Assembly (NCBI RefSeq): GCF_003610195.1
Contig: NZ_RAPO01000004.1
Location: forward strand, 434,001 to 498,000
From: Halopiger aswanensis
Lineage (GTDB): Archaea; Halobacteriota; Halobacteria; Halobacteriales; Natrialbaceae
DNA length: 64,000 bases
Reading direction: 5' to 3'
The notes beneath the pieces are model-generated. The model worked only from the letters and a program-made list of their open reading frames with translations. It ran no database searches and was not told the origin of the DNA. Position numbers and translations under genes: made by a program. Positions 1-64,000 of the stretch are shown piece after piece (position 1 is the first letter of the stretch; every line of letters starts with the position of its first letter).

Positions 1-774
1 GGCCCGGCCCGCGAGGTCGTCGTAGATCCGTTCGCCGCCGGCATACACGCCGTGACGAACGCGGAGTTCTACGAGTTCGTCCGGGAGACGGGGTACACCA
101 CCGACGCCGAGCGCCACGGCTGGTCGTTCGTCTTCGAGGAGTTCCTCACGCCCGACGCCCGCGAGCACGTTGTCGGCACGTCCGGTGCGGCGGACTGGTG
201 GGTCGGCGTCGAGGGTGCCTGCTGGTACCGTCCCAAAGGTCCCGGCTCGTCGATCGAAGACCGGCTCGACCACCCCGTGGTGCACGTCTCGTGGAACGAC
301 GCGGTCGCGTACTGCGACTGGGCGGACCGGCGCCTCCCGACGGAAGCCGAGTGGGAATACGCCGCCCGCGGCGGGCGCGAGGGCACCCGGTTTCCTTGGG
401 GCGACGAACTCGAACCCCACGGCGAACACCGGTGTAACGTCTGGCAGGGGTCGTTCCCGGAGCACAATACCGCCTCGGACGGGTACCTGGGAACGGCGCC
501 CGTGGACGCCTTCGAACCCAACGGATACGGGCTGTACAACGTCGTCGGCAACGTCTGGGAGTGGTGCGCCGACTGGTTCGATCCCGACTACCACGAAACG
601 ACCGCCGCCGAGAACCCGACCGGACCGGACGACGGTCGGGTGCGGTCGATGCGCGGCGGCTCCCACCTCTGTCACGAGTCGTGGTGCAATCGGTACCGCC
701 TCGCTGCGCGGAGCAAGAACACGCCGGCGAGCTCGACGGGGAACATCGGGTTCCGGTGTGTTGCGAACGTTTGA
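1..774 (+). CDS. Formylglycine-generating enzyme (FGE/SUMF1 family), 5'-truncated by window edge
   Basis: The reading frame is open to base 1, so the true start lies outside the window; the first in-frame GTG (52) is internal to the fold. The visible 257 residues carry the FGE-sulfatase domain: an N-terminal VTNAEFYEFV..TGY block, ATEAEWEYAARGG-like core (RLPTEAEWEYAARGG), GNVWEWCADW, and a C-terminal RGGSHLCHESWC block followed by GFRCV. The two cysteines spaced by four residues (codons 670-672 and 685-687) match the redox/copper-binding pair of aerobic FGEs, so it should convert the cysteine of sulfatases to formylglycine. The next gene, 46 bases downstream on the same strand, is a cysteine-type sulfatase and its obvious client. 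Confidence 0.93.
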   Translation, partial: GPAREVVVDPFAAGIHAVTNAEFYEFVRETGYTTDAERHGWSFVFEEFLTPDAREHVVGTSGAADWWVGVEGACWYRPKGPGSSIEDRLDHPVVHVSWNDAVAYCDWADRRLPTEAEWEYAARGGREGTRFPWGDELEPHGEHRCNVWQGSFPEHNTASDGYLGTAPVDAFEPNGYGLYNVVGNVWEWCADWFDPDYHETTAAENPTGPDDGRVRSMRGGSHLCHESWCNRYRLAARSKNTPASSTGNIGFRCVANV

Positions 775-820
775 ATCTCTCTCCCCGTGACTTAATGCAG
801 TGGCGGGCGTAGGCCCCGCC

Positions 821-2194
821 GTGACTTCGAGCCGAGACCATCCAAACGTAGTGGTCGTCTTCACTGACCAGCAGCGCTGGGACACGGCCGGCTGTTACGG
901 GAACCCGATGGACGTTACGCCGACGCTCGACGCGATGGCGGACCGGGGAACCCGTCTCGAACAGTGCGTTTCGTCGAATCCCGTCTGCGGCCCGCAGCGG
1001 GCATCGCTGCAGACGGGACAGTATCCAACTGAGTGCGGCATCTACCGCAACCTCATGAGCGGCGAGGCCGACTCGCCGATCGAAGACACCACGACGCTCG
1101 CCGACGCGTTCAACGACGCCGGGTATCGGACCGGCTACGTCGGCAAGTGGCACATCGCGAACACCCGCCTCGAGCCGGTACCCGAGCGGCTTCGCGGCGG
1201 CTACGAGGACTACTGGCTCGCTGCCGACGCCCTAGAGCACACCTCGCAAGCCTACGAGGGAACCCTGTACGACGGAGACTGTGAACCAGTCGAGTTCGAG
1301 GATCGGTACCGCGTGGACTTCTTGACCGATCACGCCGAGGAATTCATTGCCGACGAGAGCGACTCGGACGATCCCTTCTTCCTCTTCCTGTCGTACCTCG
1401 AGCCCCACCATCAGAACGATCAGGACACTTACGTCGCGCCGGACGGCTACGCCGAGGAGTTCGCTAACCCATGGGTGCCGCCGGACCTCGAGGGGCGGCC
1501 GGGCGACTGGTTCGAGGAACTCCCTGATTACTACGGCTGTTGTCGGCGGATCGACGAGAACCTCGAGCGCCTGCTCGCGACGCTCGAGCGCGAAGGTATC
1601 GACGACGAAACGATCGTCCTCTTCACGTCCGATCACGGCTGCCACTTCCGCACGCGTAACCGCGAGTACAAGCGATCGTGCCACGAATCGTCTATCCGAG
1701 TCCCCGCCGTTTTGCAGGGTCCCGGCTTCGATGACGGCGGCACCGTCGAAGACGTAGTGAGTCTGCTCGACCTTCCCGCGACGCTGCTCGATGCCGCTGA
1801 CGTCGAGGTGCCGGATTCGTTCCAGGGCGAGAGTGTTAGTCCGCTCGTCGCCGGGAACGAAGACGGAGCAAGCGGTGCCGAACGCGAGCGACCGGCCGAT
1901 GCTTTCATTCAGGTCAGCGAATCGGCGGTTGAGCGGACCCTCCGCACCGATCGCTGGACCTACTCGGTGTACGACCCCGACGCCGACCCGATAGACGATC
2001 CCGCGAGTCCTGCGGACGGGTACGTCGAACGCTACCTCTACGATTTGCGGGCGGATCCGCACCAACAGGTGAACCTGATCGGTCGGCCCGATTATCGCGA
2101 GGTCGCTGACGAGTTGCGCGAGCGACTTCAAGCGCGTATCCGAGAGTATGAGGGTACCGACGTCGAGATTCTCGAGGCTGAGTATCCAGCCTGA
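821..2194 (+). CDS. Cysteine-type sulfatase (arylsulfatase A/alkaline phosphatase superfamily)
   Basis: A sulfatase of about 457 residues. The N-terminal PNVVVVFTDQQRWD strand supplies metal-binding residues, and CGPQRASLQTG (Cys codon 986-988) is the C-x-P-x-R signature whose cysteine becomes the formylglycine nucleophile. YVGKWH and LFTSDHGCH are the further metal/active-site segments. No signal peptide is visible, so it is probably cytoplasmic and acts on imported sulfated oligosaccharide. GTG at 821 places the protein directly at the conserved first strand; GTG at 800 would add seven residues. The upstream FGE ends 46 bases before, implying an operon. The sulfated substrate cannot be read from sequence; the neighbouring rhamnosidase, fucosidase and uronidases make a sulfated acidic heteropolysaccharide plausible. 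Confidence 0.93.
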   Translation: MTSSRDHPNVVVVFTDQQRWDTAGCYGNPMDVTPTLDAMADRGTRLEQCVSSNPVCGPQRASLQTGQYPTECGIYRNLMSGEADSPIEDTTTLADAFNDAGYRTGYVGKWHIANTRLEPVPERLRGGYEDYWLAADALEHTSQAYEGTLYDGDCEPVEFEDRYRVDFLTDHAEEFIADESDSDDPFFLFLSYLEPHHQNDQDTYVAPDGYAEEFANPWVPPDLEGRPGDWFEELPDYYGCCRRIDENLERLLATLEREGIDDETIVLFTSDHGCHFRTRNREYKRSCHESSIRVPAVLQGPGFDDGGTVEDVVSLLDLPATLLDAADVEVPDSFQGESVSPLVAGNEDGASGAERERPADAFIQVSESAVERTLRTDRWTYSVYDPDADPIDDPASPADGYVERYLYDLRADPHQQVNLIGRPDYREVADELRERLQARIREYEGTDVEILEAEYPA

Positions 2195-2267
2195 GCGCTG
2201 ATCCGTCTTTCTATATTCGAGGATAGAACGTACGATGGCCGTTCCTCAAACAGTTCATTGGGAAGCG

Positions 2268-2761
2268 GCTACGTCGGTCGGCGACGCTGCACCTCTTTGC
2301 GCGGGATCAGGTCTCCGTCCGGAAGTTTCACGAGATTATACTCGGTGACGCGGCTATCGATCATTTCTTCGGGTCCGTCGACGTATTAGTCGGCGGCATT
2401 GATCGCCCCGTAGTCACCCGCGACGACACAACCGTACATCGGTAGGACCTGATTGTACCACCAGGTCAGCCGCTGGAGGTGCTCGTCGTCGCCCGTGAGG
2501 AGGAGTTGCCCGATTTCGTCCATGACGTTGATCTCTACCGTCTCGGAAGCGTCGGGATTGCCGATCTCCGCAGGTACCTTCCAGTCCTCGTTCTCGTAGT
2601 CGGCATGGTTGAGGTGGAGGAACCACGGAATGGTTGCCGTCCGGACCGCCGTTTTCACTGCCAGATTCGTCTTCGGAGCCGTTCCCGCTACATCCAGCCA
2701 GCATCGCCGCGTCGCCCACGAACCCGCTTTCGAGAACGCCTCGTCGGCTTAGCCACTTCAT
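2268..2761 (-). pseudogene. Remnant of an ABC-transporter family 5 solute-binding lipoprotein, internally deleted
   Basis: Read on the minus strand, the 5' part encodes a signal-like start (MKWLSRRGVL, then a lipobox AMLAGC and an acidic Ser/Gly linker). It then shifts frame near 2650 straight into a C-terminal segment (NHADYENEDWKVPAEIG, LTWWYNQVLPMYGCVVAGD) closely matching the end of the intact binding protein at 42359-44221. An in-frame TAA (about 2386-2388) replaces a Trp codon of the intact copy; after it the frame continues with matching sequence (EYNLVKLPDGDL) to a stop near 2268. The central several hundred residues are missing. It is therefore a dead paralogue with a large deletion, a frameshift and a nonsense codon. 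Confidence 0.85.
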
Positions 2762-2959
2762 CCGACGCTTCTGATCAAGATCCCTCGGATAGCGATTCAA
2801 TCTCTCCTGGTAAAGGAGTGACAATAGGTATCAATCCTCGTTTTTCGAGATCGGACGACATGACGGTGATAAGAGACGTCACCTCACTGTCACCGGGCCT
2901 ATCCGGGGGCGAGGGGAACGAAAGAAAATGGTACGGAAGAGCGCGGAACGACTGATCCC

Positions 2960-5224
2960 TCAGTGGACCTCGTCGATCGTGATATCGTCCAGCAGCGCAG
3001 TTCTCCGCGTTCCGATACCGCCAGCAGTGCGGCCGTCGCCGTACCCGGTTACCGACGCGATTTCAGCCCCGTCGGGATCGTGAAGCGTCACGGTGATTTC
3101 GTCATCCTGGGACCACTCGACGACGAGTTCGTGGAACTCGCCCGGTTCAAGCGCCTCGGGATCGACGCCGTCCTTGACGTCGCCGCCGGCTAACATCTGG
3201 AGTTTGATATCCGGATCGTCTTCCTCGAAATAGCTCCACAGGTTCTCGAGACGGATGAGGTGGAAATCGCCGACATCCATTGCACCGAAGACGATCCCCA
3301 TGTGCGGCATCTCCTCCGTGAAGCCGATCTCCGCTGAGAAGGTTGTCCCCTGCGAGGGATACCGCTCGAGCCCGTCGGTCGAGACGATCGGCGTCGCGTT
3401 ATCGGAATTGACGCCTCCTTTCAGACTGTAGTTCCCCTCTGCGATCGGTGCTTCTGAGGTGACTTCGTAGTTGTCCGCGCTCCCCTCGTACTCGTCGAGA
3501 TTGCCGTTCTCGAAGCCGTCGACGACACCGGGAGAGCGATCGCCGACGTCGAACTCGTCGTCCTCGTCCTCGTCGTCGGTCTCGTTGACCAATCCGGCGG
3601 TCACCTGCGGCTGGTCGGCAACGAAGTTCAGCTCGAGGTCCTCGCCGGGATCGGATTCCCACTCGATGACCAGGTCCCAGCCGTCGCCAGTCCACTCGAA
3701 GCGGTGATCCCAGGCGAACGGTACGTCGGGAACGGTCGTCACCTGCGCCCGGAGGTCGAGCGTTGCTGATCCGTGCTCGGCGATGTCTTCTACGCGAGCG
3801 GCAGGAGCCGCGCCTGACTCGAGCGTGACGCTGCCCGAGGCGATCCCGTCACCGACGTTGTCCCGGACGATCGTCGACGGCGATTCGACGTAGATACCGC
3901 CGCTGTCTCGGACGTCGTTGTTGACGACGCGGACGTTGTTGGTATCTTTTCCGCTGCGTCCACCGACCGTAACGCTGATCCCCTCCTGACCCGACTCGTC
4001 AACAATCCTGAGGTTTGACACTGAGACACTTTCGGCGGGCCGGTGTTCGGGCGACGACCGCGAATCAATGCGAACGCCCTCGTCGCCAGGGTCTTTGATT
4101 ACGCCGCCGTTGATCGTGATGTTCTCGCCGTCCTGAATCAGGACACCGTGGGAGTCCGTTCCGGCAATGTTAACCGAGTTGACCGTCGCATGAGAGGTGT
4201 CCGAGACCGTGAAGACGCCCCGTGCAGCGTTCCGAGCGACGACTTGTCCGCAAGTGATATCCGTACAGCTGTTCGCCAGCCGGAACGCGCCGTAACCGCC
4301 GCCGGGGTCGATATCGAGAGCGACGATCTCACCGACGGTCGCGTCTTGCGTGTCGTTGAGCAGAACGCCGGCACCGGTCGGTACATCCTTGACGATGATC
4401 TCACCAAGCTGGAGCCGATCGACCGCGTACGTCTCGAATGCGTGTTCGTTTGATCCCTCGACAATCCTCTCGATATAGGTGCTGTCGATCTGGATATCCT
4501 CGCAACGAATCGTATCGTCACCTCGCCCTTTCGCGAAACCGTCGATTCGGACTCCACTGATCGCCGGTTCACCGCGAATATCCAGGCGACCGATGTGAAC
4601 GTTCCGAACGCTCCGGAAGAGGAGGGCCTGTCCTTCCCCCCGGATGACGGCCCGCGGAATCTCGATGTTCTCGGCGTCGAGTGCCCGGAGCGCGATACCG
4701 CCGTCAACACGGATCGTGCCGCGGACGTCAAGCACCACGTTGCTCGGCACATCGATCGCGTCGGGACCCGGTTCGTCCCAATTCGTCCCGCCGTCGGTTA
4801 CCGTCCCTGACGCGGCGACGACAACCCGCTCCTTGCGGTCACGACCGTCAGTTAGACTATCGAGGGCCGTCTGTACGGCTTCGGTGAAGTCCTCACCACT
4901 GTACAGTGTTTCGTCTTGGGTGTCGACGTGAAGTATGCCTTCCTCGTCCCGCCAGACGAGTGCGTCGGCGTCGCGAGCTGCCGTATGGACGTGATCGACG
5001 TCAAGCGAGTGGAGGTCGAACAGGGTGTGTTCGTTCGCGTCGACGTCTCGGTTCCACGGACGTCCGTCTCTGCCTCTGTCGGCACTCTCCTGGGGGGTCG
5101 CGGATCCGATAGCCGTTCCTACGCTTCCGATACCGAGCATCGATATTGCAGAGCGACGCGTTAGCGAAAATCCGTCATCGTCCCCTCTATCGTCGCTACT
5201 ATCAGGTATGTTTTGCTCTACCAT
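2960..5224 (-). CDS. Tat-exported right-handed parallel beta-helix protein with C-terminal LamG/concanavalin-like domain
   Basis: 754 residues. The N-terminus has a twin-arginine signal (LTRRSAISMLGIGSVG, Arg 23-24), so it should be exported folded. Residues about 130-460 contain short repeating beta-strand coils (NVHIGRLDIRG, NITINGGVI, NNVRVVNNDV), the pattern of pectin-lyase-like beta-helices. An Asp/Glu-rich linker (about 545-560) leads to a C-terminal beta-sandwich starting DGFENGNLDEYEG, like LamG/concanavalin-A carbohydrate-binding modules. No C-terminal membrane anchor is evident. It lies in the pectin locus beside a transporter operon but does not show a polysaccharide-lyase or GH28 catalytic motif that I recognise. 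Enzyme or surface-binding protein are both possible; specificity is unknown. Confidence 0.8.
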   Translation of the reverse strand: MVEQNIPDSSDDRGDDDGFSLTRRSAISMLGIGSVGTAIGSATPQESADRGRDGRPWNRDVDANEHTLFDLHSLDVDHVHTAARDADALVWRDEEGILHVDTQDETLYSGEDFTEAVQTALDSLTDGRDRKERVVVAASGTVTDGGTNWDEPGPDAIDVPSNVVLDVRGTIRVDGGIALRALDAENIEIPRAVIRGEGQALLFRSVRNVHIGRLDIRGEPAISGVRIDGFAKGRGDDTIRCEDIQIDSTYIERIVEGSNEHAFETYAVDRLQLGEIIVKDVPTGAGVLLNDTQDATVGEIVALDIDPGGGYGAFRLANSCTDITCGQVVARNAARGVFTVSDTSHATVNSVNIAGTDSHGVLIQDGENITINGGVIKDPGDEGVRIDSRSSPEHRPAESVSVSNLRIVDESGQEGISVTVGGRSGKDTNNVRVVNNDVRDSGGIYVESPSTIVRDNVGDGIASGSVTLESGAAPAARVEDIAEHGSATLDLRAQVTTVPDVPFAWDHRFEWTGDGWDLVIEWESDPGEDLELNFVADQPQVTAGLVNETDDEDEDDEFDVGDRSPGVVDGFENGNLDEYEGSADNYEVTSEAPIAEGNYSLKGGVNSDNATPIVSTDGLERYPSQGTTFSAEIGFTEEMPHMGIVFGAMDVGDFHLIRLENLWSYFEEDDPDIKLQMLAGGDVKDGVDPEALEPGEFHELVVEWSQDDEITVTLHDPDGAEIASVTGYGDGRTAGGIGTRRTALLDDITIDEVH

Positions 5225-5365
5225 ATATCGGATCTTGTGAACTATCTACTTATATTTTATTCATATTTATTATAGTTATTGAAATTACAAATAAACTTCG
5301 ATAACTGAGAACTTATTCCGTCGACAATCGGCGGTGCTGGTTCCCACAGGAGAGTAGCGAGCGGA
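5225..5365 (-). promoter_or_regulatory. AT-rich promoter region of the exported beta-helix gene
   Basis: The 100 bases before the start at 5224 are strikingly AT-rich against a GC-rich background (runs such as ttatattttattcatattta around 5250-5272). They hold several TATA-like boxes on the minus strand. No operator repeat was recognised. Which box is used cannot be told from sequence. Confidence 0.5.
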
Positions 5366-5626
5366 CCCTTTCACTTGCGGTTCGGCCCTGACGATCAGCA
5401 GGTACATTTGACGTCGATCGCCACGCCGTCCGAAAACATCGATCGGATCAGCCACTTCCACGTCACCGACGTGCCCGGGCGCTACGAGCCAGGCACAGGC
5501 GAGCTTAACTACGAAGCGATCTTCGGGGCGATCGCTGACACCGATTACGACGGATACGTCGACTGTGAGTTCTCACCGACGGGAGACGCCGACTAGGTAG
5601 TCGAAACCGTCCTCAAGTGGCGGTAG
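5366..5626 (+). pseudogene. C-terminal remnant of a hydroxypyruvate-isomerase-like TIM-barrel protein
   Basis: The frame encodes DVPGRYEPGTGELNYEAI and DGYVDCEFSPTGDAD, almost the same as the C-terminus of the intact protein at 31717-32469 (DVPGRHEPGTGELDYETI). A TAG at 5594-5596 interrupts it. The following codons still read VVETVLKWR then stop at 5624-5626, matching AVETVLEWR of the intact copy. Nothing of the N-terminal two thirds is present. It is a decayed partial duplicate; no function is expected. Confidence 0.85.
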
Positions 5627-5795
5627 ATCGACCTCACCGGTCCCCGCGCTTCCGCACTGACGACGGGCGCACCCCGTCCGAGCACGACCAGCTGTCCCGC
5701 CTTGGACGGTGAACCATCTCGAAGCCAAGTCCCGAAGACACTCGCTTACTCGTCTGCAACAACACGTTCCGAGGGAAGGATACTGGGGACGGGTA

Positions 5796-6860
5796 CTACT
5801 CGACGAGTTCGGTACCCGCTAGCTCCTCATTGTTCCAATACTCGTGCTCGTCGGTCGCGCGGAAGCACTTACATCGGTACTCGCTGTCGTCGCTCCCGTA
5901 CGCCTCTGGCCGCGTCGTCTCACAGACGGTACGGGCCTCCGGGCAGCGGGGATGGAACGGACACCCTTCCGGCTTCTCGGTAGGGTCCGGGATGTCGAGC
6001 CCGCGGAGCGGCGACTCTTGCTCGTCTTCGACGAAGAGGTTCGGCGTCGCCCATTTCAACGCCTGCGTGTAGGGATGCTGAGGGTTCTCGATGATCTCCT
6101 CGACGGTCCCGATCTCGACGATCTCTCCCAGGTACATCACGGCGATGCGTCCGCCGGACTTCTTCGTCAGATACCTCGCGTTCGAGAGGTCGTGGGACAC
6201 GAACAGGAACGAGGTGTTGAACATCTCCCGCAGCTCCAGCATGAGGTCCATCATCTCGATCCGCAGCGAGACGTCAAGCGCACTGATAGCCTCGTCTGCT
6301 AGGATAAGATCCGGGTTCATCATCATCGCCCGGATCAGGACCGTCCGTTGCTGTTCGCCACCCGAGAGCTGGTGCGGGTAGCGATTCATGTAGTCTTCGA
6401 CCGGAGTGAGTCCGACGCTTTCGGCGAGCGCATAGATACGCTCCTTGCACTCGCTGCGACCTAGGTCCGTGTTCTTTTTTAACGGCAACAGCAGTGAAGT
6501 GATCACGCGCTGATTGGGGTTCAGTGCGCTTCCGGGGTCCTGATGGATGATCTGAAGCGACCGCCGAATTTCGCTGAACGGGATGTCGGCGTTGCGGCTG
6601 TCACGCGCTTCCCCGATATCCTGGCCGCGGTAGCAGATCGTGCCGCTGGTCGGGCGCTGGAAGCCGATCGCGGTCTTCCCAAGCGTGGTCTTCCCACAGC
6701 CGGACTCGCCGACCAAGGCTATTACCTCTCCTTCGTCGATGTCGAGATCCACCTCGTCGACGGCGCGCACGACCTCGGAGTCGCCGAAGGGACCGAAGCC
6801 GCTCTCACCGAACTCGACGGTGACGTCTTGCATCGAGATGACCGGGTCAGCCCCGCTCAT
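5796..6860 (-). CDS. Dpp/Opp-type ABC transporter ATP-binding protein (OppF-like)
   Basis: 354 residues, cytoplasmic ATPase of importer 1. Walker A is GESGCGKT (51-58), the ABC signature LSGGEQQR and Walker B LILADEAISALD follow in order. The C-terminal oligopeptide/dipeptide extension contains GCPFHPRCPEA, whose cysteines are characteristic of the OppD/OppF tail. The start codon overlaps the stop of the preceding ATPase gene by four bases (6857-6860), so the two are translationally coupled. It ends a five-gene operon running from the binding protein at 11826. Members of this family import peptides or oligosaccharides; with the surrounding glycoside hydrolases, rhamnogalacturonan oligosaccharides are the likelier cargo, which is inference. 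Confidence 0.93.
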   Translation of the reverse strand: MSGADPVISMQDVTVEFGESGFGPFGDSEVVRAVDEVDLDIDEGEVIALVGESGCGKTTLGKTAIGFQRPTSGTICYRGQDIGEARDSRNADIPFSEIRRSLQIIHQDPGSALNPNQRVITSLLLPLKKNTDLGRSECKERIYALAESVGLTPVEDYMNRYPHQLSGGEQQRTVLIRAMMMNPDLILADEAISALDVSLRIEMMDLMLELREMFNTSFLFVSHDLSNARYLTKKSGGRIAVMYLGEIVEIGTVEEIIENPQHPYTQALKWATPNLFVEDEQESPLRGLDIPDPTEKPEGCPFHPRCPEARTVCETTRPEAYGSDDSEYRCKCFRATDEHEYWNNEELAGTELVE

Positions 6861-7918
6861 TGTTCACCCCCGTCGGCTGCGGCGGACTCGGCCGTCTCCT
6901 GTGGCGAGGACGGCAGTTGGATCGCATCTGCCGCGTCCTCGTAGTGGAAGCATGCAGTTTGTTGAGTATTCGACCCCTCTATCGTCCTGAGAGGCGGTTC
7001 CTCGTTGCGACACCGGTCGTCCGCGAGCGGGCATCGCGAACTGTACGAGCAGCCGTGGAACTGCTCGACCGGGTCCGGCTTGTCACCGGGTATCGGCTTC
7101 ATCTCGTCGATATCTGAGGCCAAGCTCGGCGTCGACGCGAGTAGTGCCCTAGTGTAGGGGTGAGAGGCGTTCCAGACGATCTCGTCGGTTTCGCCCATCT
7201 CGATGAACTGGAAGGCGTACATGATAACCATTCGGTCTGCCAGCTTTGATAGTAGCGCCAGATCGTGGGTGATCATCACCATCGTCACGTCGTAATTGGT
7301 CTGCACATCTCGAAGGAGGGAGATGATCGACCGCTGCATCAGCAGATCAAGCGCCGCCGTCGGCTCGTCGAGGATCAACAGATCTGGGTCTAGAAGCAGG
7401 CTTAACGCGATCAGACCGCGCTGTTTCATGCCCCCGCTCAGCTCGTGTGGATATGAGTCCATAACCCGGTCGGGATCGAGATACAGGTCTTCGAGCAACT
7501 GTCGACCCCGCTCTAACCCCTCTTCGACGTTTTTGTTGTGGTCCTGGAGCGTCTCCTTAAAGTGTGCCCTGATCGTTTTGACGGGGTTAAACGAGCTCAT
7601 CGCCCCCTGGAACACCATGGCGACCCGATCCCAGCGGAACCGTCGAAGCTCTTCCTCCGAGAGGTCTAACACGGAGATTGGGTCACCGCCCTCCGGCGGA
7701 TTGAACGTGATGTCGCCACGACTCACGCCTGGTTCGACGACGCCGTCGAGCAGCGATGCGGCGAACATCGATTTGCCGCTGCCGCTCTCACCGACGACGC
7801 CGAGAATTTCGTCCTGGTAAATATCGATATCGGCGTCGCGGACGACCCGCGATTCGCCTCGATCCATGGGAAAGGCTACGTTGAGATTTCTGACTTCAGC
7901 TATCGGTTCGGATTTCAT
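6857..7918 (-). CDS. Dpp/Opp-type ABC transporter ATP-binding protein (OppD-like)
   Basis: 353 residues. Walker A GESGSGKS (43-50), signature LSGGMKQR, Walker B LLILDEPTAALD and the OppD-type C-terminal motif CSYSSRCPLADDRC are all present, so the ATPase appears functional. It overlaps the permease gene upstream (7915-7918) and the second ATPase gene downstream (6857-6860) by ATGA junctions. It should pair with the OppF-like subunit to drive importer 1. Its closest relative in the window is the N-terminal half of the fused ATPase at 37841-40027, with a near-identical motif order. Confidence 0.93.
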   Translation of the reverse strand: MKSEPIAEVRNLNVAFPMDRGESRVVRDADIDIYQDEILGVVGESGSGKSMFAASLLDGVVEPGVSRGDITFNPPEGGDPISVLDLSEEELRRFRWDRVAMVFQGAMSSFNPVKTIRAHFKETLQDHNKNVEEGLERGRQLLEDLYLDPDRVMDSYPHELSGGMKQRGLIALSLLLDPDLLILDEPTAALDLLMQRSIISLLRDVQTNYDVTMVMITHDLALLSKLADRMVIMYAFQFIEMGETDEIVWNASHPYTRALLASTPSLASDIDEMKPIPGDKPDPVEQFHGCSYSSRCPLADDRCRNEEPPLRTIEGSNTQQTACFHYEDAADAIQLPSSPQETAESAAADGGEQ

Positions 7919-8937
7919 GCGTTATCGTGTTTTCCTTTTGAAGCGGATTTGTCGCCTTCACCAGCCGTTTGTGCGTGTCTTGCTCGGAGTCGGACGTTGA
8001 AAACGCTATCGAGCCCCTGCGACAGCAGGACGAACGAGACCGATAACAGGAAGATCGTCAACATCGGCCAGATGAGCCAATGGAGCTTCGCGGTGTCGTT
8101 CAGCGCGCCCGATTCGTACGCCATATTCATCATCACTCCCCAGTTCAGTGCGTTGAACGGGAGCACACCGATGAAGTACAGTCCGACCGATCCGAAGATA
8201 ATTCCACGGGCCGCCAACGCGGCGTTGATGGCGATGTACGGCGTGAGCTGTCCTAACAGGTCCCGCCGGAGGATCGTCCAGGTTCTCAGTCCCATTATCC
8301 TCGAGGCCTCAACGTAGTGTTCCTCGCGGATGCTGAGCACCTGCGAGCGGATCTGTCGCGCCAAGGCGGGCCACGCATCGAGACCCAGGAGAACTCCGAC
8401 GACATACGGGTTCCGAGGCTGGAAGACGGCGACCAGCACCATCACCAATGGGAGCCCCGGGATCGTGATAACGACGTCGGCGATCGTCATGAGTACCCTG
8501 TCGACCAACGTGTCTCGAAGGAACCCCGAAAGCAACCCGACGAGCGTCGCGAGACCGATCGCGATCCCGGCGCCGCCTAGGATCATCTGGAACATGGAGG
8601 GGGTCGCATGGATGAGCTGCGTGTGAATTGGCCGGCCGAGTGCGTCGGTCCCGAGCGGATACGCCCAGTTCTCGAACGGACCGAGCAGGAACGGTGCCTG
8701 ACCGGACGACGGGGCGTTCGTGAACCAGACGCCGACGGTTCCCGCCAGGCCAAACATTATGAGCAGGCCCAGACCGACGACCGTCCGCCAGTCGTTGATC
8801 GCCACCTTCAGCGGTGCGCGGATGTACAGATCGTACTGCTGTTTCATCCGCTCCCAGCGTGTTAGCGACTCGACAGTGTCTTGGGGCTCGAACAGTGCTT
8901 CCAGTTCCGATTGTGTTTCGCCTTCTGAGTCACTCAT
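7915..8937 (-). CDS. ABC transporter permease, DppC/OppC family
   Basis: 340 residues. A cytoplasmic N-terminal tail precedes a first membrane helix near residues 50-70 (VVGLGLLIMFGLAGTVGVWF). The BPD_transp_1 domain then spans about five more helices. The cytoplasmic EAA-type loop is recognisable around EASRIMGLRTWTILRRDLLG, where it contacts the ATPases. It overlaps its neighbours by four bases on both sides. It forms the heterodimeric channel of importer 1 with the DppB-like subunit. Confidence 0.92.
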   Translation of the reverse strand: MSDSEGETQSELEALFEPQDTVESLTRWERMKQQYDLYIRAPLKVAINDWRTVVGLGLLIMFGLAGTVGVWFTNAPSSGQAPFLLGPFENWAYPLGTDALGRPIHTQLIHATPSMFQMILGGAGIAIGLATLVGLLSGFLRDTLVDRVLMTIADVVITIPGLPLVMVLVAVFQPRNPYVVGVLLGLDAWPALARQIRSQVLSIREEHYVEASRIMGLRTWTILRRDLLGQLTPYIAINAALAARGIIFGSVGLYFIGVLPFNALNWGVMMNMAYESGALNDTAKLHWLIWPMLTIFLLSVSFVLLSQGLDSVFNVRLRARHAQTAGEGDKSASKGKHDNA

Positions 8938-9953
8938 TCAGTACCACCTCCGCCGCTCGCCCGCGGATCGATGTATCCGTAGGTTAAGTCGGCGATCAGG
9001 ATCCCAATGATGGTGATCGACGTGAAAATGATCAGCGTCCCCATCAGCAACGGGTAGTCTCTGATGCTGATCGCGTTGTACATGAGCAGCCCCATCCCCG
9101 GGTAGGAGAAGATCTGCTCGAGGATGACTGAGCTGCTGAGTACCCCCGCGATCCCGATCATGAATCGCGTGTACATCGGCAAGATCGCGTTCCGACCGAC
9201 GTACTCGGTCGCGATCCGACTCGGGCGAAGACCGCGGAGCTCCGCCACTCGGAGGTAGTCTTCACCGAGGACGCGGATCGCGTTCCCGCGCAGCGAGATC
9301 GCGCCAGAGATTCCGAGAATGCTCGTCGAGAGAATTGGCAGGGCCGCATGGTGAATGATGCTAGTCATGAACTCCAGGTTGAATCCAGGTTCGACTCCGG
9401 TGCCGACGCGACCGCCGGTCGGGAACCATCCGAGCTGTAGTGCGGCCGAGTAGATCAGCAGGAGCGCGACGATGTAGTACGGAGTCGACTGTAATGAGAC
9501 CATGATGGTGGACATGATGGAGTCGAAACGGCTCTTCTCTTTGAAAGCCATTGCCGACCCGAGCAGAATACTCGCTGTGTACCCGATGACGAGCGAGTAC
9601 ACCGAGACGAACATCGACCACGGAATGCGCTCAGCGATGAGCGTCGTGACCGGTTCCTGGTGTGAGAACGACCGTCCCATGCTGAACTCGAACAGCAGTT
9701 GGCGCCAGTAGTCGATATACTGGATGTACACCGGATCGTCGGGCTGGATGTTCGCGTACAGCGTGACCATCTCCTCGATCTGTTCGAGGTCGGCTGTCCC
9801 GCCGGACGTCGTGATCTGCTGGAGGATGATATTCTGCATCGATTCCACTGGGCCACCAGGCATCATGTGATAGAGTGCAAACGTGAGCGTCACCGTCGCC
9901 CAGAACGTAATAACGGCCTGCCCAAGCCGTCGTATGAGATAGTTTAGATTCAT
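8934..9953 (-). CDS. ABC transporter permease, DppB/OppB family
   Basis: 339 residues. The N-terminus LIRRLGQAVITFWATVTLTF followed by MMPGGPVE is the classic DppB start (first helix then the PGDP-like periplasmic motif). Further helices and the EAA loop (YLRVAELRGLRPSRIATEYV) are present. It follows the solute-binding protein gene by 82 bases and overlaps the DppC-like gene by ATGA. The same N-terminal pattern appears in the DppB of importer 2, supporting paralogy. Confidence 0.92.
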   Translation of the reverse strand: MNLNYLIRRLGQAVITFWATVTLTFALYHMMPGGPVESMQNIILQQITTSGGTADLEQIEEMVTLYANIQPDDPVYIQYIDYWRQLLFEFSMGRSFSHQEPVTTLIAERIPWSMFVSVYSLVIGYTASILLGSAMAFKEKSRFDSIMSTIMVSLQSTPYYIVALLLIYSAALQLGWFPTGGRVGTGVEPGFNLEFMTSIIHHAALPILSTSILGISGAISLRGNAIRVLGEDYLRVAELRGLRPSRIATEYVGRNAILPMYTRFMIGIAGVLSSSVILEQIFSYPGMGLLMYNAISIRDYPLLMGTLIIFTSITIIGILIADLTYGYIDPRASGGGGTE

Positions 9954-10035
9954 GGGTGTGTCTACTATTGTGATCCAGTTACTATTTCTTTGTTATCATT
10001 TGTGGTCGGGCGAGTGAGCACCGAGTTCTCACAAG

Positions 10036-11826
10036 CTATTTTTGGCGGATGCGGCCGTTGAACAGCGCTTCCATGATCGGTTCGCTCACGTTCAACGGCG
10101 GTTGCGTATCTGAGACGATCTCGAAGTTCGTCGTGTCCAGCGCTCTAGTCTGATTCTCCTGGATGTAGGCGATTGCCGGGAGGCTGTAGTTGAACCACCA
10201 CGACAGCGTTCGGGTTATCTCTCGAACCCGCTCGGTTGATTCGGCCGACCGTAGATCGTTGCTCAGTTGAGCCGGTCGGATCTCTTGTCCGCTCCCGCTG
10301 ATCTCTTCGGCACCGATCTCGCTCGGGATGGTCATGGTAAGCGGAATGCCGGTCTCACCGGTCCCTTCCGTCTCCCCCGGGTCACCGATACGGACACCGT
10401 AGAAGTCGTTCGAGAAGTAGGAGGTCGGATGCCACAGCGCGGACGCGACGTGCCAGACCCAACCCATGTCGAACTCCCAGTTCTGCAGTGTGGTGTAGTA
10501 GTCCTCGCCGATGGCGTTCACTTCCGTCTCGATCCCGAAGCGATTGAGTGCGTCCGAGAAGGCCGTTGTCGGGAGTGCCTGACCGGTGTTGCTCCGTGAG
10601 AGGATGTTGAACGAGACCTGTTCTCCGTCAGGACTGACCCAGCTTCCGCCCTCCTCGGAGTAGCCGGCCGCACGCATGTACTCTCCAGCAGCTTCAGGAT
10701 CAGACGCAACCGGATACTCGATGAGTTGTTCCGTGAAGTCCTCACCGAGGTATTCCCCGTGGATCGACTCTCGGAGACCGGTCTGCAACTGAGTCGGTTC
10801 CGCATTGTACCCGCCCTCGTTCGCGGCCGCACTCATCGCCTCGAGCGGCATGATGGCCATGATCGCCCGGCGGACATTCAGGTTCGAGAGATGCTTGTTG
10901 TTCCAGTTGAGGATGAACTTCTGGGCCCGGAACCAGTTGATCGTTCTCTCGATCTCCAGATCCGTGCTTTCCATCCACGTGTCGTCGGGGTGCACTCCCG
11001 CACGGTCGAGCGTGTTGTTTCTCGCCATCGCATCGGTTTCGCCGCCGACGGCGTAGATGCGGACCCCGGGGATGTCCGTCGACTCGGCCATCGGATGGTC
11101 CTCGACCAGTTCCGCATCGGCCCGGTCGCTGTTCCACTCGGTGGGCCGATACACGCCCGTTCCGTATCCGCCGTCGATGTAGTCTTCCGCACTAATCGTG
11201 TACTGGATGAGCTCTTCGGTGACGCTTTCGCGCTCGTCCGCGGAGCTCGCGTCTTCGTAATCCTCGAGATAGTCCGAGAACAGCTCTGAGTGGACGAAGG
11301 GCTCACCCACGAGGGAGGCCTGCATCAGCGTCGGCGTGACTGGGCTCTTGAACGTCCGCTTCACCGTGTAGTCATCGACGATTTCGTGACTCTCGTAGCT
11401 CGTCGAGTCGTAGTTCTGGTACCGCTTGAGTTCGAACGCGGTGTACAGATCCTCTGCCGTGATCTCGTCGCCGTTCCAGTAGGTCCATCCCTCCGGAATC
11501 GAGATCGTCATCTCTCTTTCGTCCGTTGAGATGTCCTCTAAGAACCGTGACTGCACAGTTCCGTCGGCGTGCCCGTTAGCGAGCCCCACGTTGAGGTACG
11601 TGCTGATGGTTTGGCCGTAGTTCTGGATATTGAAGGGATTGAACTGAACCTCCGGAAGCGGGCGTCCGACGACAAGGGTAAACCGGTCACTTTCGCCGCC
11701 TGCGCCTCCATTCCCACCGTCGCTGCTCGCATCATCTCCGTTGGTACAACCGGCAAGTAGTCCAGTGCCGGCGATCGCACCGATCTCAACAAATTTGCGT
11801 CGAGTCCAAGGGCTGCCATCTTCCAT
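10036..11826 (-). CDS. ABC transporter solute-binding lipoprotein, family 5 (SBP_bac_5)
   Basis: 596 residues, first gene of importer operon 1. The N-terminus has a twin-arginine motif (WTRRKFVEIGAIAG) followed by the lipobox LLAGC and a Gly/Asp/Ser linker, so it should be Tat-exported and lipid-anchored on the outer face of the membrane. The rest follows the family 5 layout, including the ISIPEGWTYWNGDEITAEDL block near residue 110-130 typical of DppA/OppA-like proteins. Ligand cannot be deduced. It is clearly a different subfamily from the binding protein at 42359-44221, suggesting the two importers take different oligomers. Confidence 0.92.
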   Translation of the reverse strand: MEDGSPWTRRKFVEIGAIAGTGLLAGCTNGDDASSDGGNGGAGGESDRFTLVVGRPLPEVQFNPFNIQNYGQTISTYLNVGLANGHADGTVQSRFLEDISTDEREMTISIPEGWTYWNGDEITAEDLYTAFELKRYQNYDSTSYESHEIVDDYTVKRTFKSPVTPTLMQASLVGEPFVHSELFSDYLEDYEDASSADERESVTEELIQYTISAEDYIDGGYGTGVYRPTEWNSDRADAELVEDHPMAESTDIPGVRIYAVGGETDAMARNNTLDRAGVHPDDTWMESTDLEIERTINWFRAQKFILNWNNKHLSNLNVRRAIMAIMPLEAMSAAANEGGYNAEPTQLQTGLRESIHGEYLGEDFTEQLIEYPVASDPEAAGEYMRAAGYSEEGGSWVSPDGEQVSFNILSRSNTGQALPTTAFSDALNRFGIETEVNAIGEDYYTTLQNWEFDMGWVWHVASALWHPTSYFSNDFYGVRIGDPGETEGTGETGIPLTMTIPSEIGAEEISGSGQEIRPAQLSNDLRSAESTERVREITRTLSWWFNYSLPAIAYIQENQTRALDTTNFEIVSDTQPPLNVSEPIMEALFNGRIRQK

Positions 11827-11855
11827 GGTTTTTGCTACGGTAACGCGTTAATAGG

Positions 11856-11872
11856 CATCCTATATAATTGTT
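11856..11872 (-). promoter_or_regulatory. TATA-like promoter element of importer operon 1
   Basis: The plus-strand sequence catcctatataattgtt gives a TATA box on the minus strand about 35-40 bases before the ATG at 11826. The surrounding 60 bases are AT-rich. This fits a short-leader transcript for the five-gene operon. No flanking inverted repeat was recognised. Confidence 0.5.
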
Positions 11873-11994
11873 AGCGTTATTCAGGTTAGGGAACATATCA
11901 CAAATTATTACTCTGTAATGGCTTCGTCGGGTTGTCAGCCCTCGCGCTCCCTTTTTGTAAGCTAACGGGATTGGCTTGCGATCTCCGGCCGATC

Positions 11995-12228
11995 TCACAG
12001 CTCTCGCTGCTCTTCACGACGGTGGCAGTGCGTCATCAGTCCGAAGGAAAAAACGACCAAGGCTCCAAACGTGATCACCTGTATAACCGCGATGTAGTAC
12101 GTCCCCGTCCCGGGTGAGACAACGGTCAAAGATCCCATCAACAGGACGATCGACAACAGAGAGATAATAAACACGTACCGAATACCTGTCTCACGCTCAC
12201 AGAGATGGTCAATATACTTTTTTGAGGC
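11995..12228 (-). CDS. Small two-helix membrane protein (PGTG type), function unknown
   Basis: About 77 residues from ATG 12228 (MASKKY); ATG 12258 would add ten. Two hydrophobic helices (YVFIISLLSIVLLMGSLTVV and IAVIQVITFGALVVFSFGLM) are separated by a short SPGTGTYY turn, with a charged HRREEQREL tail. It aligns without gaps over both helices with the small protein at 44359-44562, which has EPGTGSYVVA at the same place. Both lie just upstream of a Dpp-type transporter operon. It is oriented like the operon and ends 168 bases before it. Not a family I can name. Confidence 0.6.
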   Translation of the reverse strand, partial: ASKKYIDHLCERETGIRYVFIISLLSIVLLMGSLTVVSPGTGTYYIAVIQVITFGALVVFSFGLMTHCHRREEQREL

Positions 12229-12406
12229 CATACTTCGAGTGTGGATGTAGGAGTCCAAAAAAGGTTCGGCGGCTCCAAATTTACGCCGACGGTGGAGTAC
12301 TCACGCTCGATACCGCTCGGTGTTCCCAGTATCGTCTCGGATTGATCCGTGCCGATTCTCGCGTTCCTTGAACGACGAACGGACCACAATACTTTCGATC
12401 CGTCGC

Positions 12407-12844
12407 ATGAAATCGCTGAATATGCTAACTCCTGACACCCGTCTCTTCATCGTCGGCATCGTCGGCTTGGTGTTTCTGCTCGTATTGGTTCCGATCTCAG
12501 CGGTATATGCTATCGACTATCGTGTCACGGAATCGACGCTCCAGTCGACGAGTGACGATGGCGTCTCGACGTACGAGGAACTCGGTTCCGAAAGTCAGTC
12601 GACCGTCGATAGCGTCCGTGATGGGGAGGGACAGTGGTACCGATCACGTGAGTCGGCTCCGGCCCACCTCCCCTTGCTCTATGAGCGTAACGACGCCGTC
12701 TATATCGTCACGCTAGAAGAGCGGTACCACTGGTCCAGTTGGCGCGGCAAGGTCCCGATCGGCGCGCTCGCGATTGGGCTGCTCTGCGTGGCGAAGGCCA
12801 CCCGAGACCAGGTATACAACATAATATACACTGACGAGTTCTGA
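12407..12844 (+). CDS. Haloarchaeal membrane protein with extracytoplasmic middle domain, function unknown
   Basis: About 145 residues. I take ATG 12407 (MKSLNMLTPD); ATG 12422 is a close alternative, and the longer frame upstream looks non-coding. A strong N-terminal helix (LFIVGIVGLVFLLVLVPISAVYAI) is followed by a hydrophilic stretch of about 80 residues and a second hydrophobic segment near the C-terminus (IGALAIGLLCVA). The layout suggests a membrane-anchored protein with one outside loop. I do not recognise the family. It sits between two small two-helix membrane proteins. Confidence 0.5.
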   Translation: MKSLNMLTPDTRLFIVGIVGLVFLLVLVPISAVYAIDYRVTESTLQSTSDDGVSTYEELGSESQSTVDSVRDGEGQWYRSRESAPAHLPLLYERNDAVYIVTLEERYHWSSWRGKVPIGALAIGLLCVAKATRDQVYNIIYTDEF

Positions 12845-12984
12845 GACGCGTCTACCGCTTACCACGGTACATACCGTGACATGCTCTCCGTCCGTAGCAT
12901 AGACACGTCGGTCGTGATACCGCCGAACCGTGCGATCTGCCAATGGGAAAATATCTATATGCGAGGAGTTACCATCCAATCGAT

Positions 12985-13206
12985 ATGGCAACACAACAGT
13001 CCAGTTCGATCAGCGAGATGGCGCTCGTTCCGAAGAACCGTCTGTTCTGGATACTCGTCGGGATAGGTGTTCTGTTCGTAATTGGCGGTGTAATTTTATC
13101 GGAGGGAGTCCTCGCGGGCATGTTCGGAGTTTGGGGAGTTTCGCTCGTAGTCGGTACGATCCTCGGCTACGGTGTGTTGCAGTGGTGGTCGTCCGGTTCC
13201 AACTAA
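12985..13206 (+). CDS. Small two-helix membrane protein (GxWG type), function unknown
   Basis: About 73 residues from ATG 12985 (MATQQS); ATG 12943 would add 14 residues. Two helices (LFWILVGIGVLFVIGGVIL and WGVSLVVGTILGYGVL) are joined by a short EGVLAGMFGVWG segment. The same helix-turn-GxWG-helix plan and spacing occurs in the protein at 37489-37749 (PAILGIWGIALVLLG), which adjoins the second transporter operon. Function unknown; the paralogy with similar genomic placement is the main clue. Confidence 0.6.
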   Translation: MATQQSSSISEMALVPKNRLFWILVGIGVLFVIGGVILSEGVLAGMFGVWGVSLVVGTILGYGVLQWWSSGSN

Positions 13207-13269
13207 TCAGAGACCGGTTGGTGGACAACGCCGTACGGGAACCGACGACGCCGGATCGAGACGGGAACG

Positions 13270-13507
13270 AATCGATCCGCTCGACACGCGTCTTGGGAAC
13301 TCTGTCGTTCGAGAATCTCGACGACAGCGTCTGCGAATCCAAGAGGAGTCAGGTGGCGGTGTGACGGACATATCCGACGAACTCGAGCATTTGAAGGATA
13401 CGATTCAGAGCTATCTCTGAACGCTCGAAGAGCGACGCATCATCGTCCACGAGGGCGACAGTTATCGACTCGGACTACGGTTCCTTAACATCGCCTCTCA
13501 CAGGTAG
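13270..13507 (+). pseudogene. Remnant of an IclR-family transcriptional regulator (N-terminal winged helix)
   Basis: Pieces in two frames reconstruct an IclR N-terminus: IRSTRVLGTLSFENLDD, then after a frameshift near 13325 EESGGGVTDISDELEHLKD, IQSYL, an in-frame TGA (13418-13420), and TLEERRIIVHEGDSYRLGL-RFLNIASH, ending at TAG 13505-13507. The GxYRLGLRFL block is the usual end of the IclR helix-turn-helix domain. The whole effector-binding domain is absent. This was presumably a sugar-catabolism regulator; it cannot be functional now. Confidence 0.8.
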
Positions 13508-13583
13508 GGACCCAACAGCTGATGTACTCCACGTCGCTCGGTGGTTCGAAAAACGAGGGCGCGTTAGACCGCCGCGGCGACGC

Positions 13584-14045
13584 TCACTGGGTGTTGAGCG
13601 TCACGTAGCCGTTGAAGTTGAGAACAACGTACTGCGCGAGGTCGCCGAAGAGCGCCTTTCCGGTCGGCGACCGCTTCTGACCAAGGATGAACACGTGGTC
13701 CGCGTCCATCTCCTCCGCGACTTCGATGACCGTCTCTGCACGTTCCTTTTCGGAAGATACGCGCGGAACTATTTCGTAAGACACCTCGTCATCGTCATCG
13801 AAGACCGATCGCGAAACTTCTTCAGCGTCGTTCATCGCCGCCTGGTAGGCGTTCTGGTCCGTGTATGACGTCTGTTCGATGTCCCCGATCGTGTTGAGGA
13901 CCTCCTGTGTCTCCTCAAACTCGTCTTCCGTGAGCGTAACGAGGAGTATGAGGTCGGCGCCGGAACCGAGCGCGTGTTCTTTCGCTTCCTGGAGGAGTTC
14001 CGCGTGGGATTCGGAGTTCTCGATGAGTACTAATCCTCTGTCCAT
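13584..14045 (-). CDS. Universal stress protein (UspA family)
   Basis: 153 residues with a single Usp domain. The first strand is RGLVLIENSESHAELLQEA. The C-terminal GQKRSPTGKALFGDLAQYVV holds the glycine-rich nucleotide-binding-type loop of the family. The last strand reads GYVTLNT rather than the usual P-V-(T/L)-V-V, a mild divergence shared in style with the Usp at 52939-53466. It is a lone gene between the IclR remnant and the rhamnosidase. Role is presumably stress or nucleotide-dependent signalling. Confidence 0.85.
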   Translation of the reverse strand: MDRGLVLIENSESHAELLQEAKEHALGSGADLILLVTLTEDEFEETQEVLNTIGDIEQTSYTDQNAYQAAMNDAEEVSRSVFDDDDEVSYEIVPRVSSEKERAETVIEVAEEMDADHVFILGQKRSPTGKALFGDLAQYVVLNFNGYVTLNTQ

Positions 14046-14396
14046 GTTACTGCGTTTATCTCACGTTATCTAAGTCTGTCGCAGACATCGACGCTATCGC
14101 GGACATTGACAGCGTCGCGTTCACTCCATAACCGAGCGTGAAGTCCGATCGGCCAGGCTATGCCAGACACGGTCCAGCAAGAGAACTTAGTGTCGTTTAC
14201 TCGACGACCACTCACTCCTCGTGAACGGTAGTTTTTCACTTTGCTTCCAGTTCCACTGCTCCTAACAGCGATGCTGATAGAAAACGAAAGTGACGTTCAA
14301 ATGGCCGATAACACGGTTCTGCCGCCTCGTTCAGGTCTGCGATATCCTACGCAGATCTATCACGCTCTGCGACGAGCTCGACGGCACTCGCCCTCC
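14046..14396. other. Intergenic stretch, no gene recognised
   Basis: 351 bases between the Usp gene start and the rhamnosidase stop. Short open frames exist but show no recognisable protein or halophilic codon pattern. It contains the presumed promoter of the Usp gene and the 3' flank of the rhamnosidase. Confidence 0.5.
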
Positions 14397-17111
14397 TCAC
14401 TCGAGCGTGAGTTGATACGTCCCGGATTCGACCTCGATCACGATCGATCCGTCCACGCGGTGCACATTCGTGATGCCTTCGGGGAGTGACGAGGCGACTG
14501 GCGTCACGTCGATCCGGTTAGTCTCGACGTCGGCAGGGAGCGAAATCGAGGCGGTCGCGTTCCACGGCACCGTCACCTCGAGGTCGCAGTTCCCGTTCGA
14601 TCGGGACCAGGCAACCTCGACGGGGCCGCGTTCGGTTGGGACTCGGCCCGAGGCGTGTTCGAGGTGGTCGATCGCCGGCCGAATCTCGAGGTGAGAGGCC
14701 TCTCGTTCGGCGAGACGGACGCCGAGCAGCGCGCGCTGGATACTCACGAGCACCGGCGCGCCCATCGCGTGGGATTCGCTGCGGTTTTGCCGCTCGTTGG
14801 TCGGCAGATCCGAATCGCGACAGTGCCAAGTCTCCCAGGTGAACGTCCCGCCCTGTGCGAGGATGTTCGCCCAGCCGTCGTCCTCGGCGTTCGTGAGCAG
14901 ATCGATCAGCGCGTCGATTCGATCCGCCGCTTCGAGCGCCTCGAGCAGCCGCGGGACCATCATCGGCCCCATTCGCATTCCCATTTCGGCGATGTGGTCG
15001 GCAACCCCATCGATCGCGTCGTCGGGGACGAGACCGAATGCGAGCGCGAACGCGTTAGCGTGCTGGGAGCGGCCCTCGCTGGCGTCGGTCGCGTCGCAGC
15101 CGTCGACGAACAGGTCGCCGTCGAAGCAGTGCTCTCGAATCGCATCCTCGAGCGCCTGCTGCCGATCCCAATACGTCTCGATCTCCTCGGTCGGCCGATC
15201 GAGGGCGTCCGCGATGGCTGCGGCTTTGGCGAAGGCGTTGACGCCGAGGATGTTGACCGTCGTCCGGGCGGGCCAGTCGCGGTCGTAGCCGTAGCGCATC
15301 TCCGGCGGCCAGTCGACGATTCCCTCCTCGTAGGGGCCGCCCTCGCCGCCCGAGAGGTTAGTGACGAGACCGGTTTCCTCGTCGACGTGCTCGGCGATGT
15401 AGTCGGCGACCGCCTGCACGACCGGATAGGCCGTCTCGAGGATCGCCCGGTCGCCCGATTCACGGTAGTACTGCCAGACCCAGTCGGGGAACGCTTCGGT
15501 GAAATCCGGGATGTCGCGCTTGCCGTCGCCGTTGGGGTAGACGGCGTTCAGTCGCCCCTCGTCCTCCCAGTAGCGATAGTGCGACCGAACGAACTCCCGA
15601 ATCGCCTGGCGCGTCAGCGCTCGCTCGCCGAACGCGCGCCGCGAGACCGCCGAGATGTTCAACGCGTCCATGAGGAACTGTCCCTTCTCCCGGGTCGGCG
15701 TGTCGATGAACTGCTCCTGGCTGCCGTACAGCGCCGAGTGACGCGCGAGTTCGAAGACGTCATCGAGGGTCTCGTTCGAACATTCGAACGTCGCCGCGTG
15801 TTCGTCCGGGACTTCGTTGTGCAGCGCCCGAAGCGACACCTGATCGGCCTCGAGATTTTCGCCGGGCGACTCGACTTGCAGATAGCGGACGCCGAGGTAG
15901 TTGAACGGCCGGAACGTGCACGCGCCGTCGCGCTGCACGTAGGCGTAGCGCATGTCGGTCCACTGGGTGCCTTCCTGCTCGTGGACGGTTCCGTCTTCGC
16001 GCAGGCGGTAGCCCGCTCGCATGTCGACGCGGTGGCCGGCGGTGCCGTCTTCGAACGCGACCGTCGGCAGGCCGGTGTAGACGCGGCCGAAGTCGACGAC
16101 GGACGTCTCGTCGTCGATTTGCGTGATTGATTCGGGTTCGATTTTCCTCCCGACGACCTCTCGATCTTGTGCGATGAGTCGCTCCCACGGGTCGGTCGGA
16201 TGCTCGCCGACCACGCCGGCAGCCGTCCAGTCGGCGTCGTCGAACCCGGGTTCGGCCCAGCCGCAAGGCTCGTCGCGACCGTCGACGATTTCGACCGCCT
16301 CGCCGATCTCGTCGTTTCGCAGCGGCGCGTCCTCGTCCCACTCGGCCTCGCGGAGTCGCCAGGAATCGTCGGTGACGATCGTCCGCTCGGTCCCGTCGGC
16401 GAGTTCGATCTCGAGTTGGCAGATGAATCCGGGCTCGGCGGTCGGCCGTCCCTGGCCCTCGCCCTGCCACGTGAACAGCGCGCCGACGGCGTTTTCGCCG
16501 GTCTCGAGCGCATCGGTCAGGTCGACGATCTTGTAGTAGTGGAAGTCGGGGTAGGAAAACGACTGGCCGCGGTCGACCCGCTCTCCGTTGACCGAGAGTT
16601 CGTACTGGTGGCAGGCGGCGACGTACGCGCGAGCACGCTCGACGTCGGCGTCCTCGGGGAGCGCGAACTCGCGGCGGGCGTAGGTGAACTGGCCGCGCTC
16701 GAAGTCCTCGACAGCGTCGGCGTTGACCTCTCCAGGTCGGCGGATCCAGTTCGCCGCCCAGTCGTCGGCCTCGAGCAGGCCCGTGCCCCACATCGCGGGC
16801 TCGCTCCACGCGCCGGCCTCGTCGCCGTCCCAGACGCGGACCTTCCAGTAGTAGTCCGTATCCGCCTCGAGGGCCGGCCCGTCGTAGGTGACCGACGGCG
16901 TCTCGCGCTCTCGCTTTCCCGTATCCCAGACGTCGCCCTCGTCGTCGGCCAGGCGCTCGCGGCTCGAAGCGACGAGCACGCGATAGGCCGTCTGGCCCGC
17001 GCCGCGGCGGTCGGTGTCGACTCGCCAGCGGAGGTCCGGCTTGCGCTCCTCGATACCGAGTGGGGTCTGGACGAACTCGGTTCGCAGCTCTGTTGGTTGC
17101 ATCCGCGTCAT
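14397..17111 (-). CDS. Alpha-L-rhamnosidase, glycoside hydrolase family 78
   Basis: About 904 residues, the usual GH78 size. The N-terminal beta-sandwich domain starts PLGIEERKPDLRWRV and includes AYRVLVASS, typical of the family. The (alpha/alpha)6 catalytic barrel carries DTPTREKGQFLMDALNIS and the acidic segment GDGKRDIPDFTEAFPDWVW, where the family's catalytic acids lie; the C-terminal sandwich ends the protein. No signal peptide, so it should remove terminal rhamnose from imported oligosaccharides in the cytoplasm. ATG 17111 is chosen; GTG 17123 and ATG 17102 are near alternatives. It is divergent from the GH28-like gene across 131 bases, and the two may share control. Confidence 0.93.
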   Translation of the reverse strand: MTRMQPTELRTEFVQTPLGIEERKPDLRWRVDTDRRGAGQTAYRVLVASSRERLADDEGDVWDTGKRERETPSVTYDGPALEADTDYYWKVRVWDGDEAGAWSEPAMWGTGLLEADDWAANWIRRPGEVNADAVEDFERGQFTYARREFALPEDADVERARAYVAACHQYELSVNGERVDRGQSFSYPDFHYYKIVDLTDALETGENAVGALFTWQGEGQGRPTAEPGFICQLEIELADGTERTIVTDDSWRLREAEWDEDAPLRNDEIGEAVEIVDGRDEPCGWAEPGFDDADWTAAGVVGEHPTDPWERLIAQDREVVGRKIEPESITQIDDETSVVDFGRVYTGLPTVAFEDGTAGHRVDMRAGYRLREDGTVHEQEGTQWTDMRYAYVQRDGACTFRPFNYLGVRYLQVESPGENLEADQVSLRALHNEVPDEHAATFECSNETLDDVFELARHSALYGSQEQFIDTPTREKGQFLMDALNISAVSRRAFGERALTRQAIREFVRSHYRYWEDEGRLNAVYPNGDGKRDIPDFTEAFPDWVWQYYRESGDRAILETAYPVVQAVADYIAEHVDEETGLVTNLSGGEGGPYEEGIVDWPPEMRYGYDRDWPARTTVNILGVNAFAKAAAIADALDRPTEEIETYWDRQQALEDAIREHCFDGDLFVDGCDATDASEGRSQHANAFALAFGLVPDDAIDGVADHIAEMGMRMGPMMVPRLLEALEAADRIDALIDLLTNAEDDGWANILAQGGTFTWETWHCRDSDLPTNERQNRSESHAMGAPVLVSIQRALLGVRLAEREASHLEIRPAIDHLEHASGRVPTERGPVEVAWSRSNGNCDLEVTVPWNATASISLPADVETNRIDVTPVASSLPEGITNVHRVDGSIVIEVESGTYQLTLE

Positions 17112-17242
17112 CTCGTGCACCACGGTTGGTCGCGGACCAAGTAATAGGTGCCGACGTATCAGCCCCAGTGCTCGAGCAGCGAGACTCGGTCGCGACGATC
17201 GCGAGGAGAACGATTAAGCGCGAGCACCCGTGAGTCGTTCGC

Positions 17243-18862
17243 ATGGCCGACCCAGGAGTATGCCCGTCGATCGATGAGCACCTCGAGCCAGACGCCGACC
17301 GTGCGACCGAAGCGTTCCAGAGCGCTATCGACGCCTGCGCCGACGCGGGCGGCGGCACGGTCGTCGTGCCGAGCGGCGAGTACGAGATCGGCACGATCGA
17401 CCTCCGGAGTAACGTTACGCTCTCGCTCGAGGCCGGAGCGACCGTGTCCCCCGCGCAGGAGCAGTCGGCGTACGGCGACGTGTACGGGCCGGACGGCGAG
17501 CGACCGTTCGTGCGCGCCGAAGGCATCGAGAACGTCACGATCACGGGTCGGGGCGTCTTCGACGGCTGCGGAACCGACTTCCACGAGATGGACGAACCGC
17601 TGCGCGGTCACTCCGGCGAGAGCGAGCACCACCCGCTCATCGCGAACGCCCCGCACGAGGCGCGCCAGGGTGACGACTATCTCGACCCCGCGGTCGGCAC
17701 CGAGGAGTGGCCGCGGGCGAAATCAGAGTTCCGCCCGGGACCGATGTTCCTCCTCGAGGACGCGACGAACGTGCGATTCGAGGACGTGACGCTGCGGGAC
17801 ATGCCGGCGTGGACGATCAGCCTCCACGACTGCGACGACGTCGGCGTCCACGGCGTCACGATCGACAACCACATGCGGATTCCCAACTGCGACGGGATCT
17901 CGATCATGAACTCGCGCGACGTTCGCATTTCGGACTGTTCGATCCGCTCCTGCGACGACTCGATTACGATCGGGACGCGCGCAGAGAGCGACGGGGAGAC
18001 GACCGGCGTTACCGTCACCAACTGCACGCTCGCGTCGGCAGCCTGTGCGATCAAGTTTGGCTCCGAGACGTATGCTCCGATCCGCGACTGCGTCTTCGAG
18101 AACTGCGTGATCCGCGACTCGAACCGCGGCCTCGGGATTCAGCACCGAGACGCGGGCGACCTCGAGAACGTCCTGTTCTCGAACATCGTCGTCAAAACTG
18201 GGTTGCTACCTGGCCCGTGGTGGGGCAAAGCCGAACCGATCTACGTGACGTCAGTGCCTCGAGACGAGGAGACGGACCTCGGCCGGATCCGCAACGTTCG
18301 GTTCTCGAACATCGTCGCCCGAAGCGAGAACGGCGCGCTCGTCTACGCCCACGAAGACGCCGACGTGGCCGCCGTCACCCTCGAAAACGTGCGCGTCGAG
18401 ATCAAGGACAGTCCGCACGCCGATCGCGTCGGCGGGAACGTCGACCTCCAGCCGACGGCCGTCGAAGCGCCGATCGCCGAACGGGAGATCGCGGGGATCG
18501 ACTGCGAGGGCGTCCGCGACCTCGAGTTGCGCGATATCGCCCTCGAGTGGGGGATCGATCTTCCCGCGTACTACGCGAACGGGATTCGGTGTACCGACAT
18601 CGAGGACCTGGAGATCGACGGCTTCAGCGGTCGACAGGCTCACGAGGGCGCGAACAACGCAGCCGTCGCGCTCCGCGGCGTGCGGACGGTCTCGATCAGG
18701 AACTCGCGCGCTCGAGCGGGAACCGGCACCTTCTGCTCGATCGAGGGAACAGCGGACGAGCGCCTGTTCGCGGGCAACGATCTGGCGGATGCCGAAACCG
18801 CGATCGATAGCGAGGGCGAGTACGGATTCCGGGAATACGGAAACGTCCCGCCCGCACAGTAG
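17243..18862 (+). CDS. Polygalacturonase-like beta-helix glycoside hydrolase (GH28-related)
   Basis: 539 residues, no signal peptide. The N-terminus (TEAFQSAIDACADAGGGTVV) and the beta-helix coils are those of GH28/pectate-lyase-3 proteins. Canonical GH28 positions are only partly kept: NCDGISI (215-221) for NTDGI and CDDSITI (237-243, Asp 238 and 239) for the paired catalytic Asp. The GHG histidine motif is replaced by KFGSET, and the RIK substrate motif by GIQHRD. It may therefore cleave an unusual galacturonyl or rhamnogalacturonyl linkage. Intracellular location suggests action on imported oligomers. It is divergent to the GH78 gene. Confidence 0.85.
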   Translation: MADPGVCPSIDEHLEPDADRATEAFQSAIDACADAGGGTVVVPSGEYEIGTIDLRSNVTLSLEAGATVSPAQEQSAYGDVYGPDGERPFVRAEGIENVTITGRGVFDGCGTDFHEMDEPLRGHSGESEHHPLIANAPHEARQGDDYLDPAVGTEEWPRAKSEFRPGPMFLLEDATNVRFEDVTLRDMPAWTISLHDCDDVGVHGVTIDNHMRIPNCDGISIMNSRDVRISDCSIRSCDDSITIGTRAESDGETTGVTVTNCTLASAACAIKFGSETYAPIRDCVFENCVIRDSNRGLGIQHRDAGDLENVLFSNIVVKTGLLPGPWWGKAEPIYVTSVPRDEETDLGRIRNVRFSNIVARSENGALVYAHEDADVAAVTLENVRVEIKDSPHADRVGGNVDLQPTAVEAPIAEREIAGIDCEGVRDLELRDIALEWGIDLPAYYANGIRCTDIEDLEIDGFSGRQAHEGANNAAVALRGVRTVSIRNSRARAGTGTFCSIEGTADERLFAGNDLADAETAIDSEGEYGFREYGNVPPAQ

Positions 18863-19076
18863 GGTCGGGCGGTGTGGCGCCGGCTACCGCTCGTCCGACC
18901 GCGTCTCGACGACGCCGCACTCATCGGTACGGCGGCAACAATCAGCCGTTCAAATTCATGGAAAGCGACTCCTGACTGGAACGCAGGTCGCTGACTCGGT
19001 ATTTTTCGCGCGATCACCGGGTGAGCGGAGCCGGGATAGTTAACACCCCCGGCGACAACAACAGGCGTGGTTGCCG

Positions 19077-20288
19077 ATGACTTCGACAAATACGATCGCG
19101 CAGGGGCCCAGAGCGGGAAGCACCTGGCCCGCCGAGTGGGAGGAGTACGACGATCCGCACACGGGCGCTCGAGTTACTCGACTGACGAGCCACCCCGACG
19201 ACGACTACCACCTCTACTTCACCGAGGACGGCTGGTACGACGACGGCCGCCGGCTGCTGTTTCGCAGCGACCGGACGGGGAGCCGACAGCTGTTCTCGAT
19301 CGACCTCGAGTCAGGGCTGATCACGCAGGTCACGGCGCTCGAGGAGTTCCAGGGTCAAACCTCGATTCACCACGAGACCTCGGACGCATACTTCTGGGTC
19401 GACGACAACCTGGTTCGGTTCGACCTCGAGCGACTCGAAGTTACGGACGTCCTCTACGAGGCGCCTGAGGGGTACGGAGGCGGATCGATGGACGTCAACG
19501 CCGACGGGACCGTCGTCTACGCGGCGGTCAGCGAGGCGGGCGTGGATCTCCCGGGTGAAGAGCCGCGGATGGACGAGATGATGGAGGCGCGGCCGCACAC
19601 GAAGATTCTCGCCGTGCCGATCGACGGCGACGGCGGCGACCCCGAACTGATACACGAGGAGGATCGCTGGGTCAGCAGCCACGTCAACGCCTCGCCGACC
19701 CGACCCGAACTCTTCACGTTCTGCCAGGAGGGGCCGTGGGACGGCGTCGAGCACCGTATCTGGGTCGCGGATACCGAATCCGGCGACATCTGGAAAGTCC
19801 GCGAAGTGCCCGAGGACGCCGGCATCGGTCACGAGTACTGGATGGCCGACGGCGAGCGGATCGGCTACCACGGCTCGATGCGCGATCCGCAGGGCCGCGA
19901 TCAGGTGGACGAGCCGGAGCCGTTCATCGGCAGCGTCCGGTACGACGACACCGACCGCCGGGAAACCGATCTTCCGGACGAGGTGTACGCGCTGACTCAC
20001 ACCCACGCGAACTCGCCCGAACTGCTCGTCTGCGACGGTTCCTTCACGGGACTGCCTTACAACATCCTCTACCGATGGGACGAAGGTGCAGGCGAGTACG
20101 AGGGGCCGCGCGCCCTCGCGACCGTCGACTGGAAGCCCGAGAGCCCACATCCCCACTCGCGGTTCAGCCCGGACGGCTCGCAGGTTGTGTTCGATTCGGA
20201 CCGGTACGACGGCTCGAGCAACATCTACCTCGTCGACGTCCCGGCGTTCGAGTCGCTGCCCGAGTACGAGCCGTCCGAGTGGGACTGA
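19077..20288 (+). CDS. Oligogalacturonate lyase, polysaccharide lyase family 22
   Basis: About 403 residues, close to the normal Ogl length, forming a seven-bladed beta-propeller. Recognisable blocks are LLFRSDRTG near the N-terminus, HVNASPTRPELFTFCQEGPW, GHEYWMADG and the C-terminal PHPHSRFSPDG; these histidines and Gln fit the Mn-binding and catalytic set of the family. The enzyme splits short (unsaturated) galacturonides to 4-deoxy-5-keto-uronate in the cytoplasm. ATG 19077 is preferred over TTG 19071. Follows the GH28-like gene by 214 bases on the same strand. Confidence 0.93.
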   Translation: MTSTNTIAQGPRAGSTWPAEWEEYDDPHTGARVTRLTSHPDDDYHLYFTEDGWYDDGRRLLFRSDRTGSRQLFSIDLESGLITQVTALEEFQGQTSIHHETSDAYFWVDDNLVRFDLERLEVTDVLYEAPEGYGGGSMDVNADGTVVYAAVSEAGVDLPGEEPRMDEMMEARPHTKILAVPIDGDGGDPELIHEEDRWVSSHVNASPTRPELFTFCQEGPWDGVEHRIWVADTESGDIWKVREVPEDAGIGHEYWMADGERIGYHGSMRDPQGRDQVDEPEPFIGSVRYDDTDRRETDLPDEVYALTHTHANSPELLVCDGSFTGLPYNILYRWDEGAGEYEGPRALATVDWKPESPHPHSRFSPDGSQVVFDSDRYDGSSNIYLVDVPAFESLPEYEPSEWD

Positions 20289-20434
20289 GCGGCGGATAAC
20301 CCTCCTGCGTGTTCTCTCCACGTTCGTCCTCGAACGCCATCTGCTCCGTGATAATCAGATTTAATATACGGGTGGTGAACGAGATCGACGCTCACCCGTG
20401 ATCGACGGTTGGCCGGCCGCGATCGTGGCGAACG

Positions 20435-21841
20435 CTACGTTCGCGGGTTCTTGGTAGCCGAAAGTCGAACTGCGTACGCGTGCTCGTGGTCCGGTTCCGT
20501 CGAGAGAGCAACCGTGAGCGAGTTGCCAGTAACGGTCAACTCACATTCGCGGTCGCCGTCGCGGGTGAGGAGCGCGGCCGTCGCCGGCGGTTCGTCGACG
20601 TGGTCGAGCAGCGACAGCGAGAGGGCGTCGCCCGGCCGCTCGAGCGCAATCGCGTAACAGGTGCCGTCGCGCCACGTGTACCGGACCGGGACGTCGCTCG
20701 CCCCGTCCTCCGCGACGGCCCAGGGTCGCGTCCCGAAGATCGCCTCGCCGTTGATCGAGAGCCAGTCACCGAGAGCCTCGAGGCGCGAGCGCTGGATCTC
20801 GGGGATCGTCCCGTCAGCTCGCGGACCGACGTTCAACAGGAGGTTCCCGTTCTTCGAGACGATATCGACGAACGAGCGGATCAATTCGCCGGGCGAGAGC
20901 TGCTCGGCCTCGCCTTCGACCCGATTGTAGCCGAACGAGCGGCCGATCCCGCGACAGGCTTCCCACTTCTCCTCGTGGATCTCGTCGTACGAGTGGTACT
21001 CGGGCGTGACGAAGTCGCCGTGGTATTCCGACGGATCCCACCGTTCGCTTTCAGCCCGGATCGCATCGTTCGAGGCGCGATCGTTAACCGCCACGGCCCT
21101 ATCCTGCGCAGCGGCGCGATTGTAGTAGTCGGCGATCAATTCCTTCGCGCGGACGTCGTCGCTGTGTCTCGTCGGGACGTCGAACCACAGCAAATCCGGA
21201 TCGTATTTCCGAACCAGTTCGCGGTGTTTGGCGTTCATGAAGTCGACGTACTCCGGCCCGGGGCCGCCGCCGTCCTCGAGCGGGTGGGCAGGTTCGAAGT
21301 CAGGGTGACCGAACTGCCCGTCGAAGCCCGGCTGGTAGTAGTTGAAGTTCGCGTGGTACGAGGGCGCGAATCGGAGCCCCCGCTCCCGGATCGCCGCCGC
21401 TAGGTCTGCGACGAGATCCCGTTCGGGCCCCATCTCGGCGGCGTTGTACCGCGTGTAATGGGTGTCCCACAGCGGAAAGCCGTCGTGGTGTTCGGCGGTG
21501 AGGACGACGTATCCCGCTCCGACGTCGGCGAAGAGGTCGGCCCACGCGTCCGGATCCCAGTTCTCCGCGGTGAACTCCTCGATGAAGTCGGCGTACTCGA
21601 CGTCCTCGCCGTATGTTTCGCGATGGTACTCGCGGGTCGGCGATCCCTCCTCGTACATGTAGTACGGATACCACTCGGCGTACGGCGAGGCGTCTTCGCC
21701 GCCGATGTCGGCGTCGGGAGGCGCCCAGGCTGGGACGGAATACACGCCCCAGTGGACGAAGATGCCTAGCTTGGCGTCGTGGAACCAGTCCGGGACGGGA
21801 TGCGAATCGAGCGACTCCCAGGTCGGGTCGTATGGTGACAT
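20435..21841 (-). CDS. Alpha-L-fucosidase, glycoside hydrolase family 29
   Basis: 468 residues from ATG 21841 (MSPYDPTWES). The open frame extends far upstream through the opposite-strand GH2 gene, but that part is not coding. Family blocks: LGIFVHWGVYSVPAW (25-39), YVVLTAEHHDGFPLW with the active-site His pair, and PDLLWFD with the nucleophile Asp 221. A C-terminal beta-sandwich follows (ISINGEAIFGTRPW). No signal peptide, so it should remove alpha-fucose from imported fragments. Head-to-head with the GH2 gene, 120 bases apart. Confidence 0.93.
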   Translation of the reverse strand: MSPYDPTWESLDSHPVPDWFHDAKLGIFVHWGVYSVPAWAPPDADIGGEDASPYAEWYPYYMYEEGSPTREYHRETYGEDVEYADFIEEFTAENWDPDAWADLFADVGAGYVVLTAEHHDGFPLWDTHYTRYNAAEMGPERDLVADLAAAIRERGLRFAPSYHANFNYYQPGFDGQFGHPDFEPAHPLEDGGGPGPEYVDFMNAKHRELVRKYDPDLLWFDVPTRHSDDVRAKELIADYYNRAAAQDRAVAVNDRASNDAIRAESERWDPSEYHGDFVTPEYHSYDEIHEEKWEACRGIGRSFGYNRVEGEAEQLSPGELIRSFVDIVSKNGNLLLNVGPRADGTIPEIQRSRLEALGDWLSINGEAIFGTRPWAVAEDGASDVPVRYTWRDGTCYAIALERPGDALSLSLLDHVDEPPATAALLTRDGDRECELTVTGNSLTVALSTEPDHEHAYAVRLSATKNPRT

Positions 21842-21961
21842 ACAGCAGATAACCGAACGGCGTGTGAAATAGATTGTGCCGAGCCGACGGGTGAGCGACG
21901 GTCTCAAGCGCGCCGCCGAACCCGACCGTAGGTTTTTGCGGGTGGCCCGAGCAACCCGACT

Positions 21962-23653
21962 ATGCACAGGCGGTTCGACACCACGGAGACACGGGAGCAA
22001 CGGCACCTCGACGGAACCTGGGAGTTTACGACGGCCCTCGAGGCGGACGCGACCCCGGCGGACTTCCCTGCGGAGCCAGAGACGATCCCAGTCCCCTGCG
22101 CGTGGAACGCGCTGGCGGACTACGCCGACCACCACGGGTCGGCGTGGTACCGCCGAACGATCACGCTTCCCGACTGCGCGAACGTTCGCGTTCGATTCCT
22201 CGCCGTGTCCCACGAGGCGATCGTCTATCTCGACGGCGAGCGGCGGGTCGAACACTCCGGCGGCTACACGCCGTTCGAGTTCGTGGCCGAAGACCTCTCC
22301 GCGGGTGAGCACGAACTCCTCGTCCGCGCCGAAAACGGCCGATCGGAAACGACGATTCCGCTCCCCGAGACCGACTGGTTCGACTACGGTGGCATCACTC
22401 GCGAGGTCGTGCTCGAGACGGTTCCAAACGTCTACATCGACGATTTCGACCTCCGGTACGACCTCGCTTCGGATCCGGACGGCGGGCGAACGACGGCACG
22501 TATCCGAGCCGACGTCGACGTCTCGAACTGCGATCGCGAAACCGACCGCACCGTGGCGGTCACGATCGGCGAGACGACGGTCCGCGAGCGGGTGACGGTA
22601 CCGGCCGGGAAGACGAGCGTCGAACTCGCGCTCGAGCGCCCGGTCGACCGGTGGACGCTCGACGATCCGACGCTGTACGACGTGACGGTCGCACTCGAGG
22701 CCGAGGAGACGGTCGTCGACGACCGACGGGATCGGATCGGCTTTCGTGAGGTGACCGTCGACGGCCGAGAAATCCTGCTGAACGGCGAACCGGTCGACCT
22801 CCGCGGCGTTAATCGCCACGAAGACCACCCGGAGTGGGGGTCGGCGCAGCCGCTGCGGGTCATGCGCGAGGACCTCGCACGAATCCGCGAGGCGGGGCTG
22901 AACTGCATCCGCTGTTCGCACTATCCGAACCACCCGAGATTTCTCGACCTGTGCGACGAACTGGGGGTACTGGTTATCGAGGAACTGCCCTACTGGCACT
23001 TCGACGCCGACGACTTCGAGCGAGCGGACCTCCTCGAGCGCGGCGAACGGATGCTCGAGGAGATGATTTCGCGGGACCGCCATCACCCGTCGGTGTTCGC
23101 CTGGAGCCTCACTAACGAATGCGCGAACGAGCAGGCGGGCGTCGCCGAGGCGACCGACCACCTAGCAACGGTCGCACGTGAGACCGACGACTCGCGACTC
23201 GTCACGCTCGCGTCGTACAACGAATGGGTCGATCGCGGCGAGGACCGGTGTCTCGAGCACTGCGACTTCGCGTGCGTCAACGGCTACTACGGCTGGTACA
23301 CCGACGAACCGGTGGCGGCCGACCAGTGGACGGGATTCCTCGAACGGATCGCGGACCGCCGCGACTGTCCGATCTTCGTCTCCGAGTTCGGGGCGGGCGC
23401 GATCGAGGGCGAGCGGACCTGGGAGAGGGCGAAGTGGAGCGAGACCTACCAGTCCGAATTCTTCGAAACGGTCCTTCCGGTCCTGCTGGCCGACGATTCC
23501 GTTGCCGGGTTTACCATCTGGCAGTTCTGCGATACGCGAACGAGCCGCGATCCGATGAGCCGGCCGAAGTCGAAGAACAACAAGGGGATCGTCGGGGAAT
23601 ACCGGCGGCCGAAAGCGGCCTACGAAACGGTTCGTCGATTGCTCACGGAGTAA
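21962..23653 (+). CDS. GH2 beta-uronidase (beta-glucuronidase-like)
   Basis: 563 residues with sugar-binding, immunoglobulin-like and TIM-barrel GH2 domains. Acid/base Glu 386 is in WSLTNE and the nucleophile Glu 475 in FVSEFGAGA. The C-terminal PKSKNNKGIVGEYRRPK has the N-x-K signature (Asn 539, Lys 541) that recognises the carboxylate in beta-glucuronidases, so uronic acid is the expected substrate rather than galactose. The length is near E. coli GUS and shorter than LacZ. No signal peptide. It would remove beta-GlcA (or possibly GalA) side groups from imported fragments. Confidence 0.9.
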   Translation: MHRRFDTTETREQRHLDGTWEFTTALEADATPADFPAEPETIPVPCAWNALADYADHHGSAWYRRTITLPDCANVRVRFLAVSHEAIVYLDGERRVEHSGGYTPFEFVAEDLSAGEHELLVRAENGRSETTIPLPETDWFDYGGITREVVLETVPNVYIDDFDLRYDLASDPDGGRTTARIRADVDVSNCDRETDRTVAVTIGETTVRERVTVPAGKTSVELALERPVDRWTLDDPTLYDVTVALEAEETVVDDRRDRIGFREVTVDGREILLNGEPVDLRGVNRHEDHPEWGSAQPLRVMREDLARIREAGLNCIRCSHYPNHPRFLDLCDELGVLVIEELPYWHFDADDFERADLLERGERMLEEMISRDRHHPSVFAWSLTNECANEQAGVAEATDHLATVARETDDSRLVTLASYNEWVDRGEDRCLEHCDFACVNGYYGWYTDEPVAADQWTGFLERIADRRDCPIFVSEFGAGAIEGERTWERAKWSETYQSEFFETVLPVLLADDSVAGFTIWQFCDTRTSRDPMSRPKSKNNKGIVGEYRRPKAAYETVRRLLTE

Positions 23654-23679
23654 CCGCTTCACGCGAGTCCTCGAGACCG

Positions 23680-24459
23680 TCAGTAAATCGCGTGTCCGCC
23701 GTCGACGTAGAGCATGTGGCCGGTGACGAACGACGCGTCGTCGCTGGCCAGGTAGAGGTAGGAACCGGCGATTTCGTCCGGCGGGGCCCGCCGCCCCATC
23801 GGGTTCGGTTTCTGAAATCCCGACCTGTCAGTCGTCGAGCCGTCGTTTTCGGTACTGATCTGCGTCGCGACGGGGCCGGGAGCGACGGCGTTGACGCGAA
23901 TGTCGTACTCGGTGCACTCGAGGGCCGCGACGCGGGTGAGCATCATGATCGCCGCCTTCGAGGGATCGTAGGCGGCGTGGCCGACCTGGGCGTACTCGGA
24001 ACTAATGGAGGCGGTGTTGATGATCGATCCGGAGACGCCGCGGTCGGCCATATCGGCTGCGGCCGCCTGACACCCCGCAAAGACGCTTCGAGCGTTCGTC
24101 TCGTAGACCGTATCGAACGTTTCGACGTCGAGGTCAAGCAGCGACCCGCCTCGAAAGATCCCCGCGTTGTTCACCATGACGTCGACCCCGCCGAACTCGC
24201 GGGCCGCCTCGACGAGCGCCTCGAGATCGGCCGGATCGGAGACGTCCGTCTGCACGAACCGGGCCTCGCCGCCGTCGCGTTCGATCCGTTCGTGCGTCGG
24301 CGCGCGGTCGTCGTCACCTTTCGGCGACTCGCGAACGTCGGCGACGAGAACCGTCGCACCGGCATGGCCGAACCGCTTGGCGACCGACCGGCCGATACCC
24401 GAACTCCCGCCCGTCACGATGACCGTCTCACCGGTGAAATCGTACTCGCTCGTGCCCAT
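23680..24459 (-). CDS. SDR-family sugar dehydrogenase (candidate L-rhamnose/L-fucose dehydrogenase)
   Basis: 259 residues, classical short-chain dehydrogenase. Cofactor motif TGGSSGIG (16-23), NNAG (97-100), catalytic Tyr 164 and Lys 168 (YDPSK) and the usual Ser about 13 residues before. Asp 41 at the end of the second strand (LVADVRES) favours NAD over NADP. In oxidative deoxysugar pathways both the first (sugar) and fourth (2-keto-3-deoxy acid) steps can be SDR enzymes; KduD is another SDR role in pectin loci. Linkage to lactonase, dehydratase and FAH hydrolase genes supports the rhamnose/fucose assignment, but the exact step is inference. Confidence 0.8.
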   Translation of the reverse strand: MGTSEYDFTGETVIVTGGSSGIGRSVAKRFGHAGATVLVADVRESPKGDDDRAPTHERIERDGGEARFVQTDVSDPADLEALVEAAREFGGVDVMVNNAGIFRGGSLLDLDVETFDTVYETNARSVFAGCQAAAADMADRGVSGSIINTASISSEYAQVGHAAYDPSKAAIMMLTRVAALECTEYDIRVNAVAPGPVATQISTENDGSTTDRSGFQKPNPMGRRAPPDEIAGSYLYLASDDASFVTGHMLYVDGGHAIY

Positions 24460-25002
24460 ACCGGTTCTGCGGGGGACAATTCCTTATGTGTACCGCCTGG
24501 TCTCGAGCGAGTCATCTGTAATCGATTGTCCGGTGGGGGCGGACGGCATCGAATTACTCGTACGCCCTTCTTGTAGTGATCGTCTAGCGAAGATGGCGCG
24601 CAGCGCGGACATGGGACCCGTCTCGTGGTAGCAAGCCTCGTTTCCATCTGGTTCACGTCCGCCATTACCAGAATCACGGATAGAATTACATTACAACCGT
24701 ACTTGTGTAATCCATTGGTGGAGTGAGAACGCGACTACCGCTCGAAATAACTGAATTACCGCTGAACAGCGTCTCTCGAAGGGATCAAACGGAATGCAGG
24801 CCCCATCATGAATTATCTAGCGCTGTCCGTTGTCACCGGACGGATCCCGTTACGAAGTCAACCCTCGGCGGACAAATACTCTAGCCGTAATTTGTAGTCC
24901 AAAGCCGGGTCCGAACGGCACAGACGACACTCGTGGCCCGACGATCGCTTCAACAGTGAACGGAGAAAAGTTCCGAGTACCGAAGCGAAATCAATACTCG
25001 CG
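24460..25002. other. Intergenic region, no gene recognised
   Basis: 543 bases. No convincing coding frame on either strand. It contains an imperfect inverted pair ttaca...tgtaa around 24689-24710 in a locally AT-rich patch, which could be a regulatory site for the SDR gene, but no matching copy was found elsewhere. Confidence 0.4.
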
Positions 25003-26040
25003 TTATCGGAACTGCGGCATAACTTCGTCGGCGAACAGTTCCATTCCGTCGGTCTCCGGGAAGTCGATGAACCAGCCCTGGAACTTCGTTACGCCAGCCT
25101 CGATCCGGCGTTCGATGGCTTCGGCACACTCCTCTGGCGTGCCCATGATGAAGAACTCGCGGGCGTCCGCTTCGGTTTCGATCGGCGCCTGATCCTGATA
25201 CTCCTCTTCGAACTGAATCGGCGTCATCAGATCGATCAGCGACTCGAGTTTGTCCTCGTCGCGGGTACAGATGACGTGGCCGTCCCAGGAGTACTCGATC
25301 TCGTCGGGGTCGCGCCCGACCGTCTCGCAGTGGTCCTCGATCACCCCGATCTTGTGCTCGAGGGTGTCGACGTCGCCGTTGAAGACGTCGGTGTTCCAGA
25401 CGTCGGCGTGTTTGGCGACGAGTTTCAGCGTCACCTGTTCGCCCTGGCCGCCGACCAGAATCGGCGGGTGCGGGTCCTGCACGGGGCCGGGATCGCAGTA
25501 GGCGTCCTCGATCTGGTAGCGCTCGCCCTCGAAGGTCGCGCCCTCGCCGGTGTCGGTCGCCCACATTTCCTTCATCAGCCGGATGCCCTCGTCGAGGCGC
25601 ATCAACCGCTCGAAGCCGTCGCGGTACTCCCAGCCGTAGGCGTCGTACTCGGGTTCGTGCCAGCCCGCGCCGAGGCCGAGCTCGAGGCGACCCTCCGAGA
25701 TGACGTCGAGCGTCGCGGCCATCTTCGCGACTAAGGCGGGGTTGCGGTAGTCGTTACAGAGCACGAGCGACCCGAGGTTGATGTCGTCGGTGAAGCCGGC
25801 CATCGCCGACAGCAGCGTCCAGACCTCGTACTCGGCGTGGTCGCGCCCCAGCATGAGGTGGTCGGGCGCCCACGCGGCGTCGAAGCCCAGTTCCTCGGCT
25901 TTCAGGATGCCCTCCTTCGTCGTCTCCCAGTCCAGTCGCTCGTACCGGGGCGTGTCGCGGTGGACCGGCTCGTCGTCGCCCTCATCGGGGGCGCCGGCGA
26001 ACACCGGCACGTTGTACTCGAATGTAATGTCTTCGGACAT
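25003..26040 (-). CDS. LLM-class (luciferase-like) F420-dependent-type oxidoreductase
   Basis: 345 residues forming a luciferase-like TIM barrel. Family blocks are LGFDAAWAPDHLML, FTDDINLGSLVL, GRLELGLGAGWHEPEYDAYG and PPILVGGQGEQVTLKL. In archaea this group commonly binds F420; the best-known sugar example is F420-dependent glucose-6-phosphate dehydrogenase. The start is three bases after the stop of the rhamnonate-dehydratase-like gene, so the two are in one operon. That context makes a role in sugar or sugar-acid oxidation attractive, yet substrate and cofactor are inference. Confidence 0.83.
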   Translation of the reverse strand: MSEDITFEYNVPVFAGAPDEGDDEPVHRDTPRYERLDWETTKEGILKAEELGFDAAWAPDHLMLGRDHAEYEVWTLLSAMAGFTDDINLGSLVLCNDYRNPALVAKMAATLDVISEGRLELGLGAGWHEPEYDAYGWEYRDGFERLMRLDEGIRLMKEMWATDTGEGATFEGERYQIEDAYCDPGPVQDPHPPILVGGQGEQVTLKLVAKHADVWNTDVFNGDVDTLEHKIGVIEDHCETVGRDPDEIEYSWDGHVICTRDEDKLESLIDLMTPIQFEEEYQDQAPIETEADAREFFIMGTPEECAEAIERRIEAGVTKFQGWFIDFPETDGMELFADEVMPQFR

Positions 26041-26043
26041 GGT

Positions 26044-27249
26044 TCACTCGACGGCGAAGTGTTCCAGTGCTTCGTGGTTCAGCTTCGTGCTGACGCCGGG
26101 CTCGTCGGGGATCGGAATCGACCCGTTTTCGGGCGAGGGCGGATTCTCGAAGATCGCGTCGGCGTAGGTCGACTCTTTCTCCTCCTGCTGTTCTTCGAAC
26201 CACTCCGGCATCGGGAAGTACTCCGCCATCGGCATGTTCGTGTGCGCCGCGATGGCGTGTAGCGTCGGATTCGTGCCGGCGTGGGGAATCACGGGGACGT
26301 CGTGAACCTCGGCCATATCGGCGACCTTCATCATCTCGGTGATGCCGCCGACCCGACCGACGTCGGGCTGGAGGATGTCGACGGCCTCCGCCTCGAGGAG
26401 GTCCTCGTGGCCCCAGCGAGTGAACTCGTGCTCGCCGCCGGAGATCGGCATTGGCGCGGCCTCGCGAACCTCGGCGTAGCCGTCGATGTCGTCGGCGATG
26501 ACCGGCTCTTCGACCCACGCCATGTCGTAGGGCTCGAGGCGGTCGAGCATCTTCTTGGCGTAGCGGACCGACCAGCCCATGTAGGCGTCGGCCGCGATTT
26601 CGATCTCGTCGCCGACGGCGTCGCGGACCGTCTTGACGATCTCTTCGTTTTTCTTCATCCCCGAGCGGCCGGCCTCGGGGCCGTGGAGGAAGCGCAGCTT
26701 CATCGCGTCGAAGCCCTCCTCGGCGTACTGGACGGCCTCGCGCTCGAGTTTCTCCATGTCGACGGGGTGGAGGTTCGACGCATAGGCGGGAATTTCGTCT
26801 TTGGTGGGACCGCCGAGCAGTTCGTACACCGGCTTGCCGGCTTCCTTGCCCGCGATGTCCCAGAGGGCCTGATCGACCGCGCTGATGGCCATGACGGCGA
26901 CGCCCTTCCGACCGAACGGCAGCGTCGCGCGGTACATCTGTTCCCAGAGTTTCTCGCGCCGGGTGGGATCTTCGCCCATCACGATCTTCGAGAGCGTCTC
27001 CTCGACGACGGTGGCGATGGCGCCGCTTCCCCAGTTCCCGACGCCGACGCCGGTGATGCCGGCGTCCGTCTCGATCTCGACGACGACGTCACCCACGGGC
27101 CCCATCCACTTGCGGCGGGCCTGCGGGTTCTCGCCGTCGACGTTCCGATACTCCTCGTACTTCGACATAATCGTCACGAGCGGGAACTCGATAAACTCGC
27201 CCCACGACTCGTTGCTGATCTTGGTTGCACTGACGTCTGTGATTTCCAT
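26044..27249 (-). CDS. L-rhamnonate/L-fuconate dehydratase-like protein (enolase superfamily)
   Basis: 401 residues from ATG 27249 (MEITDVSATK); the open frame extends further upstream without coding character. Mandelate-racemase/enolase superfamily residues are in place: metal ligands Asp 221 (AADAYMGW), Glu 247/248 (WVEEP) and Glu 273 (SGGEHE), then QPDVGRVGG and the catalytic-position His 323 (IPHAG). Acid-sugar dehydratases with this SGGEHE...QPD...H pattern convert L-rhamnonate, or the related L-fuconate, to the 2-keto-3-deoxy acid. First gene of a pair with the LLM oxidoreductase. Confidence 0.85.
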   Translation of the reverse strand: MEITDVSATKISNESWGEFIEFPLVTIMSKYEEYRNVDGENPQARRKWMGPVGDVVVEIETDAGITGVGVGNWGSGAIATVVEETLSKIVMGEDPTRREKLWEQMYRATLPFGRKGVAVMAISAVDQALWDIAGKEAGKPVYELLGGPTKDEIPAYASNLHPVDMEKLEREAVQYAEEGFDAMKLRFLHGPEAGRSGMKKNEEIVKTVRDAVGDEIEIAADAYMGWSVRYAKKMLDRLEPYDMAWVEEPVIADDIDGYAEVREAAPMPISGGEHEFTRWGHEDLLEAEAVDILQPDVGRVGGITEMMKVADMAEVHDVPVIPHAGTNPTLHAIAAHTNMPMAEYFPMPEWFEEQQEEKESTYADAIFENPPSPENGSIPIPDEPGVSTKLNHEALEHFAVE

Positions 27250-27493
27250 CGTCTTTCCTCGTAGGTGCCACTGCTTTCGGCAACGATAAAATCCTTTCCA
27301 CTGCTCGGATCTCGCCGCCGTTTGTGTTTGTCTGTCAGCTTCGTTTGCGCGCTCATCCCCACGTCGGCCGCTCGAGTGCAATCGATCACGCGAGGACTGA
27401 CTCCTCTTAACGGCCGTCCTCGTTATATCCAGTACGCTATCGAACCCGGTGCCCTCTGTGATCGATCCCGCATTGCCTTCCGAAGAGCGTAAA

Positions 27494-27550
27494 GTTATAT
27501 GTGGCTGGGTTACAAACCACCAGTAGCTCGACCAGAGCGAGAGGTAACTC
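27494..27550 (+). promoter_or_regulatory. Promoter, candidate operator and ribosome-binding site of the zinc dehydrogenase gene
   Basis: A TATA-like gttatatg lies at 27494-27501. Just downstream is the perfect short palindrome ggttacaaacc (27508-27518), well placed for a repressor. A gaggt Shine-Dalgarno-like sequence at 27541-27545 sits nine bases before ATG 27555, which supports that start. The palindrome was not found before the other catabolic genes. Confidence 0.4.
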
Positions 27551-27554
27551 CAGC

Positions 27555-28589
27555 ATGAAGGCTATAGTTCACACCGGACCCAGATCTATCGAAATCCGCG
27601 AACGAGAGAAACCGACGGTTGCCGCCGACGAAGTGCTCGTTCAAGTCAACTCCGCAGGCCTGTGCGGCAGCGATGCCCACGCCTATACGTACGAAGACGG
27701 CTATGAATGGATCCCGTTGCCCCGCATCATGGGCCACGAATACTCCGGCGAAGTCGTCGAGGTCGGCGAGGACGTCACCGATTTCGACGTTGGCGATCAC
27801 GTCGTCGAAGAACCGATCCACGACTGCGGCTCGTGTTTTCAGTGCAAGAACGGCCAGCCCAACGTCTGCCGGAACTTCGAGATCACGGGGATGCACAACG
27901 ACGGCGCGTACACCGAGTACACGACCGTCAAACCCAAAGACCTGCACCACATCCCCGACAGCGTCCCGCTCAGACAGGCGAGCATCACCGAACCGCTGAG
28001 CATCGCGACGCGAGCGGTATTTGACCAGTCGACCGTCACACCCGGCGATCTCGTCCTCGTCGAGGGCCCCGGCCCGATCGGCGTCCTCGTTGCGGCCGTC
28101 GCCGACTCGCTGGGCGCGAACGTCGTCGTTTCGGGGCTCGGCAAGGACACCGAGTACCGCCTGCCGCTCGTCGAACGGCTCGGCGTCGACACGATCGACG
28201 TCGAAAACGGCGATCTCGAGGCGTTCGTCGAGTCGCAGGCCGACGGCGGCGGCTTCGACGTCGTCTTCGATACGACCGGCCACAAGAGCGGCGTCGAGAT
28301 GGGCGTCGAGCACGTCCGCAAGGGCGGCCAGGTTGTCGTCGTCGGATTGCCCGGCGCACCGAGCGAACTGTTCATGACGCCGGTCGTCCGCGGCGAAGTC
28401 ATGGTGAACACGTCCTACGGATCGACCTGGCGGAACTTCGAACAAGCAATCCGTCTTCTGGACGGCGGCGAGATCGACGCCGACGAAATCATCGACACCT
28501 CCTACAGCATCGAGGACCCAACCGCAGCGTTCGATGCGTTCCTCGAGTCCGAGACCTGCAAACCGGTCTTCTCGTTCGCAGACCTATGA
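27555..28589 (+). CDS. Zinc-dependent medium-chain dehydrogenase (sorbitol/threonine dehydrogenase-like)
   Basis: 344 residues. Catalytic-zinc residues lie in CGSDAHAY and GHEYSGEVVEVG. The four structural-zinc cysteines are in CGSCFQCKNGQPNVC. The NAD(P) fold follows with VEGPGPIGVLVAA. ATG 27555 is supported by an upstream gaggt. It sits in the deoxysugar catabolic cluster, divergent from the dehydratase gene. It could be the 2-keto-3-deoxy-rhamnonate/fuconate dehydrogenase (an SDR in characterised bacterial pathways) or oxidise another released sugar or polyol; this is inference. Confidence 0.88.
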   Translation: MKAIVHTGPRSIEIREREKPTVAADEVLVQVNSAGLCGSDAHAYTYEDGYEWIPLPRIMGHEYSGEVVEVGEDVTDFDVGDHVVEEPIHDCGSCFQCKNGQPNVCRNFEITGMHNDGAYTEYTTVKPKDLHHIPDSVPLRQASITEPLSIATRAVFDQSTVTPGDLVLVEGPGPIGVLVAAVADSLGANVVVSGLGKDTEYRLPLVERLGVDTIDVENGDLEAFVESQADGGGFDVVFDTTGHKSGVEMGVEHVRKGGQVVVVGLPGAPSELFMTPVVRGEVMVNTSYGSTWRNFEQAIRLLDGGEIDADEIIDTSYSIEDPTAAFDAFLESETCKPVFSFADL

Positions 28590-28719
28590 GCGGCCATCAA
28601 GCGGTGCGATCGCTGTAGCGCCGGCTGCGAGCCGGGATATCGACGCCGTTCGGCATCAATCTCGAGCCGTTTTGCGACACAACGTTTAGTAGCGCTCGAC
28701 GCGTCGCATTTCGTATACG

Positions 28720-29589
28720 ATGGTGCTGGATACCCATACGCACGCGTGGACGCGACCGAGCCGAGACCACCCCTGGGTCAACGGCCCGCTCGTGGAGACG
28801 GTCGACGACTTTTCAGTCGACACCGTCTACGACGCCGACGCGCTGCACGCGGACATGGAGGCGATCGGCGTCGACGAGGCCGTCGTCGTCGGCTACCCGA
28901 TCTGCGAGTGGACCGACAACCGCTACACGCTCGAGTGCGCCGAGCAGTACGACGACCTCTACGGGATCGTCATGCTGGACCAGTTCGCCGACGACGCGGC
29001 CGCACAACTGCGCTCGTGCATGGCGACCGACGGCATCCTCGGCTTCCGACTCGGCGCGATCTGTCCCTACGATCGGATGTGGGAGACGTTCGATCCGGAC
29101 GTGGACTGGCTGCGCGACGCCATCGACGAGCCCGAGTTCTGGGACGCGGCCCGCGACACCGACGCCCTGGTGCAGATTCTCGCCCACTACGACCAGCTGG
29201 ATCAGGTTGTCGACCTGATCGAGACGTACCCCGACCTCAGTTACGCGCTCGATCACTTCTGTCACGCCGGTCCCGACACCGATCCCGACGAGGTGTTCGC
29301 ACCCCTCGAGCCGCTGGCCGCCGACGAGTACGACGTCGCCGTGAAAATTTCGGAGATCGTCCACCGCTCCGAGGAGGGCTTCCCCTACGCCGACATGCAC
29401 GATCACGTCCGCTGGCTGCTCGAGACGTTCGGGCGCGAACGGGTCGTCTGGGGCTCGGACTTCCCGAACGTCAGCGACGAAGCGAGCTACGAGGAAAGTC
29501 TGCAGTGGCTCGAGCACGTCGACGGCCTCTCGCAAAAAGACCGGGAGTGGCTCACCGAGCGGTCGTTCAAGGACCTGGCGGGGATCTGA
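28720..29589 (+). CDS. Amidohydrolase 2-family hydrolase, candidate L-rhamnono/L-fucono-lactonase (COG3618 type)
   Basis: 289 residues, TIM-barrel metal hydrolase. It begins VLDTHTHAW, with the D-x-H-x-H metal ligands at 4-8, and has the late catalytic Asp in VVWGSDFPNVSDE. Sugar lactonases of this COG3618-like group open the lactone formed by rhamnose or fucose dehydrogenase. It is 130 bases after the zinc dehydrogenase on the same strand and convergent with the FAH hydrolase. Lactone specificity is inferred from these neighbours. Confidence 0.8.
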   Translation: MVLDTHTHAWTRPSRDHPWVNGPLVETVDDFSVDTVYDADALHADMEAIGVDEAVVVGYPICEWTDNRYTLECAEQYDDLYGIVMLDQFADDAAAQLRSCMATDGILGFRLGAICPYDRMWETFDPDVDWLRDAIDEPEFWDAARDTDALVQILAHYDQLDQVVDLIETYPDLSYALDHFCHAGPDTDPDEVFAPLEPLAADEYDVAVKISEIVHRSEEGFPYADMHDHVRWLLETFGRERVVWGSDFPNVSDEASYEESLQWLEHVDGLSQKDREWLTERSFKDLAGI

Positions 29590-29619
29590 CCGCTATCCGT
29601 TCACCGAATCGGTACCGCG

Positions 29620-30468
29620 TTACTCTTCCGTGCCGACGACCGGATTCTCGAGCGTCCCGATACCCTCGATTTCGGCTTCGACGGTGTCGCCCGGCGAGAG
29701 GAGTTCGGGCGGGTCGCGGAAGATACCGACGCCGCCGGGCGTGCCGGTCGAGATGACCGTCCCCGGCCGCAGCGTCGTGAAGTTGCTGATGTACTCGATA
29801 ACCTCGCCGACGTCGAAGATGAACTCCGCGGTCGTCGACTCCTGTTTGACCTCGCCGTTGAGACGCAGTTCGACCTCGAGATCGTTGGGGTCGACGGCGT
29901 CGGGGCTCGTCAGCGCGGGCCCCATCGGCGCGAACGTGTCGTAGCTCTTCCCGCGGAAGAACTGGCCGTCCTCGAACTGGGCGTCGCGCGCGCTGACGTC
30001 GTCGATGACCGTGTAGCCCGCGACGTACTCCTCGGCCTCCTCGGCCGACACCTCGCAGGCGGTGCGGCCGATGACGATGCCGAGTTCGACTTCGTAGTCG
30101 ACCTGCTCGACGTCGTCGGGGTGGACGATCGGGGCCTCGGGATCGGTGACCGTCGACGGCGACTTCGCGAACAGCATCGGCTTCTCGGGGATCTCCTCGT
30201 CCTGCTCCTCAGCGTGGTCGTGGTAGTTCAGCCCGACGCAGATGATCTGGTCGACTGCCGACGACGGCACCGGTGCGAGGCGGTCCTCGGGGTCGTCGAT
30301 TTCCGGGAGCTCGCCCGTCTCGACGGCGCGACGGACGCGTCGTCGGTACCCCGGCGACGCGAGTTCCTCGAGTGTTGGCTCGCCGAACCGGGTCAGATCG
30401 TACGTCTGGTCGTCTACGGTTACGCCCCAACGGACGCTACCGTCGGTCGCGAATCGAACGAATTGCAT
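29620..30468 (-). CDS. Fumarylacetoacetate hydrolase-family protein, candidate 2,4-diketo-3-deoxy-L-rhamnonate/fuconate hydrolase
   Basis: 282 residues from ATG 30468 (MQFVRFATDG). A short N-terminal domain precedes the FAH fold: FAKSPSTVTDPEAPI, metal-binding YEVELGIVIG, DDVSARDAQF, and the C-terminal STGTPGGVG. In bacterial and haloarchaeal oxidative rhamnose pathways a FAH-family enzyme splits the diketo acid to pyruvate and L-lactate, and the other pathway members surround this gene. Other diketo acids remain possible. Divergent from the Gfo/Idh gene across 138 bases. Confidence 0.83.
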   Translation of the reverse strand: MQFVRFATDGSVRWGVTVDDQTYDLTRFGEPTLEELASPGYRRRVRRAVETGELPEIDDPEDRLAPVPSSAVDQIICVGLNYHDHAEEQDEEIPEKPMLFAKSPSTVTDPEAPIVHPDDVEQVDYEVELGIVIGRTACEVSAEEAEEYVAGYTVIDDVSARDAQFEDGQFFRGKSYDTFAPMGPALTSPDAVDPNDLEVELRLNGEVKQESTTAEFIFDVGEVIEYISNFTTLRPGTVISTGTPGGVGIFRDPPELLSPGDTVEAEIEGIGTLENPVVGTEE

Positions 30469-30573
30469 CGTCTCGAACTTTCCAGCCTGAATCTTGAATC
30501 TTTCTCTCGCACGGCGCCGCCGACGGTTCATCGACAGATCACTTCAGCCAGTGGTACCCGGTTAACAGGATGA

Positions 30574-30586
30574 ACAATTATACTGT
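30574..30586 (+). promoter_or_regulatory. TATA-like box of the Gfo/Idh-TIM-barrel operon
   Basis: The sequence acaattatactgt lies 22-33 bases before ATG 30607, which is the distance for a leaderless haloarchaeal transcript. The flanking gttaaca and gtttgac are possible regulator half-sites, but the symmetry is weak. Confidence 0.45.
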
Positions 30587-30606
30587 TTGACCTGAAACGG
30601 TATGGT

Positions 30607-31716
30607 ATGTCCTATCAGGTAGCGGTGATTGGAACTGGAACGGAACCGGACGACCCCGGACGCGACGGGTACGCCATGGCGTACCACCACGCGGAAGGGT
30701 ACGAAAAACACGATCGGTGCGAGCTCGTCGCCTGCGCCGATATCGTCCCCGAAAACGCGGAAGCGTTCGCCGCCGAGTACGGGATCGCCGACGAGAACGT
30801 CTTCGAGGATTACGAGGTCATGCTCGAGACGGTCGACCCTGACATCGTCTCGCTGTGCGTTCCGCCGGTGATCCACGCGTCGATCGCGATCGACTGTTGC
30901 CGCGCGGGCGTCGACGCGATCCACTGCGAGAAGCCGATGGCCCAGACCTACGGCGGCGCGCGCATGATGACCCAGGAGGCCGCCCGCCACGACGTCCAAT
31001 TGACGTTCAATCACCAGCGTCGGTTCAGCGACGCCGTCCGCACCGCGAAACAGCTGCTCGACGACGGCGAGATCGGCGAGCTAGAGCGCGTCGAGTTCTC
31101 CGCGCCGGTCGGCATCTTCGACTACGGGAGCCACTCGTTCGACCTCTGTAACTACTTCAACGACGAGGTACCCGCCGAGTGGGTGCTCGGGCAGATCGAC
31201 TACAGCGAGGAGAACGTCGTCTTTGGGTCGCACAACGAGACCCAGGCCGTCGTCATGTGGGAGTACGAAAACGGCGTCCACGGGCTCGGCACGAGCGACG
31301 CTACCGGCGACGGTGGCCCGACGAGCGCCGTCGAGTGTCACAACCGACTGATCGGTACCGAGGGAACGATCGAACTCGGCCCCGAGGGCGACGAGGACGA
31401 GGATCTCCCCGTACTGCGCATCCGCCGCGCCGGCGACGACGAGTGGGAGGCCGTCGAGACCGAGGACGGCCTCCACAGCTGGGAGTTCATCGACCGCGCC
31501 ATCGCCGAGAACGTCCGCTGTCTCGAGGAGGACGAGGAACCGGAACTCAGCGCGGAAAACGCCCTGAACGCGACCGAACTGATCTTCGGGACGTGGGAAT
31601 CGGCTCGCAAGCGCGGCCGGGTCGACCTGCCGCTCGAGATCGACGACAACCCGCTCGATGCGATGGTCGAGTCCGGCGAACTGAATCCCGAACCGATGGA
31701 CGAGGAGGCCGAATAG
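30607..31716 (+). CDS. Gfo/Idh/MocA-family NAD(P)-dependent oxidoreductase
   Basis: 369 residues. The N-terminal Rossmann strand VAVIGTGTEPDDPGRDGYAM has an insert after the glycine motif. HCEKPMA is the family's EKP catalytic-lysine motif, and LTFNHQRRFSDAVR is the substrate-side block. The C-terminal alpha/beta domain completes it. The stop codon touches the start of the TIM-barrel gene at 31717, so they form a tight operon. The pairing of a Gfo/Idh enzyme with a sugar isomerase-like TIM barrel is common in inositol and uronate or other sugar catabolism; the substrate here is unknown. Confidence 0.88.
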   Translation: MSYQVAVIGTGTEPDDPGRDGYAMAYHHAEGYEKHDRCELVACADIVPENAEAFAAEYGIADENVFEDYEVMLETVDPDIVSLCVPPVIHASIAIDCCRAGVDAIHCEKPMAQTYGGARMMTQEAARHDVQLTFNHQRRFSDAVRTAKQLLDDGEIGELERVEFSAPVGIFDYGSHSFDLCNYFNDEVPAEWVLGQIDYSEENVVFGSHNETQAVVMWEYENGVHGLGTSDATGDGGPTSAVECHNRLIGTEGTIELGPEGDEDEDLPVLRIRRAGDDEWEAVETEDGLHSWEFIDRAIAENVRCLEEDEEPELSAENALNATELIFGTWESARKRGRVDLPLEIDDNPLDAMVESGELNPEPMDEEAE

Positions 31717-32469
31717 ATGGCCCGGATCTCGATCTGCGTCGAGATGGTCTACGACGACGAGCCGTTCGTCGACCGCATCTCGCGGGCCGCCGAAGCCGGC
31801 GCCGACGCCGTCGAGTTCTGGGACTGGCGAGAGAAAGATCTCGAGGCGATCGTCGACACCGCCGAGGTGAGCGATATTCCGATCGCTGGCTTCGTCGCCG
31901 GCGGGACGCTCACCGATCCCGACGCGGCTGACGACGCCGTCGAAACGATCCGGGAATCGATCGCGACCGCCGCCGAGTACGATGTCCCGACGCTAATCGT
32001 CACGACCGGACAGGACCAGGACGGACTGGACCGCGACACGCAGTACGACAATATCGTGGACGTGCTCTCCCGCGTCGCCCCCGACGCTGAGGAAGCCGAT
32101 GTGACGCTCGTCCTCGAACCGCTGAACACCGCCGTCGACCACCCGGGCTACTTCCTCGAGACGTCGGCCGAGGGGTTCGACATCGTCGACGACGTCGGCT
32201 CGCCGAACGTACAACTGCTGTACGACGTCTACCACCAGCAGGTCACCGAAGGGAACGTCATTCAGACGATCACCGACAACGTCGACCGGATCGGCCACGT
32301 CCACATCGCGGACGTGCCCGGCCGACACGAACCCGGGACGGGAGAACTCGACTACGAGACGATCATCGGAGCGATCGACGAGGCCGGCTACGACGGCTAC
32401 GTCGGCTGCGAGTTCTCGCCGACCGGCGACGCCGACGCGGCGGTCGAGACCGTCCTCGAGTGGCGGTAG
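31717..32469 (+). CDS. Hydroxypyruvate-isomerase-like TIM-barrel protein (AP-endonuclease 2 family)
   Basis: 250 residues, the usual length for Hyi-like proteins. Metal/active-site blocks include FWDWREKDLEAI, LVLEPLNTAVDHPGYFL, LLYDVYHQQV, HVHIADVPGRHEPGTGELDY and CEFSPTGD. It starts immediately after the stop of the Gfo/Idh gene. Known activities include hydroxypyruvate isomerase and several ketose or inosose isomerases. A decayed copy of its C-terminus is at 5366-5626. With no KduI-type isomerase visible in the window it is a candidate for isomerising 4-deoxy-5-ketouronate, which is speculative. Confidence 0.85.
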   Translation: MARISICVEMVYDDEPFVDRISRAAEAGADAVEFWDWREKDLEAIVDTAEVSDIPIAGFVAGGTLTDPDAADDAVETIRESIATAAEYDVPTLIVTTGQDQDGLDRDTQYDNIVDVLSRVAPDAEEADVTLVLEPLNTAVDHPGYFLETSAEGFDIVDDVGSPNVQLLYDVYHQQVTEGNVIQTITDNVDRIGHVHIADVPGRHEPGTGELDYETIIGAIDEAGYDGYVGCEFSPTGDADAAVETVLEWR

Positions 32470-32586
32470 CAGCCTGCGACGGCGGGGAGCGGCCATCACC
32501 GATCGTCCGGTATCCGTCACCTGCGATCGACGGTCTGACCGACCTGAACACCAACGCTTTTGTGCGTCAGCACCAGTCACGGTACC

Positions 32587-34020
32587 ATGCACCACCTCGG
32601 TAGTACAGCGACGACTGCGTCGGACGCGCGAACGGACGTCACGATCGGCTACGTCGGCGGCGGCAGTCAGGGCTGGGCGCACACGTTCATCAACGACTTG
32701 CTCCAGTGTCCGGACGTCTCGGGGCAGGTCAGACTCTACGACGTCGATTACGAGGCCGCCCAGCGCAACGCCGAACTCGGAAACGCGCTGACGACCCGCA
32801 AGGAGGCCGTCGGCGACTGGACGTTCGAGGCCGCCGAAACGCTCGCGGCGGCGCTCGAGGACGCCGACTTCGTGATCTGCTCGACGCAGGATCCGCCCGA
32901 GGAGACGTTCGTTCACGACATCGACGTCCCTCAGGAGTACGGTATCTACCAGACGGTCGCCGACACCTGCGGGCCGGGCGGTGCGGTCCGCGCGCTGCGG
33001 TCGATTCCGCAGTACCGCGAGATCGCGGCGACGGTTCGCGAGCGGTGTCCCGACGCCTGGGTGTTCAACTACACGAACCCGATGACCGTCTGCACCCGAG
33101 CGCTCTACGAGGAGTACCCCGACATCAACGCCATCGGCCTCTGTCACGAAGTGTTCCATATCCAAATGCTCCTCGCCGAAATCGCCGAGAAGTACATCGA
33201 CGGTGCCGACGACGTCTCCGGCAGCGAGATCGACGTCACCGTCAAGGGCATCAACCACTTCACGTGGATCGACGAGGCCTACTGGCGCGATCACGACGTC
33301 TTCCAATATCTCGACGCGGAACTCGAGGAGCGCAAGCCGCTCCCGAGTTTCGAGCCCGGCGACCTCGCGGACGCGGATTACTGGATCAACCACCACGAAG
33401 TTGCGTTCGACCTCTACGACAAGTTCGGTCTCTTAGGCGCCGCCGGCGACCGCCACCTCGTGGAGTTCGTCCCGTGGTACCTCTCGATCGACGACCCCGA
33501 GGAGATCCAGCGCTGGGGGCTCCGCTTGACGCCCAGTTCCGCCCGCGTCAGCGACAGCGACGGACCGGCGAAGATGGACCAGTACCTGACTGATCCGGAC
33601 GAGTTCGAGTTCACAGAGACCGGCGAGGAAGCCGTCGACATCATCCGCGCACTGTGCGGCCTCGAGCCGCTGAAGACCAACGTCAACTACCCCAACGTCG
33701 GCCAGACGCCGGACCTGCCCGACGGTGCGGTCGTCGAGACGAACGTCCTCATCACCGGGACCGGCGTGAAGCCGATCACCGCCGGCACGCTCCCCCGCGA
33801 AGTCCGGAACATGGTCACGACCGCGATTCACAACCAGGAAACGCTCGTCGAAGCCGGCTTCGCCGGCGATCTCGATCTCGCGTTCGAGGCGTTCCTCAAC
33901 GAGCCGCTCGTGACGCTCCCTCGCGAGGAAGCACAGGAGCTGTTCGCCGAACTGATCGAGATCGAGCGCGACTACTTCGAGTCGTACGATCTCGAGAACG
34001 CGGCCGTCCTCGAAAACTGA
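32587..34020 (+). CDS. GH4 alpha-galacturonidase (CHEV-motif)
   Basis: 477 residues from ATG 32587. The NAD-binding GGGSQGWAHTFINDLL opens the protein, as in GH4 enzymes. Met-ligand and catalytic blocks include FNYTNPMT and the diagnostic CHEV at 186-189 (Cys codon 33142-33144) followed by FHIQ. Within GH4, CHEV marks alpha-galacturonidases, in contrast to CHSV in alpha-glucosidases/galactosidases. The enzyme uses NAD+, Mn2+ and a free cysteine, oxidising at C3, and would be cytoplasmic. It would trim GalA from rhamnogalacturonan fragments. Lies 117 bases downstream of the TIM-barrel gene on the same strand. Confidence 0.92.
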   Translation: MHHLGSTATTASDARTDVTIGYVGGGSQGWAHTFINDLLQCPDVSGQVRLYDVDYEAAQRNAELGNALTTRKEAVGDWTFEAAETLAAALEDADFVICSTQDPPEETFVHDIDVPQEYGIYQTVADTCGPGGAVRALRSIPQYREIAATVRERCPDAWVFNYTNPMTVCTRALYEEYPDINAIGLCHEVFHIQMLLAEIAEKYIDGADDVSGSEIDVTVKGINHFTWIDEAYWRDHDVFQYLDAELEERKPLPSFEPGDLADADYWINHHEVAFDLYDKFGLLGAAGDRHLVEFVPWYLSIDDPEEIQRWGLRLTPSSARVSDSDGPAKMDQYLTDPDEFEFTETGEEAVDIIRALCGLEPLKTNVNYPNVGQTPDLPDGAVVETNVLITGTGVKPITAGTLPREVRNMVTTAIHNQETLVEAGFAGDLDLAFEAFLNEPLVTLPREEAQELFAELIEIERDYFESYDLENAAVLEN

Positions 34021-34060
34021 GGCGGTCGCTGATTACCGTCCCGTTTTTATCGATAAATCG
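34021..34060 (+). terminator. Possible T-rich terminator after the GH4 gene
   Basis: A cccgtttttatcg stretch at about 34041-34053 follows the GH4 stop by 25 bases. T runs after a GC-rich context are typical haloarchaeal termination sites. No strong hairpin is needed or seen. Confidence 0.3.
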
Positions 34061-34200
34061 GCGAGAACGGAACCGAGCATCGAACCGCCGGTCGCCTGCG
34101 CGCTCCTCGAGCGACGCGGTCTACGGAGACCGGCGTAGTGTCTGCCCGACTCCCGTCCCGAGGTTCGTGGTGGTGGGTGTGACTACGCGACTCCGATCGG

Positions 34201-37164
34201 TTAGTCGCCGTCGGGGTCGATAAACGCGAACAGCTGGTTCTCCGCGCCGGTCACGTTCCAGTGGCGGATGTCCGCGCCCGGATCGGGATCACGTTCCCAG
34301 ACGTCGGCCGCGAGGTTAGCGTGGGTCGGCTCGAGCGTGTAGCCCGTGCCGCTCTCGGGCACCGCCGCAAACTTCTGGTAGTCGGCGCCCTCCCACTGGC
34401 CGAGCTCGAGGTTCGTGCCGGTGTCGGTACCGCCGTCGGCGGCCTCCAGCACGAGGTCCTCGTTGTCAGCCGCGGCGATGCGGTAGATACCGTCTTCGAG
34501 TTCGATCACCCTCCACGTTTGTCCGCTGGCCTCGCCCACGGTGTCGTTGTAGACGTTCGCCCCGTCGGCGAGTTCGCCGTCGGCGCTCATCACGATGTCG
34601 TCGCTGTTGAGCTGGGAGGTTAGACGGTAGGTGCCCTCCGTGAGGTCGACCGTGATCGTCTCGGAGTACGATGTCGTACAACCGCTTTCGGCGGTGGCGT
34701 TCAGCGTGACGGTGTACTCGCCGGGACCGTCGTAGCTATGCGTAGCTGACCACCCCGTCGCAGTCGTGCCGTCGCCGAACTCCCACGTCAGGGTGTCGAT
34801 CGACTCCTCGTCGCCGGAGACGTCCTCCGCCTCGAAGTCGATGGACTCGCCCACGTCGACGCGGGTCGCACTCGGCACGGCCCGCGCTAGCGGCTCCGCT
34901 TCGGTGATCGTGATCGTCTCAAAGTCGGTCGTCGTCTCCCCGTTCTTGGCCGTCACGGTCAGCTTGACGGGATACGTCCCCAGTTCGTCGTAGGTGTGAC
35001 TGACCGACCATCCCGTCGCAGTCGTGTCGTCGCCGAACTCCCACGTCAGGGAACGGACCTTGTTGCCGTTACCCGTCAGGTCGACCGCTTCGAATTCGAT
35101 CTGGTCGCAGGGAGTCGCGTCGGTTTCGCTCGCGGATATCTCGGCGAGTCGGTCGTGTCCCGCGGGCTCGAACGAGGTCATGATGTTAGGTTTCGGCGGA
35201 TCGTCCATCCCGTGGCCGAGGAAGAAACTGGGCCACGGCGGCTGGTTGTAGCCCACGTTCTGCCGGGCGATACCGGTCCGGTACTGCGGGTCGTGCAACA
35301 GCGTATACAGCCGTGTATCCGTCTCGTGGGGCGTCGCGTACAGACGCAGGTGGCTGCTGTCCTCGGCCCGCCAGATGACCTCCTCGCGCCAGTCACCGAG
35401 AATGTCCCCCGACAGACACGGGTTGCCCTTCGAGGAGTTGTTCGAGCGCGTTCCCTCGAAGGATTTCAATAGGTCGAGTTCTTCGGTCTCCGGGTTCCAC
35501 TTCTTGATCCAGCCGACCCCGTATCCCTCGTCCCAGCCGAGGAAGTCGTGATCGAGCAGTTCGCGGTGCAGATCGCCGGTCCACCAGATAGCCGAGTTGA
35601 TGGAATTGATGGGTGTTTCGCTGATCTGCTCACCGCGAGCGCTGTACGTCCCCACTCCGTCGCTGGAGAGCGGTTCGCCGCCCCACGCTTCCGCGCCGGA
35701 GTATCTCGGATCGATGTCCGCGACCAGCGCTCTGCCAACGTCCTCACCGTTCCTGACGGCCCAGATATACTCGCCGGTCTCGGCATCACGCATCGAGAGA
35801 CTCGGTTCCCCCTCAGGCGGATACTCGGCGGGGACCAAGATTTCCAGGCCCTCCCGATCCGGGAGGAAATCGCCGCAGTGCTGGGCGTCGGGGTTGGCCA
35901 TCGTCGTCGTGTGCAGGCCGGTGCCGTCGTGGTCGATGACCGCCCCGCCGAAGACGATCTCGTCCTTCCCGTCGCCGTCGACGTCCGCGGTGGCCAGGCT
36001 GTGTGCGCCCTTGCCCTCGTAGTCCTCGTTCCCGTCTTCGCTGTCGAAGAGCCAGCGTAACTCGAGGTCGCCTTGCCGGAAGTCCCACGCGGCGAGCATC
36101 GTCTTTTCGTAGTAGCCCCGCGTGAATACGATGCTCGGTCGCTCGCCGTCGAGGTAGGCAGTCCCCGCGAGGAACCGGTCGACTCGGTTCCCGTAGCAGT
36201 CGCCCCACTGGCAGGGGTCGCCCCGCGCGGGCTGGAACTCCTCCGTCGCGAGTTCCTCCCCGGTCTCACCGTCGAAGACGGTGAGATACTCCGGCCCCTC
36301 GAGAACGTAGCCGTCGTCGTTCGTCCAGTCGGCGTCCGGGTCGCCGATGACGTTGCCGACCCCGTCTTCAGTCCCGTCGGCCGTCCGAACCACGAACTCC
36401 GACTTGCCGTCCCCGTCGAAGTCGTACACTAAGAACTGCGTGTAGTGCGCGCCGGCCCGGACGTTCTGGCCGAGGTTGATCCGCCAGAGGTGCTCTCCCT
36501 CTATCGTATACGCGTCGAACAGGACGTCGCTCGTGTGCCCCGACTGGGAGGGGTCCTTCTGGTTCGACGGGGTCCACTTCTGGACGATGTCGAGCGTGCC
36601 GTCGCCCGTAAGGTCGGCCACGCTCGCGTCGTTGGCGTGGTACGTGACCGTCTCGCCGTCCTCGCCCTCGACGGGATCGGGCTTGTTCAGCGGGATTTCC
36701 TTGTACTGTTCGTCCCAAACCTCGACGGACTCCGACATCCCGGGTTTCCGGTCGCCGTCCTTCCTGCCGCTGGCCCGACCGTTGCCGACCGCTCGAACCG
36801 CGTACGTCGAGTCCGTCGTTCCGTCGGGATCGAAGTAGTTCGTACTCTCGGTGATCGGTTTGTTGTTCAGTCGCTCGCCGTCGCGATACACGTGGAACCC
36901 CAGATCGCGGGGCTCGGTTCCGAGGAGTCGCCAGCGGACGAGTACCCCGTCGCCGGACGGCACGGCCACGAGGCCGCGGTCGAGGGCCTCTGCCTGTCGT
37001 TTCGAGCCGTGCTTTTGCTTGCCGTTTCCGCGGGCGTTACCCTGACCGTGGGACGCCGTGGCCACGCCGGAGACGACCGCCGCCGTCGATCCGGCTGCCA
37101 TCCCGCTTAGGATCTCGCGTCGATACCGTTGGCTGCTCATATCGCTCGTATTTGGATCTGTCAC
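34201..37164 (-). CDS. Tat-exported rhamnogalacturonan lyase (PL11) with two PKD domains and a ricin-type lectin domain
   Basis: 987 residues. A twin-arginine signal (RYRREILSGMAAG, Arg 15-16) sends it out folded. The N-terminal FN3-like segment (LVAVPSGDGVLVRWRLLG) and the large propeller with Ca-binding repeats (DLTGDGTLDI, DFDGDGKSEF, DVDGDGKDEI) and CQWGDCYGNRVDRFLAG are typical of PL11, ending near residue 665. Two PKD domains (about 671-755 and 756-840) each contain LTWEFGD-TTATGWS. A ricin-B-like module with Q-W repeats fills 841-987. Normal bacterial PL11 enzymes are near 620 residues, so the tail is an addition for binding substrate or surface. This is the depolymerase that starts the pathway. 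Confidence 0.94.
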   Translation of the reverse strand: MTDPNTSDMSSQRYRREILSGMAAGSTAAVVSGVATASHGQGNARGNGKQKHGSKRQAEALDRGLVAVPSGDGVLVRWRLLGTEPRDLGFHVYRDGERLNNKPITESTNYFDPDGTTDSTYAVRAVGNGRASGRKDGDRKPGMSESVEVWDEQYKEIPLNKPDPVEGEDGETVTYHANDASVADLTGDGTLDIVQKWTPSNQKDPSQSGHTSDVLFDAYTIEGEHLWRINLGQNVRAGAHYTQFLVYDFDGDGKSEFVVRTADGTEDGVGNVIGDPDADWTNDDGYVLEGPEYLTVFDGETGEELATEEFQPARGDPCQWGDCYGNRVDRFLAGTAYLDGERPSIVFTRGYYEKTMLAAWDFRQGDLELRWLFDSEDGNEDYEGKGAHSLATADVDGDGKDEIVFGGAVIDHDGTGLHTTTMANPDAQHCGDFLPDREGLEILVPAEYPPEGEPSLSMRDAETGEYIWAVRNGEDVGRALVADIDPRYSGAEAWGGEPLSSDGVGTYSARGEQISETPINSINSAIWWTGDLHRELLDHDFLGWDEGYGVGWIKKWNPETEELDLLKSFEGTRSNNSSKGNPCLSGDILGDWREEVIWRAEDSSHLRLYATPHETDTRLYTLLHDPQYRTGIARQNVGYNQPPWPSFFLGHGMDDPPKPNIMTSFEPAGHDRLAEISASETDATPCDQIEFEAVDLTGNGNKVRSLTWEFGDDTTATGWSVSHTYDELGTYPVKLTVTAKNGETTTDFETITITEAEPLARAVPSATRVDVGESIDFEAEDVSGDEESIDTLTWEFGDGTTATGWSATHSYDGPGEYTVTLNATAESGCTTSYSETITVDLTEGTYRLTSQLNSDDIVMSADGELADGANVYNDTVGEASGQTWRVIELEDGIYRIAAADNEDLVLEAADGGTDTGTNLELGQWEGADYQKFAAVPESGTGYTLEPTHANLAADVWERDPDPGADIRHWNVTGAENQLFAFIDPDGD
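34754..35050 (-). repeat. Near-identical DNA segments encoding the two PKD domains
   Basis: A block of about 40 bases at 34754-34793 recurs at 35012-35051 with very few differences, both containing cccgtcgcagtcgtg and cgccgaactcccacgtcagg. It encodes the LTWEFGD-TTATGWS core of each PKD domain. This marks a tandem domain duplication within the PL11 gene, or later conversion between the copies. Confidence 0.75.
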
Positions 37165-37488
37165 TGTCTCTCACACCGCACATTCTCCGACCACAGCATG
37201 TAATATAAAAATTATGTAGGTGAGCTAAGATTAGCGTCGATTACGACAGAATCGATACTGATTGGGTCATGCAGCACCCGTTGCAACGTCGAACTCACCG
37301 CGTACGGTCGTCATTTCACCGACTCGAGCGGCGGGAGTTCGTGTCGTCTCGCTTCCGGTCGCCCTGTCGTTATTCGTCGAGTCCCGCTCGAGGCCGGCTC
37401 TCGATCTCGAGTAGCTGCGACCCGGCAAGATGAAGGGGACGACATGGTGCTCCGAAACAGATAACACGGTTCACGATAACATGGGTGT
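37165..37488. other. Intergenic region with PL11 promoter; no gene seen
   Basis: 324 bases. An AT-rich patch taatataaaaattatg at 37201-37216, about 40-50 bases before the PL11 start, is its probable promoter on the minus strand. The remainder, up to the small membrane-protein gene, shows no coding frame that I recognise. Confidence 0.5.
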
Positions 37489-37749
37489 ATGGCCACCGAT
37501 ACTGGCGACGATACGCAAGCGAGTCGTCTCGACCGGGCTGGATCAGCCGAGACATCGATTCTCGGTCCGCTCCAAGATTCGTACGCACTACAGACTGCTG
37601 CTGTCGGACTTATCGTTACCGTCATCGCATTTATCGTCAACACTGGCATCTGGCCCGCGATCTTGGGCATCTGGGGTATTGCACTCGTTCTCCTCGGTGT
37701 CGCAATCCACGTTGGAGTGACGCTCTCACAGCGGGGTACTCGCGGCTGA
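37489..37749 (+). CDS. Small two-helix membrane protein (GxWG type), function unknown
   Basis: 86 residues. A hydrophilic N-terminus of about 37 residues precedes two helices (AAVGLIVTVIAFIVNTGIW and ALVLLGVAIHVGVTL) joined by PAILGIWGI. It matches the protein at 12985-13206 in plan and GxWG motif. It is convergent with the end of transporter operon 2 (stop at 37841). Not a family I can name. Confidence 0.65.
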   Translation: MATDTGDDTQASRLDRAGSAETSILGPLQDSYALQTAAVGLIVTVIAFIVNTGIWPAILGIWGIALVLLGVAIHVGVTLSQRGTRG

Positions 37750-37840
37750 TTCTGGCTGAAGCATTGGATTGTCGCCGTCCGTTTTACAGCAGACAACCGT
37801 CATCCGCGATACAGAGAAAACGAAGAGTCGTTGACGGCGA

Positions 37841-40027
37841 TCAGTCAGCGTTGCCTGTCCCTTCCGCGGTCGGTGGGTCGTCCGCGATCGGCTCGCTGTC
37901 CCAGTACTCGTGGTTCTCGAGCGCGCGGAAGCAGGCGGTGTGCTGGACGCCGTCCTCGTCGGTACAGTCGATCATCTCCGGTTTCTCCGTCTTACAGACC
38001 TCCCGGGCCTTCGGACACCGCGTGTGGTAGCGACAGCCCGAGGGCATGTTCGTCTGGTCGGGAACGTCGATCGTCCGCATCGGGTTCTCGTCGGTGTCCT
38101 CAGCACGATCGAGTTCCGGCGTCGCCCAGCGCAGCGCCTGCGTGTAGGGGTGTTGCGGATTGTGGATGATCTGCTCGGGCGAGCCGATCTCCACGAGTTC
38201 CCCGAGGTACATGACGCCGATCCGGCCGCCGGTCTTCTCGGCGAAGTAGCGGGCGTTCGAGAGGTCGTGTGAGATCGCCAGGAACGACGTATTAAACGTG
38301 TCCTGCAGTTCGATCATCAGGTCCATCATGCTGACCCGCAGCGAGACGTCGAGTGCCGACACTGCTTCGTCGGCGAGGATGAGATCCGGATTGATCAACA
38401 TTGCGCGGATCAAGGCGACCCGCTGTTTCTCGCCGCCCGAGAGCTGGTGTGGGTACCGGTCGATGTAGTCCTCCGGTGGACTGATCCCGACGTACTCGAG
38501 CATCCCCAAAATCCGCTCCCGGCGATCGTTTCCGTCGAGATCCGAGTGCCACCGCTTGAGTGGCGTCTCGAGAATCGTCCGCACGCGGTGGTGGGAGTTG
38601 AGCGAACTGCCGGGGTCTTGGTGGACGATCTGGAGGGCCCGTCGAATCTCCTTGTCGGCAAGGGTACTACTGTTGCCGCTGCCTTCCCAGATGTCCCGTC
38701 CCTTGTACTCGATCGTCCCATCGGTCGGCTGCTGCAGTCCGACGGCGGTCTTCCCGAGCGTCGTCTTCCCACAGCCCGATTCGCCGACGAGAACGACCAC
38801 GTCGTTCTCGTAGATGTCGAGCGAGACGCCGTCGACGGCAGTAACCACGTCCGAATCGCCGAAGTCGAGTAACCCGTCGTTCTCGGAGCCGAACTCTATC
38901 TCGACATCGTTCAACGACACGACCGGCTCTTCGGCTGCCGTCCGATCGGCGGCCGTCCGCCTGACCAGGTCGCTCGAGTCTGACTTAGCGAACGCTTTAT
39001 CGATGTTTTCGATCGAGTCCTCCCAGTGGTGACAGTAGACGTCGTGGTCCGTCCCGGCGTCGTAGGCGTCGGGGTCGTGGGCCCGACACTCGTCGTCGGC
39101 GAGCGGACACCGCGGGTGGTAGGAACACCCCTCCGGGATGTTGACCGGATCGGGGCTCTCGCCCTCGATCGGCCGCATCTCCTCGAGCGGGGCCGAGAGG
39201 TTCGGCGTCGCGTTCAGCAACGCCCGCGTGTAGGGATGGGCGGGATCCGCGAGGATCTCGTCGGCCGGCCCGACCTCCGCGAACTCGAAGGCGTACAGCA
39301 CGGCGAGTCGATCCGCAAGGTCGGCGACCAGCGGCAGGTCGTGGGTGATGAAGACGATCGTGAGGTCGTGTTTCTCCTTGATATCCTCGAGCAGCGAAAT
39401 GATCGACCGCTGCATCAGCAGGTCAAGCGCCGCCGTCGGCTCGTCCATCACGAGCATCTCCGGATCGAGGACCAGACTCAGCGCGATCAGCACGCGCTGT
39501 TTCATTCCGCCGGAGAGTTCGTGCGGGTACGAGTCGAGCATGCGCTCCGGTTCGAGGTACAGGTCCTCGAGAAGTTCCTTCGCGCGCTCGAGGCCCCGTT
39601 CGACGTTGTAGTCGTGGGCGCTAAGCGTCTCGACGAAGTGAGTGCGTATCTTCAGGACCGGGTTGAACGAACTCATCGCGCCCTGGAAGACCATCGAGAC
39701 CTCCTCCCAGCGGAACTGGCGGAGTCCCTCCTTCGAGAGGTCGGTGACGGAGATCGGCTCCCCGTCCTCGGGATAGTACGTCACCTCGCCGGTCGTGACG
39801 CCCGGTTCGGGCACGGCGTCGAGCATCGCCGAGGCGAACATCGATTTTCCGGAGCCGGATTCGCCGATGACGCCGACGATTTCGTCGCGCTGGACGTCGA
39901 AATCGACGTCATTGAGGACACGAGACTGTCCGCGGTTCATGCCGAACGCGACGGAGGTATCTCGGAGTTTCATGATGACGTCCTCGTTCGGTCGGTCGAT
40001 GTCCGCTGCCGACTGCGAGACCGTCAT
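37841..40027 (-). CDS. Fused DppD-DppF ABC transporter ATPase
   Basis: 728 residues with two complete ABC ATPases in tandem. The first half has GESGSGKS, LSGGMKQR, LVMDEPTAALD and a CSYHPRCPLADDEC tail. The second has GESGCGKT, LSGGEKQR, LILADEAVSALD and CRYHTRCPKA. A linker of about 50 residues joins them. In importer 1 the same two ATPases are separate genes, so this is a gene fusion or the other a split. It is the last gene of importer operon 2, 115 bases after the DppC-like gene. Cargo is presumably oligosaccharide released by the nearby lyase. Confidence 0.93.
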   Translation of the reverse strand: MTVSQSAADIDRPNEDVIMKLRDTSVAFGMNRGQSRVLNDVDFDVQRDEIVGVIGESGSGKSMFASAMLDAVPEPGVTTGEVTYYPEDGEPISVTDLSKEGLRQFRWEEVSMVFQGAMSSFNPVLKIRTHFVETLSAHDYNVERGLERAKELLEDLYLEPERMLDSYPHELSGGMKQRVLIALSLVLDPEMLVMDEPTAALDLLMQRSIISLLEDIKEKHDLTIVFITHDLPLVADLADRLAVLYAFEFAEVGPADEILADPAHPYTRALLNATPNLSAPLEEMRPIEGESPDPVNIPEGCSYHPRCPLADDECRAHDPDAYDAGTDHDVYCHHWEDSIENIDKAFAKSDSSDLVRRTAADRTAAEEPVVSLNDVEIEFGSENDGLLDFGDSDVVTAVDGVSLDIYENDVVVLVGESGCGKTTLGKTAVGLQQPTDGTIEYKGRDIWEGSGNSSTLADKEIRRALQIVHQDPGSSLNSHHRVRTILETPLKRWHSDLDGNDRRERILGMLEYVGISPPEDYIDRYPHQLSGGEKQRVALIRAMLINPDLILADEAVSALDVSLRVSMMDLMIELQDTFNTSFLAISHDLSNARYFAEKTGGRIGVMYLGELVEIGSPEQIIHNPQHPYTQALRWATPELDRAEDTDENPMRTIDVPDQTNMPSGCRYHTRCPKAREVCKTEKPEMIDCTDEDGVQHTACFRALENHEYWDSEPIADDPPTAEGTGNAD

Positions 40028-40142
40028 CGCGACACCTCCAGTGCGGTCCGCCGGTCGTCGCTTTGATCGACGTTGGCGTGCGCGTACGGTCGTCGAATCG
40101 GTCGAGTCGGTCGTACCGAAGTCGCATTCGTCGTAGCCGAAA

Positions 40143-41300
40143 TCATACGTTCATCATGTCCTTGGTGTCGCTTTCGGAGTCCGGTTCCAGCTGGTCGTCG
40201 TCGCCCAGATCCTGATGGCGCGCCCTGATGCGCGGGTTGAACACCTGGTCCAGCGACTGCGCGAGCAGGATGAGCCCGATCGCGATCCCCGAGATAGCGA
40301 TCATCGGAACGAGCAGCCAGTGGTACGCAGACGGCCGGTAGAGTGCGCCGGCGTTGTACGCGTTGTTCAGCATGACGCCCCAGTTGGCGTCGGAGAACGG
40401 CAGCACGCCGAGGAAGTACAGCGCGACGGCTGCGAAGATGATCCGGCGGGCTGCGTTCACCATATTCACCACGATGTACGGCATCAGGTGCGGAATGATC
40501 TCTCGGAGGAGGATCCACCGCGTCGACAGGTCCATCGCCCGCGCCGCCTCGACGAACGACTCGCTGCGGATCGTCAACACCTGCGAGCGAATCGCTCGAG
40601 CCAGCCCCGCCCACGCGGCGACCGCCAACAGTACGCCGAGCGTGACGGGGTTGTTGATCCAGGCCTCGAGCAGCGTCGCGAGGACGATCACCAGCGGCAG
40701 GCCGGGAATATTGATGAATATGTCGGTGATCGTGCTGAGCACGGTGTCGATCGTTCCGCCCTTGTAGCCGGCAACGACACCGAAGATGGTACCGACGGCG
40801 ACGGTAAAGACCGCACCCGACGCCATCATGATGAGGATCGAGGGCGTCGAGTGGATCAGCATCGCGAACACGTCCCTGCCCGCGACCGTGGTCCCGAGCG
40901 GGAAGTCCCAGTTCTCGAACGCGCCCAACAACTGCGGTCCGTGGGCCGGATGGGTCGGCTCGACCAGATAGACGCCGACGGTGGCCATGAGGAAGTAGAT
41001 CCCGAGGATGCCGAACGAGACGACCGCTCGCCAGTCGCTGCGCAGGATCGACCACGGTGTTCGGATGTACTCCTCGAGGAACCGATCGATCCGGTCGCTG
41101 CGCGTCTCCGCGACGGAGGCAGTCGTTTCGAACGGCGAGTCCGTTCCGATCGTGCCGCCGTCGCTTCGCATCTGCGCGGCTGTCTCGTCAGTTTGTTCCT
41201 CGGCAGTCGTTTCCACGGACTGCTCGGGAACGAACTGGTCGATCGAGTCGCCCGATCGCCCGTTCGGCGGTTCCGAGGACTCGTCGTCAGAACGCTTCAC
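40143..41300 (-). CDS. ABC transporter permease, DppC/OppC family
   Basis: About 385 residues from GTG 41300. An SD-like ggaggtgag lies just upstream and overlaps the end of the DppB gene; GTG 41318 is the longer alternative. A long hydrophilic, acidic N-terminal tail of about 90 residues precedes the first helix (FGILGIYFLMATVGVYLV). The BPD_transp_1 domain follows with the EAA loop EAARAMDLSTRWILLREIIPH. The tail is longer than in the DppC of importer 1. Overlaps DppB by 14 bases, indicating coupling. Confidence 0.9.
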   Translation of the reverse strand: MKRSDDESSEPPNGRSGDSIDQFVPEQSVETTAEEQTDETAAQMRSDGGTIGTDSPFETTASVAETRSDRIDRFLEEYIRTPWSILRSDWRAVVSFGILGIYFLMATVGVYLVEPTHPAHGPQLLGAFENWDFPLGTTVAGRDVFAMLIHSTPSILIMMASGAVFTVAVGTIFGVVAGYKGGTIDTVLSTITDIFINIPGLPLVIVLATLLEAWINNPVTLGVLLAVAAWAGLARAIRSQVLTIRSESFVEAARAMDLSTRWILLREIIPHLMPYIVVNMVNAARRIIFAAVALYFLGVLPFSDANWGVMLNNAYNAGALYRPSAYHWLLVPMIAISGIAIGLILLAQSLDQVFNPRIRARHQDLGDDDQLEPDSESDTKDMMNV

Positions 41301-42282
41301 GGCCCTCACCTCCTGCACGGGGATCGATTTTACCGTAGGTCAGGTCGGCGATGAACAGCGCGATGACGACGGCGATCGTGATGATCGTGAACGCGCCCAT
41401 CATCAGCGGGTAGTCGCGCGCCCGGACTGCTTGAATCATGTAGTAGCCCATGCCCCTGTACGCGAAGATCTCCTCGAGGACGACGGCGCCGCCGAACATG
41501 GTCCCGAGAGAGATCATCAATCCGGTGTACATCGGCAAGATCGCGTTGCGGGCGACGTACCGGACGGCGATCGTTCGGTCGGGCAACCCGCGAAGTCGGG
41601 CGACGCGGAGGTAATCCTCGCCGAGGACGCGAACGCTGTTGCCTCGCATCGTCAGCGATGCCGCGCCCGACGCGACGAACATCGAGAGGACGGGCAACGC
41701 CGCGTGGTGGAGGATCCCCAACATGAACGGCAGGTTGAACCCGGCTTCGACGCCCGTCGGTCGACGACCCGACGTCGGGAACCAGTTGAGTCGGTAGGCG
41801 AATGTGATCAACAGCAAGAGCGCGAGCACGTAGAACGGGATCGACGTGATCGTCGTCGCGTAGCCTGTGAGCCCGACGTCGAACTTGCTGCCCTCCCAGT
41901 AGGCCATGAGCGCACCGAGCGAGATGCCAACCGTGAAGCTGAGGAACACCGCCCAGCTCATGACGAACAGCGTCCACGGGATCGCATCGCCCATGATCGC
42001 AGCGACTGAGGCGTTCTGGCTCATCGAGTGACCCATATTACCTTGAGCAAGGGCAACCATGTAGTCCACGTAGGCAACGTGGATCGGGTCCTGTGGGTTG
42101 ATATTCATGTAAATCTCCGCGAGCTCGTAGGCCTCCTGCGGATTGTCGAGCTCCGGTCCGATTCGTGCAACGAATGCGTCGACCGGATTCCCGGGCATCA
42201 TTCGCGTCATGACGAACGCGAGGGTCATCACTGCCCAGATGGTAAATACGGCCTGACCAAGCCGTCGTATCTTCCAATTCAT
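41287..42282 (-). CDS. ABC transporter permease, DppB/OppB family
   Basis: 331 residues from ATG 42282 (MNWKIRRLGQAVFTIWAVMT); the frame is open further upstream but the DppB fold starts here, as in the paralogue at 8934-9953. MMPGNPVD follows the first helix. The EAA loop is YLRVARLRGLPDRTIAVRYV. It lies 76 bases after the binding-protein gene and overlaps the DppC gene. It forms the channel of importer 2. Confidence 0.92.
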   Translation of the reverse strand: MNWKIRRLGQAVFTIWAVMTLAFVMTRMMPGNPVDAFVARIGPELDNPQEAYELAEIYMNINPQDPIHVAYVDYMVALAQGNMGHSMSQNASVAAIMGDAIPWTLFVMSWAVFLSFTVGISLGALMAYWEGSKFDVGLTGYATTITSIPFYVLALLLLITFAYRLNWFPTSGRRPTGVEAGFNLPFMLGILHHAALPVLSMFVASGAASLTMRGNSVRVLGEDYLRVARLRGLPDRTIAVRYVARNAILPMYTGLMISLGTMFGGAVVLEEIFAYRGMGYYMIQAVRARDYPLMMGAFTIITIAVVIALFIADLTYGKIDPRAGGEGREAF

Positions 42283-42358
42283 TGTATGACCACGTCGTAG
42301 TACGGCATCATTAGTATTGTTATCTACCGTTATAAAACCCCGTAATCGCCTGAGAGCC

Positions 42359-44221
42359 TTACTCCTGGTACGGACGGAGATCGCCGTCCGGCAGTCGCAC
42401 CAGATTGAACTCGCAGACGCGGTTGTCGAGCATTTCGTCCGAGGCATCGACGTGCCATTCGTTGGCGTTGATTGCCCCGTAGTCGCCGGCGATCACGCAG
42501 CCGTACATCGGCAGCGCCTGATTGTACCACCAGGTCAGCCGCTGGAGGTACTCGTCGTCGCCGGTGAGGTGCAGCTGCTCGATCTCGTCCATGACGTTGA
42601 GCTCCATGGTGTCGGAGGCATCCGGGTTGCCGATCTCCGCGGGGATCTCCCACGTCTCGTTCTCGTAGTCCACGTGGTTCAGTTGCGCGAACCAGTTCCA
42701 GACGAAGTCGACGTAGGTCAGCCCCATGATGGAGAACACCGGGTGGTTGTCGAAGATGATGTCGTGGTCGCCGTTGAACCGGCTCTCGCCGTAGGTCGCT
42801 TCGTCCACGGCATCGACCTCTGCGGTGAAGCCGAACTCTTCGAGCTGGTGTCGAATTGCGTCGAGTCCGTCGACCTGCACGGCGGTACTCGACTGAGCGA
42901 GCAACGTAAGTTCGGCCGGCTCGCCGTCCTCGTCGTACCACTGGCCGTCATCGCGCTGGTATCCGGCCTCCTCCATGAGGGCGGTCGCGCGATCGTGGTC
43001 GACATCGTAGTTGTCGTACCCGTCGATGTCGACCAGTCCCTCTTCGACCGCCGTCGAGTTGAGGAATGTCGGCGGGAGTTCGTAGAGATCGTATTCCTCG
43101 GGGACCGACGCAAAGATCTGTTCACGATCGAGCGCGCACGCGATCGCCTTTCGAACCCGCTCGTCCGACGTGATCGGCTGGTTGGTTGGGTTGTTGGCTG
43201 GCGAGTTGGGCCAGTCGTAGTCACCGAAGTTGAACAGGACCGACCAGAGGTGATCGTAGTCCCGGTTGATCTCGTGGTGCTCCGGCAGTTGCTGCATGAG
43301 GTCCGGCGACTCCGGTAGGTTGAGCGCGATCGCGTCGACCTGCTCCTCGATGAACGCCAGCACCTGGTCTTCGTGGTGCTCGATAACGTACTCGGTGAAG
43401 TAGATATCGTCCGCGTTGGGATGGTCGTCGTAGACTTCCGCGACGAGGGCGGTGTCCGTGACCTCTTTGAGTTGGAACGGGCCGTTCCCGACGACTTCGT
43501 CGAGTTCGGGCGACCACTCCTGGAAGTCCGAGACGAGTGTCGTCGCCTCGTCGCTGTCCGCGTCGGCGTCCATCAGGTCGTCACGCCACTGGCCGAAGGA
43601 GGGGTTCCCGACGTCCTCCTTGATGAACAGAGGCGCTTCTGCGAGTTCGTTGGTGAGAACGGACTCGATGGTGAAGTCGTCGTGGAGGTGGTATCGGATG
43701 GCGTAATCGTCCACGGCTTCGTAGTCTTCGATATACGTACTCGCCGGATCATCCGGGGACGTGATCTCGGAGATTCGGAACCGAATGTCGAGATCGGTTA
43801 CCAGATCAGCAGTGGTGACCGGATCGCCGTTGTGCCACGTCCACTCGTCGCTCATCTCGACGAGCACCGATCCGTCTTCTTTCTCCCAGTTGTCCGCGAT
43901 GAGTCCCTGGAACGTACCGTGGCTCTGGTATTCGACCATCAACGGATCGAAGATCAGCCCCGGCGGGTCGAAGTTCGCCATCTCGTTAGACGGGTCGTAG
44001 GGATTCCACGACGCGTTGTCCATTCCGTAGGTCCCGCGGTGGAGCGCCTTCGTAAACCGTTTGTCGACCCGTTCTTCAACCGGCTCGCGGTTGCTGTTAT
44101 CGACACCGTTGCCGGAGTTGTTAGTACAGCCGGCCAGTGCCACAACACCCCCTGCCAGCCCACTCTTCAGTGCAGTCCGTCGAGTAATTGCACTGTTCGA
44201 ACCATTGCTATTCGTTGGCAT
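42359..44221 (-). CDS. ABC transporter solute-binding lipoprotein, family 5 (importer 2)
   Basis: 620 residues. Signal: ITRRTALKSGLAGG twin-arginine motif and lipobox ALAGC, then an Asn/Ser/Gly linker. The SBP_bac_5 domain includes MSDEWTWHNGDPVTTADLV. The C-terminus LTWWYNQALPMYGCVIAGD and NEWHVDASDEML recurs in two pseudogenes of this window (2268-2761 and 48077-48276), so this subfamily has been duplicated and lost here. First gene of importer operon 2; ligand not determinable, rhamnogalacturonan oligomers likely from context. Confidence 0.92.
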   Translation of the reverse strand: MPTNSNGSNSAITRRTALKSGLAGGVVALAGCTNNSGNGVDNSNREPVEERVDKRFTKALHRGTYGMDNASWNPYDPSNEMANFDPPGLIFDPLMVEYQSHGTFQGLIADNWEKEDGSVLVEMSDEWTWHNGDPVTTADLVTDLDIRFRISEITSPDDPASTYIEDYEAVDDYAIRYHLHDDFTIESVLTNELAEAPLFIKEDVGNPSFGQWRDDLMDADADSDEATTLVSDFQEWSPELDEVVGNGPFQLKEVTDTALVAEVYDDHPNADDIYFTEYVIEHHEDQVLAFIEEQVDAIALNLPESPDLMQQLPEHHEINRDYDHLWSVLFNFGDYDWPNSPANNPTNQPITSDERVRKAIACALDREQIFASVPEEYDLYELPPTFLNSTAVEEGLVDIDGYDNYDVDHDRATALMEEAGYQRDDGQWYDEDGEPAELTLLAQSSTAVQVDGLDAIRHQLEEFGFTAEVDAVDEATYGESRFNGDHDIIFDNHPVFSIMGLTYVDFVWNWFAQLNHVDYENETWEIPAEIGNPDASDTMELNVMDEIEQLHLTGDDEYLQRLTWWYNQALPMYGCVIAGDYGAINANEWHVDASDEMLDNRVCEFNLVRLPDGDLRPYQE

Positions 44222-44243
44222 CGATCACGTGTTCATGATAGAA

Positions 44244-44256
44244 CCATATATATTTT
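44244..44256 (-). promoter_or_regulatory. TATA box of importer operon 2
   Basis: The plus-strand ccatatatatttt reads as a strong TATA box on the minus strand, 23-35 bases before ATG 44221. This spacing predicts a leaderless transcript. Confidence 0.55.
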
Positions 44257-44358
44257 TCTACTCAATTGGCTACAAACACTACTAGTACCGAGTGCAGCGC
44301 TCATCGCGGTGGTAGCTGGGGAAAACTTATGATCCGATGGCCCCCCATTAGTCAATCG

Positions 44359-44562
44359 ATGGATCGTACTCGTCCGGTGCTCAAGTTCGTGTTCGGAATC
44401 AACGTGCTCTTCTTGGTTCTGCTGGGATTTTCGTATCCGTATCTCGAACCCGGTACCGGCTCGTACGTCGTCGCGACAATGACGGCCGCGCTCTGTCTGT
44501 TAATGCTGGCCATCGTCGCGATCCTGACGTACTTCCAAATCGACGTGTTCGATCACTTCTGA
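44359..44562 (+). CDS. Small two-helix membrane protein (PGTG type), function unknown
   Basis: 67 residues from ATG 44359 (MDRTRPVLKF); an upstream extension of the frame looks non-coding. Two helices (FVFGINVLFLVLLGFSYPYL and ATMTAALCLLMLAIVAILTY) flank EPGTGSYVV. It matches the protein at 11995-12228 over its full hydrophobic length. It is divergent from the binding-protein gene of importer 2 across 137 bases. Confidence 0.65.
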   Translation: MDRTRPVLKFVFGINVLFLVLLGFSYPYLEPGTGSYVVATMTAALCLLMLAIVAILTYFQIDVFDHF

Positions 44563-44589
44563 GTTCGGTCACCAAGCGCACGACCGACC

Positions 44590-47553
44590 TCAGTCCAACG
44601 GTCGATCGCGCGTCTCGCGCGGCCCGAGATACGATCGACGACTCTCGCCGTCGGTGAGAACGAGCACCCGGTCGACGACGACGGCTGGATCTGTCGCGTA
44701 CAGCGACAGCGTGTGACGCCCGGCCCGATCGAGTTCGTGGTCAGTCTTCGAGTGGACACTTGACCGGAGCACGTTCCGCTGCCACTGCGGATCGTGTTCG
44801 CCGCCGTTGGCGTCGAAATCCACAACCGTCGGCTCGGCGTCGTCGATCGCGATCGCGTACCGATGGGGCGTTCCGTCCGTCGACGCGTGGGTCGGCAGCA
44901 GCTGAACCTCGACGCGGACGTCGCCGGCCTCGGCCACGAAATCGTACTCGAGACGAGCCGCCCGGTCGCGGATCGCGTCGGCGCTGAGGTGCGGACTGTC
45001 GAACGGACGACTGACCATTGCAGTCCCGGTCGTTCGGCTGAGCCCCTCGATCGGCACCCACCGCGTGGCTCCCTGTTCAACGGCGGTCGGATGGTCGGCC
45101 TCGATAGCGACGCGACCGTTCGATTCGACGAAAACCGGCGCCCGCCCGTCGGTCGCTCCGGACTCGCTTCCGTCACCAGCTGCCGATCGCGACGGCTGTT
45201 CCCGCGGTCGGATCGGGACTGTCACCTCGAGTTCCCGCCCGGCGCCCTCGATCCGGAACCGGCCGGTCGTCGCCGAATCGGGTGCGGCGTCCCAATCCAC
45301 GCTGACCCACAGCCGGTCGTCCTCGTCGAAGGTCCCCGCCGTTCGCTCGAGATCGATCCACTCGTCGTCGACGGTCGCCGACCACTCGATCGTCCCCGTG
45401 CCGCGATTGTAGCAGTCGACGAACCGGGGGTGATCGACGCCCTGGACGAGCGTCGGCAACCGGCGGTCCCGCGGTCCGGTACCGGCGACACCCGCTGCCC
45501 CTTCGACGGTGACGTCCAGTGTTGGCCCCTGGTCGTCAGTTACGCGTCCGGTCGCAGGCGGATCGAACACCGGCAGGTCCCGCGGGCTCGCGGACATCAT
45601 CCCGCGCCACTTCCCGTCCGACGAGGCGTTGTACCGCTCCGTCGCTGCGTCGATTCGCTCGAACGCCGCCCGCGATCGCTCCGCGTACGTCTTCGCACCC
45701 GTCCGGCCCTGTCCCGCGTAGAGTCGACTTCGCATCGCCTCGAGCGCACCCTCGTTCATCGCTCGCGCACAGCGGATGGGATACTCGACGAGGTGGAAAA
45801 ACGCCGTTCGCGATTCCGACGGCAGGTCCTCGCGAATCGCTGCAGCCGTCTCGCCGATTCGCTCGTACGCCTCGAGGCGTCGCCGAGCCTCGTCGCCGTG
45901 ATCGATCGCGCTGAACGTCGGTTCGTTCTTCTCGGTATCGGGGTACACCGAGTTCCAGCCGACGTGCTCCGGCTTGCGAGCGAGCGCGAGTCGATAGTAC
46001 TCGGCGAGCACGTCGGCGATATCGCTCGCGCGGGACGGGCCGAACTTGCGGGCGGCCCACTCGGTAAGCCAGTCGGTCGTCGACCGAGCCGCGACCTCCT
46101 CCACGTCCCAGGCCAATTCGAAGAAGTACTCGGTCTCCGTCTCGGCAGGCTTGATGTCGCCGACGTTCGCGATCCAGAGCTGATCGACGTCGTGGCGGTA
46201 CGCCCGGTGGAGTTCCTCGCGGATCAGCGCCGGCGGAACAGAACAGAGCCACTGGTGGTCGTGCGGTCGCCCCCAATAGGAGAGGTGGTAGTAGAGGCCG
46301 TGGCCACCGGAACGCGATCGCTCCTCCTCGGTCGGCAGGCGCCGGAGGTAGCCGAAGTTATCGTCGGGCCAGACGATACAAACGTCGTCGGGCACCTCGA
46401 GGCCGTTTCGGTAGAGGTCGAGCGTCTCCTTGTACGGGCAGAATATCTGCGGGACGGACTCGGCCGACGACTCGTGGTGCACCTCGAGGATGTCGCGCTG
46501 ATCCTCGAGCACTTGCTGCAGGAGGGCGACGCGCTCGTCGCGGGTGTCGCCGCCGGGCATACCGGAGTCGTGAATTCCGCGCATCCCGACGGTGAACACG
46601 TTCTCGGACCCTGCGACCTCGGCGACGCGGTCGTCCCAGTACTCGCGGATGCGCTCGGCGTTGGTCTCGTAGTTCCACTCGCCGTCCGTCGCCGTGTCCC
46701 ACTCGTCGACGTTGTTGCGGTGCATCGGTTCGCAGTGGGAGGTGCCGACGACGATGCTGTATCGATCAGCGGCCTCGCGATTGCCGTCGCACCGATAGAA
46801 CGCCTTCGTCCCCTCGTGCATCGCGGGCCAGATCGTGTTCGCCTTGAGACGCAAGAGCAGTTCGAACACCCGTTCGTAGGTCTTCGGCCCGATTCCGTCC
46901 GGCGCCGACGGGTCGTGCGTCCGCTGGGCCCACTCGCGAAAGCCGAAATCCTCGTCGTTGACGAACAGCCCGCGGTACCGAACCGACGGCGGCCCGTCTC
47001 GCTCGAGGCCCGCGGTGACGCGGACGGCGTCGCGCTCGGGCGTCGGTACGTCCGCCCACCAGTACCACGGCGAGACGCCGAGACGGCGGGCAAATTCGTA
47101 GACGCCGTAGGCGGTGCCGCGGGGATCGCTGCCCGCGATCACCAGCGCCTCGTCCGCGCCGAACGGCGCGTCCGTCCCCGATCCGGCCCAGAGAACGTAG
47201 CTCTCGCGAGCCTCGAGACCGTGGTCACACTCGCCGTCGGTCGCGAGTTGGTCGATCGTTCGATCGAAGGCCTCGTCGACGCCGTACGTCCCGACGACGA
47301 TCGCTCGTCCGCCGATATCGTCGAGACCGGAATCGCAGGTCGGCAACTGGCCGGTAACGCGGTCGATGTCGGCCTGCAGATCGTCGGCAGCGATTTCGAC
47401 GACTGACGCGTCGCACACGTATCGGATCTGTGCCGTTGCATCTCCGACCAGCGGAACGACAGTCGCTGTCCCCGCGCGTGTCTCATCGTCTCCAGTGCCG
47501 TCACCCTCGAGGACGGCAATCTCGTGGTCATCCGTTCCCGTCATCTGCGCCAT
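44590..47553 (-). CDS. GH115 alpha-glucuronidase
   Basis: 987 residues, normal for the family. Conserved blocks include IAGSDPRGTAYGVYEFARRLGV-SPWYWWADVP, VRYRGLFVNDEDFG, LLRLKANTIWPAMHEGTKAF, VGTSHCEPMHRNN and VGMRGIHDSGMPGG, all characteristic of GH115. The enzyme removes alpha-1,2-linked (4-O-methyl-)glucuronic acid from xylan-type or arabinogalactan-type chains. No signal peptide. A C-terminal beta-sandwich accessory region follows residue about 650. Its presence suggests that the degraded material includes GlcA-decorated hemicellulose or side chains. Convergent with the small membrane-protein gene. Confidence 0.93.
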   Translation of the reverse strand: MAQMTGTDDHEIAVLEGDGTGDDETRAGTATVVPLVGDATAQIRYVCDASVVEIAADDLQADIDRVTGQLPTCDSGLDDIGGRAIVVGTYGVDEAFDRTIDQLATDGECDHGLEARESYVLWAGSGTDAPFGADEALVIAGSDPRGTAYGVYEFARRLGVSPWYWWADVPTPERDAVRVTAGLERDGPPSVRYRGLFVNDEDFGFREWAQRTHDPSAPDGIGPKTYERVFELLLRLKANTIWPAMHEGTKAFYRCDGNREAADRYSIVVGTSHCEPMHRNNVDEWDTATDGEWNYETNAERIREYWDDRVAEVAGSENVFTVGMRGIHDSGMPGGDTRDERVALLQQVLEDQRDILEVHHESSAESVPQIFCPYKETLDLYRNGLEVPDDVCIVWPDDNFGYLRRLPTEEERSRSGGHGLYYHLSYWGRPHDHQWLCSVPPALIREELHRAYRHDVDQLWIANVGDIKPAETETEYFFELAWDVEEVAARSTTDWLTEWAARKFGPSRASDIADVLAEYYRLALARKPEHVGWNSVYPDTEKNEPTFSAIDHGDEARRRLEAYERIGETAAAIREDLPSESRTAFFHLVEYPIRCARAMNEGALEAMRSRLYAGQGRTGAKTYAERSRAAFERIDAATERYNASSDGKWRGMMSASPRDLPVFDPPATGRVTDDQGPTLDVTVEGAAGVAGTGPRDRRLPTLVQGVDHPRFVDCYNRGTGTIEWSATVDDEWIDLERTAGTFDEDDRLWVSVDWDAAPDSATTGRFRIEGAGRELEVTVPIRPREQPSRSAAGDGSESGATDGRAPVFVESNGRVAIEADHPTAVEQGATRWVPIEGLSRTTGTAMVSRPFDSPHLSADAIRDRAARLEYDFVAEAGDVRVEVQLLPTHASTDGTPHRYAIAIDDAEPTVVDFDANGGEHDPQWQRNVLRSSVHSKTDHELDRAGRHTLSLYATDPAVVVDRVLVLTDGESRRSYLGPRETRDRPLD

Positions 47554-48076
47554 TCATTGCGGCTTGCTTATTTGTAGGTTCGGGTGAGGACGGCGATCCG
47601 TCCGGTGACGAACCGCTCAGTTGAAACTGCTTCCCGGTACTGAGACGAAGCGTGGTTCTATCTCACACCGTCCGGTGTAGCCGGATAACTGTTAGAGGGA
47701 ATTCGGCACTCGACATTTACACGGGTACAGCCGTAAATAGAACGTAATGATCGTACATACAATATCGAGAGACGTGACACGACCGGTCGTTCGCTTAGAT
47801 AGCGGTCGTTTCCGGACTGTCCGATCATACCGGACGGAATGTCGGGGATGTCCCGATATACGGTCGGTAACGCTCGACACATCCGGTGGACGAGAACTCA
47901 CGAATCCGCTCTCACCGTACTCGGTGCAGCGAACGGCACAGTCAGAATCCACCGTTCGGCGGCAGTGGTGACTCGACCGAGACGGGTCGCCCCCGTTCGG
48001 CTGTCGGTACCCTCAAGTGCTATTCCAGTGTTCGTCGAAACCGAACGAAGAACTGTCCATTATGTGACTAACGTAC
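47554..48076. other. Intergenic region, no intact gene
   Basis: 523 bases. The first 60 include the AT-richer probable promoter of the GH115 gene (gcttatttgtagg at about 47565-47578). The rest has only short frames without recognisable protein. It leads directly into the binding-protein remnant starting near 48077, so part of it may be decayed sequence of the same origin. Confidence 0.45.
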
Positions 48077-48276
48077 GGAATTTATCCGGAAAGAGATCGC
48101 GCAGTTGAACCACGCGGATTACTAGAACGGGACGTGGGAAATTCCTGTAGAGATTAGGACTCCCGACGCCAACCGCTGGCACGTCGACGCCCCCGACGAA
48201 CTACTCGCCAATCGCGTCGCCGAGTTCAACCCGACGAGGATTCCGGATGCCGAACTCAAACCGTACAAGGCCTCAC
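48077..48276 (+). pseudogene. Second remnant of the family 5 solute-binding protein C-terminus
   Basis: The plus-strand frame reads IAQLNHADY, stop (TAG), NGTWEIPVEIRTPDANRW and HVDAPDELLANRVAEFNPT, ending near LKPYK. The intact protein at 42359-44221 has AQLNHVDYENETWEIPAEIG and later NEWHVDASDEML. The remnant therefore has a nonsense codon and an internal deletion that joins the two segments within a shared asp-ala codon pair. It lies on the opposite strand to both other copies. Not functional. Confidence 0.82.
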
Positions 48277-48305
48277 GTGTCTCGGTTGGCGGACTCGAGT
48301 CGGCC

Positions 48306-49343
48306 TCAAGTCGACTGAACGGTATCGATAACTCCACGCAGGTACCCGACGGTATAGCCGCGAGCGCGGTGTCGCCAGTCGGTGTCGTCGGTCATCGCCG
48401 GCACGTGGTCCGGGATCACGACGCCGTCGTAGCCGATCTCATCCAGCGTCTCGACGACTTCGGTCGTATCGAAGTTCCCCTGATCGACGAACGTCTCGTG
48501 AAATTCGGGAACGGTCCCGACGACGTCGCGGAAGTGGATGAACCCGATCTGATCGCGCTCGCCGAACGTCCGGAGCACGTCGGTAACGTCTTCGCCCATC
48601 TGCGAGAAACAGCCCAGGCAGAGTTTGAGGCCGTGGTTGTCGCTCGGAACGAGGTCCATCGCCTTCTCGAAGTTCTCGACGCTGCGACAGAGCCGCGGAA
48701 CGCCGCACATGGATTCGATGACCGGCGGATCGACCGGATGCAACGCCATCTCGACGCCAGCCTCTTCGGCGACCGGCAATACGGTCTCGAGAAAGGTCTC
48801 GTAGTTGTCCCAGAACTCGGCTTCCGTGTACTCGCGGTCGAGGCCGGGCGCGAGCGCGTCGGGATCGTCGATTTCGTCGTAGTCGAACGCGGTTCCCTGC
48901 GCACGGCCGCGGAGTTCGGCCGACCCGGTTCGCATCGGCACGACGCCCCGGGGGTTCCACTGATAGCCGAGGATTGGGATGTCGGCCTCGCCGAGGTTCC
49001 GGACGAGCGTGGTAATCTGCTCGAGAGCCGCTTCCTTCCCCTCGCGGTCGAACATGATATCGCCGTACAGCGAGTACGGCAGCGACTGAATCCCGGTCAG
49101 CGTCAACCCGGCGGCCTCGACGCGCTCTTTCGCCGCCTCGAGGTCCGCAACGGTCGGGATCGCGTCACGACCGACCGCAAGCGTCGCCCTCGCGTCGCGG
49201 TCGTTGAACTCGTCGGGTTCCTCGTCGACGTCCGCGTGGTCGACGAAGATATCCGTTGCGCCGAGTTGGCGTATGTACTGGAGTCGCGGTTCTGCAAGAG
49301 ATCGCGTTCGGACGCCGACGCGGATTGTCGTATCTGGTGCCAT
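48306..49343 (-). CDS. uxuA: Mannonate dehydratase (UxuA-like)
   Basis: 345 residues from ATG 49343 (MAPDTTIRVGV); the longer upstream frame is not convincing. TIM-barrel blocks match UxuA: MALHPVDPP, GLKLCLGCFSQMG with the metal-site cysteine, FIHFRDVVG, and VIPDHVPAM near the C-terminus followed by GYTVGYLRGVID. UxuA dehydrates D-mannonate to 2-keto-3-deoxygluconate in glucuronate catabolism. GH115 and GH2 uronidase in the locus could supply glucuronate. UxaC and UxuB are not visible here. The usual HPDDPP is HPVDPP, so a related sugar-acid substrate is possible. Confidence 0.78.
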   Translation of the reverse strand: MAPDTTIRVGVRTRSLAEPRLQYIRQLGATDIFVDHADVDEEPDEFNDRDARATLAVGRDAIPTVADLEAAKERVEAAGLTLTGIQSLPYSLYGDIMFDREGKEAALEQITTLVRNLGEADIPILGYQWNPRGVVPMRTGSAELRGRAQGTAFDYDEIDDPDALAPGLDREYTEAEFWDNYETFLETVLPVAEEAGVEMALHPVDPPVIESMCGVPRLCRSVENFEKAMDLVPSDNHGLKLCLGCFSQMGEDVTDVLRTFGERDQIGFIHFRDVVGTVPEFHETFVDQGNFDTTEVVETLDEIGYDGVVIPDHVPAMTDDTDWRHRARGYTVGYLRGVIDTVQST

Positions 49344-49782
49344 GTGCGAGAGACGTATCACCGACTCGAGGTCGGCCGTCTTCGTTCTTACGGTGTTCCC
49401 GATACCCGAACGGTCGATCGGAGCGCCGACCGTTCGGGAGCGATCCCGCCGTAATCGGGCCGACGGAAAACGTCTGTTACTCGACGTAGGCTCGAGATAC
49501 TGCCCGTTGGCGACCCTCGTGCTGGCTCTTCGTTTCATCGTCGTTATTGTTGCTCCCGCTATCGGTCGAACGGACCGAGAAATCCAGTCGAACGGATAGA
49601 TCAGTTGGTGTGGGCATCGTCAAGCCGGTCACGCAACTATTTGTCTCTCAGGAACAGATTACCCCACCAGTTCTGATACACTATCGACTACCGCCCCGTG
49701 TTAGCTATATTTCCCCATCACGATAGAAAGTGGCACGGACAACATCTATAATCTTAAGTGATAATCCCTCACATGACTTCGT
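49344..49782. other. Intergenic region upstream of GH105, no gene recognised
   Basis: 439 bases between two divergent genes. An AT-rich segment at about 49745-49770 (catctataatcttaagtg) precedes ATG 49783 by 15-40 bases and is the likely GH105 promoter. No further protein-coding frame or repeat was recognised. Confidence 0.45.
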
Positions 49783-50832
49783 ATGGCTAGAGAACGTCCG
49801 CTAGAGGAACTGCTCCCGACCGTCGCCGAATACACGATCGACCTCGATTTCGAGGACTTCATCCAGGGCGAACGACCGATGGTGCTTCGGGGCTTACTGG
49901 CGACGGACGACGACGAACACACTGAAATCGCCGAACGGTACATCGACTGGGCCGTCCGCTCGCAGTCGAGCGACGGCCTGATGGCCTACGGTTCGATCGA
50001 CGTCGTCCCGGAGTGGGACGAACACCGCATCTTCCGGCCGATTCCGGACGCCGGTGCAGTCGCCGTGCTCGCGCTCGAGGCCTACGAGAACGGCGGGCCC
50101 GAGTCCTACCTCGAGGCCTGCCGCCGCCAGTTCGAGTACCTTCACGAGGACGCCCCGCGAAGCGAGGACGGCGGGATCACCCACCACATGGACGACATCG
50201 AGCTGTGGATCGACGCCATCTACATGATGTGTCCGTTCATGGCTCGCTACGGCCAGCTCGCGGACAGGCCCGAGGCAATCGACGAAGCCGTCGATCAGAT
50301 TCTGGTGCACGATAAACACCTCCGCGACCCGTACACCGACCTCTACCGGCACATCTGGCGCGAGCAGCCCAACAGCTACCCCGACGGCTCGCTCTGGCTG
50401 CGCGGCAACGGCTGGTTCGCCACGGGCGTGCTCGACACGTTAGACTACGTGCCCGAGGACCACCCCGAGCGCGACCGCCTCGAGGAACTCGTCACCGACC
50501 ACCTCAAGAGTATGGCCGACTACCAGGACGCCAGCGGCTTCTGGCACCACCTCATCGACGACGACACGATGTACCTCGAGACTTCGGGGACCCTCCAGTA
50601 CGCCTACGCCTTCACCGAGGCCGTCGACCGCGGCCTGCTCGACGAGGAGTACCGCGAGGTCGCCGAAGACGCGATCGGCGCGGCCAAGACGGTCGTGACC
50701 CCCGACGGTGCGGTCCAGCGAAACGCGGCGATGCCCGGCGGCCCGGAGGCTCCGCAGGCGATCAACCTCTACGGCCAGGGCTGGTTCCTGATCGCCGGCG
50801 AGCGCGTCCTCGAGGCGGACCTCGACGTCTGA
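49783..50832 (+). CDS. Unsaturated rhamnogalacturonyl hydrolase, GH105
   Basis: 349 residues, normal length. The (alpha/alpha)6 barrel has IPDAGA (Asp 89) and ELWIDAIYMMCPF (Asp 144), which fall at nearly the same positions as the active-site acids of Bacillus YteR. SLWLRGNGWFATG and GTLQYAYAF complete the family pattern. It removes the delta-4,5-unsaturated GalA left by rhamnogalacturonan lyase, linking it to the PL11 enzyme at 34201-37164. No signal peptide, so cytoplasmic. An ulvan-type unsaturated glucuronyl activity is the alternative within this family. Confidence 0.93.
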   Translation: MARERPLEELLPTVAEYTIDLDFEDFIQGERPMVLRGLLATDDDEHTEIAERYIDWAVRSQSSDGLMAYGSIDVVPEWDEHRIFRPIPDAGAVAVLALEAYENGGPESYLEACRRQFEYLHEDAPRSEDGGITHHMDDIELWIDAIYMMCPFMARYGQLADRPEAIDEAVDQILVHDKHLRDPYTDLYRHIWREQPNSYPDGSLWLRGNGWFATGVLDTLDYVPEDHPERDRLEELVTDHLKSMADYQDASGFWHHLIDDDTMYLETSGTLQYAYAFTEAVDRGLLDEEYREVAEDAIGAAKTVVTPDGAVQRNAAMPGGPEAPQAINLYGQGWFLIAGERVLEADLDV

Positions 50833-51096
50833 GACGCGACTCGAGTTTCCTCGTGATCGGTGTTGAGACGATCGTCGATTCGCCCTGGTCAACGTTGCCC
50901 GCTCGGCGTCCGTTGGCCGGCCGTTCGATGAGATTGTGCTTGCTGAAGGAACGAAACTGGACTGAACTGTTCGATACGTACAGGAGTCTACCGGGTAGTG
51001 AGAATGCTGTTAGCTACGGTGATACCCCACGAGGGACGGCATCTACGATCGTGTCGGGAGGGCACACCACCTCCATGCGATAATGATCTCCCCATC

Positions 51097-51726
51097 TTAC
51101 CCGAGGAGGTTCTGAATCGTCAGGACGACGAAGAGCACAATTACCGCCTCAGAGATGATCCACGAGTTGTCATCCATCCAGTCGCGAAGTTCGGGGAGTG
51201 CGGCTTCGGCGCGGGCTCCGAGTAAGAGTACACCCAGTGACGGGAGCGCTAAGATGAAGAGCGTGAGCAAGACAAACCCCGTCGCATCAGTAACCGGGGC
51301 GTCGTTGGCAGCGAGATAGGTTCCGACACTAACCGAGGTAATGATGTTGGTCGGAAAAAACCCCAATAAGAGGAATCCTAGTCGAAACGAGAACCGCGGC
51401 GTCGCACCTGCCAACTTGCCCATCCACTCTGGCGGTTCCGACACGGCCCGCTTTCGATAGGTGTCCACCGCTGCAAAGAGGAGGAGAACGAGAACGGCGA
51501 CATAGAGGAGGTGTTTCGCCCTCGCCCCCAAAAAACCGCCACCGCTGATACTGTTTCCGAGGCGGTACGCGACCACCACGACAGAACTGATCGAGAGGGT
51601 GGCACCGAAGACGTAGGCCACCGAGTTCGTCCGCCACTGTTCGCTCGTCGCGAGGAAGATCGAGGAGAGAATCTGTGGCCCTGCGATCATCACGATGGCC
51701 AGCGGGAGAACATCGACGAGACTCAT
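51097..51726 (-). CDS. GAP-family (LysE-like) six-helix membrane protein
   Basis: 209 residues with about six hydrophobic helices. It begins VDVLPLAIVMIAGPQIL and has the central FRLGFLLLGFFPTNIITSVSVG, matching GAP/Sap-type integral membrane proteins of the LysE-like transporter group. The substrate is unknown. It is a lone gene, marking the right-hand edge of the carbohydrate locus. Confidence 0.7.
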   Translation of the reverse strand: MSLVDVLPLAIVMIAGPQILSSIFLATSEQWRTNSVAYVFGATLSISSVVVVAYRLGNSISGGGFLGARAKHLLYVAVLVLLLFAAVDTYRKRAVSEPPEWMGKLAGATPRFSFRLGFLLLGFFPTNIITSVSVGTYLAANDAPVTDATGFVLLTLFILALPSLGVLLLGARAEAALPELRDWMDDNSWIISEAVIVLFVVLTIQNLLG

Positions 51727-52032
51727 TGTTCGTACTCGCCGTGATCCGATTTAGTTGGTCGATCGAGACGTCCGAGGTGAGAAGTGCGGGCCGTGTGTGC
51801 CATTGTTTGGTGTCCGTCCGAGAGTAGTAGGACTGCAAACGCAATTAATCATGTATCGGATCTGGAGAACAGGTCACTATTGCTGACAGTACGACGACGC
51901 GTTTGGGCGGTATTCAAACGCAATTCGTGATTGGGATCGCTGAGACCACCTGTCAGTCCGGCAAGTACGTGATCCGAACGGACCGTGATTTACACCCCGG
52001 CCGTAAATGCAGAAACCGTATTTCTAGCCCTG
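51727..52032. other. Intergenic region, nothing recognised
   Basis: 306 bases between the GAP-family gene start and the shikimate dehydrogenase stop. No coding frame, repeat or clear promoter beyond the AT-richer stretch before 51726. Confidence 0.45.
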
Positions 52033-52833
52033 TTACAAGTGACTGCGCAGCGCCTCGTTCATCGCGTCGACCGGCGCCTCCTGGCCGGTCCAGATTTCGA
52101 AGGCGTCGACGCCTTGGAACAGCAGCATCCAGGCGCCGTCGATCGTCTGAGCACCGGCGTTGGCGGCGTCCTGCAGGAACCGCGTCTCGAACGGCTTGTA
52201 CACCGCGTCGAAGGCGACGAGATCCTCGTGCCAGGCGTCGGCCGGGGCGACCGACTCGTCCGACTCCAGCCCGACGCTGGTCGCGTTGGCGACGACGTCG
52301 GCGTCGGCCATCAAGTCCGGCAGTTCCTCGAGTCCGTGGCCGGTCGCGCCCGGGACCTCGTCGGCGAGGTCGTGCGCCTTGGACTCCGTCCGATTGGCGA
52401 TCTGCACGTCGGCGCCCGCTTCCTCGAACCCGAAGGCGAGCGCCCGGGCGGCGCCGCCGGCACCGACGACGACCGCGCGACCCCCCTCGAGGTCGACGCC
52501 GTGGTGCTCGAAGGCCCGAAGCGTGCCGGTCATGTCGGTGTTGTACCCGACGGGCCCGTCCTCGGTGAAGTCGATCGTGTTGACCGCTCCGACCCGTTCG
52601 ATTTGCGCGTCCGGCTCGGCGAACTCGAAGGCGTCGTGTTTGAACGGCAGCGTGACTGTCAGGCCGTCGATACCGAGCGCCTCGGCGCCGCGAAACGCCT
52701 CCTGGATCCGATCGGGATCGGCCTCGAAGGTGACGAACTTGGCGTCGATGCCGAGTTCGCGGAAGGCGGCTTCGTGCAGCGGCGGCGACAGTGAGTGCTC
52801 GACGGGGTTGCCGATGATACCGTAGACGTCCAT
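52033..52833 (-). CDS. aroE: Shikimate dehydrogenase
   Basis: 266 residues from ATG 52833 (MDVYGIIGNP); an upstream in-frame start would add a non-conserved 16 residues. AroE blocks: IIGNPVEHSLSPPLHEAAF with shikimate-binding Ser residues, GLTVTLPFKHDAF with the catalytic Lys, GYNTDMTG, the NADP-binding VVGAGGAARALAF and ANRTESKA, and IDGAWMLLFQG near the end. It reduces 3-dehydroshikimate to shikimate in aromatic amino-acid synthesis. A core metabolic gene, so this part resembles main chromosome. Confidence 0.95.
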   Translation of the reverse strand: MDVYGIIGNPVEHSLSPPLHEAAFRELGIDAKFVTFEADPDRIQEAFRGAEALGIDGLTVTLPFKHDAFEFAEPDAQIERVGAVNTIDFTEDGPVGYNTDMTGTLRAFEHHGVDLEGGRAVVVGAGGAARALAFGFEEAGADVQIANRTESKAHDLADEVPGATGHGLEELPDLMADADVVANATSVGLESDESVAPADAWHEDLVAFDAVYKPFETRFLQDAANAGAQTIDGAWMLLFQGVDAFEIWTGQEAPVDAMNEALRSHL

Positions 52834-52938
52834 ACCCGTGGTCGCGACGGCGAGAAAGATAATGTTCACGATTTGTTGCACGAGAACCCGGGTAGCCGTC
52901 GGTCCGAGAAGTCTGCTAAATATGCCGTCGAGAATCTC

Positions 52939-53466
52939 TCAGTCGCTACGGACGAACGTGACCGGACACGGCGCATTGAGGAGCGCGTACTGCGCAGTAC
53001 TCCCGAATATAGCCTTCCCCGTCGGGGACCGGTTCCCGCCGCAGATAACGACGCGATCGGCGTTCACCTCGTTCGCGGTATCGACGATCGCTTCTCCGGT
53101 ATTGTCGGTGATCCGACCGTGAACGGTAATCGGCATCCCGTAGTTTCGAGTCGGATCGCGCAATCCGGCCGCCGCTTGCCGAACCGACTGCGACCGCTTC
53201 GCGAGTTCGTCCGGCTCCGGCGGCGAGTCTGCGTCGTACTCGAGCCGCTGGATCGTCTTCTCGAACTCGTCGGTGGAAAAGGGACAAACGAGATGGACAG
53301 TTGCGTGAGCGGGACCGGCGACCTCCGCGACTACATCACTCACATTATCAATTTGACCGCTATCTATTTCAGAAACAGCTACGACAATTGATGATACTGA
53401 TTGGCCGCGGTCCTTACCCCGTTGGTAACGGGACCGATCTCGGTTCGTTGTGTTTGAATCTACCAT
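52939..53466 (-). CDS. Universal stress protein (UspA family)
   Basis: 175 residues. A hydrophilic, basic N-terminal extension of about 24 residues precedes the Usp fold, which starts VSSIVVAVSEIDSG. ADRVVICGGNRSPTGKAIFG holds the nucleotide-loop-type glycines, and the last strand is CPVTFVRS. A later start is possible given the unusual N-terminus. Resembles the Usp at 13584-14045, especially over the RSPTGKA segment. Confidence 0.85.
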   Translation of the reverse strand: MVDSNTTNRDRSRYQRGKDRGQSVSSIVVAVSEIDSGQIDNVSDVVAEVAGPAHATVHLVCPFSTDEFEKTIQRLEYDADSPPEPDELAKRSQSVRQAAAGLRDPTRNYGMPITVHGRITDNTGEAIVDTANEVNADRVVICGGNRSPTGKAIFGSTAQYALLNAPCPVTFVRSD

Positions 53467-53689
53467 TGCGAACCGAATCCGGAATAAGTGCGTTTTTCAG
53501 CGGTGTCGAGCCCATTATATCGATTCTGGTTGTTGGATAGATGATCCATTTATCGAATGCTTCGGGGCCAGTCGCCGTGAGAGGACTGCTTGCAAAGTCG
53601 AGCCGAATCTACGACGACCCAACACCATATATCATATATACAGAATAGACAGAAATTAGAGTGTCAGGCTCGAGCCGGACGGGTTCCGA

Positions 53690-56296
53690 TCAGCGGAACC
53701 GGCCGAGCAGTTCGTAGTCTCCGTCAGGGTCGTACCGGCGGAACAGCATACTGTTCGTCAGCACGGAGACGCTCGAGAACGCCATCGCGGCCGCAGCGAG
53801 TACCGGCTGCAGGAGGCCGAGCGACGCGAGCGGGATCATCGCCGTGTTGTAGCCGAGCGCCCACACGAGGTTCTGCTTGATCTTCTGCAGCGTGGCGTCC
53901 GAGATGCGGATCGCCTTCACGACGTCGAGCGGATCGTCGCGCATCAGCGTCACGTCGGCCGCCTCGATGGCGACGTCCGTCCCGGAGCCGATCGCCGTCC
54001 CGACGTGGGCGACGGCGAGCGCGGGAGCGTCGTTGACGCCGTCCCCGACCATCATCGCCTGTCGGCCCTCGTCCTGAATGCGCTCGACCGCGTCGGACTT
54101 GTCCTCCGGGAGGACCCCGGCGCGGACGTTCTCGGGGTCGATACCGACGCGCTGGGCGACCGCTCGAGCGGTCCGCTCGTTGTCGCCCGTGATCATCATC
54201 ACGTCGACGCCGCGCTCCCGAAGGGCGGCCACGGCGTCGTCCGCCGTTTCCTTCACGGTGTCGGCGTCGGCGACGACGCCGATCAGATCGCCCTCGTAGG
54301 CGACGAGCATCGCCGTCTTCCCCTCGTTCTCGAGGCGCTCCATGGTCTCCGCGGCGGGCGAGGGATCGATTCCTTCGTCCCGCAGGAGTTTTCGGTTCCC
54401 GACCAGCACCTCGCCGCCGTCGACCGTCGCCCGGACGCCGTGGCCGGGGACGTTCTCGAACGCGTCGGGATCGACGACGTCGAGGCCGCGTTCCTCGGCA
54501 CCCTCGACGAGCGCCTGGGCCAGCGGGTGTTCGCTCCCGCTCTCGGCCGACGCCGCGAGTCGGAGGACGTCGTCCTCCGAGAGGTCGGGTCGAGCGGTGA
54601 GTTGGCCGCCGTCAGGCGACGCCTCGCCGCCGTCCGGCAGCGGGGTTCCGTCCTCGCCGATGACGACTACGTCGGTGAGTTCCATTTCGCCCTCGGTGAG
54701 CGTCCCCGTCTTGTCGAAGACGACGGTGTCGACGTCCTTCGCGCGCTCGAGGACGTCGCCGCCTTTGAACAGCACGCCGTTCTGGGCGCCGATGGTGGTC
54801 CCGACCATCGTCGCGGCGGGCGTCGCGAGCCCGAGCGCGCAGGGACAGGCGATCAGCACGGCCGACGCGAAGACGATGACCGCGAACTCGAAGACCGACA
54901 CGCCCCCGCCGGCCGGCGCGGGACCGCCGGCGACCTGGCCCCACACCGGGAGCCAGTCGACGACGCCGGCCAACGCCTCGGGGAACAGGAACCAGACGGC
55001 CCCCCAGAACAAGGCGTTCGCGATGACCGCGGGCACGAAGTACGCCGAGATGCGGTCCGCTAAGTTCTGGATATCGGGCTGGCGCGACTGGGCGTCCTTG
55101 ACCGTCTGGACGATCTGCTGGAGCGCCGTGTCCGAGCCGACCTTCGTCGCTTCGACCACGAGGACGCCGTTCTCGTTGATAGTCGAGCCGACCACCTCGT
55201 CGCCTTCCTCCTTTTCGACGGGGACGGACTCGCCGGTGACCATCGACTCGTCGACGGCCGACTGCCCGTCGACGACGACGCCGTCCGTGGGGATCTTCTC
55301 GCCGGGCCGGACCTTCATTCGGTCGCCGACCGCAACGTCCTCGAGCGGAACCGCTTCCTCGGTTCCGTCTTCGCGAACGACCGTCGCCGTCTCGGCTTCC
55401 ATCTCGAGCAGCTTCCGGAGTGCCTCACCGGCCTGGCCCTTCGAGCGGGCTTCGAGGTAGTTCCCCAGCGTGATGAACACGAGGATGAACGCGGCCGTGT
55501 CGAAGTACACGCCGCCGGCGATGAGTCCGAGCAGGACGGCCACGCTGTAGATGTACGCGGTGGACGAGCCCAGCGCGATGAGCACGTCCATGTTGGCCCG
55601 CTTGTTCCTGACGAGCGCCTTGTAGGAGTTCCTGTAGAACTGCCAGCCCAGCACGACCTGAACGGGCGTCGCGAGCGCGAACTCGACCCAGCCGAACTCG
55701 AGGCCGAAGACCTGTTCGGGCAGCGCAGTTCCACCCAACAGGAAGCGATCGGCCAGGAAGAACAGGAACGGGGCCGACAGCACCGCCCCGAACAGCGTCA
55801 GTCGAAGTTGCTTCCGAATTTCGTCCTGCCGGGCCGCGTCGCGCGCGTCCCGATCCGAGTCCTCGTCGTCGCCTTCCTCGCGAACCGGCGAGTAGCCGGC
55901 GTCCTCGATGGCGTCGTACAGGTCCGCGATCGAGGCGTCCGCGGGGTTGTAGGTGATCTGCGCCTCGTCAGTCGCGTAGTTGACGTCCGCGTCGACGACG
56001 CCCGGCGTCGACTCGAGTGCGGTTTCGTTGGTCTCCGCGCAGTTCGCACACGACATGTCGGCGATGGCGATCGTCACCGTCTCCGAGACGGCGCCGTAGC
56101 CGGCGTCGTCGATCGCGTCGTAGATCTCCGCGAGCGATACCTCATCGGGGTCGTACGTGACCGAGCCCTCGTCGGTGGCGTAGTTGGCGTTCGCCTCCGA
56201 GACGCCGTCGAGGGACTCGAGGGTGTCCTGAATCGTCGCCGAACAGTTGGCGCAGGACATCCCCGTGATATCGAGGTGGATAGTTCGGGTGGCCAT
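53690..56296 (-). CDS. copA: Copper-translocating P1B-type ATPase
   Basis: 868 residues. Two N-terminal heavy-metal domains carry GMSCANC (12-18) and DMSCANC (80-86). The membrane CPC motif is in [13 protein letters not shown]. The phosphorylation site is [18 protein letters not shown] is the P1B histidine-proline motif, and [11 protein letters not shown] is the hinge. It exports Cu(I). It lies 99 bases downstream of the Lrp-TRASH regulator on the same strand, with a candidate operator in the gap. Confidence 0.95.
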
Positions 56297-56377
56297 ACTG
56301 GTTCTTGTCTCGTCCTAGGGGCCCCACCTTTAGGCGGTTTTCTCCTTCGATGTGTCCGCTACGGCCGTCGATTTACT

Positions 56378-56390
56378 TTCGAATCCAAAG
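56378..56390. promoter_or_regulatory. Candidate copper-regulator operator before copA
   Basis: The motif ttcgaatccaaag lies 82-94 bases before the copA start. Nearly the same sequence recurs at 57065-57078 and, inverted, at 57032-57045 in front of copZ. The repeated occurrence at promoters of copper genes flanking a TRASH-domain regulator suggests a shared binding site. Confidence 0.6.
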
Positions 56391-56395
56391 TGTCG

Positions 56396-56986
56396 TCAGA
56401 CGCCTTCTTCCAGTTGCTGGTACCGGTCCTCGAAGCGGGAAAGACAGGACGGACAGCAGAAGTGGTAGACCTCGCCGTCGATCCGCGACGTTTCGCCCTC
56501 GCTGTCGACCGTGTTCCCGCACTCCGCACAGGAGAGCGCGAACTCGACGCCGTCGATCGACGGCGTCCACTCGACGCGGTCGACCAGCGTCACCGTGTAG
56601 TCGATCACCGTCACGTCCTCTAACAGCGTCTCGAGCCACGTCCGGACGTTCTGGGCCTCGATACGGGCGTAGAACCAGAGGTCGCCCTCCGCCGTCACGA
56701 ACACGTGTTCGACGCCGTCCGCGTCGCGGACGCGTTCTCGAGCCGGCTCGAGCGACTCGGTCGGGAGTTCCGCCTGAATCAGGACGGGAACGCCGGCCCG
56801 AAGCTGCGACCGGTTGACGTCGATCGTGAAATTGTTGATGATACCCGTCTCCTGCAGCCGCTCGACGCGGTCCGAGACTGCTGGCCCCGACAGCCCGACG
56901 TGCTCGCCGATCTCGCTGAACGGTCGGCGGGCGTTCTCGGCCAACAGCGACAGAATCTCCATATCCGTTTCGTCCAGATCGCGCAT
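56396..56986 (-). CDS. Lrp/AsnC-family transcriptional regulator with C-terminal TRASH metal-binding domain
   Basis: 196 residues. The N-terminal helix-turn-helix (ETDMEILSLLAENARRPFSE, then GLSGPAVSDRVERLQETG) is Lrp/AsnC type. A ligand-like domain spans about 65-140. The TRASH module has Cys 153, 156, 177, 178 and 181 (CAECGN and FCCPSCLSRF), suited to sensing copper. Related halobacterial regulators control a copper ATPase. It is divergent from copZ and upstream of copA. A TATA-like tactatact at about 57008-57016 lies 22-30 bases before its ATG, predicting a leaderless transcript. Confidence 0.92.
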   Translation of the reverse strand: MRDLDETDMEILSLLAENARRPFSEIGEHVGLSGPAVSDRVERLQETGIINNFTIDVNRSQLRAGVPVLIQAELPTESLEPARERVRDADGVEHVFVTAEGDLWFYARIEAQNVRTWLETLLEDVTVIDYTVTLVDRVEWTPSIDGVEFALSCAECGNTVDSEGETSRIDGEVYHFCCPSCLSRFEDRYQQLEEGV

Positions 56987-57031
56987 AGGACTGGTACTCG
57001 CTCCGGATACTATACTGTTTCTCGTCTTCTA

Positions 57032-57078
57032 CTTTGGATCGTTCGGGTGCAGCCGAGACGAAACGTTCGAATCCAAGG
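57032..57078. promoter_or_regulatory. Inverted pair of candidate copper-regulator sites in the regulator-copZ intergenic region
   Basis: ctttggatcgttcg (57032-57045) and gttcgaatccaagg (57065-57078) are oppositely oriented copies of one motif, 19 bases apart. They lie between the divergent starts at 56986 and 57120. A third copy is at 56378-56390 before copA. This arrangement suits control of all three genes by one dimeric regulator. Confidence 0.6.
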
Positions 57079-57119
57079 AGAAACGCACAAAGATCAGGCA
57101 CCGTTACCTTCAGTCGACT

Positions 57120-57317
57120 ATGAGCCAGACCATCACCGTCGAAGGGATGTCCTGCGAACACTGCGAACAGACCGTCGAAGAAGCCCTCGAGGACGTCGAG
57201 GGCGTCTCGGAGGCGACGGCCGATAGCGACGCCGAGACCGCGACGGTCGAGGGTTCCGCCGATCCGGACGCGCTCGTCGGCGCCGTCGAGGACGCCGGCT
57301 ACGACGCGTCGGCATAA
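57120..57317 (+). CDS. copZ: Copper chaperone, heavy-metal-associated domain protein
   Basis: 65 residues, a single HMA domain. It begins MSQTITVEGMSCEHCEQT with the GMSC-x-x-C copper site at 9-15 and ends DAGYDASA. The protein should carry Cu(I) to the CopA ATPase in the cytoplasm. It is divergent from the regulator. ATG 57120 is the start that yields exactly one domain. Confidence 0.93.
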   Translation: MSQTITVEGMSCEHCEQTVEEALEDVEGVSEATADSDAETATVEGSADPDALVGAVEDAGYDASA

Positions 57318-57422
57318 CTGACGGTGCTTCGGTGCGATCAAATCGGATACCACTGAATCGCCCTCCAACTCGAGTATCGACGGAGCGGTGTTCGATTGCG
57401 GTCTCGATCTTGCGGTCGCAGT

Positions 57423-57650
57423 TCACGGCGACAGCAGTCGAATCATCGAGGATTCCGCGACTCCGTGTATCCGCTTCGTCGGTCGGAATCGGTTTTTTAC
57501 TCCGTCGCAGACTGTCCAGTAGCCGTCTGGGACCGGAACGACGTACAGTGCGGTGATAGCCGCTTCGGGGACTGATCGAGGGCGTACTCGAGGGCATCTT
57601 CGGCCGGTGTCGATCCGAGCGATTGATACCAATATACAGTCAACGTCAAC
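57423..57650 (-). pseudogene. N-terminal remnant of a universal stress protein, two frameshifts
   Basis: On the minus strand successive frames read CILVSIAR, then GSTPAEDALEYALDQSP, then EAAITALYVVPVPDGYW. Together these give a normal Usp first strand, helix and second strand. Two compensating frameshifts near 57610 and 57570 and the missing C-terminal half make it non-functional. It would have been a Usp of the type at 61040-61492. Confidence 0.7.
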
Positions 57651-57715
57651 GGGGTCGATATCATCGTGGCCCGGCCACGTCGCAATCGCTCTGATTCGAC
57701 TCACCCCGATCTCGA

Positions 57716-57870
57716 TCATCCCAGTGCTCCTCGACAGACAGGACCGATTCGTTCGGCCCTGTTGAAACCCTTAATTAGAGATAGTTCTTGGAAATCGTGC
57801 TGAATACAGGGCGCGAGTCGTGACGGCGTGGTGGCCAGATTGAAGCTATCGCAACCGGTCAGTAGAAGGA
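57716..57870. mobile_element. Possible terminal remnant of a haloarchaeal insertion sequence
   Basis: The segment cggccctgttgaaaccc followed by an AT-rich stretch around 57755-57790 resembles the ends of some haloarchaeal transposons as I remember them. No transposase frame or matching second end is visible. It lies among decayed genes, consistent with an old insertion, but the assignment rests on recall only. Confidence 0.25.
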
Positions 57871-57980
57871 AAACTGTCGTGATTCGACCGGCTTCGATCG
57901 TGAGTGTGTGTATCAGCCCTGTCGAGAGGCCCGCGTTCCGGACCATGTCAGATTGGCCAGACCGTCTTTCAGTTCCCCAG

Positions 57981-59495
57981 TCACGAATCGTCCTCCTTCG
58001 ACCGCGGAAAGAGCACCGTGAGTACCACGAGTATTACGAACGCCGTTAGTGCGAACTCCATCCAGTTTGCCAGCACTGGCAACAGCGCTGGTAGGACCTC
58101 CGAGCCGAGTCCCCACCACAGTCCGGCGACGACGAACCCGATCGCACCAAGTCCGGCACGCCACTTCACGTCCCACCGAGCGAGGGGATGAAATTCTCGT
58201 TCCCCGGCACGGAGTCCCCGCCCGAGTCGCCAAATTAGTCCCGCGGTGGCAAGTCCGGCGACGCCGATCGTCGCTTTCAACCCAGTCGCCATCCGCGAGT
58301 AGGTACGGCTCATCGCCACCGACGATAGCCCTTGCGCCTCGGCCCACGCACCCGCGACCTCGCCTAAGAGTCGCTGGGATCGTTCGCTGTTGGTGAGCAC
58401 GACGATCCCGTCGCCGGTCACCGGGACACAGTGGTAGTGGCTCAGCCAGCCGGTGTGCTGGCCGCCGTGCCAGACGGCCCTCTGGCCACCAGACAGCGTC
58501 TCAACGAAGTGCCCCAGTCCGTAGCCGTCGGAGACGTAGCCGTAGAGCCCCGTCGTCTCCACCGCCGGGCCGTGGATCTCCGCGAGTGTCTCGGGCTCGA
58601 GGACGCCACGGCCGGGCGGTTCCCCGTCGGGCCCCTCGGTCGCGGCGGCCACGAAGCGGGCGATGTCTTCGGCGGTCGCGTACAGCCCGCCGGGGGCCTT
58701 GACCGGGTCGACGAAAACGGGAGCGCGGCCACCGTCGAGATAGTACCCGGTGGCGATGTCGGAAGCCACTTCCTCGTCCCAAGTGAACGTGGCATCGTCC
58801 ATCCCTAGGGGCTCGAGGATTTCCTCCCGCATGAACGTCTCGTACTCGCGGCCGGAGACCTCCTCGATCAGGATCTCGAGGAGCACGAACCCGGCGTTTG
58901 AGTAACTGAACTCCGTTCCAGGCGGCTGTTCGAACTCGGCGGCTGATTCTATCCCTTTCCCGGCGAGCACCTCCTCGGGAGCGGGGACCGCCTCGCCCGG
59001 CGCGTACAGCTGGTCTTCGTCGGGCAATCCCATCTGTAGGCCGGACGTATGCGAGAGCAGCCGCCGGACCGTCACCTCCCTGGTGTCGAACTCTGCCTCC
59101 GGTAGTTCCCACCGCGTGACGTGACGTTCCACCGGATCATCCAGGCCGATCTCGCCACGCTCGACCAGCGTTAGCACGCCCCAGGCGGTGACCGACTTCG
59201 TGATGGAGGCCACCCGGAAGATGGTCTCGGTCGTCGTCGGCCGCCTGTTCTCGCTGTCGGCCTCGCCGTATGCCTCGGTCCACGTCACCTCGCCGTTCTT
59301 GACGAGCGCGATGCTCGCTCCGGGGACGTCGTAGTACTCGAGCAACTTCGGGACGCGCTCGTTGAGGTGTTTAGGAAGCGAGTCTGCCGGTCCGTCTCTC
59401 CCACCGAACCCGAGATCGAGACAGCCGGCAAGCGAACCGGTCAGGTTTGCCCCGGCCAACGCGAGGTACTCGCGGCGGGGGGTATCCCGGGTCAC
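57981..59495 (-). CDS. Serine beta-lactamase-family hydrolase with C-terminal membrane helices
   Basis: 504 residues. The N-terminus shows a twin-arginine-like RREYLALAGA and lipobox SLAGC, so it is probably a secreted lipoprotein. The class-C-type fold has Ser 97-x-x-Lys 100 (SITK), Tyr 198-x-Asn 200 (YSN) and a late HGGQHTG in the KTG position. The final 120 residues contain about three hydrophobic segments (GLKATIGVAGLATAGLIW, LGAIGFVVAGLWWGL, FALTAFVILVVLTVLF). Such proteins are often esterases or peptidases rather than true beta-lactamases. Substrate unknown. Confidence 0.88.
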   Translation of the reverse strand: MTRDTPRREYLALAGANLTGSLAGCLDLGFGGRDGPADSLPKHLNERVPKLLEYYDVPGASIALVKNGEVTWTEAYGEADSENRRPTTTETIFRVASITKSVTAWGVLTLVERGEIGLDDPVERHVTRWELPEAEFDTREVTVRRLLSHTSGLQMGLPDEDQLYAPGEAVPAPEEVLAGKGIESAAEFEQPPGTEFSYSNAGFVLLEILIEEVSGREYETFMREEILEPLGMDDATFTWDEEVASDIATGYYLDGGRAPVFVDPVKAPGGLYATAEDIARFVAAATEGPDGEPPGRGVLEPETLAEIHGPAVETTGLYGYVSDGYGLGHFVETLSGGQRAVWHGGQHTGWLSHYHCVPVTGDGIVVLTNSERSQRLLGEVAGAWAEAQGLSSVAMSRTYSRMATGLKATIGVAGLATAGLIWRLGRGLRAGEREFHPLARWDVKWRAGLGAIGFVVAGLWWGLGSEVLPALLPVLANWMEFALTAFVILVVLTVLFPRSKEDDS

Positions 59496-59785
59496 TCAAT
59501 CCCCTCCCTCGAATCGCTGACTTCCGAGCCGCTCGCGTCCTCGAACGCCGACAGCCGACCCCCCGCGTTGCCGACAGCCCGACGGCCATCGGCGTGAGCC
59601 TCGGACTTGAGCGGCCACAGAGCGAGCGCTCGTGACGGGACGCAGCCGAGAGCAGCCGGTCGTCGATCCGCAACACTCACGGCGTAATTCATGGCCGAAC
59701 GGTGTCGGGCGAGAGACATATAGGTACATCCCCCTTCCTACTGAGCGGTAACCACTGGCAACGATTAACGGACGGAGGAAAGAGC

Positions 59786-60072
59786 ATGGATCGAAATCCG
59801 TTCCGGTGGCCCCTGACCGTTCTCGGCGGCAGACTCGTCCTGCTCGGGGAGGCGTTTTTCATGGGGCAGGCGTACCGTTACTGGCCGGGTGAGTTCTCGC
59901 CACTGACCGACTACCACAGCGACCTCGGGATGACCGTCGGCGGGCCGCCGGGGGCGAATACGGCACTCGGCACACAGTACTACAACGCGGGCTAGTGTTC
60001 GTCGGACTTGCGGTGATCCTGTTAATGGGTTGGCTGTACGGACTCAGCCAAAGTCGTCGTACCGATCGGTGA
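59786..60072 (+). pseudogene. DUF998-like membrane protein fragment with a frameshift
   Basis: ATG 59786 follows a good ggagga Shine-Dalgarno. The frame gives MDRNPFRWPLTVLGGRLVLL, the DUF998-like YHSDLGMTVGG and QYYNAG, then stops at 59993-59995. Another frame immediately continues LVFVGLAVILLMGWLYGLSQ to a stop at 60070-60072, restoring the expected second helix. The result is still far shorter than a usual DUF998 protein (about 200 residues). It is either a decayed gene or a sequencing indel in a short gene. Its end overlaps the convergent hydrolase gene. Confidence 0.5.
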
Positions 60073-60811
60073 TCGGATCCTTCTCGATCAGCGCGTCGTC
60101 GCTGTACGCACCCAGGTTCTCCCGTAATCGTTCGGCATCGAACGGCTCGCCGTGTGCCGGATAGATTCTCTCGGCTGTGCTGTCGAGGATCTTTCGCCAG
60201 CTCTCGTAATGCTGCTCGAGGTCGGTGATGAATATCGTGTGGTACCGGATTCCCGCCCAGAGGGGCCTGCTCATTGCTGCATCGCCACAGAAGAGCGTCC
60301 CGTCGTCCAACAACACGGAGATCGAGTCCGGGGTGTGCCCCGGCGTGTGGAGGATCGTGCCACCGATGCCCAGTTCGCGCAGAGTCCGGTCGTCGTCGCC
60401 ATCGACCAGTAGATCGTCGTCCCGGAGCGTGACGGGCGGAAAGGTCAGGTCCCACTCGGGAGTAATCCACGACCGAAGCTTCGCCAGGTAGTAGACCCGC
60501 CTGTTCAACAGCCCGCCGCCGGACCTGTCGTTCTCGCCGGCTCGCAACAGTTCGTCGGCGGACTCGTGGGCGATCACGGTCACTTCGTCGAGCAGTTCGT
60601 TCACGAAGCCCACGTGATCGTCGTGATGGTGAGTCAGCAGCAGATACTCGACTTCGTCGACGTCGACGCCGACATCCGCGAGCCGGTCACGGAACGTCCG
60701 ATACTCCCACTCGTACCCGGTATCGATCAACAGGTAGCCTCCATCCGTCTTGAGCAGGTAGCAGTTCGTCGGTCCGACCGAGAGGCTAATCACCGTCCTC
60801 CCGTCCGTCAT
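60044..60811 (-). CDS. Metallo-beta-lactamase-fold hydrolase
   Basis: 255 residues. THHHDDHVGF (60-69) is the H-x-H-x-D-H zinc motif. A third-ligand His is in LHTPGHTPDS, with further ligand Asp in FCGDAAM and His in YPAHGEPFD. The N-terminus NCYLLKTDGGYLLIDTG is the standard entry strand. These are general glyoxalase-II-like or related thiolester/lactone hydrolases. No signal peptide. The substrate cannot be inferred from the neighbours. Confidence 0.9.
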   Translation of the reverse strand: MTDGRTVISLSVGPTNCYLLKTDGGYLLIDTGYEWEYRTFRDRLADVGVDVDEVEYLLLTHHHDDHVGFVNELLDEVTVIAHESADELLRAGENDRSGGGLLNRRVYYLAKLRSWITPEWDLTFPPVTLRDDDLLVDGDDDRTLRELGIGGTILHTPGHTPDSISVLLDDGTLFCGDAAMSRPLWAGIRYHTIFITDLEQHYESWRKILDSTAERIYPAHGEPFDAERLRENLGAYSDDALIEKDPITDRYDDFG

Positions 60812-61039
60812 CCCGTTTCGTTACCTCCGCGCTGGGGGAACGGGACAACTTTTCCCGCGCATAATCGGTAACGGGGTGAAGCCGGAATATCTATAGCTGT
60901 TCTTGATCATATGAGATCGTTCGTGGAGTTACGGAGTCGTTCGTAACCACTACTGTAAGTACTTGAATGCAACCGTTCGATCCAACGATGATATAATCGC
61001 GCCCGCAGTTTATCACTCGTCTCAAAGAATTACTACGTG

Positions 61040-61492
61040 ATGTACGATAAAATACTGCTTCCGACCGATATGAGCCCCGGAGTCGATCGCGCGATCGAGC
61101 ACGCGATCGACGCCGCCGAGCGGTACGACGCCGAGTTGCACGTCCTGTACGTCGTCGACGCCGACGCGTACAGTTCCTATCCCGGCGACGAGTACGTTCA
61201 CGAATTCGAAGGCCTCGAGCACGCCCTCGAGGAAGCGGGCCGGGATGCGGTCGAGGAGATAACCGATCGCGCTGCCGAGGCCGGACTCGAGACGGTCACC
61301 GAGATTCGCCACGGCGTGCCCCACGAGGACATTCTCGAGTACAGCGACGAGGCGGATATCGGCCTCATCGTCGTCGGCTCCAAGAACCGGCCCGGCGAAT
61401 ACCGTCGGTTACTCGGCAGCGTCGCCGAGCGCGTCGCCCGCATGGCCGATCGACCGGTCACGATCGTCAAGACGCCGGTCGAAGACGCGTGA
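61040..61492 (+). CDS. Universal stress protein (UspA family)
   Basis: 150 residues from ATG 61040 (MYDKILLPTDMSPG). Typical Usp order: ELHVLYVVDADAY as second strand, IRHGVPHEDILEY, IGLIVVGSKNRPG with the nucleotide loop, and RPVTIVKTPVE as the last strand. It is the most canonical of the three intact Usp proteins in the window. GTG 61037 is an alternative one codon upstream. Confidence 0.92.
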   Translation: MYDKILLPTDMSPGVDRAIEHAIDAAERYDAELHVLYVVDADAYSSYPGDEYVHEFEGLEHALEEAGRDAVEEITDRAAEAGLETVTEIRHGVPHEDILEYSDEADIGLIVVGSKNRPGEYRRLLGSVAERVARMADRPVTIVKTPVEDA

Positions 61493-61647
61493 GAAACGGT
61501 CGAGCGACGGTCGGACGGCGGCGACCGGTGCCGTCCAGCCGTCCGTCGCAGTCGCCAGATTTCGTCGGCAGCGCTGGCCAGTAGGGATCGGTATTCGAAT
61601 CTGAGTATGAAACAAGACGCGATTCGGTTCGCTGTGATCCGCTAGCG

Positions 61648-63234
61648 ATGATGCGCTACTACCGCCGATACCTACAGGTTCTCCTCCGAGTACTCCCGAT
61701 CGCGTTCGCCCTATTGCGGGATCGGCGCCGGTTCGTCCTGTTCGGCCCGTCTAGACGCGTTTCCGACTCCGTCCACCGCGAGCGCGCCGAGCGACTGACG
61801 CGGATCATGCTCGACCTCGGACCGGCCTTCGTCAAAGTCGGCCAAGTGCTCTCGACACGACCGGACATCGTTCCCCCGACGTACGTCGAGACCTTCGCGA
61901 CGCTGCAGGACGAAGTCCCCGAAGACATCGGCGGCGACCCGTTCACCGTCCTCGAGGCGGAACTCGGTGACGCGATCGATCTCGAAACGGTCGAACCGAT
62001 CGCGGGCGGGTCGCTGGCGTTCGTGTACACGGCCGTCTACGAGGGCGAGCGCATCGCGCTGAAGGTTCGACGACCGGATCTCGTCCCGGTGATCGAGCGC
62101 GATCTGCGGGTTATCCAAGGACTCGTACCCCTGATCGCCCTGTTCGCCGACGAGAGCCAGCAGTACTCGCTCGAGAACGTCGCAGACGATTTCGAGTCGA
62201 TCATTCTCGACGAACTCGACTTCGAGCGCGAGTCGGCGATGATGACCGAACTGAGAGGGAACTTCGAGGACAACGAGCGAGTCGTCATCCCACAGGTGTA
62301 CCCGGAACTCTGTTCCGATCGGGTCGTCGCGATGGAGTACGTAGAGGGCGAGAAAGTAACCGACGAGGAGGCGCTCGCGGCCGCCGGCGTCGACGGCACC
62401 GAGATGGCGACGCTGATCGCGCGAACGTACCTGCAAATGGGGCTGGTCGACGGCGTCTTTCACGCCGATCCCCACCCGGGAAACCTATCGGTGACGCCTG
62501 ACGGGCGCCTCGTGATCTACGATTACGGGATGAGCCAGCGGTTGACCGAGCAGGAACAGGCGGATCTCACTTCCTTGTACCGGGCGCTCGTCCGCCGCGA
62601 CGTGGACGAACTAGTCCGCACCCTCGTCGCGCTCGAGGTCCTCGATCCGTCGGTCGATCGCAACGCCGTTCGCCGCGTCCTCGAGATGGTCATCGAGAAC
62701 CTCGAAGGGCGGACCGACATCACGTGGCGGACGATCATCACGGACCTGTTCGGACGACTCCGGGAGTTCCCGTTCCGGATCCCGCCGAACGTGATGTTGC
62801 TCGTCAGGGTCGGGACGGTCGGCGAAGGCGTCTGTCGGAACCTCGACCCGACGTTCGACTTCCTCGAGACGACGCGGTCGTTTCTCGTCGACCATGGGTT
62901 CCTCGAGCGGGAGTTCCAGGTACTGCTCGAGGACTTGCAACGCGATCTTCGCGAATCCGCACCCGTCGTCGCGGGACTTCCCGCACGGGCGGACAGCGTA
63001 CTCGACCGACTCGAGCGCGGCGAGCTCGTCGTCCGAACGGACCCCGTCGATGCACGAACTCGAGACGCAGTGATCCGCGAACTCGGCTACGCGGTCCTGA
63101 CGAGCGCGTTCGTCGTCGCGTCGGCACTGCTGACCTTTCACGACCGTGCCTACGAGATCGTCGGCCTCGCCGCTGCGCTCGTCTTTTTTCTGTGTTACGT
63201 CCGGTCCCGTCGGGCACGAACGCGGTCCCGGTGA
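61648..63234 (+). CDS. ABC1/UbiB-family atypical kinase
   Basis: 528 residues. KVGQVLSTRPDIVP (from Lys 63) is the family's KxGQ motif. PIAGGSLAFVYTA replaces the ATP P-loop, and IALKVRRPDL provides the lysine. HADPHPGNLSV and IYDYGMSQ are the catalytic-loop and metal (DYG) segments. Two C-terminal hydrophobic segments (VLTSAFVVASALLTF, LAAALVFFLCYV) anchor it in the membrane. Family members support quinone or lipid metabolism; in haloarchaea menaquinone-related function is a reasonable guess only. Confidence 0.92.
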   Translation: MMRYYRRYLQVLLRVLPIAFALLRDRRRFVLFGPSRRVSDSVHRERAERLTRIMLDLGPAFVKVGQVLSTRPDIVPPTYVETFATLQDEVPEDIGGDPFTVLEAELGDAIDLETVEPIAGGSLAFVYTAVYEGERIALKVRRPDLVPVIERDLRVIQGLVPLIALFADESQQYSLENVADDFESIILDELDFERESAMMTELRGNFEDNERVVIPQVYPELCSDRVVAMEYVEGEKVTDEEALAAAGVDGTEMATLIARTYLQMGLVDGVFHADPHPGNLSVTPDGRLVIYDYGMSQRLTEQEQADLTSLYRALVRRDVDELVRTLVALEVLDPSVDRNAVRRVLEMVIENLEGRTDITWRTIITDLFGRLREFPFRIPPNVMLLVRVGTVGEGVCRNLDPTFDFLETTRSFLVDHGFLEREFQVLLEDLQRDLRESAPVVAGLPARADSVLDRLERGELVVRTDPVDARTRDAVIRELGYAVLTSAFVVASALLTFHDRAYEIVGLAAALVFFLCYVRSRRARTRSR

Positions 63235-63249
63235 GACTTCGGCTCGTCC

Positions 63250-64000
63250 TTACGTCTCCGAGAGGCGAGCGACGGTCGAACTGATCCGCTCGACCTTCTC
63301 GGCTTGCTCCTCGTTGGCGCTGGCGACGTCTTCGATCTCGTCGGCGACGTGGTCGGCTTGCTCGAGGAGTTCGTCGACGAGCGACGCGACCTCTTCGGTG
63401 CTTGCGGCCTGATCGTCCGTCGCGTCGGAGACCTGCCGAACCCCCTCCGACGCTTCCTCGACGGCGCGGGCGATGTCCTGCAGGGTTTCCATCGCGTCGT
63501 TGACCTGCGTGATTCCCCGATCGATCTCCCGGGTCGTCTCCTCGAGGCTCGCGACCGTCTCGGCGGTGTCAGATTTGATTTCGTCGACCAGCCCTTCGAT
63601 CTCGCGGGCGTGCTCCTGGGACTCCTCGGCCAGCGATTTGACCTCGTTGGCGACGACGGCGAACCCGTCGCCGGCCTCGCCGGCGTGTGCGGCTTCGATG
63701 CTCGCGTTCAGCGCCAGCAGGTTCGTTTGGTCGGCGATGTCGTTGATGACGTCGACGATCTCGTCGATCTCGTCGATGCGCTCCTCGAGTTGCGAGACGT
63801 CGGCGGCGACTTCGGCGGTCGAGGAATCGATCGACTGCATCAACTCGATCGCTTCCGTCGCCGCTTCCCGTCCCTCCTGGGCCTGACTTTCGGCCTCGGC
63901 GCTGGTCGCGGCGACCTCCTCGGCCGTCGAGGCGATCTCTTCGACCGTCGCCGACATAGCCGCGACTTCGCTGGTCACGGTCTCCACCGAGTCGGCTTGA
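63250..64000 (-). CDS. Methyl-accepting chemotaxis transducer, 3' part (gene continues beyond window)
   Basis: The frame is open through base 64000, so the N-terminus lies outside. The visible 249 residues are the cytoplasmic coiled-coil signalling domain with heptad Ala/Glu methylation regions. The hairpin tip INDIADQTNLLALNASIEA followed by AGEAGDGFAVVANEVKSLAE docks CheA and CheW. The C-terminal helix ends EKVERISSTVARLSET. The sensor type (membrane or soluble) cannot be told. Convergent with the UbiB-like gene, 15 bases apart. Confidence 0.95.
   Translation of the reverse strand, partial: QADSVETVTSEVAAMSATVEEIASTAEEVAATSAEAESQAQEGREAATEAIELMQSIDSSTAEVAADVSQLEERIDEIDEIVDVINDIADQTNLLALNASIEAAHAGEAGDGFAVVANEVKSLAEESQEHAREIEGLVDEIKSDTAETVASLEETTREIDRGITQVNDAMETLQDIARAVEEASEGVRQVSDATDDQAASTEEVASLVDELLEQADHVADEIEDVASANEEQAEKVERISSTVARLSET

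Follow-up and report, generated by a model that had tools for sequence, protein, structure and literature searches.

Glycoside hydrolases of family 4 (GH4) work by a redox route: NAD+ oxidizes C3 of the sugar, C2 gives up its proton, the aglycone departs, and the sugar is reduced again. In this reaction a cysteine and a histidine bind the Mn2+. Among the characterized members is LplD of Bacillus subtilis, whose gene is presumably clustered with an Lpl-type sugar importer. The class of GH4 enzymes that carries a CHEV motif was reportedly treated by Thompson et al. in 2013. The redox-elimination mechanism has been described (PMC4650693). In haloarchaea, pectinolytic gene clusters of H. turkmenica were described in 2011, and one of them, a pectate-lyase cluster, included a glycosyl hydrolase whose activity was not named (PMC3102087). 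Haloarchaeal isolates with GH28, PL11, and PL22 genes showed no growth on pectin, polygalacturonate, or rhamnogalacturonan (PMC9726719), and one natronoarchaeon grew marginally on galacturonate-based polysaccharides (PMC12343721). Since haloarchaea with pectinolytic genes grow poorly or not at all on pectin or rhamnogalacturonan, the working of such genes is in question, and the GH4 gene considered here provides a clean, assayable test of it. A search of the open-access literature returned no description of a characterized archaeal alpha-galacturonidase.

The gene occupies positions 32587-34020 on the forward strand of the window, by which we mean the whole 64,000-nucleotide stretch of Halopiger aswanensis DNA that was analyzed. 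The open reading frame encodes 477 amino acids with a single terminal stop and no internal stops, and the protein matches both GH4 Pfam families well above their cut-offs (PF02056, E 3.8e-50; PF11975, E 6.2e-44). CHEV lies at residues 186-189, its first letter being residue 186, and the first-pass annotation of a GH4 enzyme with this motif at these residues therefore stands. Other GH4 hallmarks include GGGS near the N-terminus, Asn164-Pro165, and Cys186-His187. The GC content of 64.6% and GC3 of 88% are as expected for a real haloarchaeal gene. A RefSeq-annotated orthologue on Halopiger xanaduensis plasmid pHALXA01 (HALXA_RS18465, 92% identical) agrees with it in ATG start and length. Inspection by eye found no signal peptide.

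The best match in the PDB is 3FEF, which is B. subtilis LplD deposited as an alpha-galacturonidase (E 4.5e-106 across residues 17-458; the two are 43% identical along almost their whole length). The remaining GH4 structures match at about E 6e-26 or worse, and the GH4 fold of the Halopiger protein is already fixed by its homology to 3FEF. Using the LplD sequence from the PDB-search alignment, we built GH4 trees of 83-89 proteins with SH-aLRT branch support. One branch, with 100% support, parts all CHEV proteins, LplD among them, from all CHSV and CHSI proteins, a side that includes E. coli MelA together with Sinorhizobium and haloarchaeal GH4s. LplD and a Nitratireductor CHEV protein form long branches, and the split survives both masking of the motif and removal of long branches. 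The first-pass annotation had named LplD as an example of the characterized CHEV enzymes to include in a phylogeny, and the Halopiger protein groups with it and not with CHSV-type enzymes (100% SH-aLRT, whether or not the motif is masked), on a bacterial CHEV sampling that is thin, namely LplD and one Nitratireductor plasmid. The Nitratireductor gene adjoins kduI, uxaC, an ABC importer, and GH88. Across 68 CHEV proteins, 74 positions are invariant or nearly so, including Asn164-Pro165, Cys186-His187, and a GDRH motif at residues 287-290 that is absent from the CHSV enzymes shown. MelA-type enzymes share the GH4 family, the NAD site, and the Cys-His motif with the Halopiger protein, however, they are about 30% identical or less, carry CHSV, lack GDRH, and form their own clade. 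A MelA-type placement was considered and is ruled out by the CHEV motif and the separate, fully supported clade. Asgard GH4s from a Lokiarchaeota genome (L038:1138-2451, L142, and L138) have CHEF, CHEL, and CHQI at the motif; these unassigned GH4 variants branch with the CHEV half of the tree at modest support.

The locus has a set of RG-I genes in one cluster: a PL11 endo-lyase, a GH88/GH105-type enzyme, a GH78 enzyme, an ABC importer, and rhamnose genes. Directly upstream of the GH4 gene on the same strand, Pfam identifies a Gfo/Idh/MocA oxidoreductase (30607-31716) and a xylose-isomerase-like TIM barrel protein (31717-32469), the latter separated from the GH4 start by about 117 bases. On the opposite strand, the PL11 rhamnogalacturonan lyase (34201-37164; Pfam RGL11_C, E 6e-231) has two PKD domains and, at its C-terminus, a ricin-type lectin domain, and its N-terminus has a Tat-like signal by eye. 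The H. xanaduensis neighbor is shorter, at 2007 bases. The reverse strand also encodes an oligopeptide/oligosaccharide-type ABC importer (37841-44221) with fused ATPases, permease(s), and a family 5 binding protein; a second permease is annotated in the orthologous H. xanaduensis cluster. The GH88/GH105-type unsaturated uronyl hydrolase (49783-50832) is on the forward strand. On the other side of the GH4 gene, Pfam identifies a GH78 alpha-L-rhamnosidase (14397-17123, reverse strand) and a PL22 oligogalacturonate lyase (19071-20288, forward strand), with a GH28 protein between them (17243-18862, forward strand) whose nearest solved relatives are of polygalacturonase type, exo-acting ones included. 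A putative non-phosphorylative L-rhamnose block comprises a luciferase-like (LLM) oxidoreductase (25003-26040, reverse strand), an enolase-superfamily dehydratase whose orthologue is named rhcD, L-rhamnonate dehydratase (26044-27381, reverse strand), and a zinc dehydrogenase, an amidohydrolase that may be a lactonase, and a FAH-family hydrolase (27501-30531). From the GH78 gene to the GH88/GH105-type gene, the block is largely syntenic in H. xanaduensis.

Other genes of polysaccharide character accompany this set. A GH115 protein of the alpha-glucuronidase family (44590-47553) and a mannonate-dehydratase-like (UxuA) protein (48306-49538), both on the reverse strand, sit in the pectin cluster and are kept in H. 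xanaduensis, which suggests that the cluster also targets side chains of glucuronic acid. The polysaccharide cluster has a sulfatase and a beta-lactamase-fold protein at its margins, at 800-2194 and 57981-59495. To the left of the window, about 34 kb from the GH4 gene, is a paralogue with 77% identity (C4:432148). Its locus (C4:420000-434500) holds a GH106 rhamnosidase, a divergent PL11, an IclR regulator, and an enolase-family dehydratase, and constitutes a second RG-I locus.

Considering Pfam, the PDB match, the tree, and the conserved pectin neighborhood, we think it likely that the gene encodes a cytoplasmic, NAD+- and Mn2+-dependent alpha-galacturonidase of LplD type serving the surrounding pectin/RG-I degradation cluster, and an alpha-galacturonide is most likely the class of substrate on which it would act. 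That RG-I oligomers are its main natural substrate is for us an evenly balanced proposition. The lack of a signal peptide in the GH4 protein and the Tat-like start of PL11 imply that cutting is likely extracellular, followed by import and exo-trimming in the cytoplasm. We propose that secreted PL11 would cut RG-I outside the cell, leaving an unsaturated GalA end, and that the ABC importer would take up the resulting RG-I oligosaccharides. GH105 would then remove the unsaturated uronic acid, GH78 the rhamnose thus exposed, and GH4 the next alpha-linked GalA, a predicted cleavage of GalA-alpha-1,2-Rha, after which the cycle could repeat, with freed rhamnose entering the adjacent rhamnose pathway. 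In the GH4 step, NAD+ would bring about transient oxidation at C3, elimination, and re-reduction, with Mn2+ bound by Cys186 and His187. Alternating trimming of RG-I by GH78 and GH4 is plausible given the clustering of PL11, GH105, GH78, importer, and rhamnose genes. The Halopiger enzyme resembles LplD in its identity, its CHEV motif, and its side of the tree, and differs from it in being archaeal and a predicted high-salt protein, in being clustered with a Dpp/Opp-type ABC importer instead of an Lpl-type sugar importer, and in that the genome has two RG-I-linked copies. The assignment is sound and fairly ordinary: an enzyme class known from bacteria has here an archaeal member, set in a well-formed RG-I cluster.

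We surveyed relatives of the protein in 391 sampled haloarchaeal genomes, of which 87 have a GH4 match (E below 1e-10) and 58 (15%) have a relative that is 44% or more identical. The first-pass annotation had regarded CHEV enzymes as otherwise known mainly from bacteria, which is wrong at the genome level: archaeal CHEV GH4s are fairly common in Halobacteria and not exceptional. All homologues fetched at this level of identity, about 65 distinct proteins, carry CHEV. The GH4s of about 30% identity from the same haloarchaeal genomes all have CHSV or CHSI, so the motif is no chance occurrence. RefSeq names the haloarchaeal CHEV proteins only "glycoside hydrolase family 4". Matches in a wider sample of the phylum (295 genomes) were confined to the order of the host, a scan of genome contigs gave one Halovivax and one Lokiarchaeote locus as its sole matches, and scanning IMG/VR yielded no relatives. 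The host genome has six GH4 genes, three with CHSV and three with CHEV, the latter being the gene at 32587-34020, the 77% paralogue, and a copy with 50% identity (C2:953335).

Haloarchaeal CHEV proteins form two well-supported clades, A and B, plus a few basal ones, and the protein studied here belongs to clade A, as does its 77% paralogue. We scored about 20 kb around each CHEV gene at 33 clade A and 24 clade B loci, with PL11, PL22, PL1, and GH28 as pectin markers and GH10, GH11, and UxaC as xylan/glucuronate markers. Pectin markers occur at 25 of 33 clade A loci and 0 of 24 clade B loci (Fisher p 2e-9), and xylan/glucuronate markers at 0 of 33 and 22 of 24 (Fisher p 8e-14), p values that are indicative only because the loci are phylogenetically related. 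GH78 is near 14 of the 33 clade A genes, and across the 391 genomes clade A is carried by 15 of the 19 with PL11 (p 8e-15). Clade A genes of Haloterrigena turkmenica adjoin either rhamnogalacturonan lyases and GH78 or pectate lyases and GH28, and the unnamed glycosyl hydrolase of the earlier study (PMC3102087) appears to correspond to one of them. Clade B genes of Halosolutus, Halorussus, and Halocatena adjoin GH10/GH11 xylanases, with UxaC and UxuA also present in the first two. At the sequence level, 35 positions are near-fixed differently in the two clades, including Gln122 (Gly in B), Asp126 (Ala in B), Met166-Thr-Val-Cys169 directly behind Asn-Pro, and Phe294 close behind GDRH. Of these, LplD agrees with clade A at 20 and with clade B at 2, so the Halopiger enzyme retains the features of the one characterized alpha-galacturonidase, and clade B has diverged. 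CHEV had been put forward as the signature of alpha-galacturonidases, however, it is not diagnostic, as the haloarchaeal sister clade that shares it sits in xylan/glucuronate clusters. Because CHEV is common to the pectin-linked and xylan-linked clades, it is clade membership and gene neighbors, and not the motif, that support an alpha-galacturonidase.

The same evidence bears on what else the enzyme might do. Some of it favors a role on homogalacturonan-derived (di)galacturonate, with the terminal GalA of RG-I left to the GH28 protein, since GH28 and PL22 genes are in the cluster, exo-polygalacturonases are among the nearest solved relatives of that GH28 protein, and one subgroup of clade A adjoins PL1 pectate lyases and GH28 instead of PL11. 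A member of clade A with such neighbors is HTUR_RS23220 on Haloterrigena turkmenica plasmid pHTUR02, a CHEV protein 69% identical to ours that differs in lying beside pectate lyases and GH28 (homogalacturonan) and not PL11 and GH78. RG-I galacturonohydrolase activity does occur in GH28. The nearest subgroup and the 77% paralogue are nevertheless linked with genes for PL11, GH78/GH106, and the catabolism of rhamnose, and we give this role roughly one chance in three. The two kinds of substrate are not mutually exclusive, and GH28 and PL22 would offer other routes for GalA within the cluster.

A different uronic acid is a further consideration, as CHEV might mark uronidases in general and the protein be an alpha-glucuronidase. 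The GDRH motif is common to clade A, clade B, and LplD, and may hold the uronic acid carboxylate in either clade, conceivably that of any uronate; clade B CHEV proteins are found in glucuronoxylan clusters, and GH115 and UxuA-like genes are in the window. We regard this as unlikely, given that no xylanase or UxaC neighbor was found at any of the 33 clade A loci and that LplD sides with A rather than B where the two clades differ. Least credible is a neutral alpha-galactosidase or alpha-glucosidase, the names that databases give to similar GH4s. The sole NCBIfam matches are indeed to an alpha-galactosidase subfamily model and to AglA, yet the scores are far too low (260 bits where the cut-off is 486, and 94 where it is 650, respectively), and the CHSV enzymes, E. 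coli MelA included, form their fully supported separate clade without GDRH. An alpha-galacturonidase of LplD type remains the reading that we prefer.

Clade and context reveal a second haloarchaeal CHEV class that is tied to xylan, and we find this split more interesting than the alpha-galacturonidase itself. In the open-access literature searched, we found no description of the clade B group. We lean slightly toward the view that CHEV GH4s comprise two functional classes, with clade A as alpha-galacturonidases for pectin/RG-I and clade B as distinct uronidases in glucuronoxylan clusters beside GH67, the motif marking alpha-uronidases generally. Replacement of GH67 by clade B as the xylan alpha-glucuronidase was tried as an explanation and failed, since 29 of 31 clade B genomes have GH67. 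UxaC likewise goes with clade B, in 30 of the 31 genomes. In 23 measured pairs, GH67 and the clade B gene are on the same contig, 3-25 kb apart. With GH67 alongside, clade B would complement that enzyme rather than replace it, its targets being, for example, unmethylated alpha-GlcA or the GalA that lies close to the reducing terminus of xylan. The split cautions against reading GH4 specificity off the CHEV motif by itself, and the 35 separating positions are candidates for what distinguishes the pectin-linked from the xylan-linked class.

The clade B copy of the host (C2:953335) shares CHEV, GDRH, and the GH4 catalytic residues with the gene at 32587-34020; it differs in being found with xylanases, UxaC, UxuA, and GH67 and at the 35 near-fixed positions, for instance in having Gly for Gln122 and Ala for Asp126. 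At this clade B locus (L042:7288-8760, forward strand; C2:946000-962000), ABC importer genes and UxaC are near and GH67 is about 13 kb away. At three other loci (L073, L074, and L075), a CHEV GH4 close to clade A and one of clade B lie within 4 kb of each other. In the annotated one of these loci, that of Haloarcula marina (L148), the pair adjoins an importer of UgpC type and a DapA-like protein.
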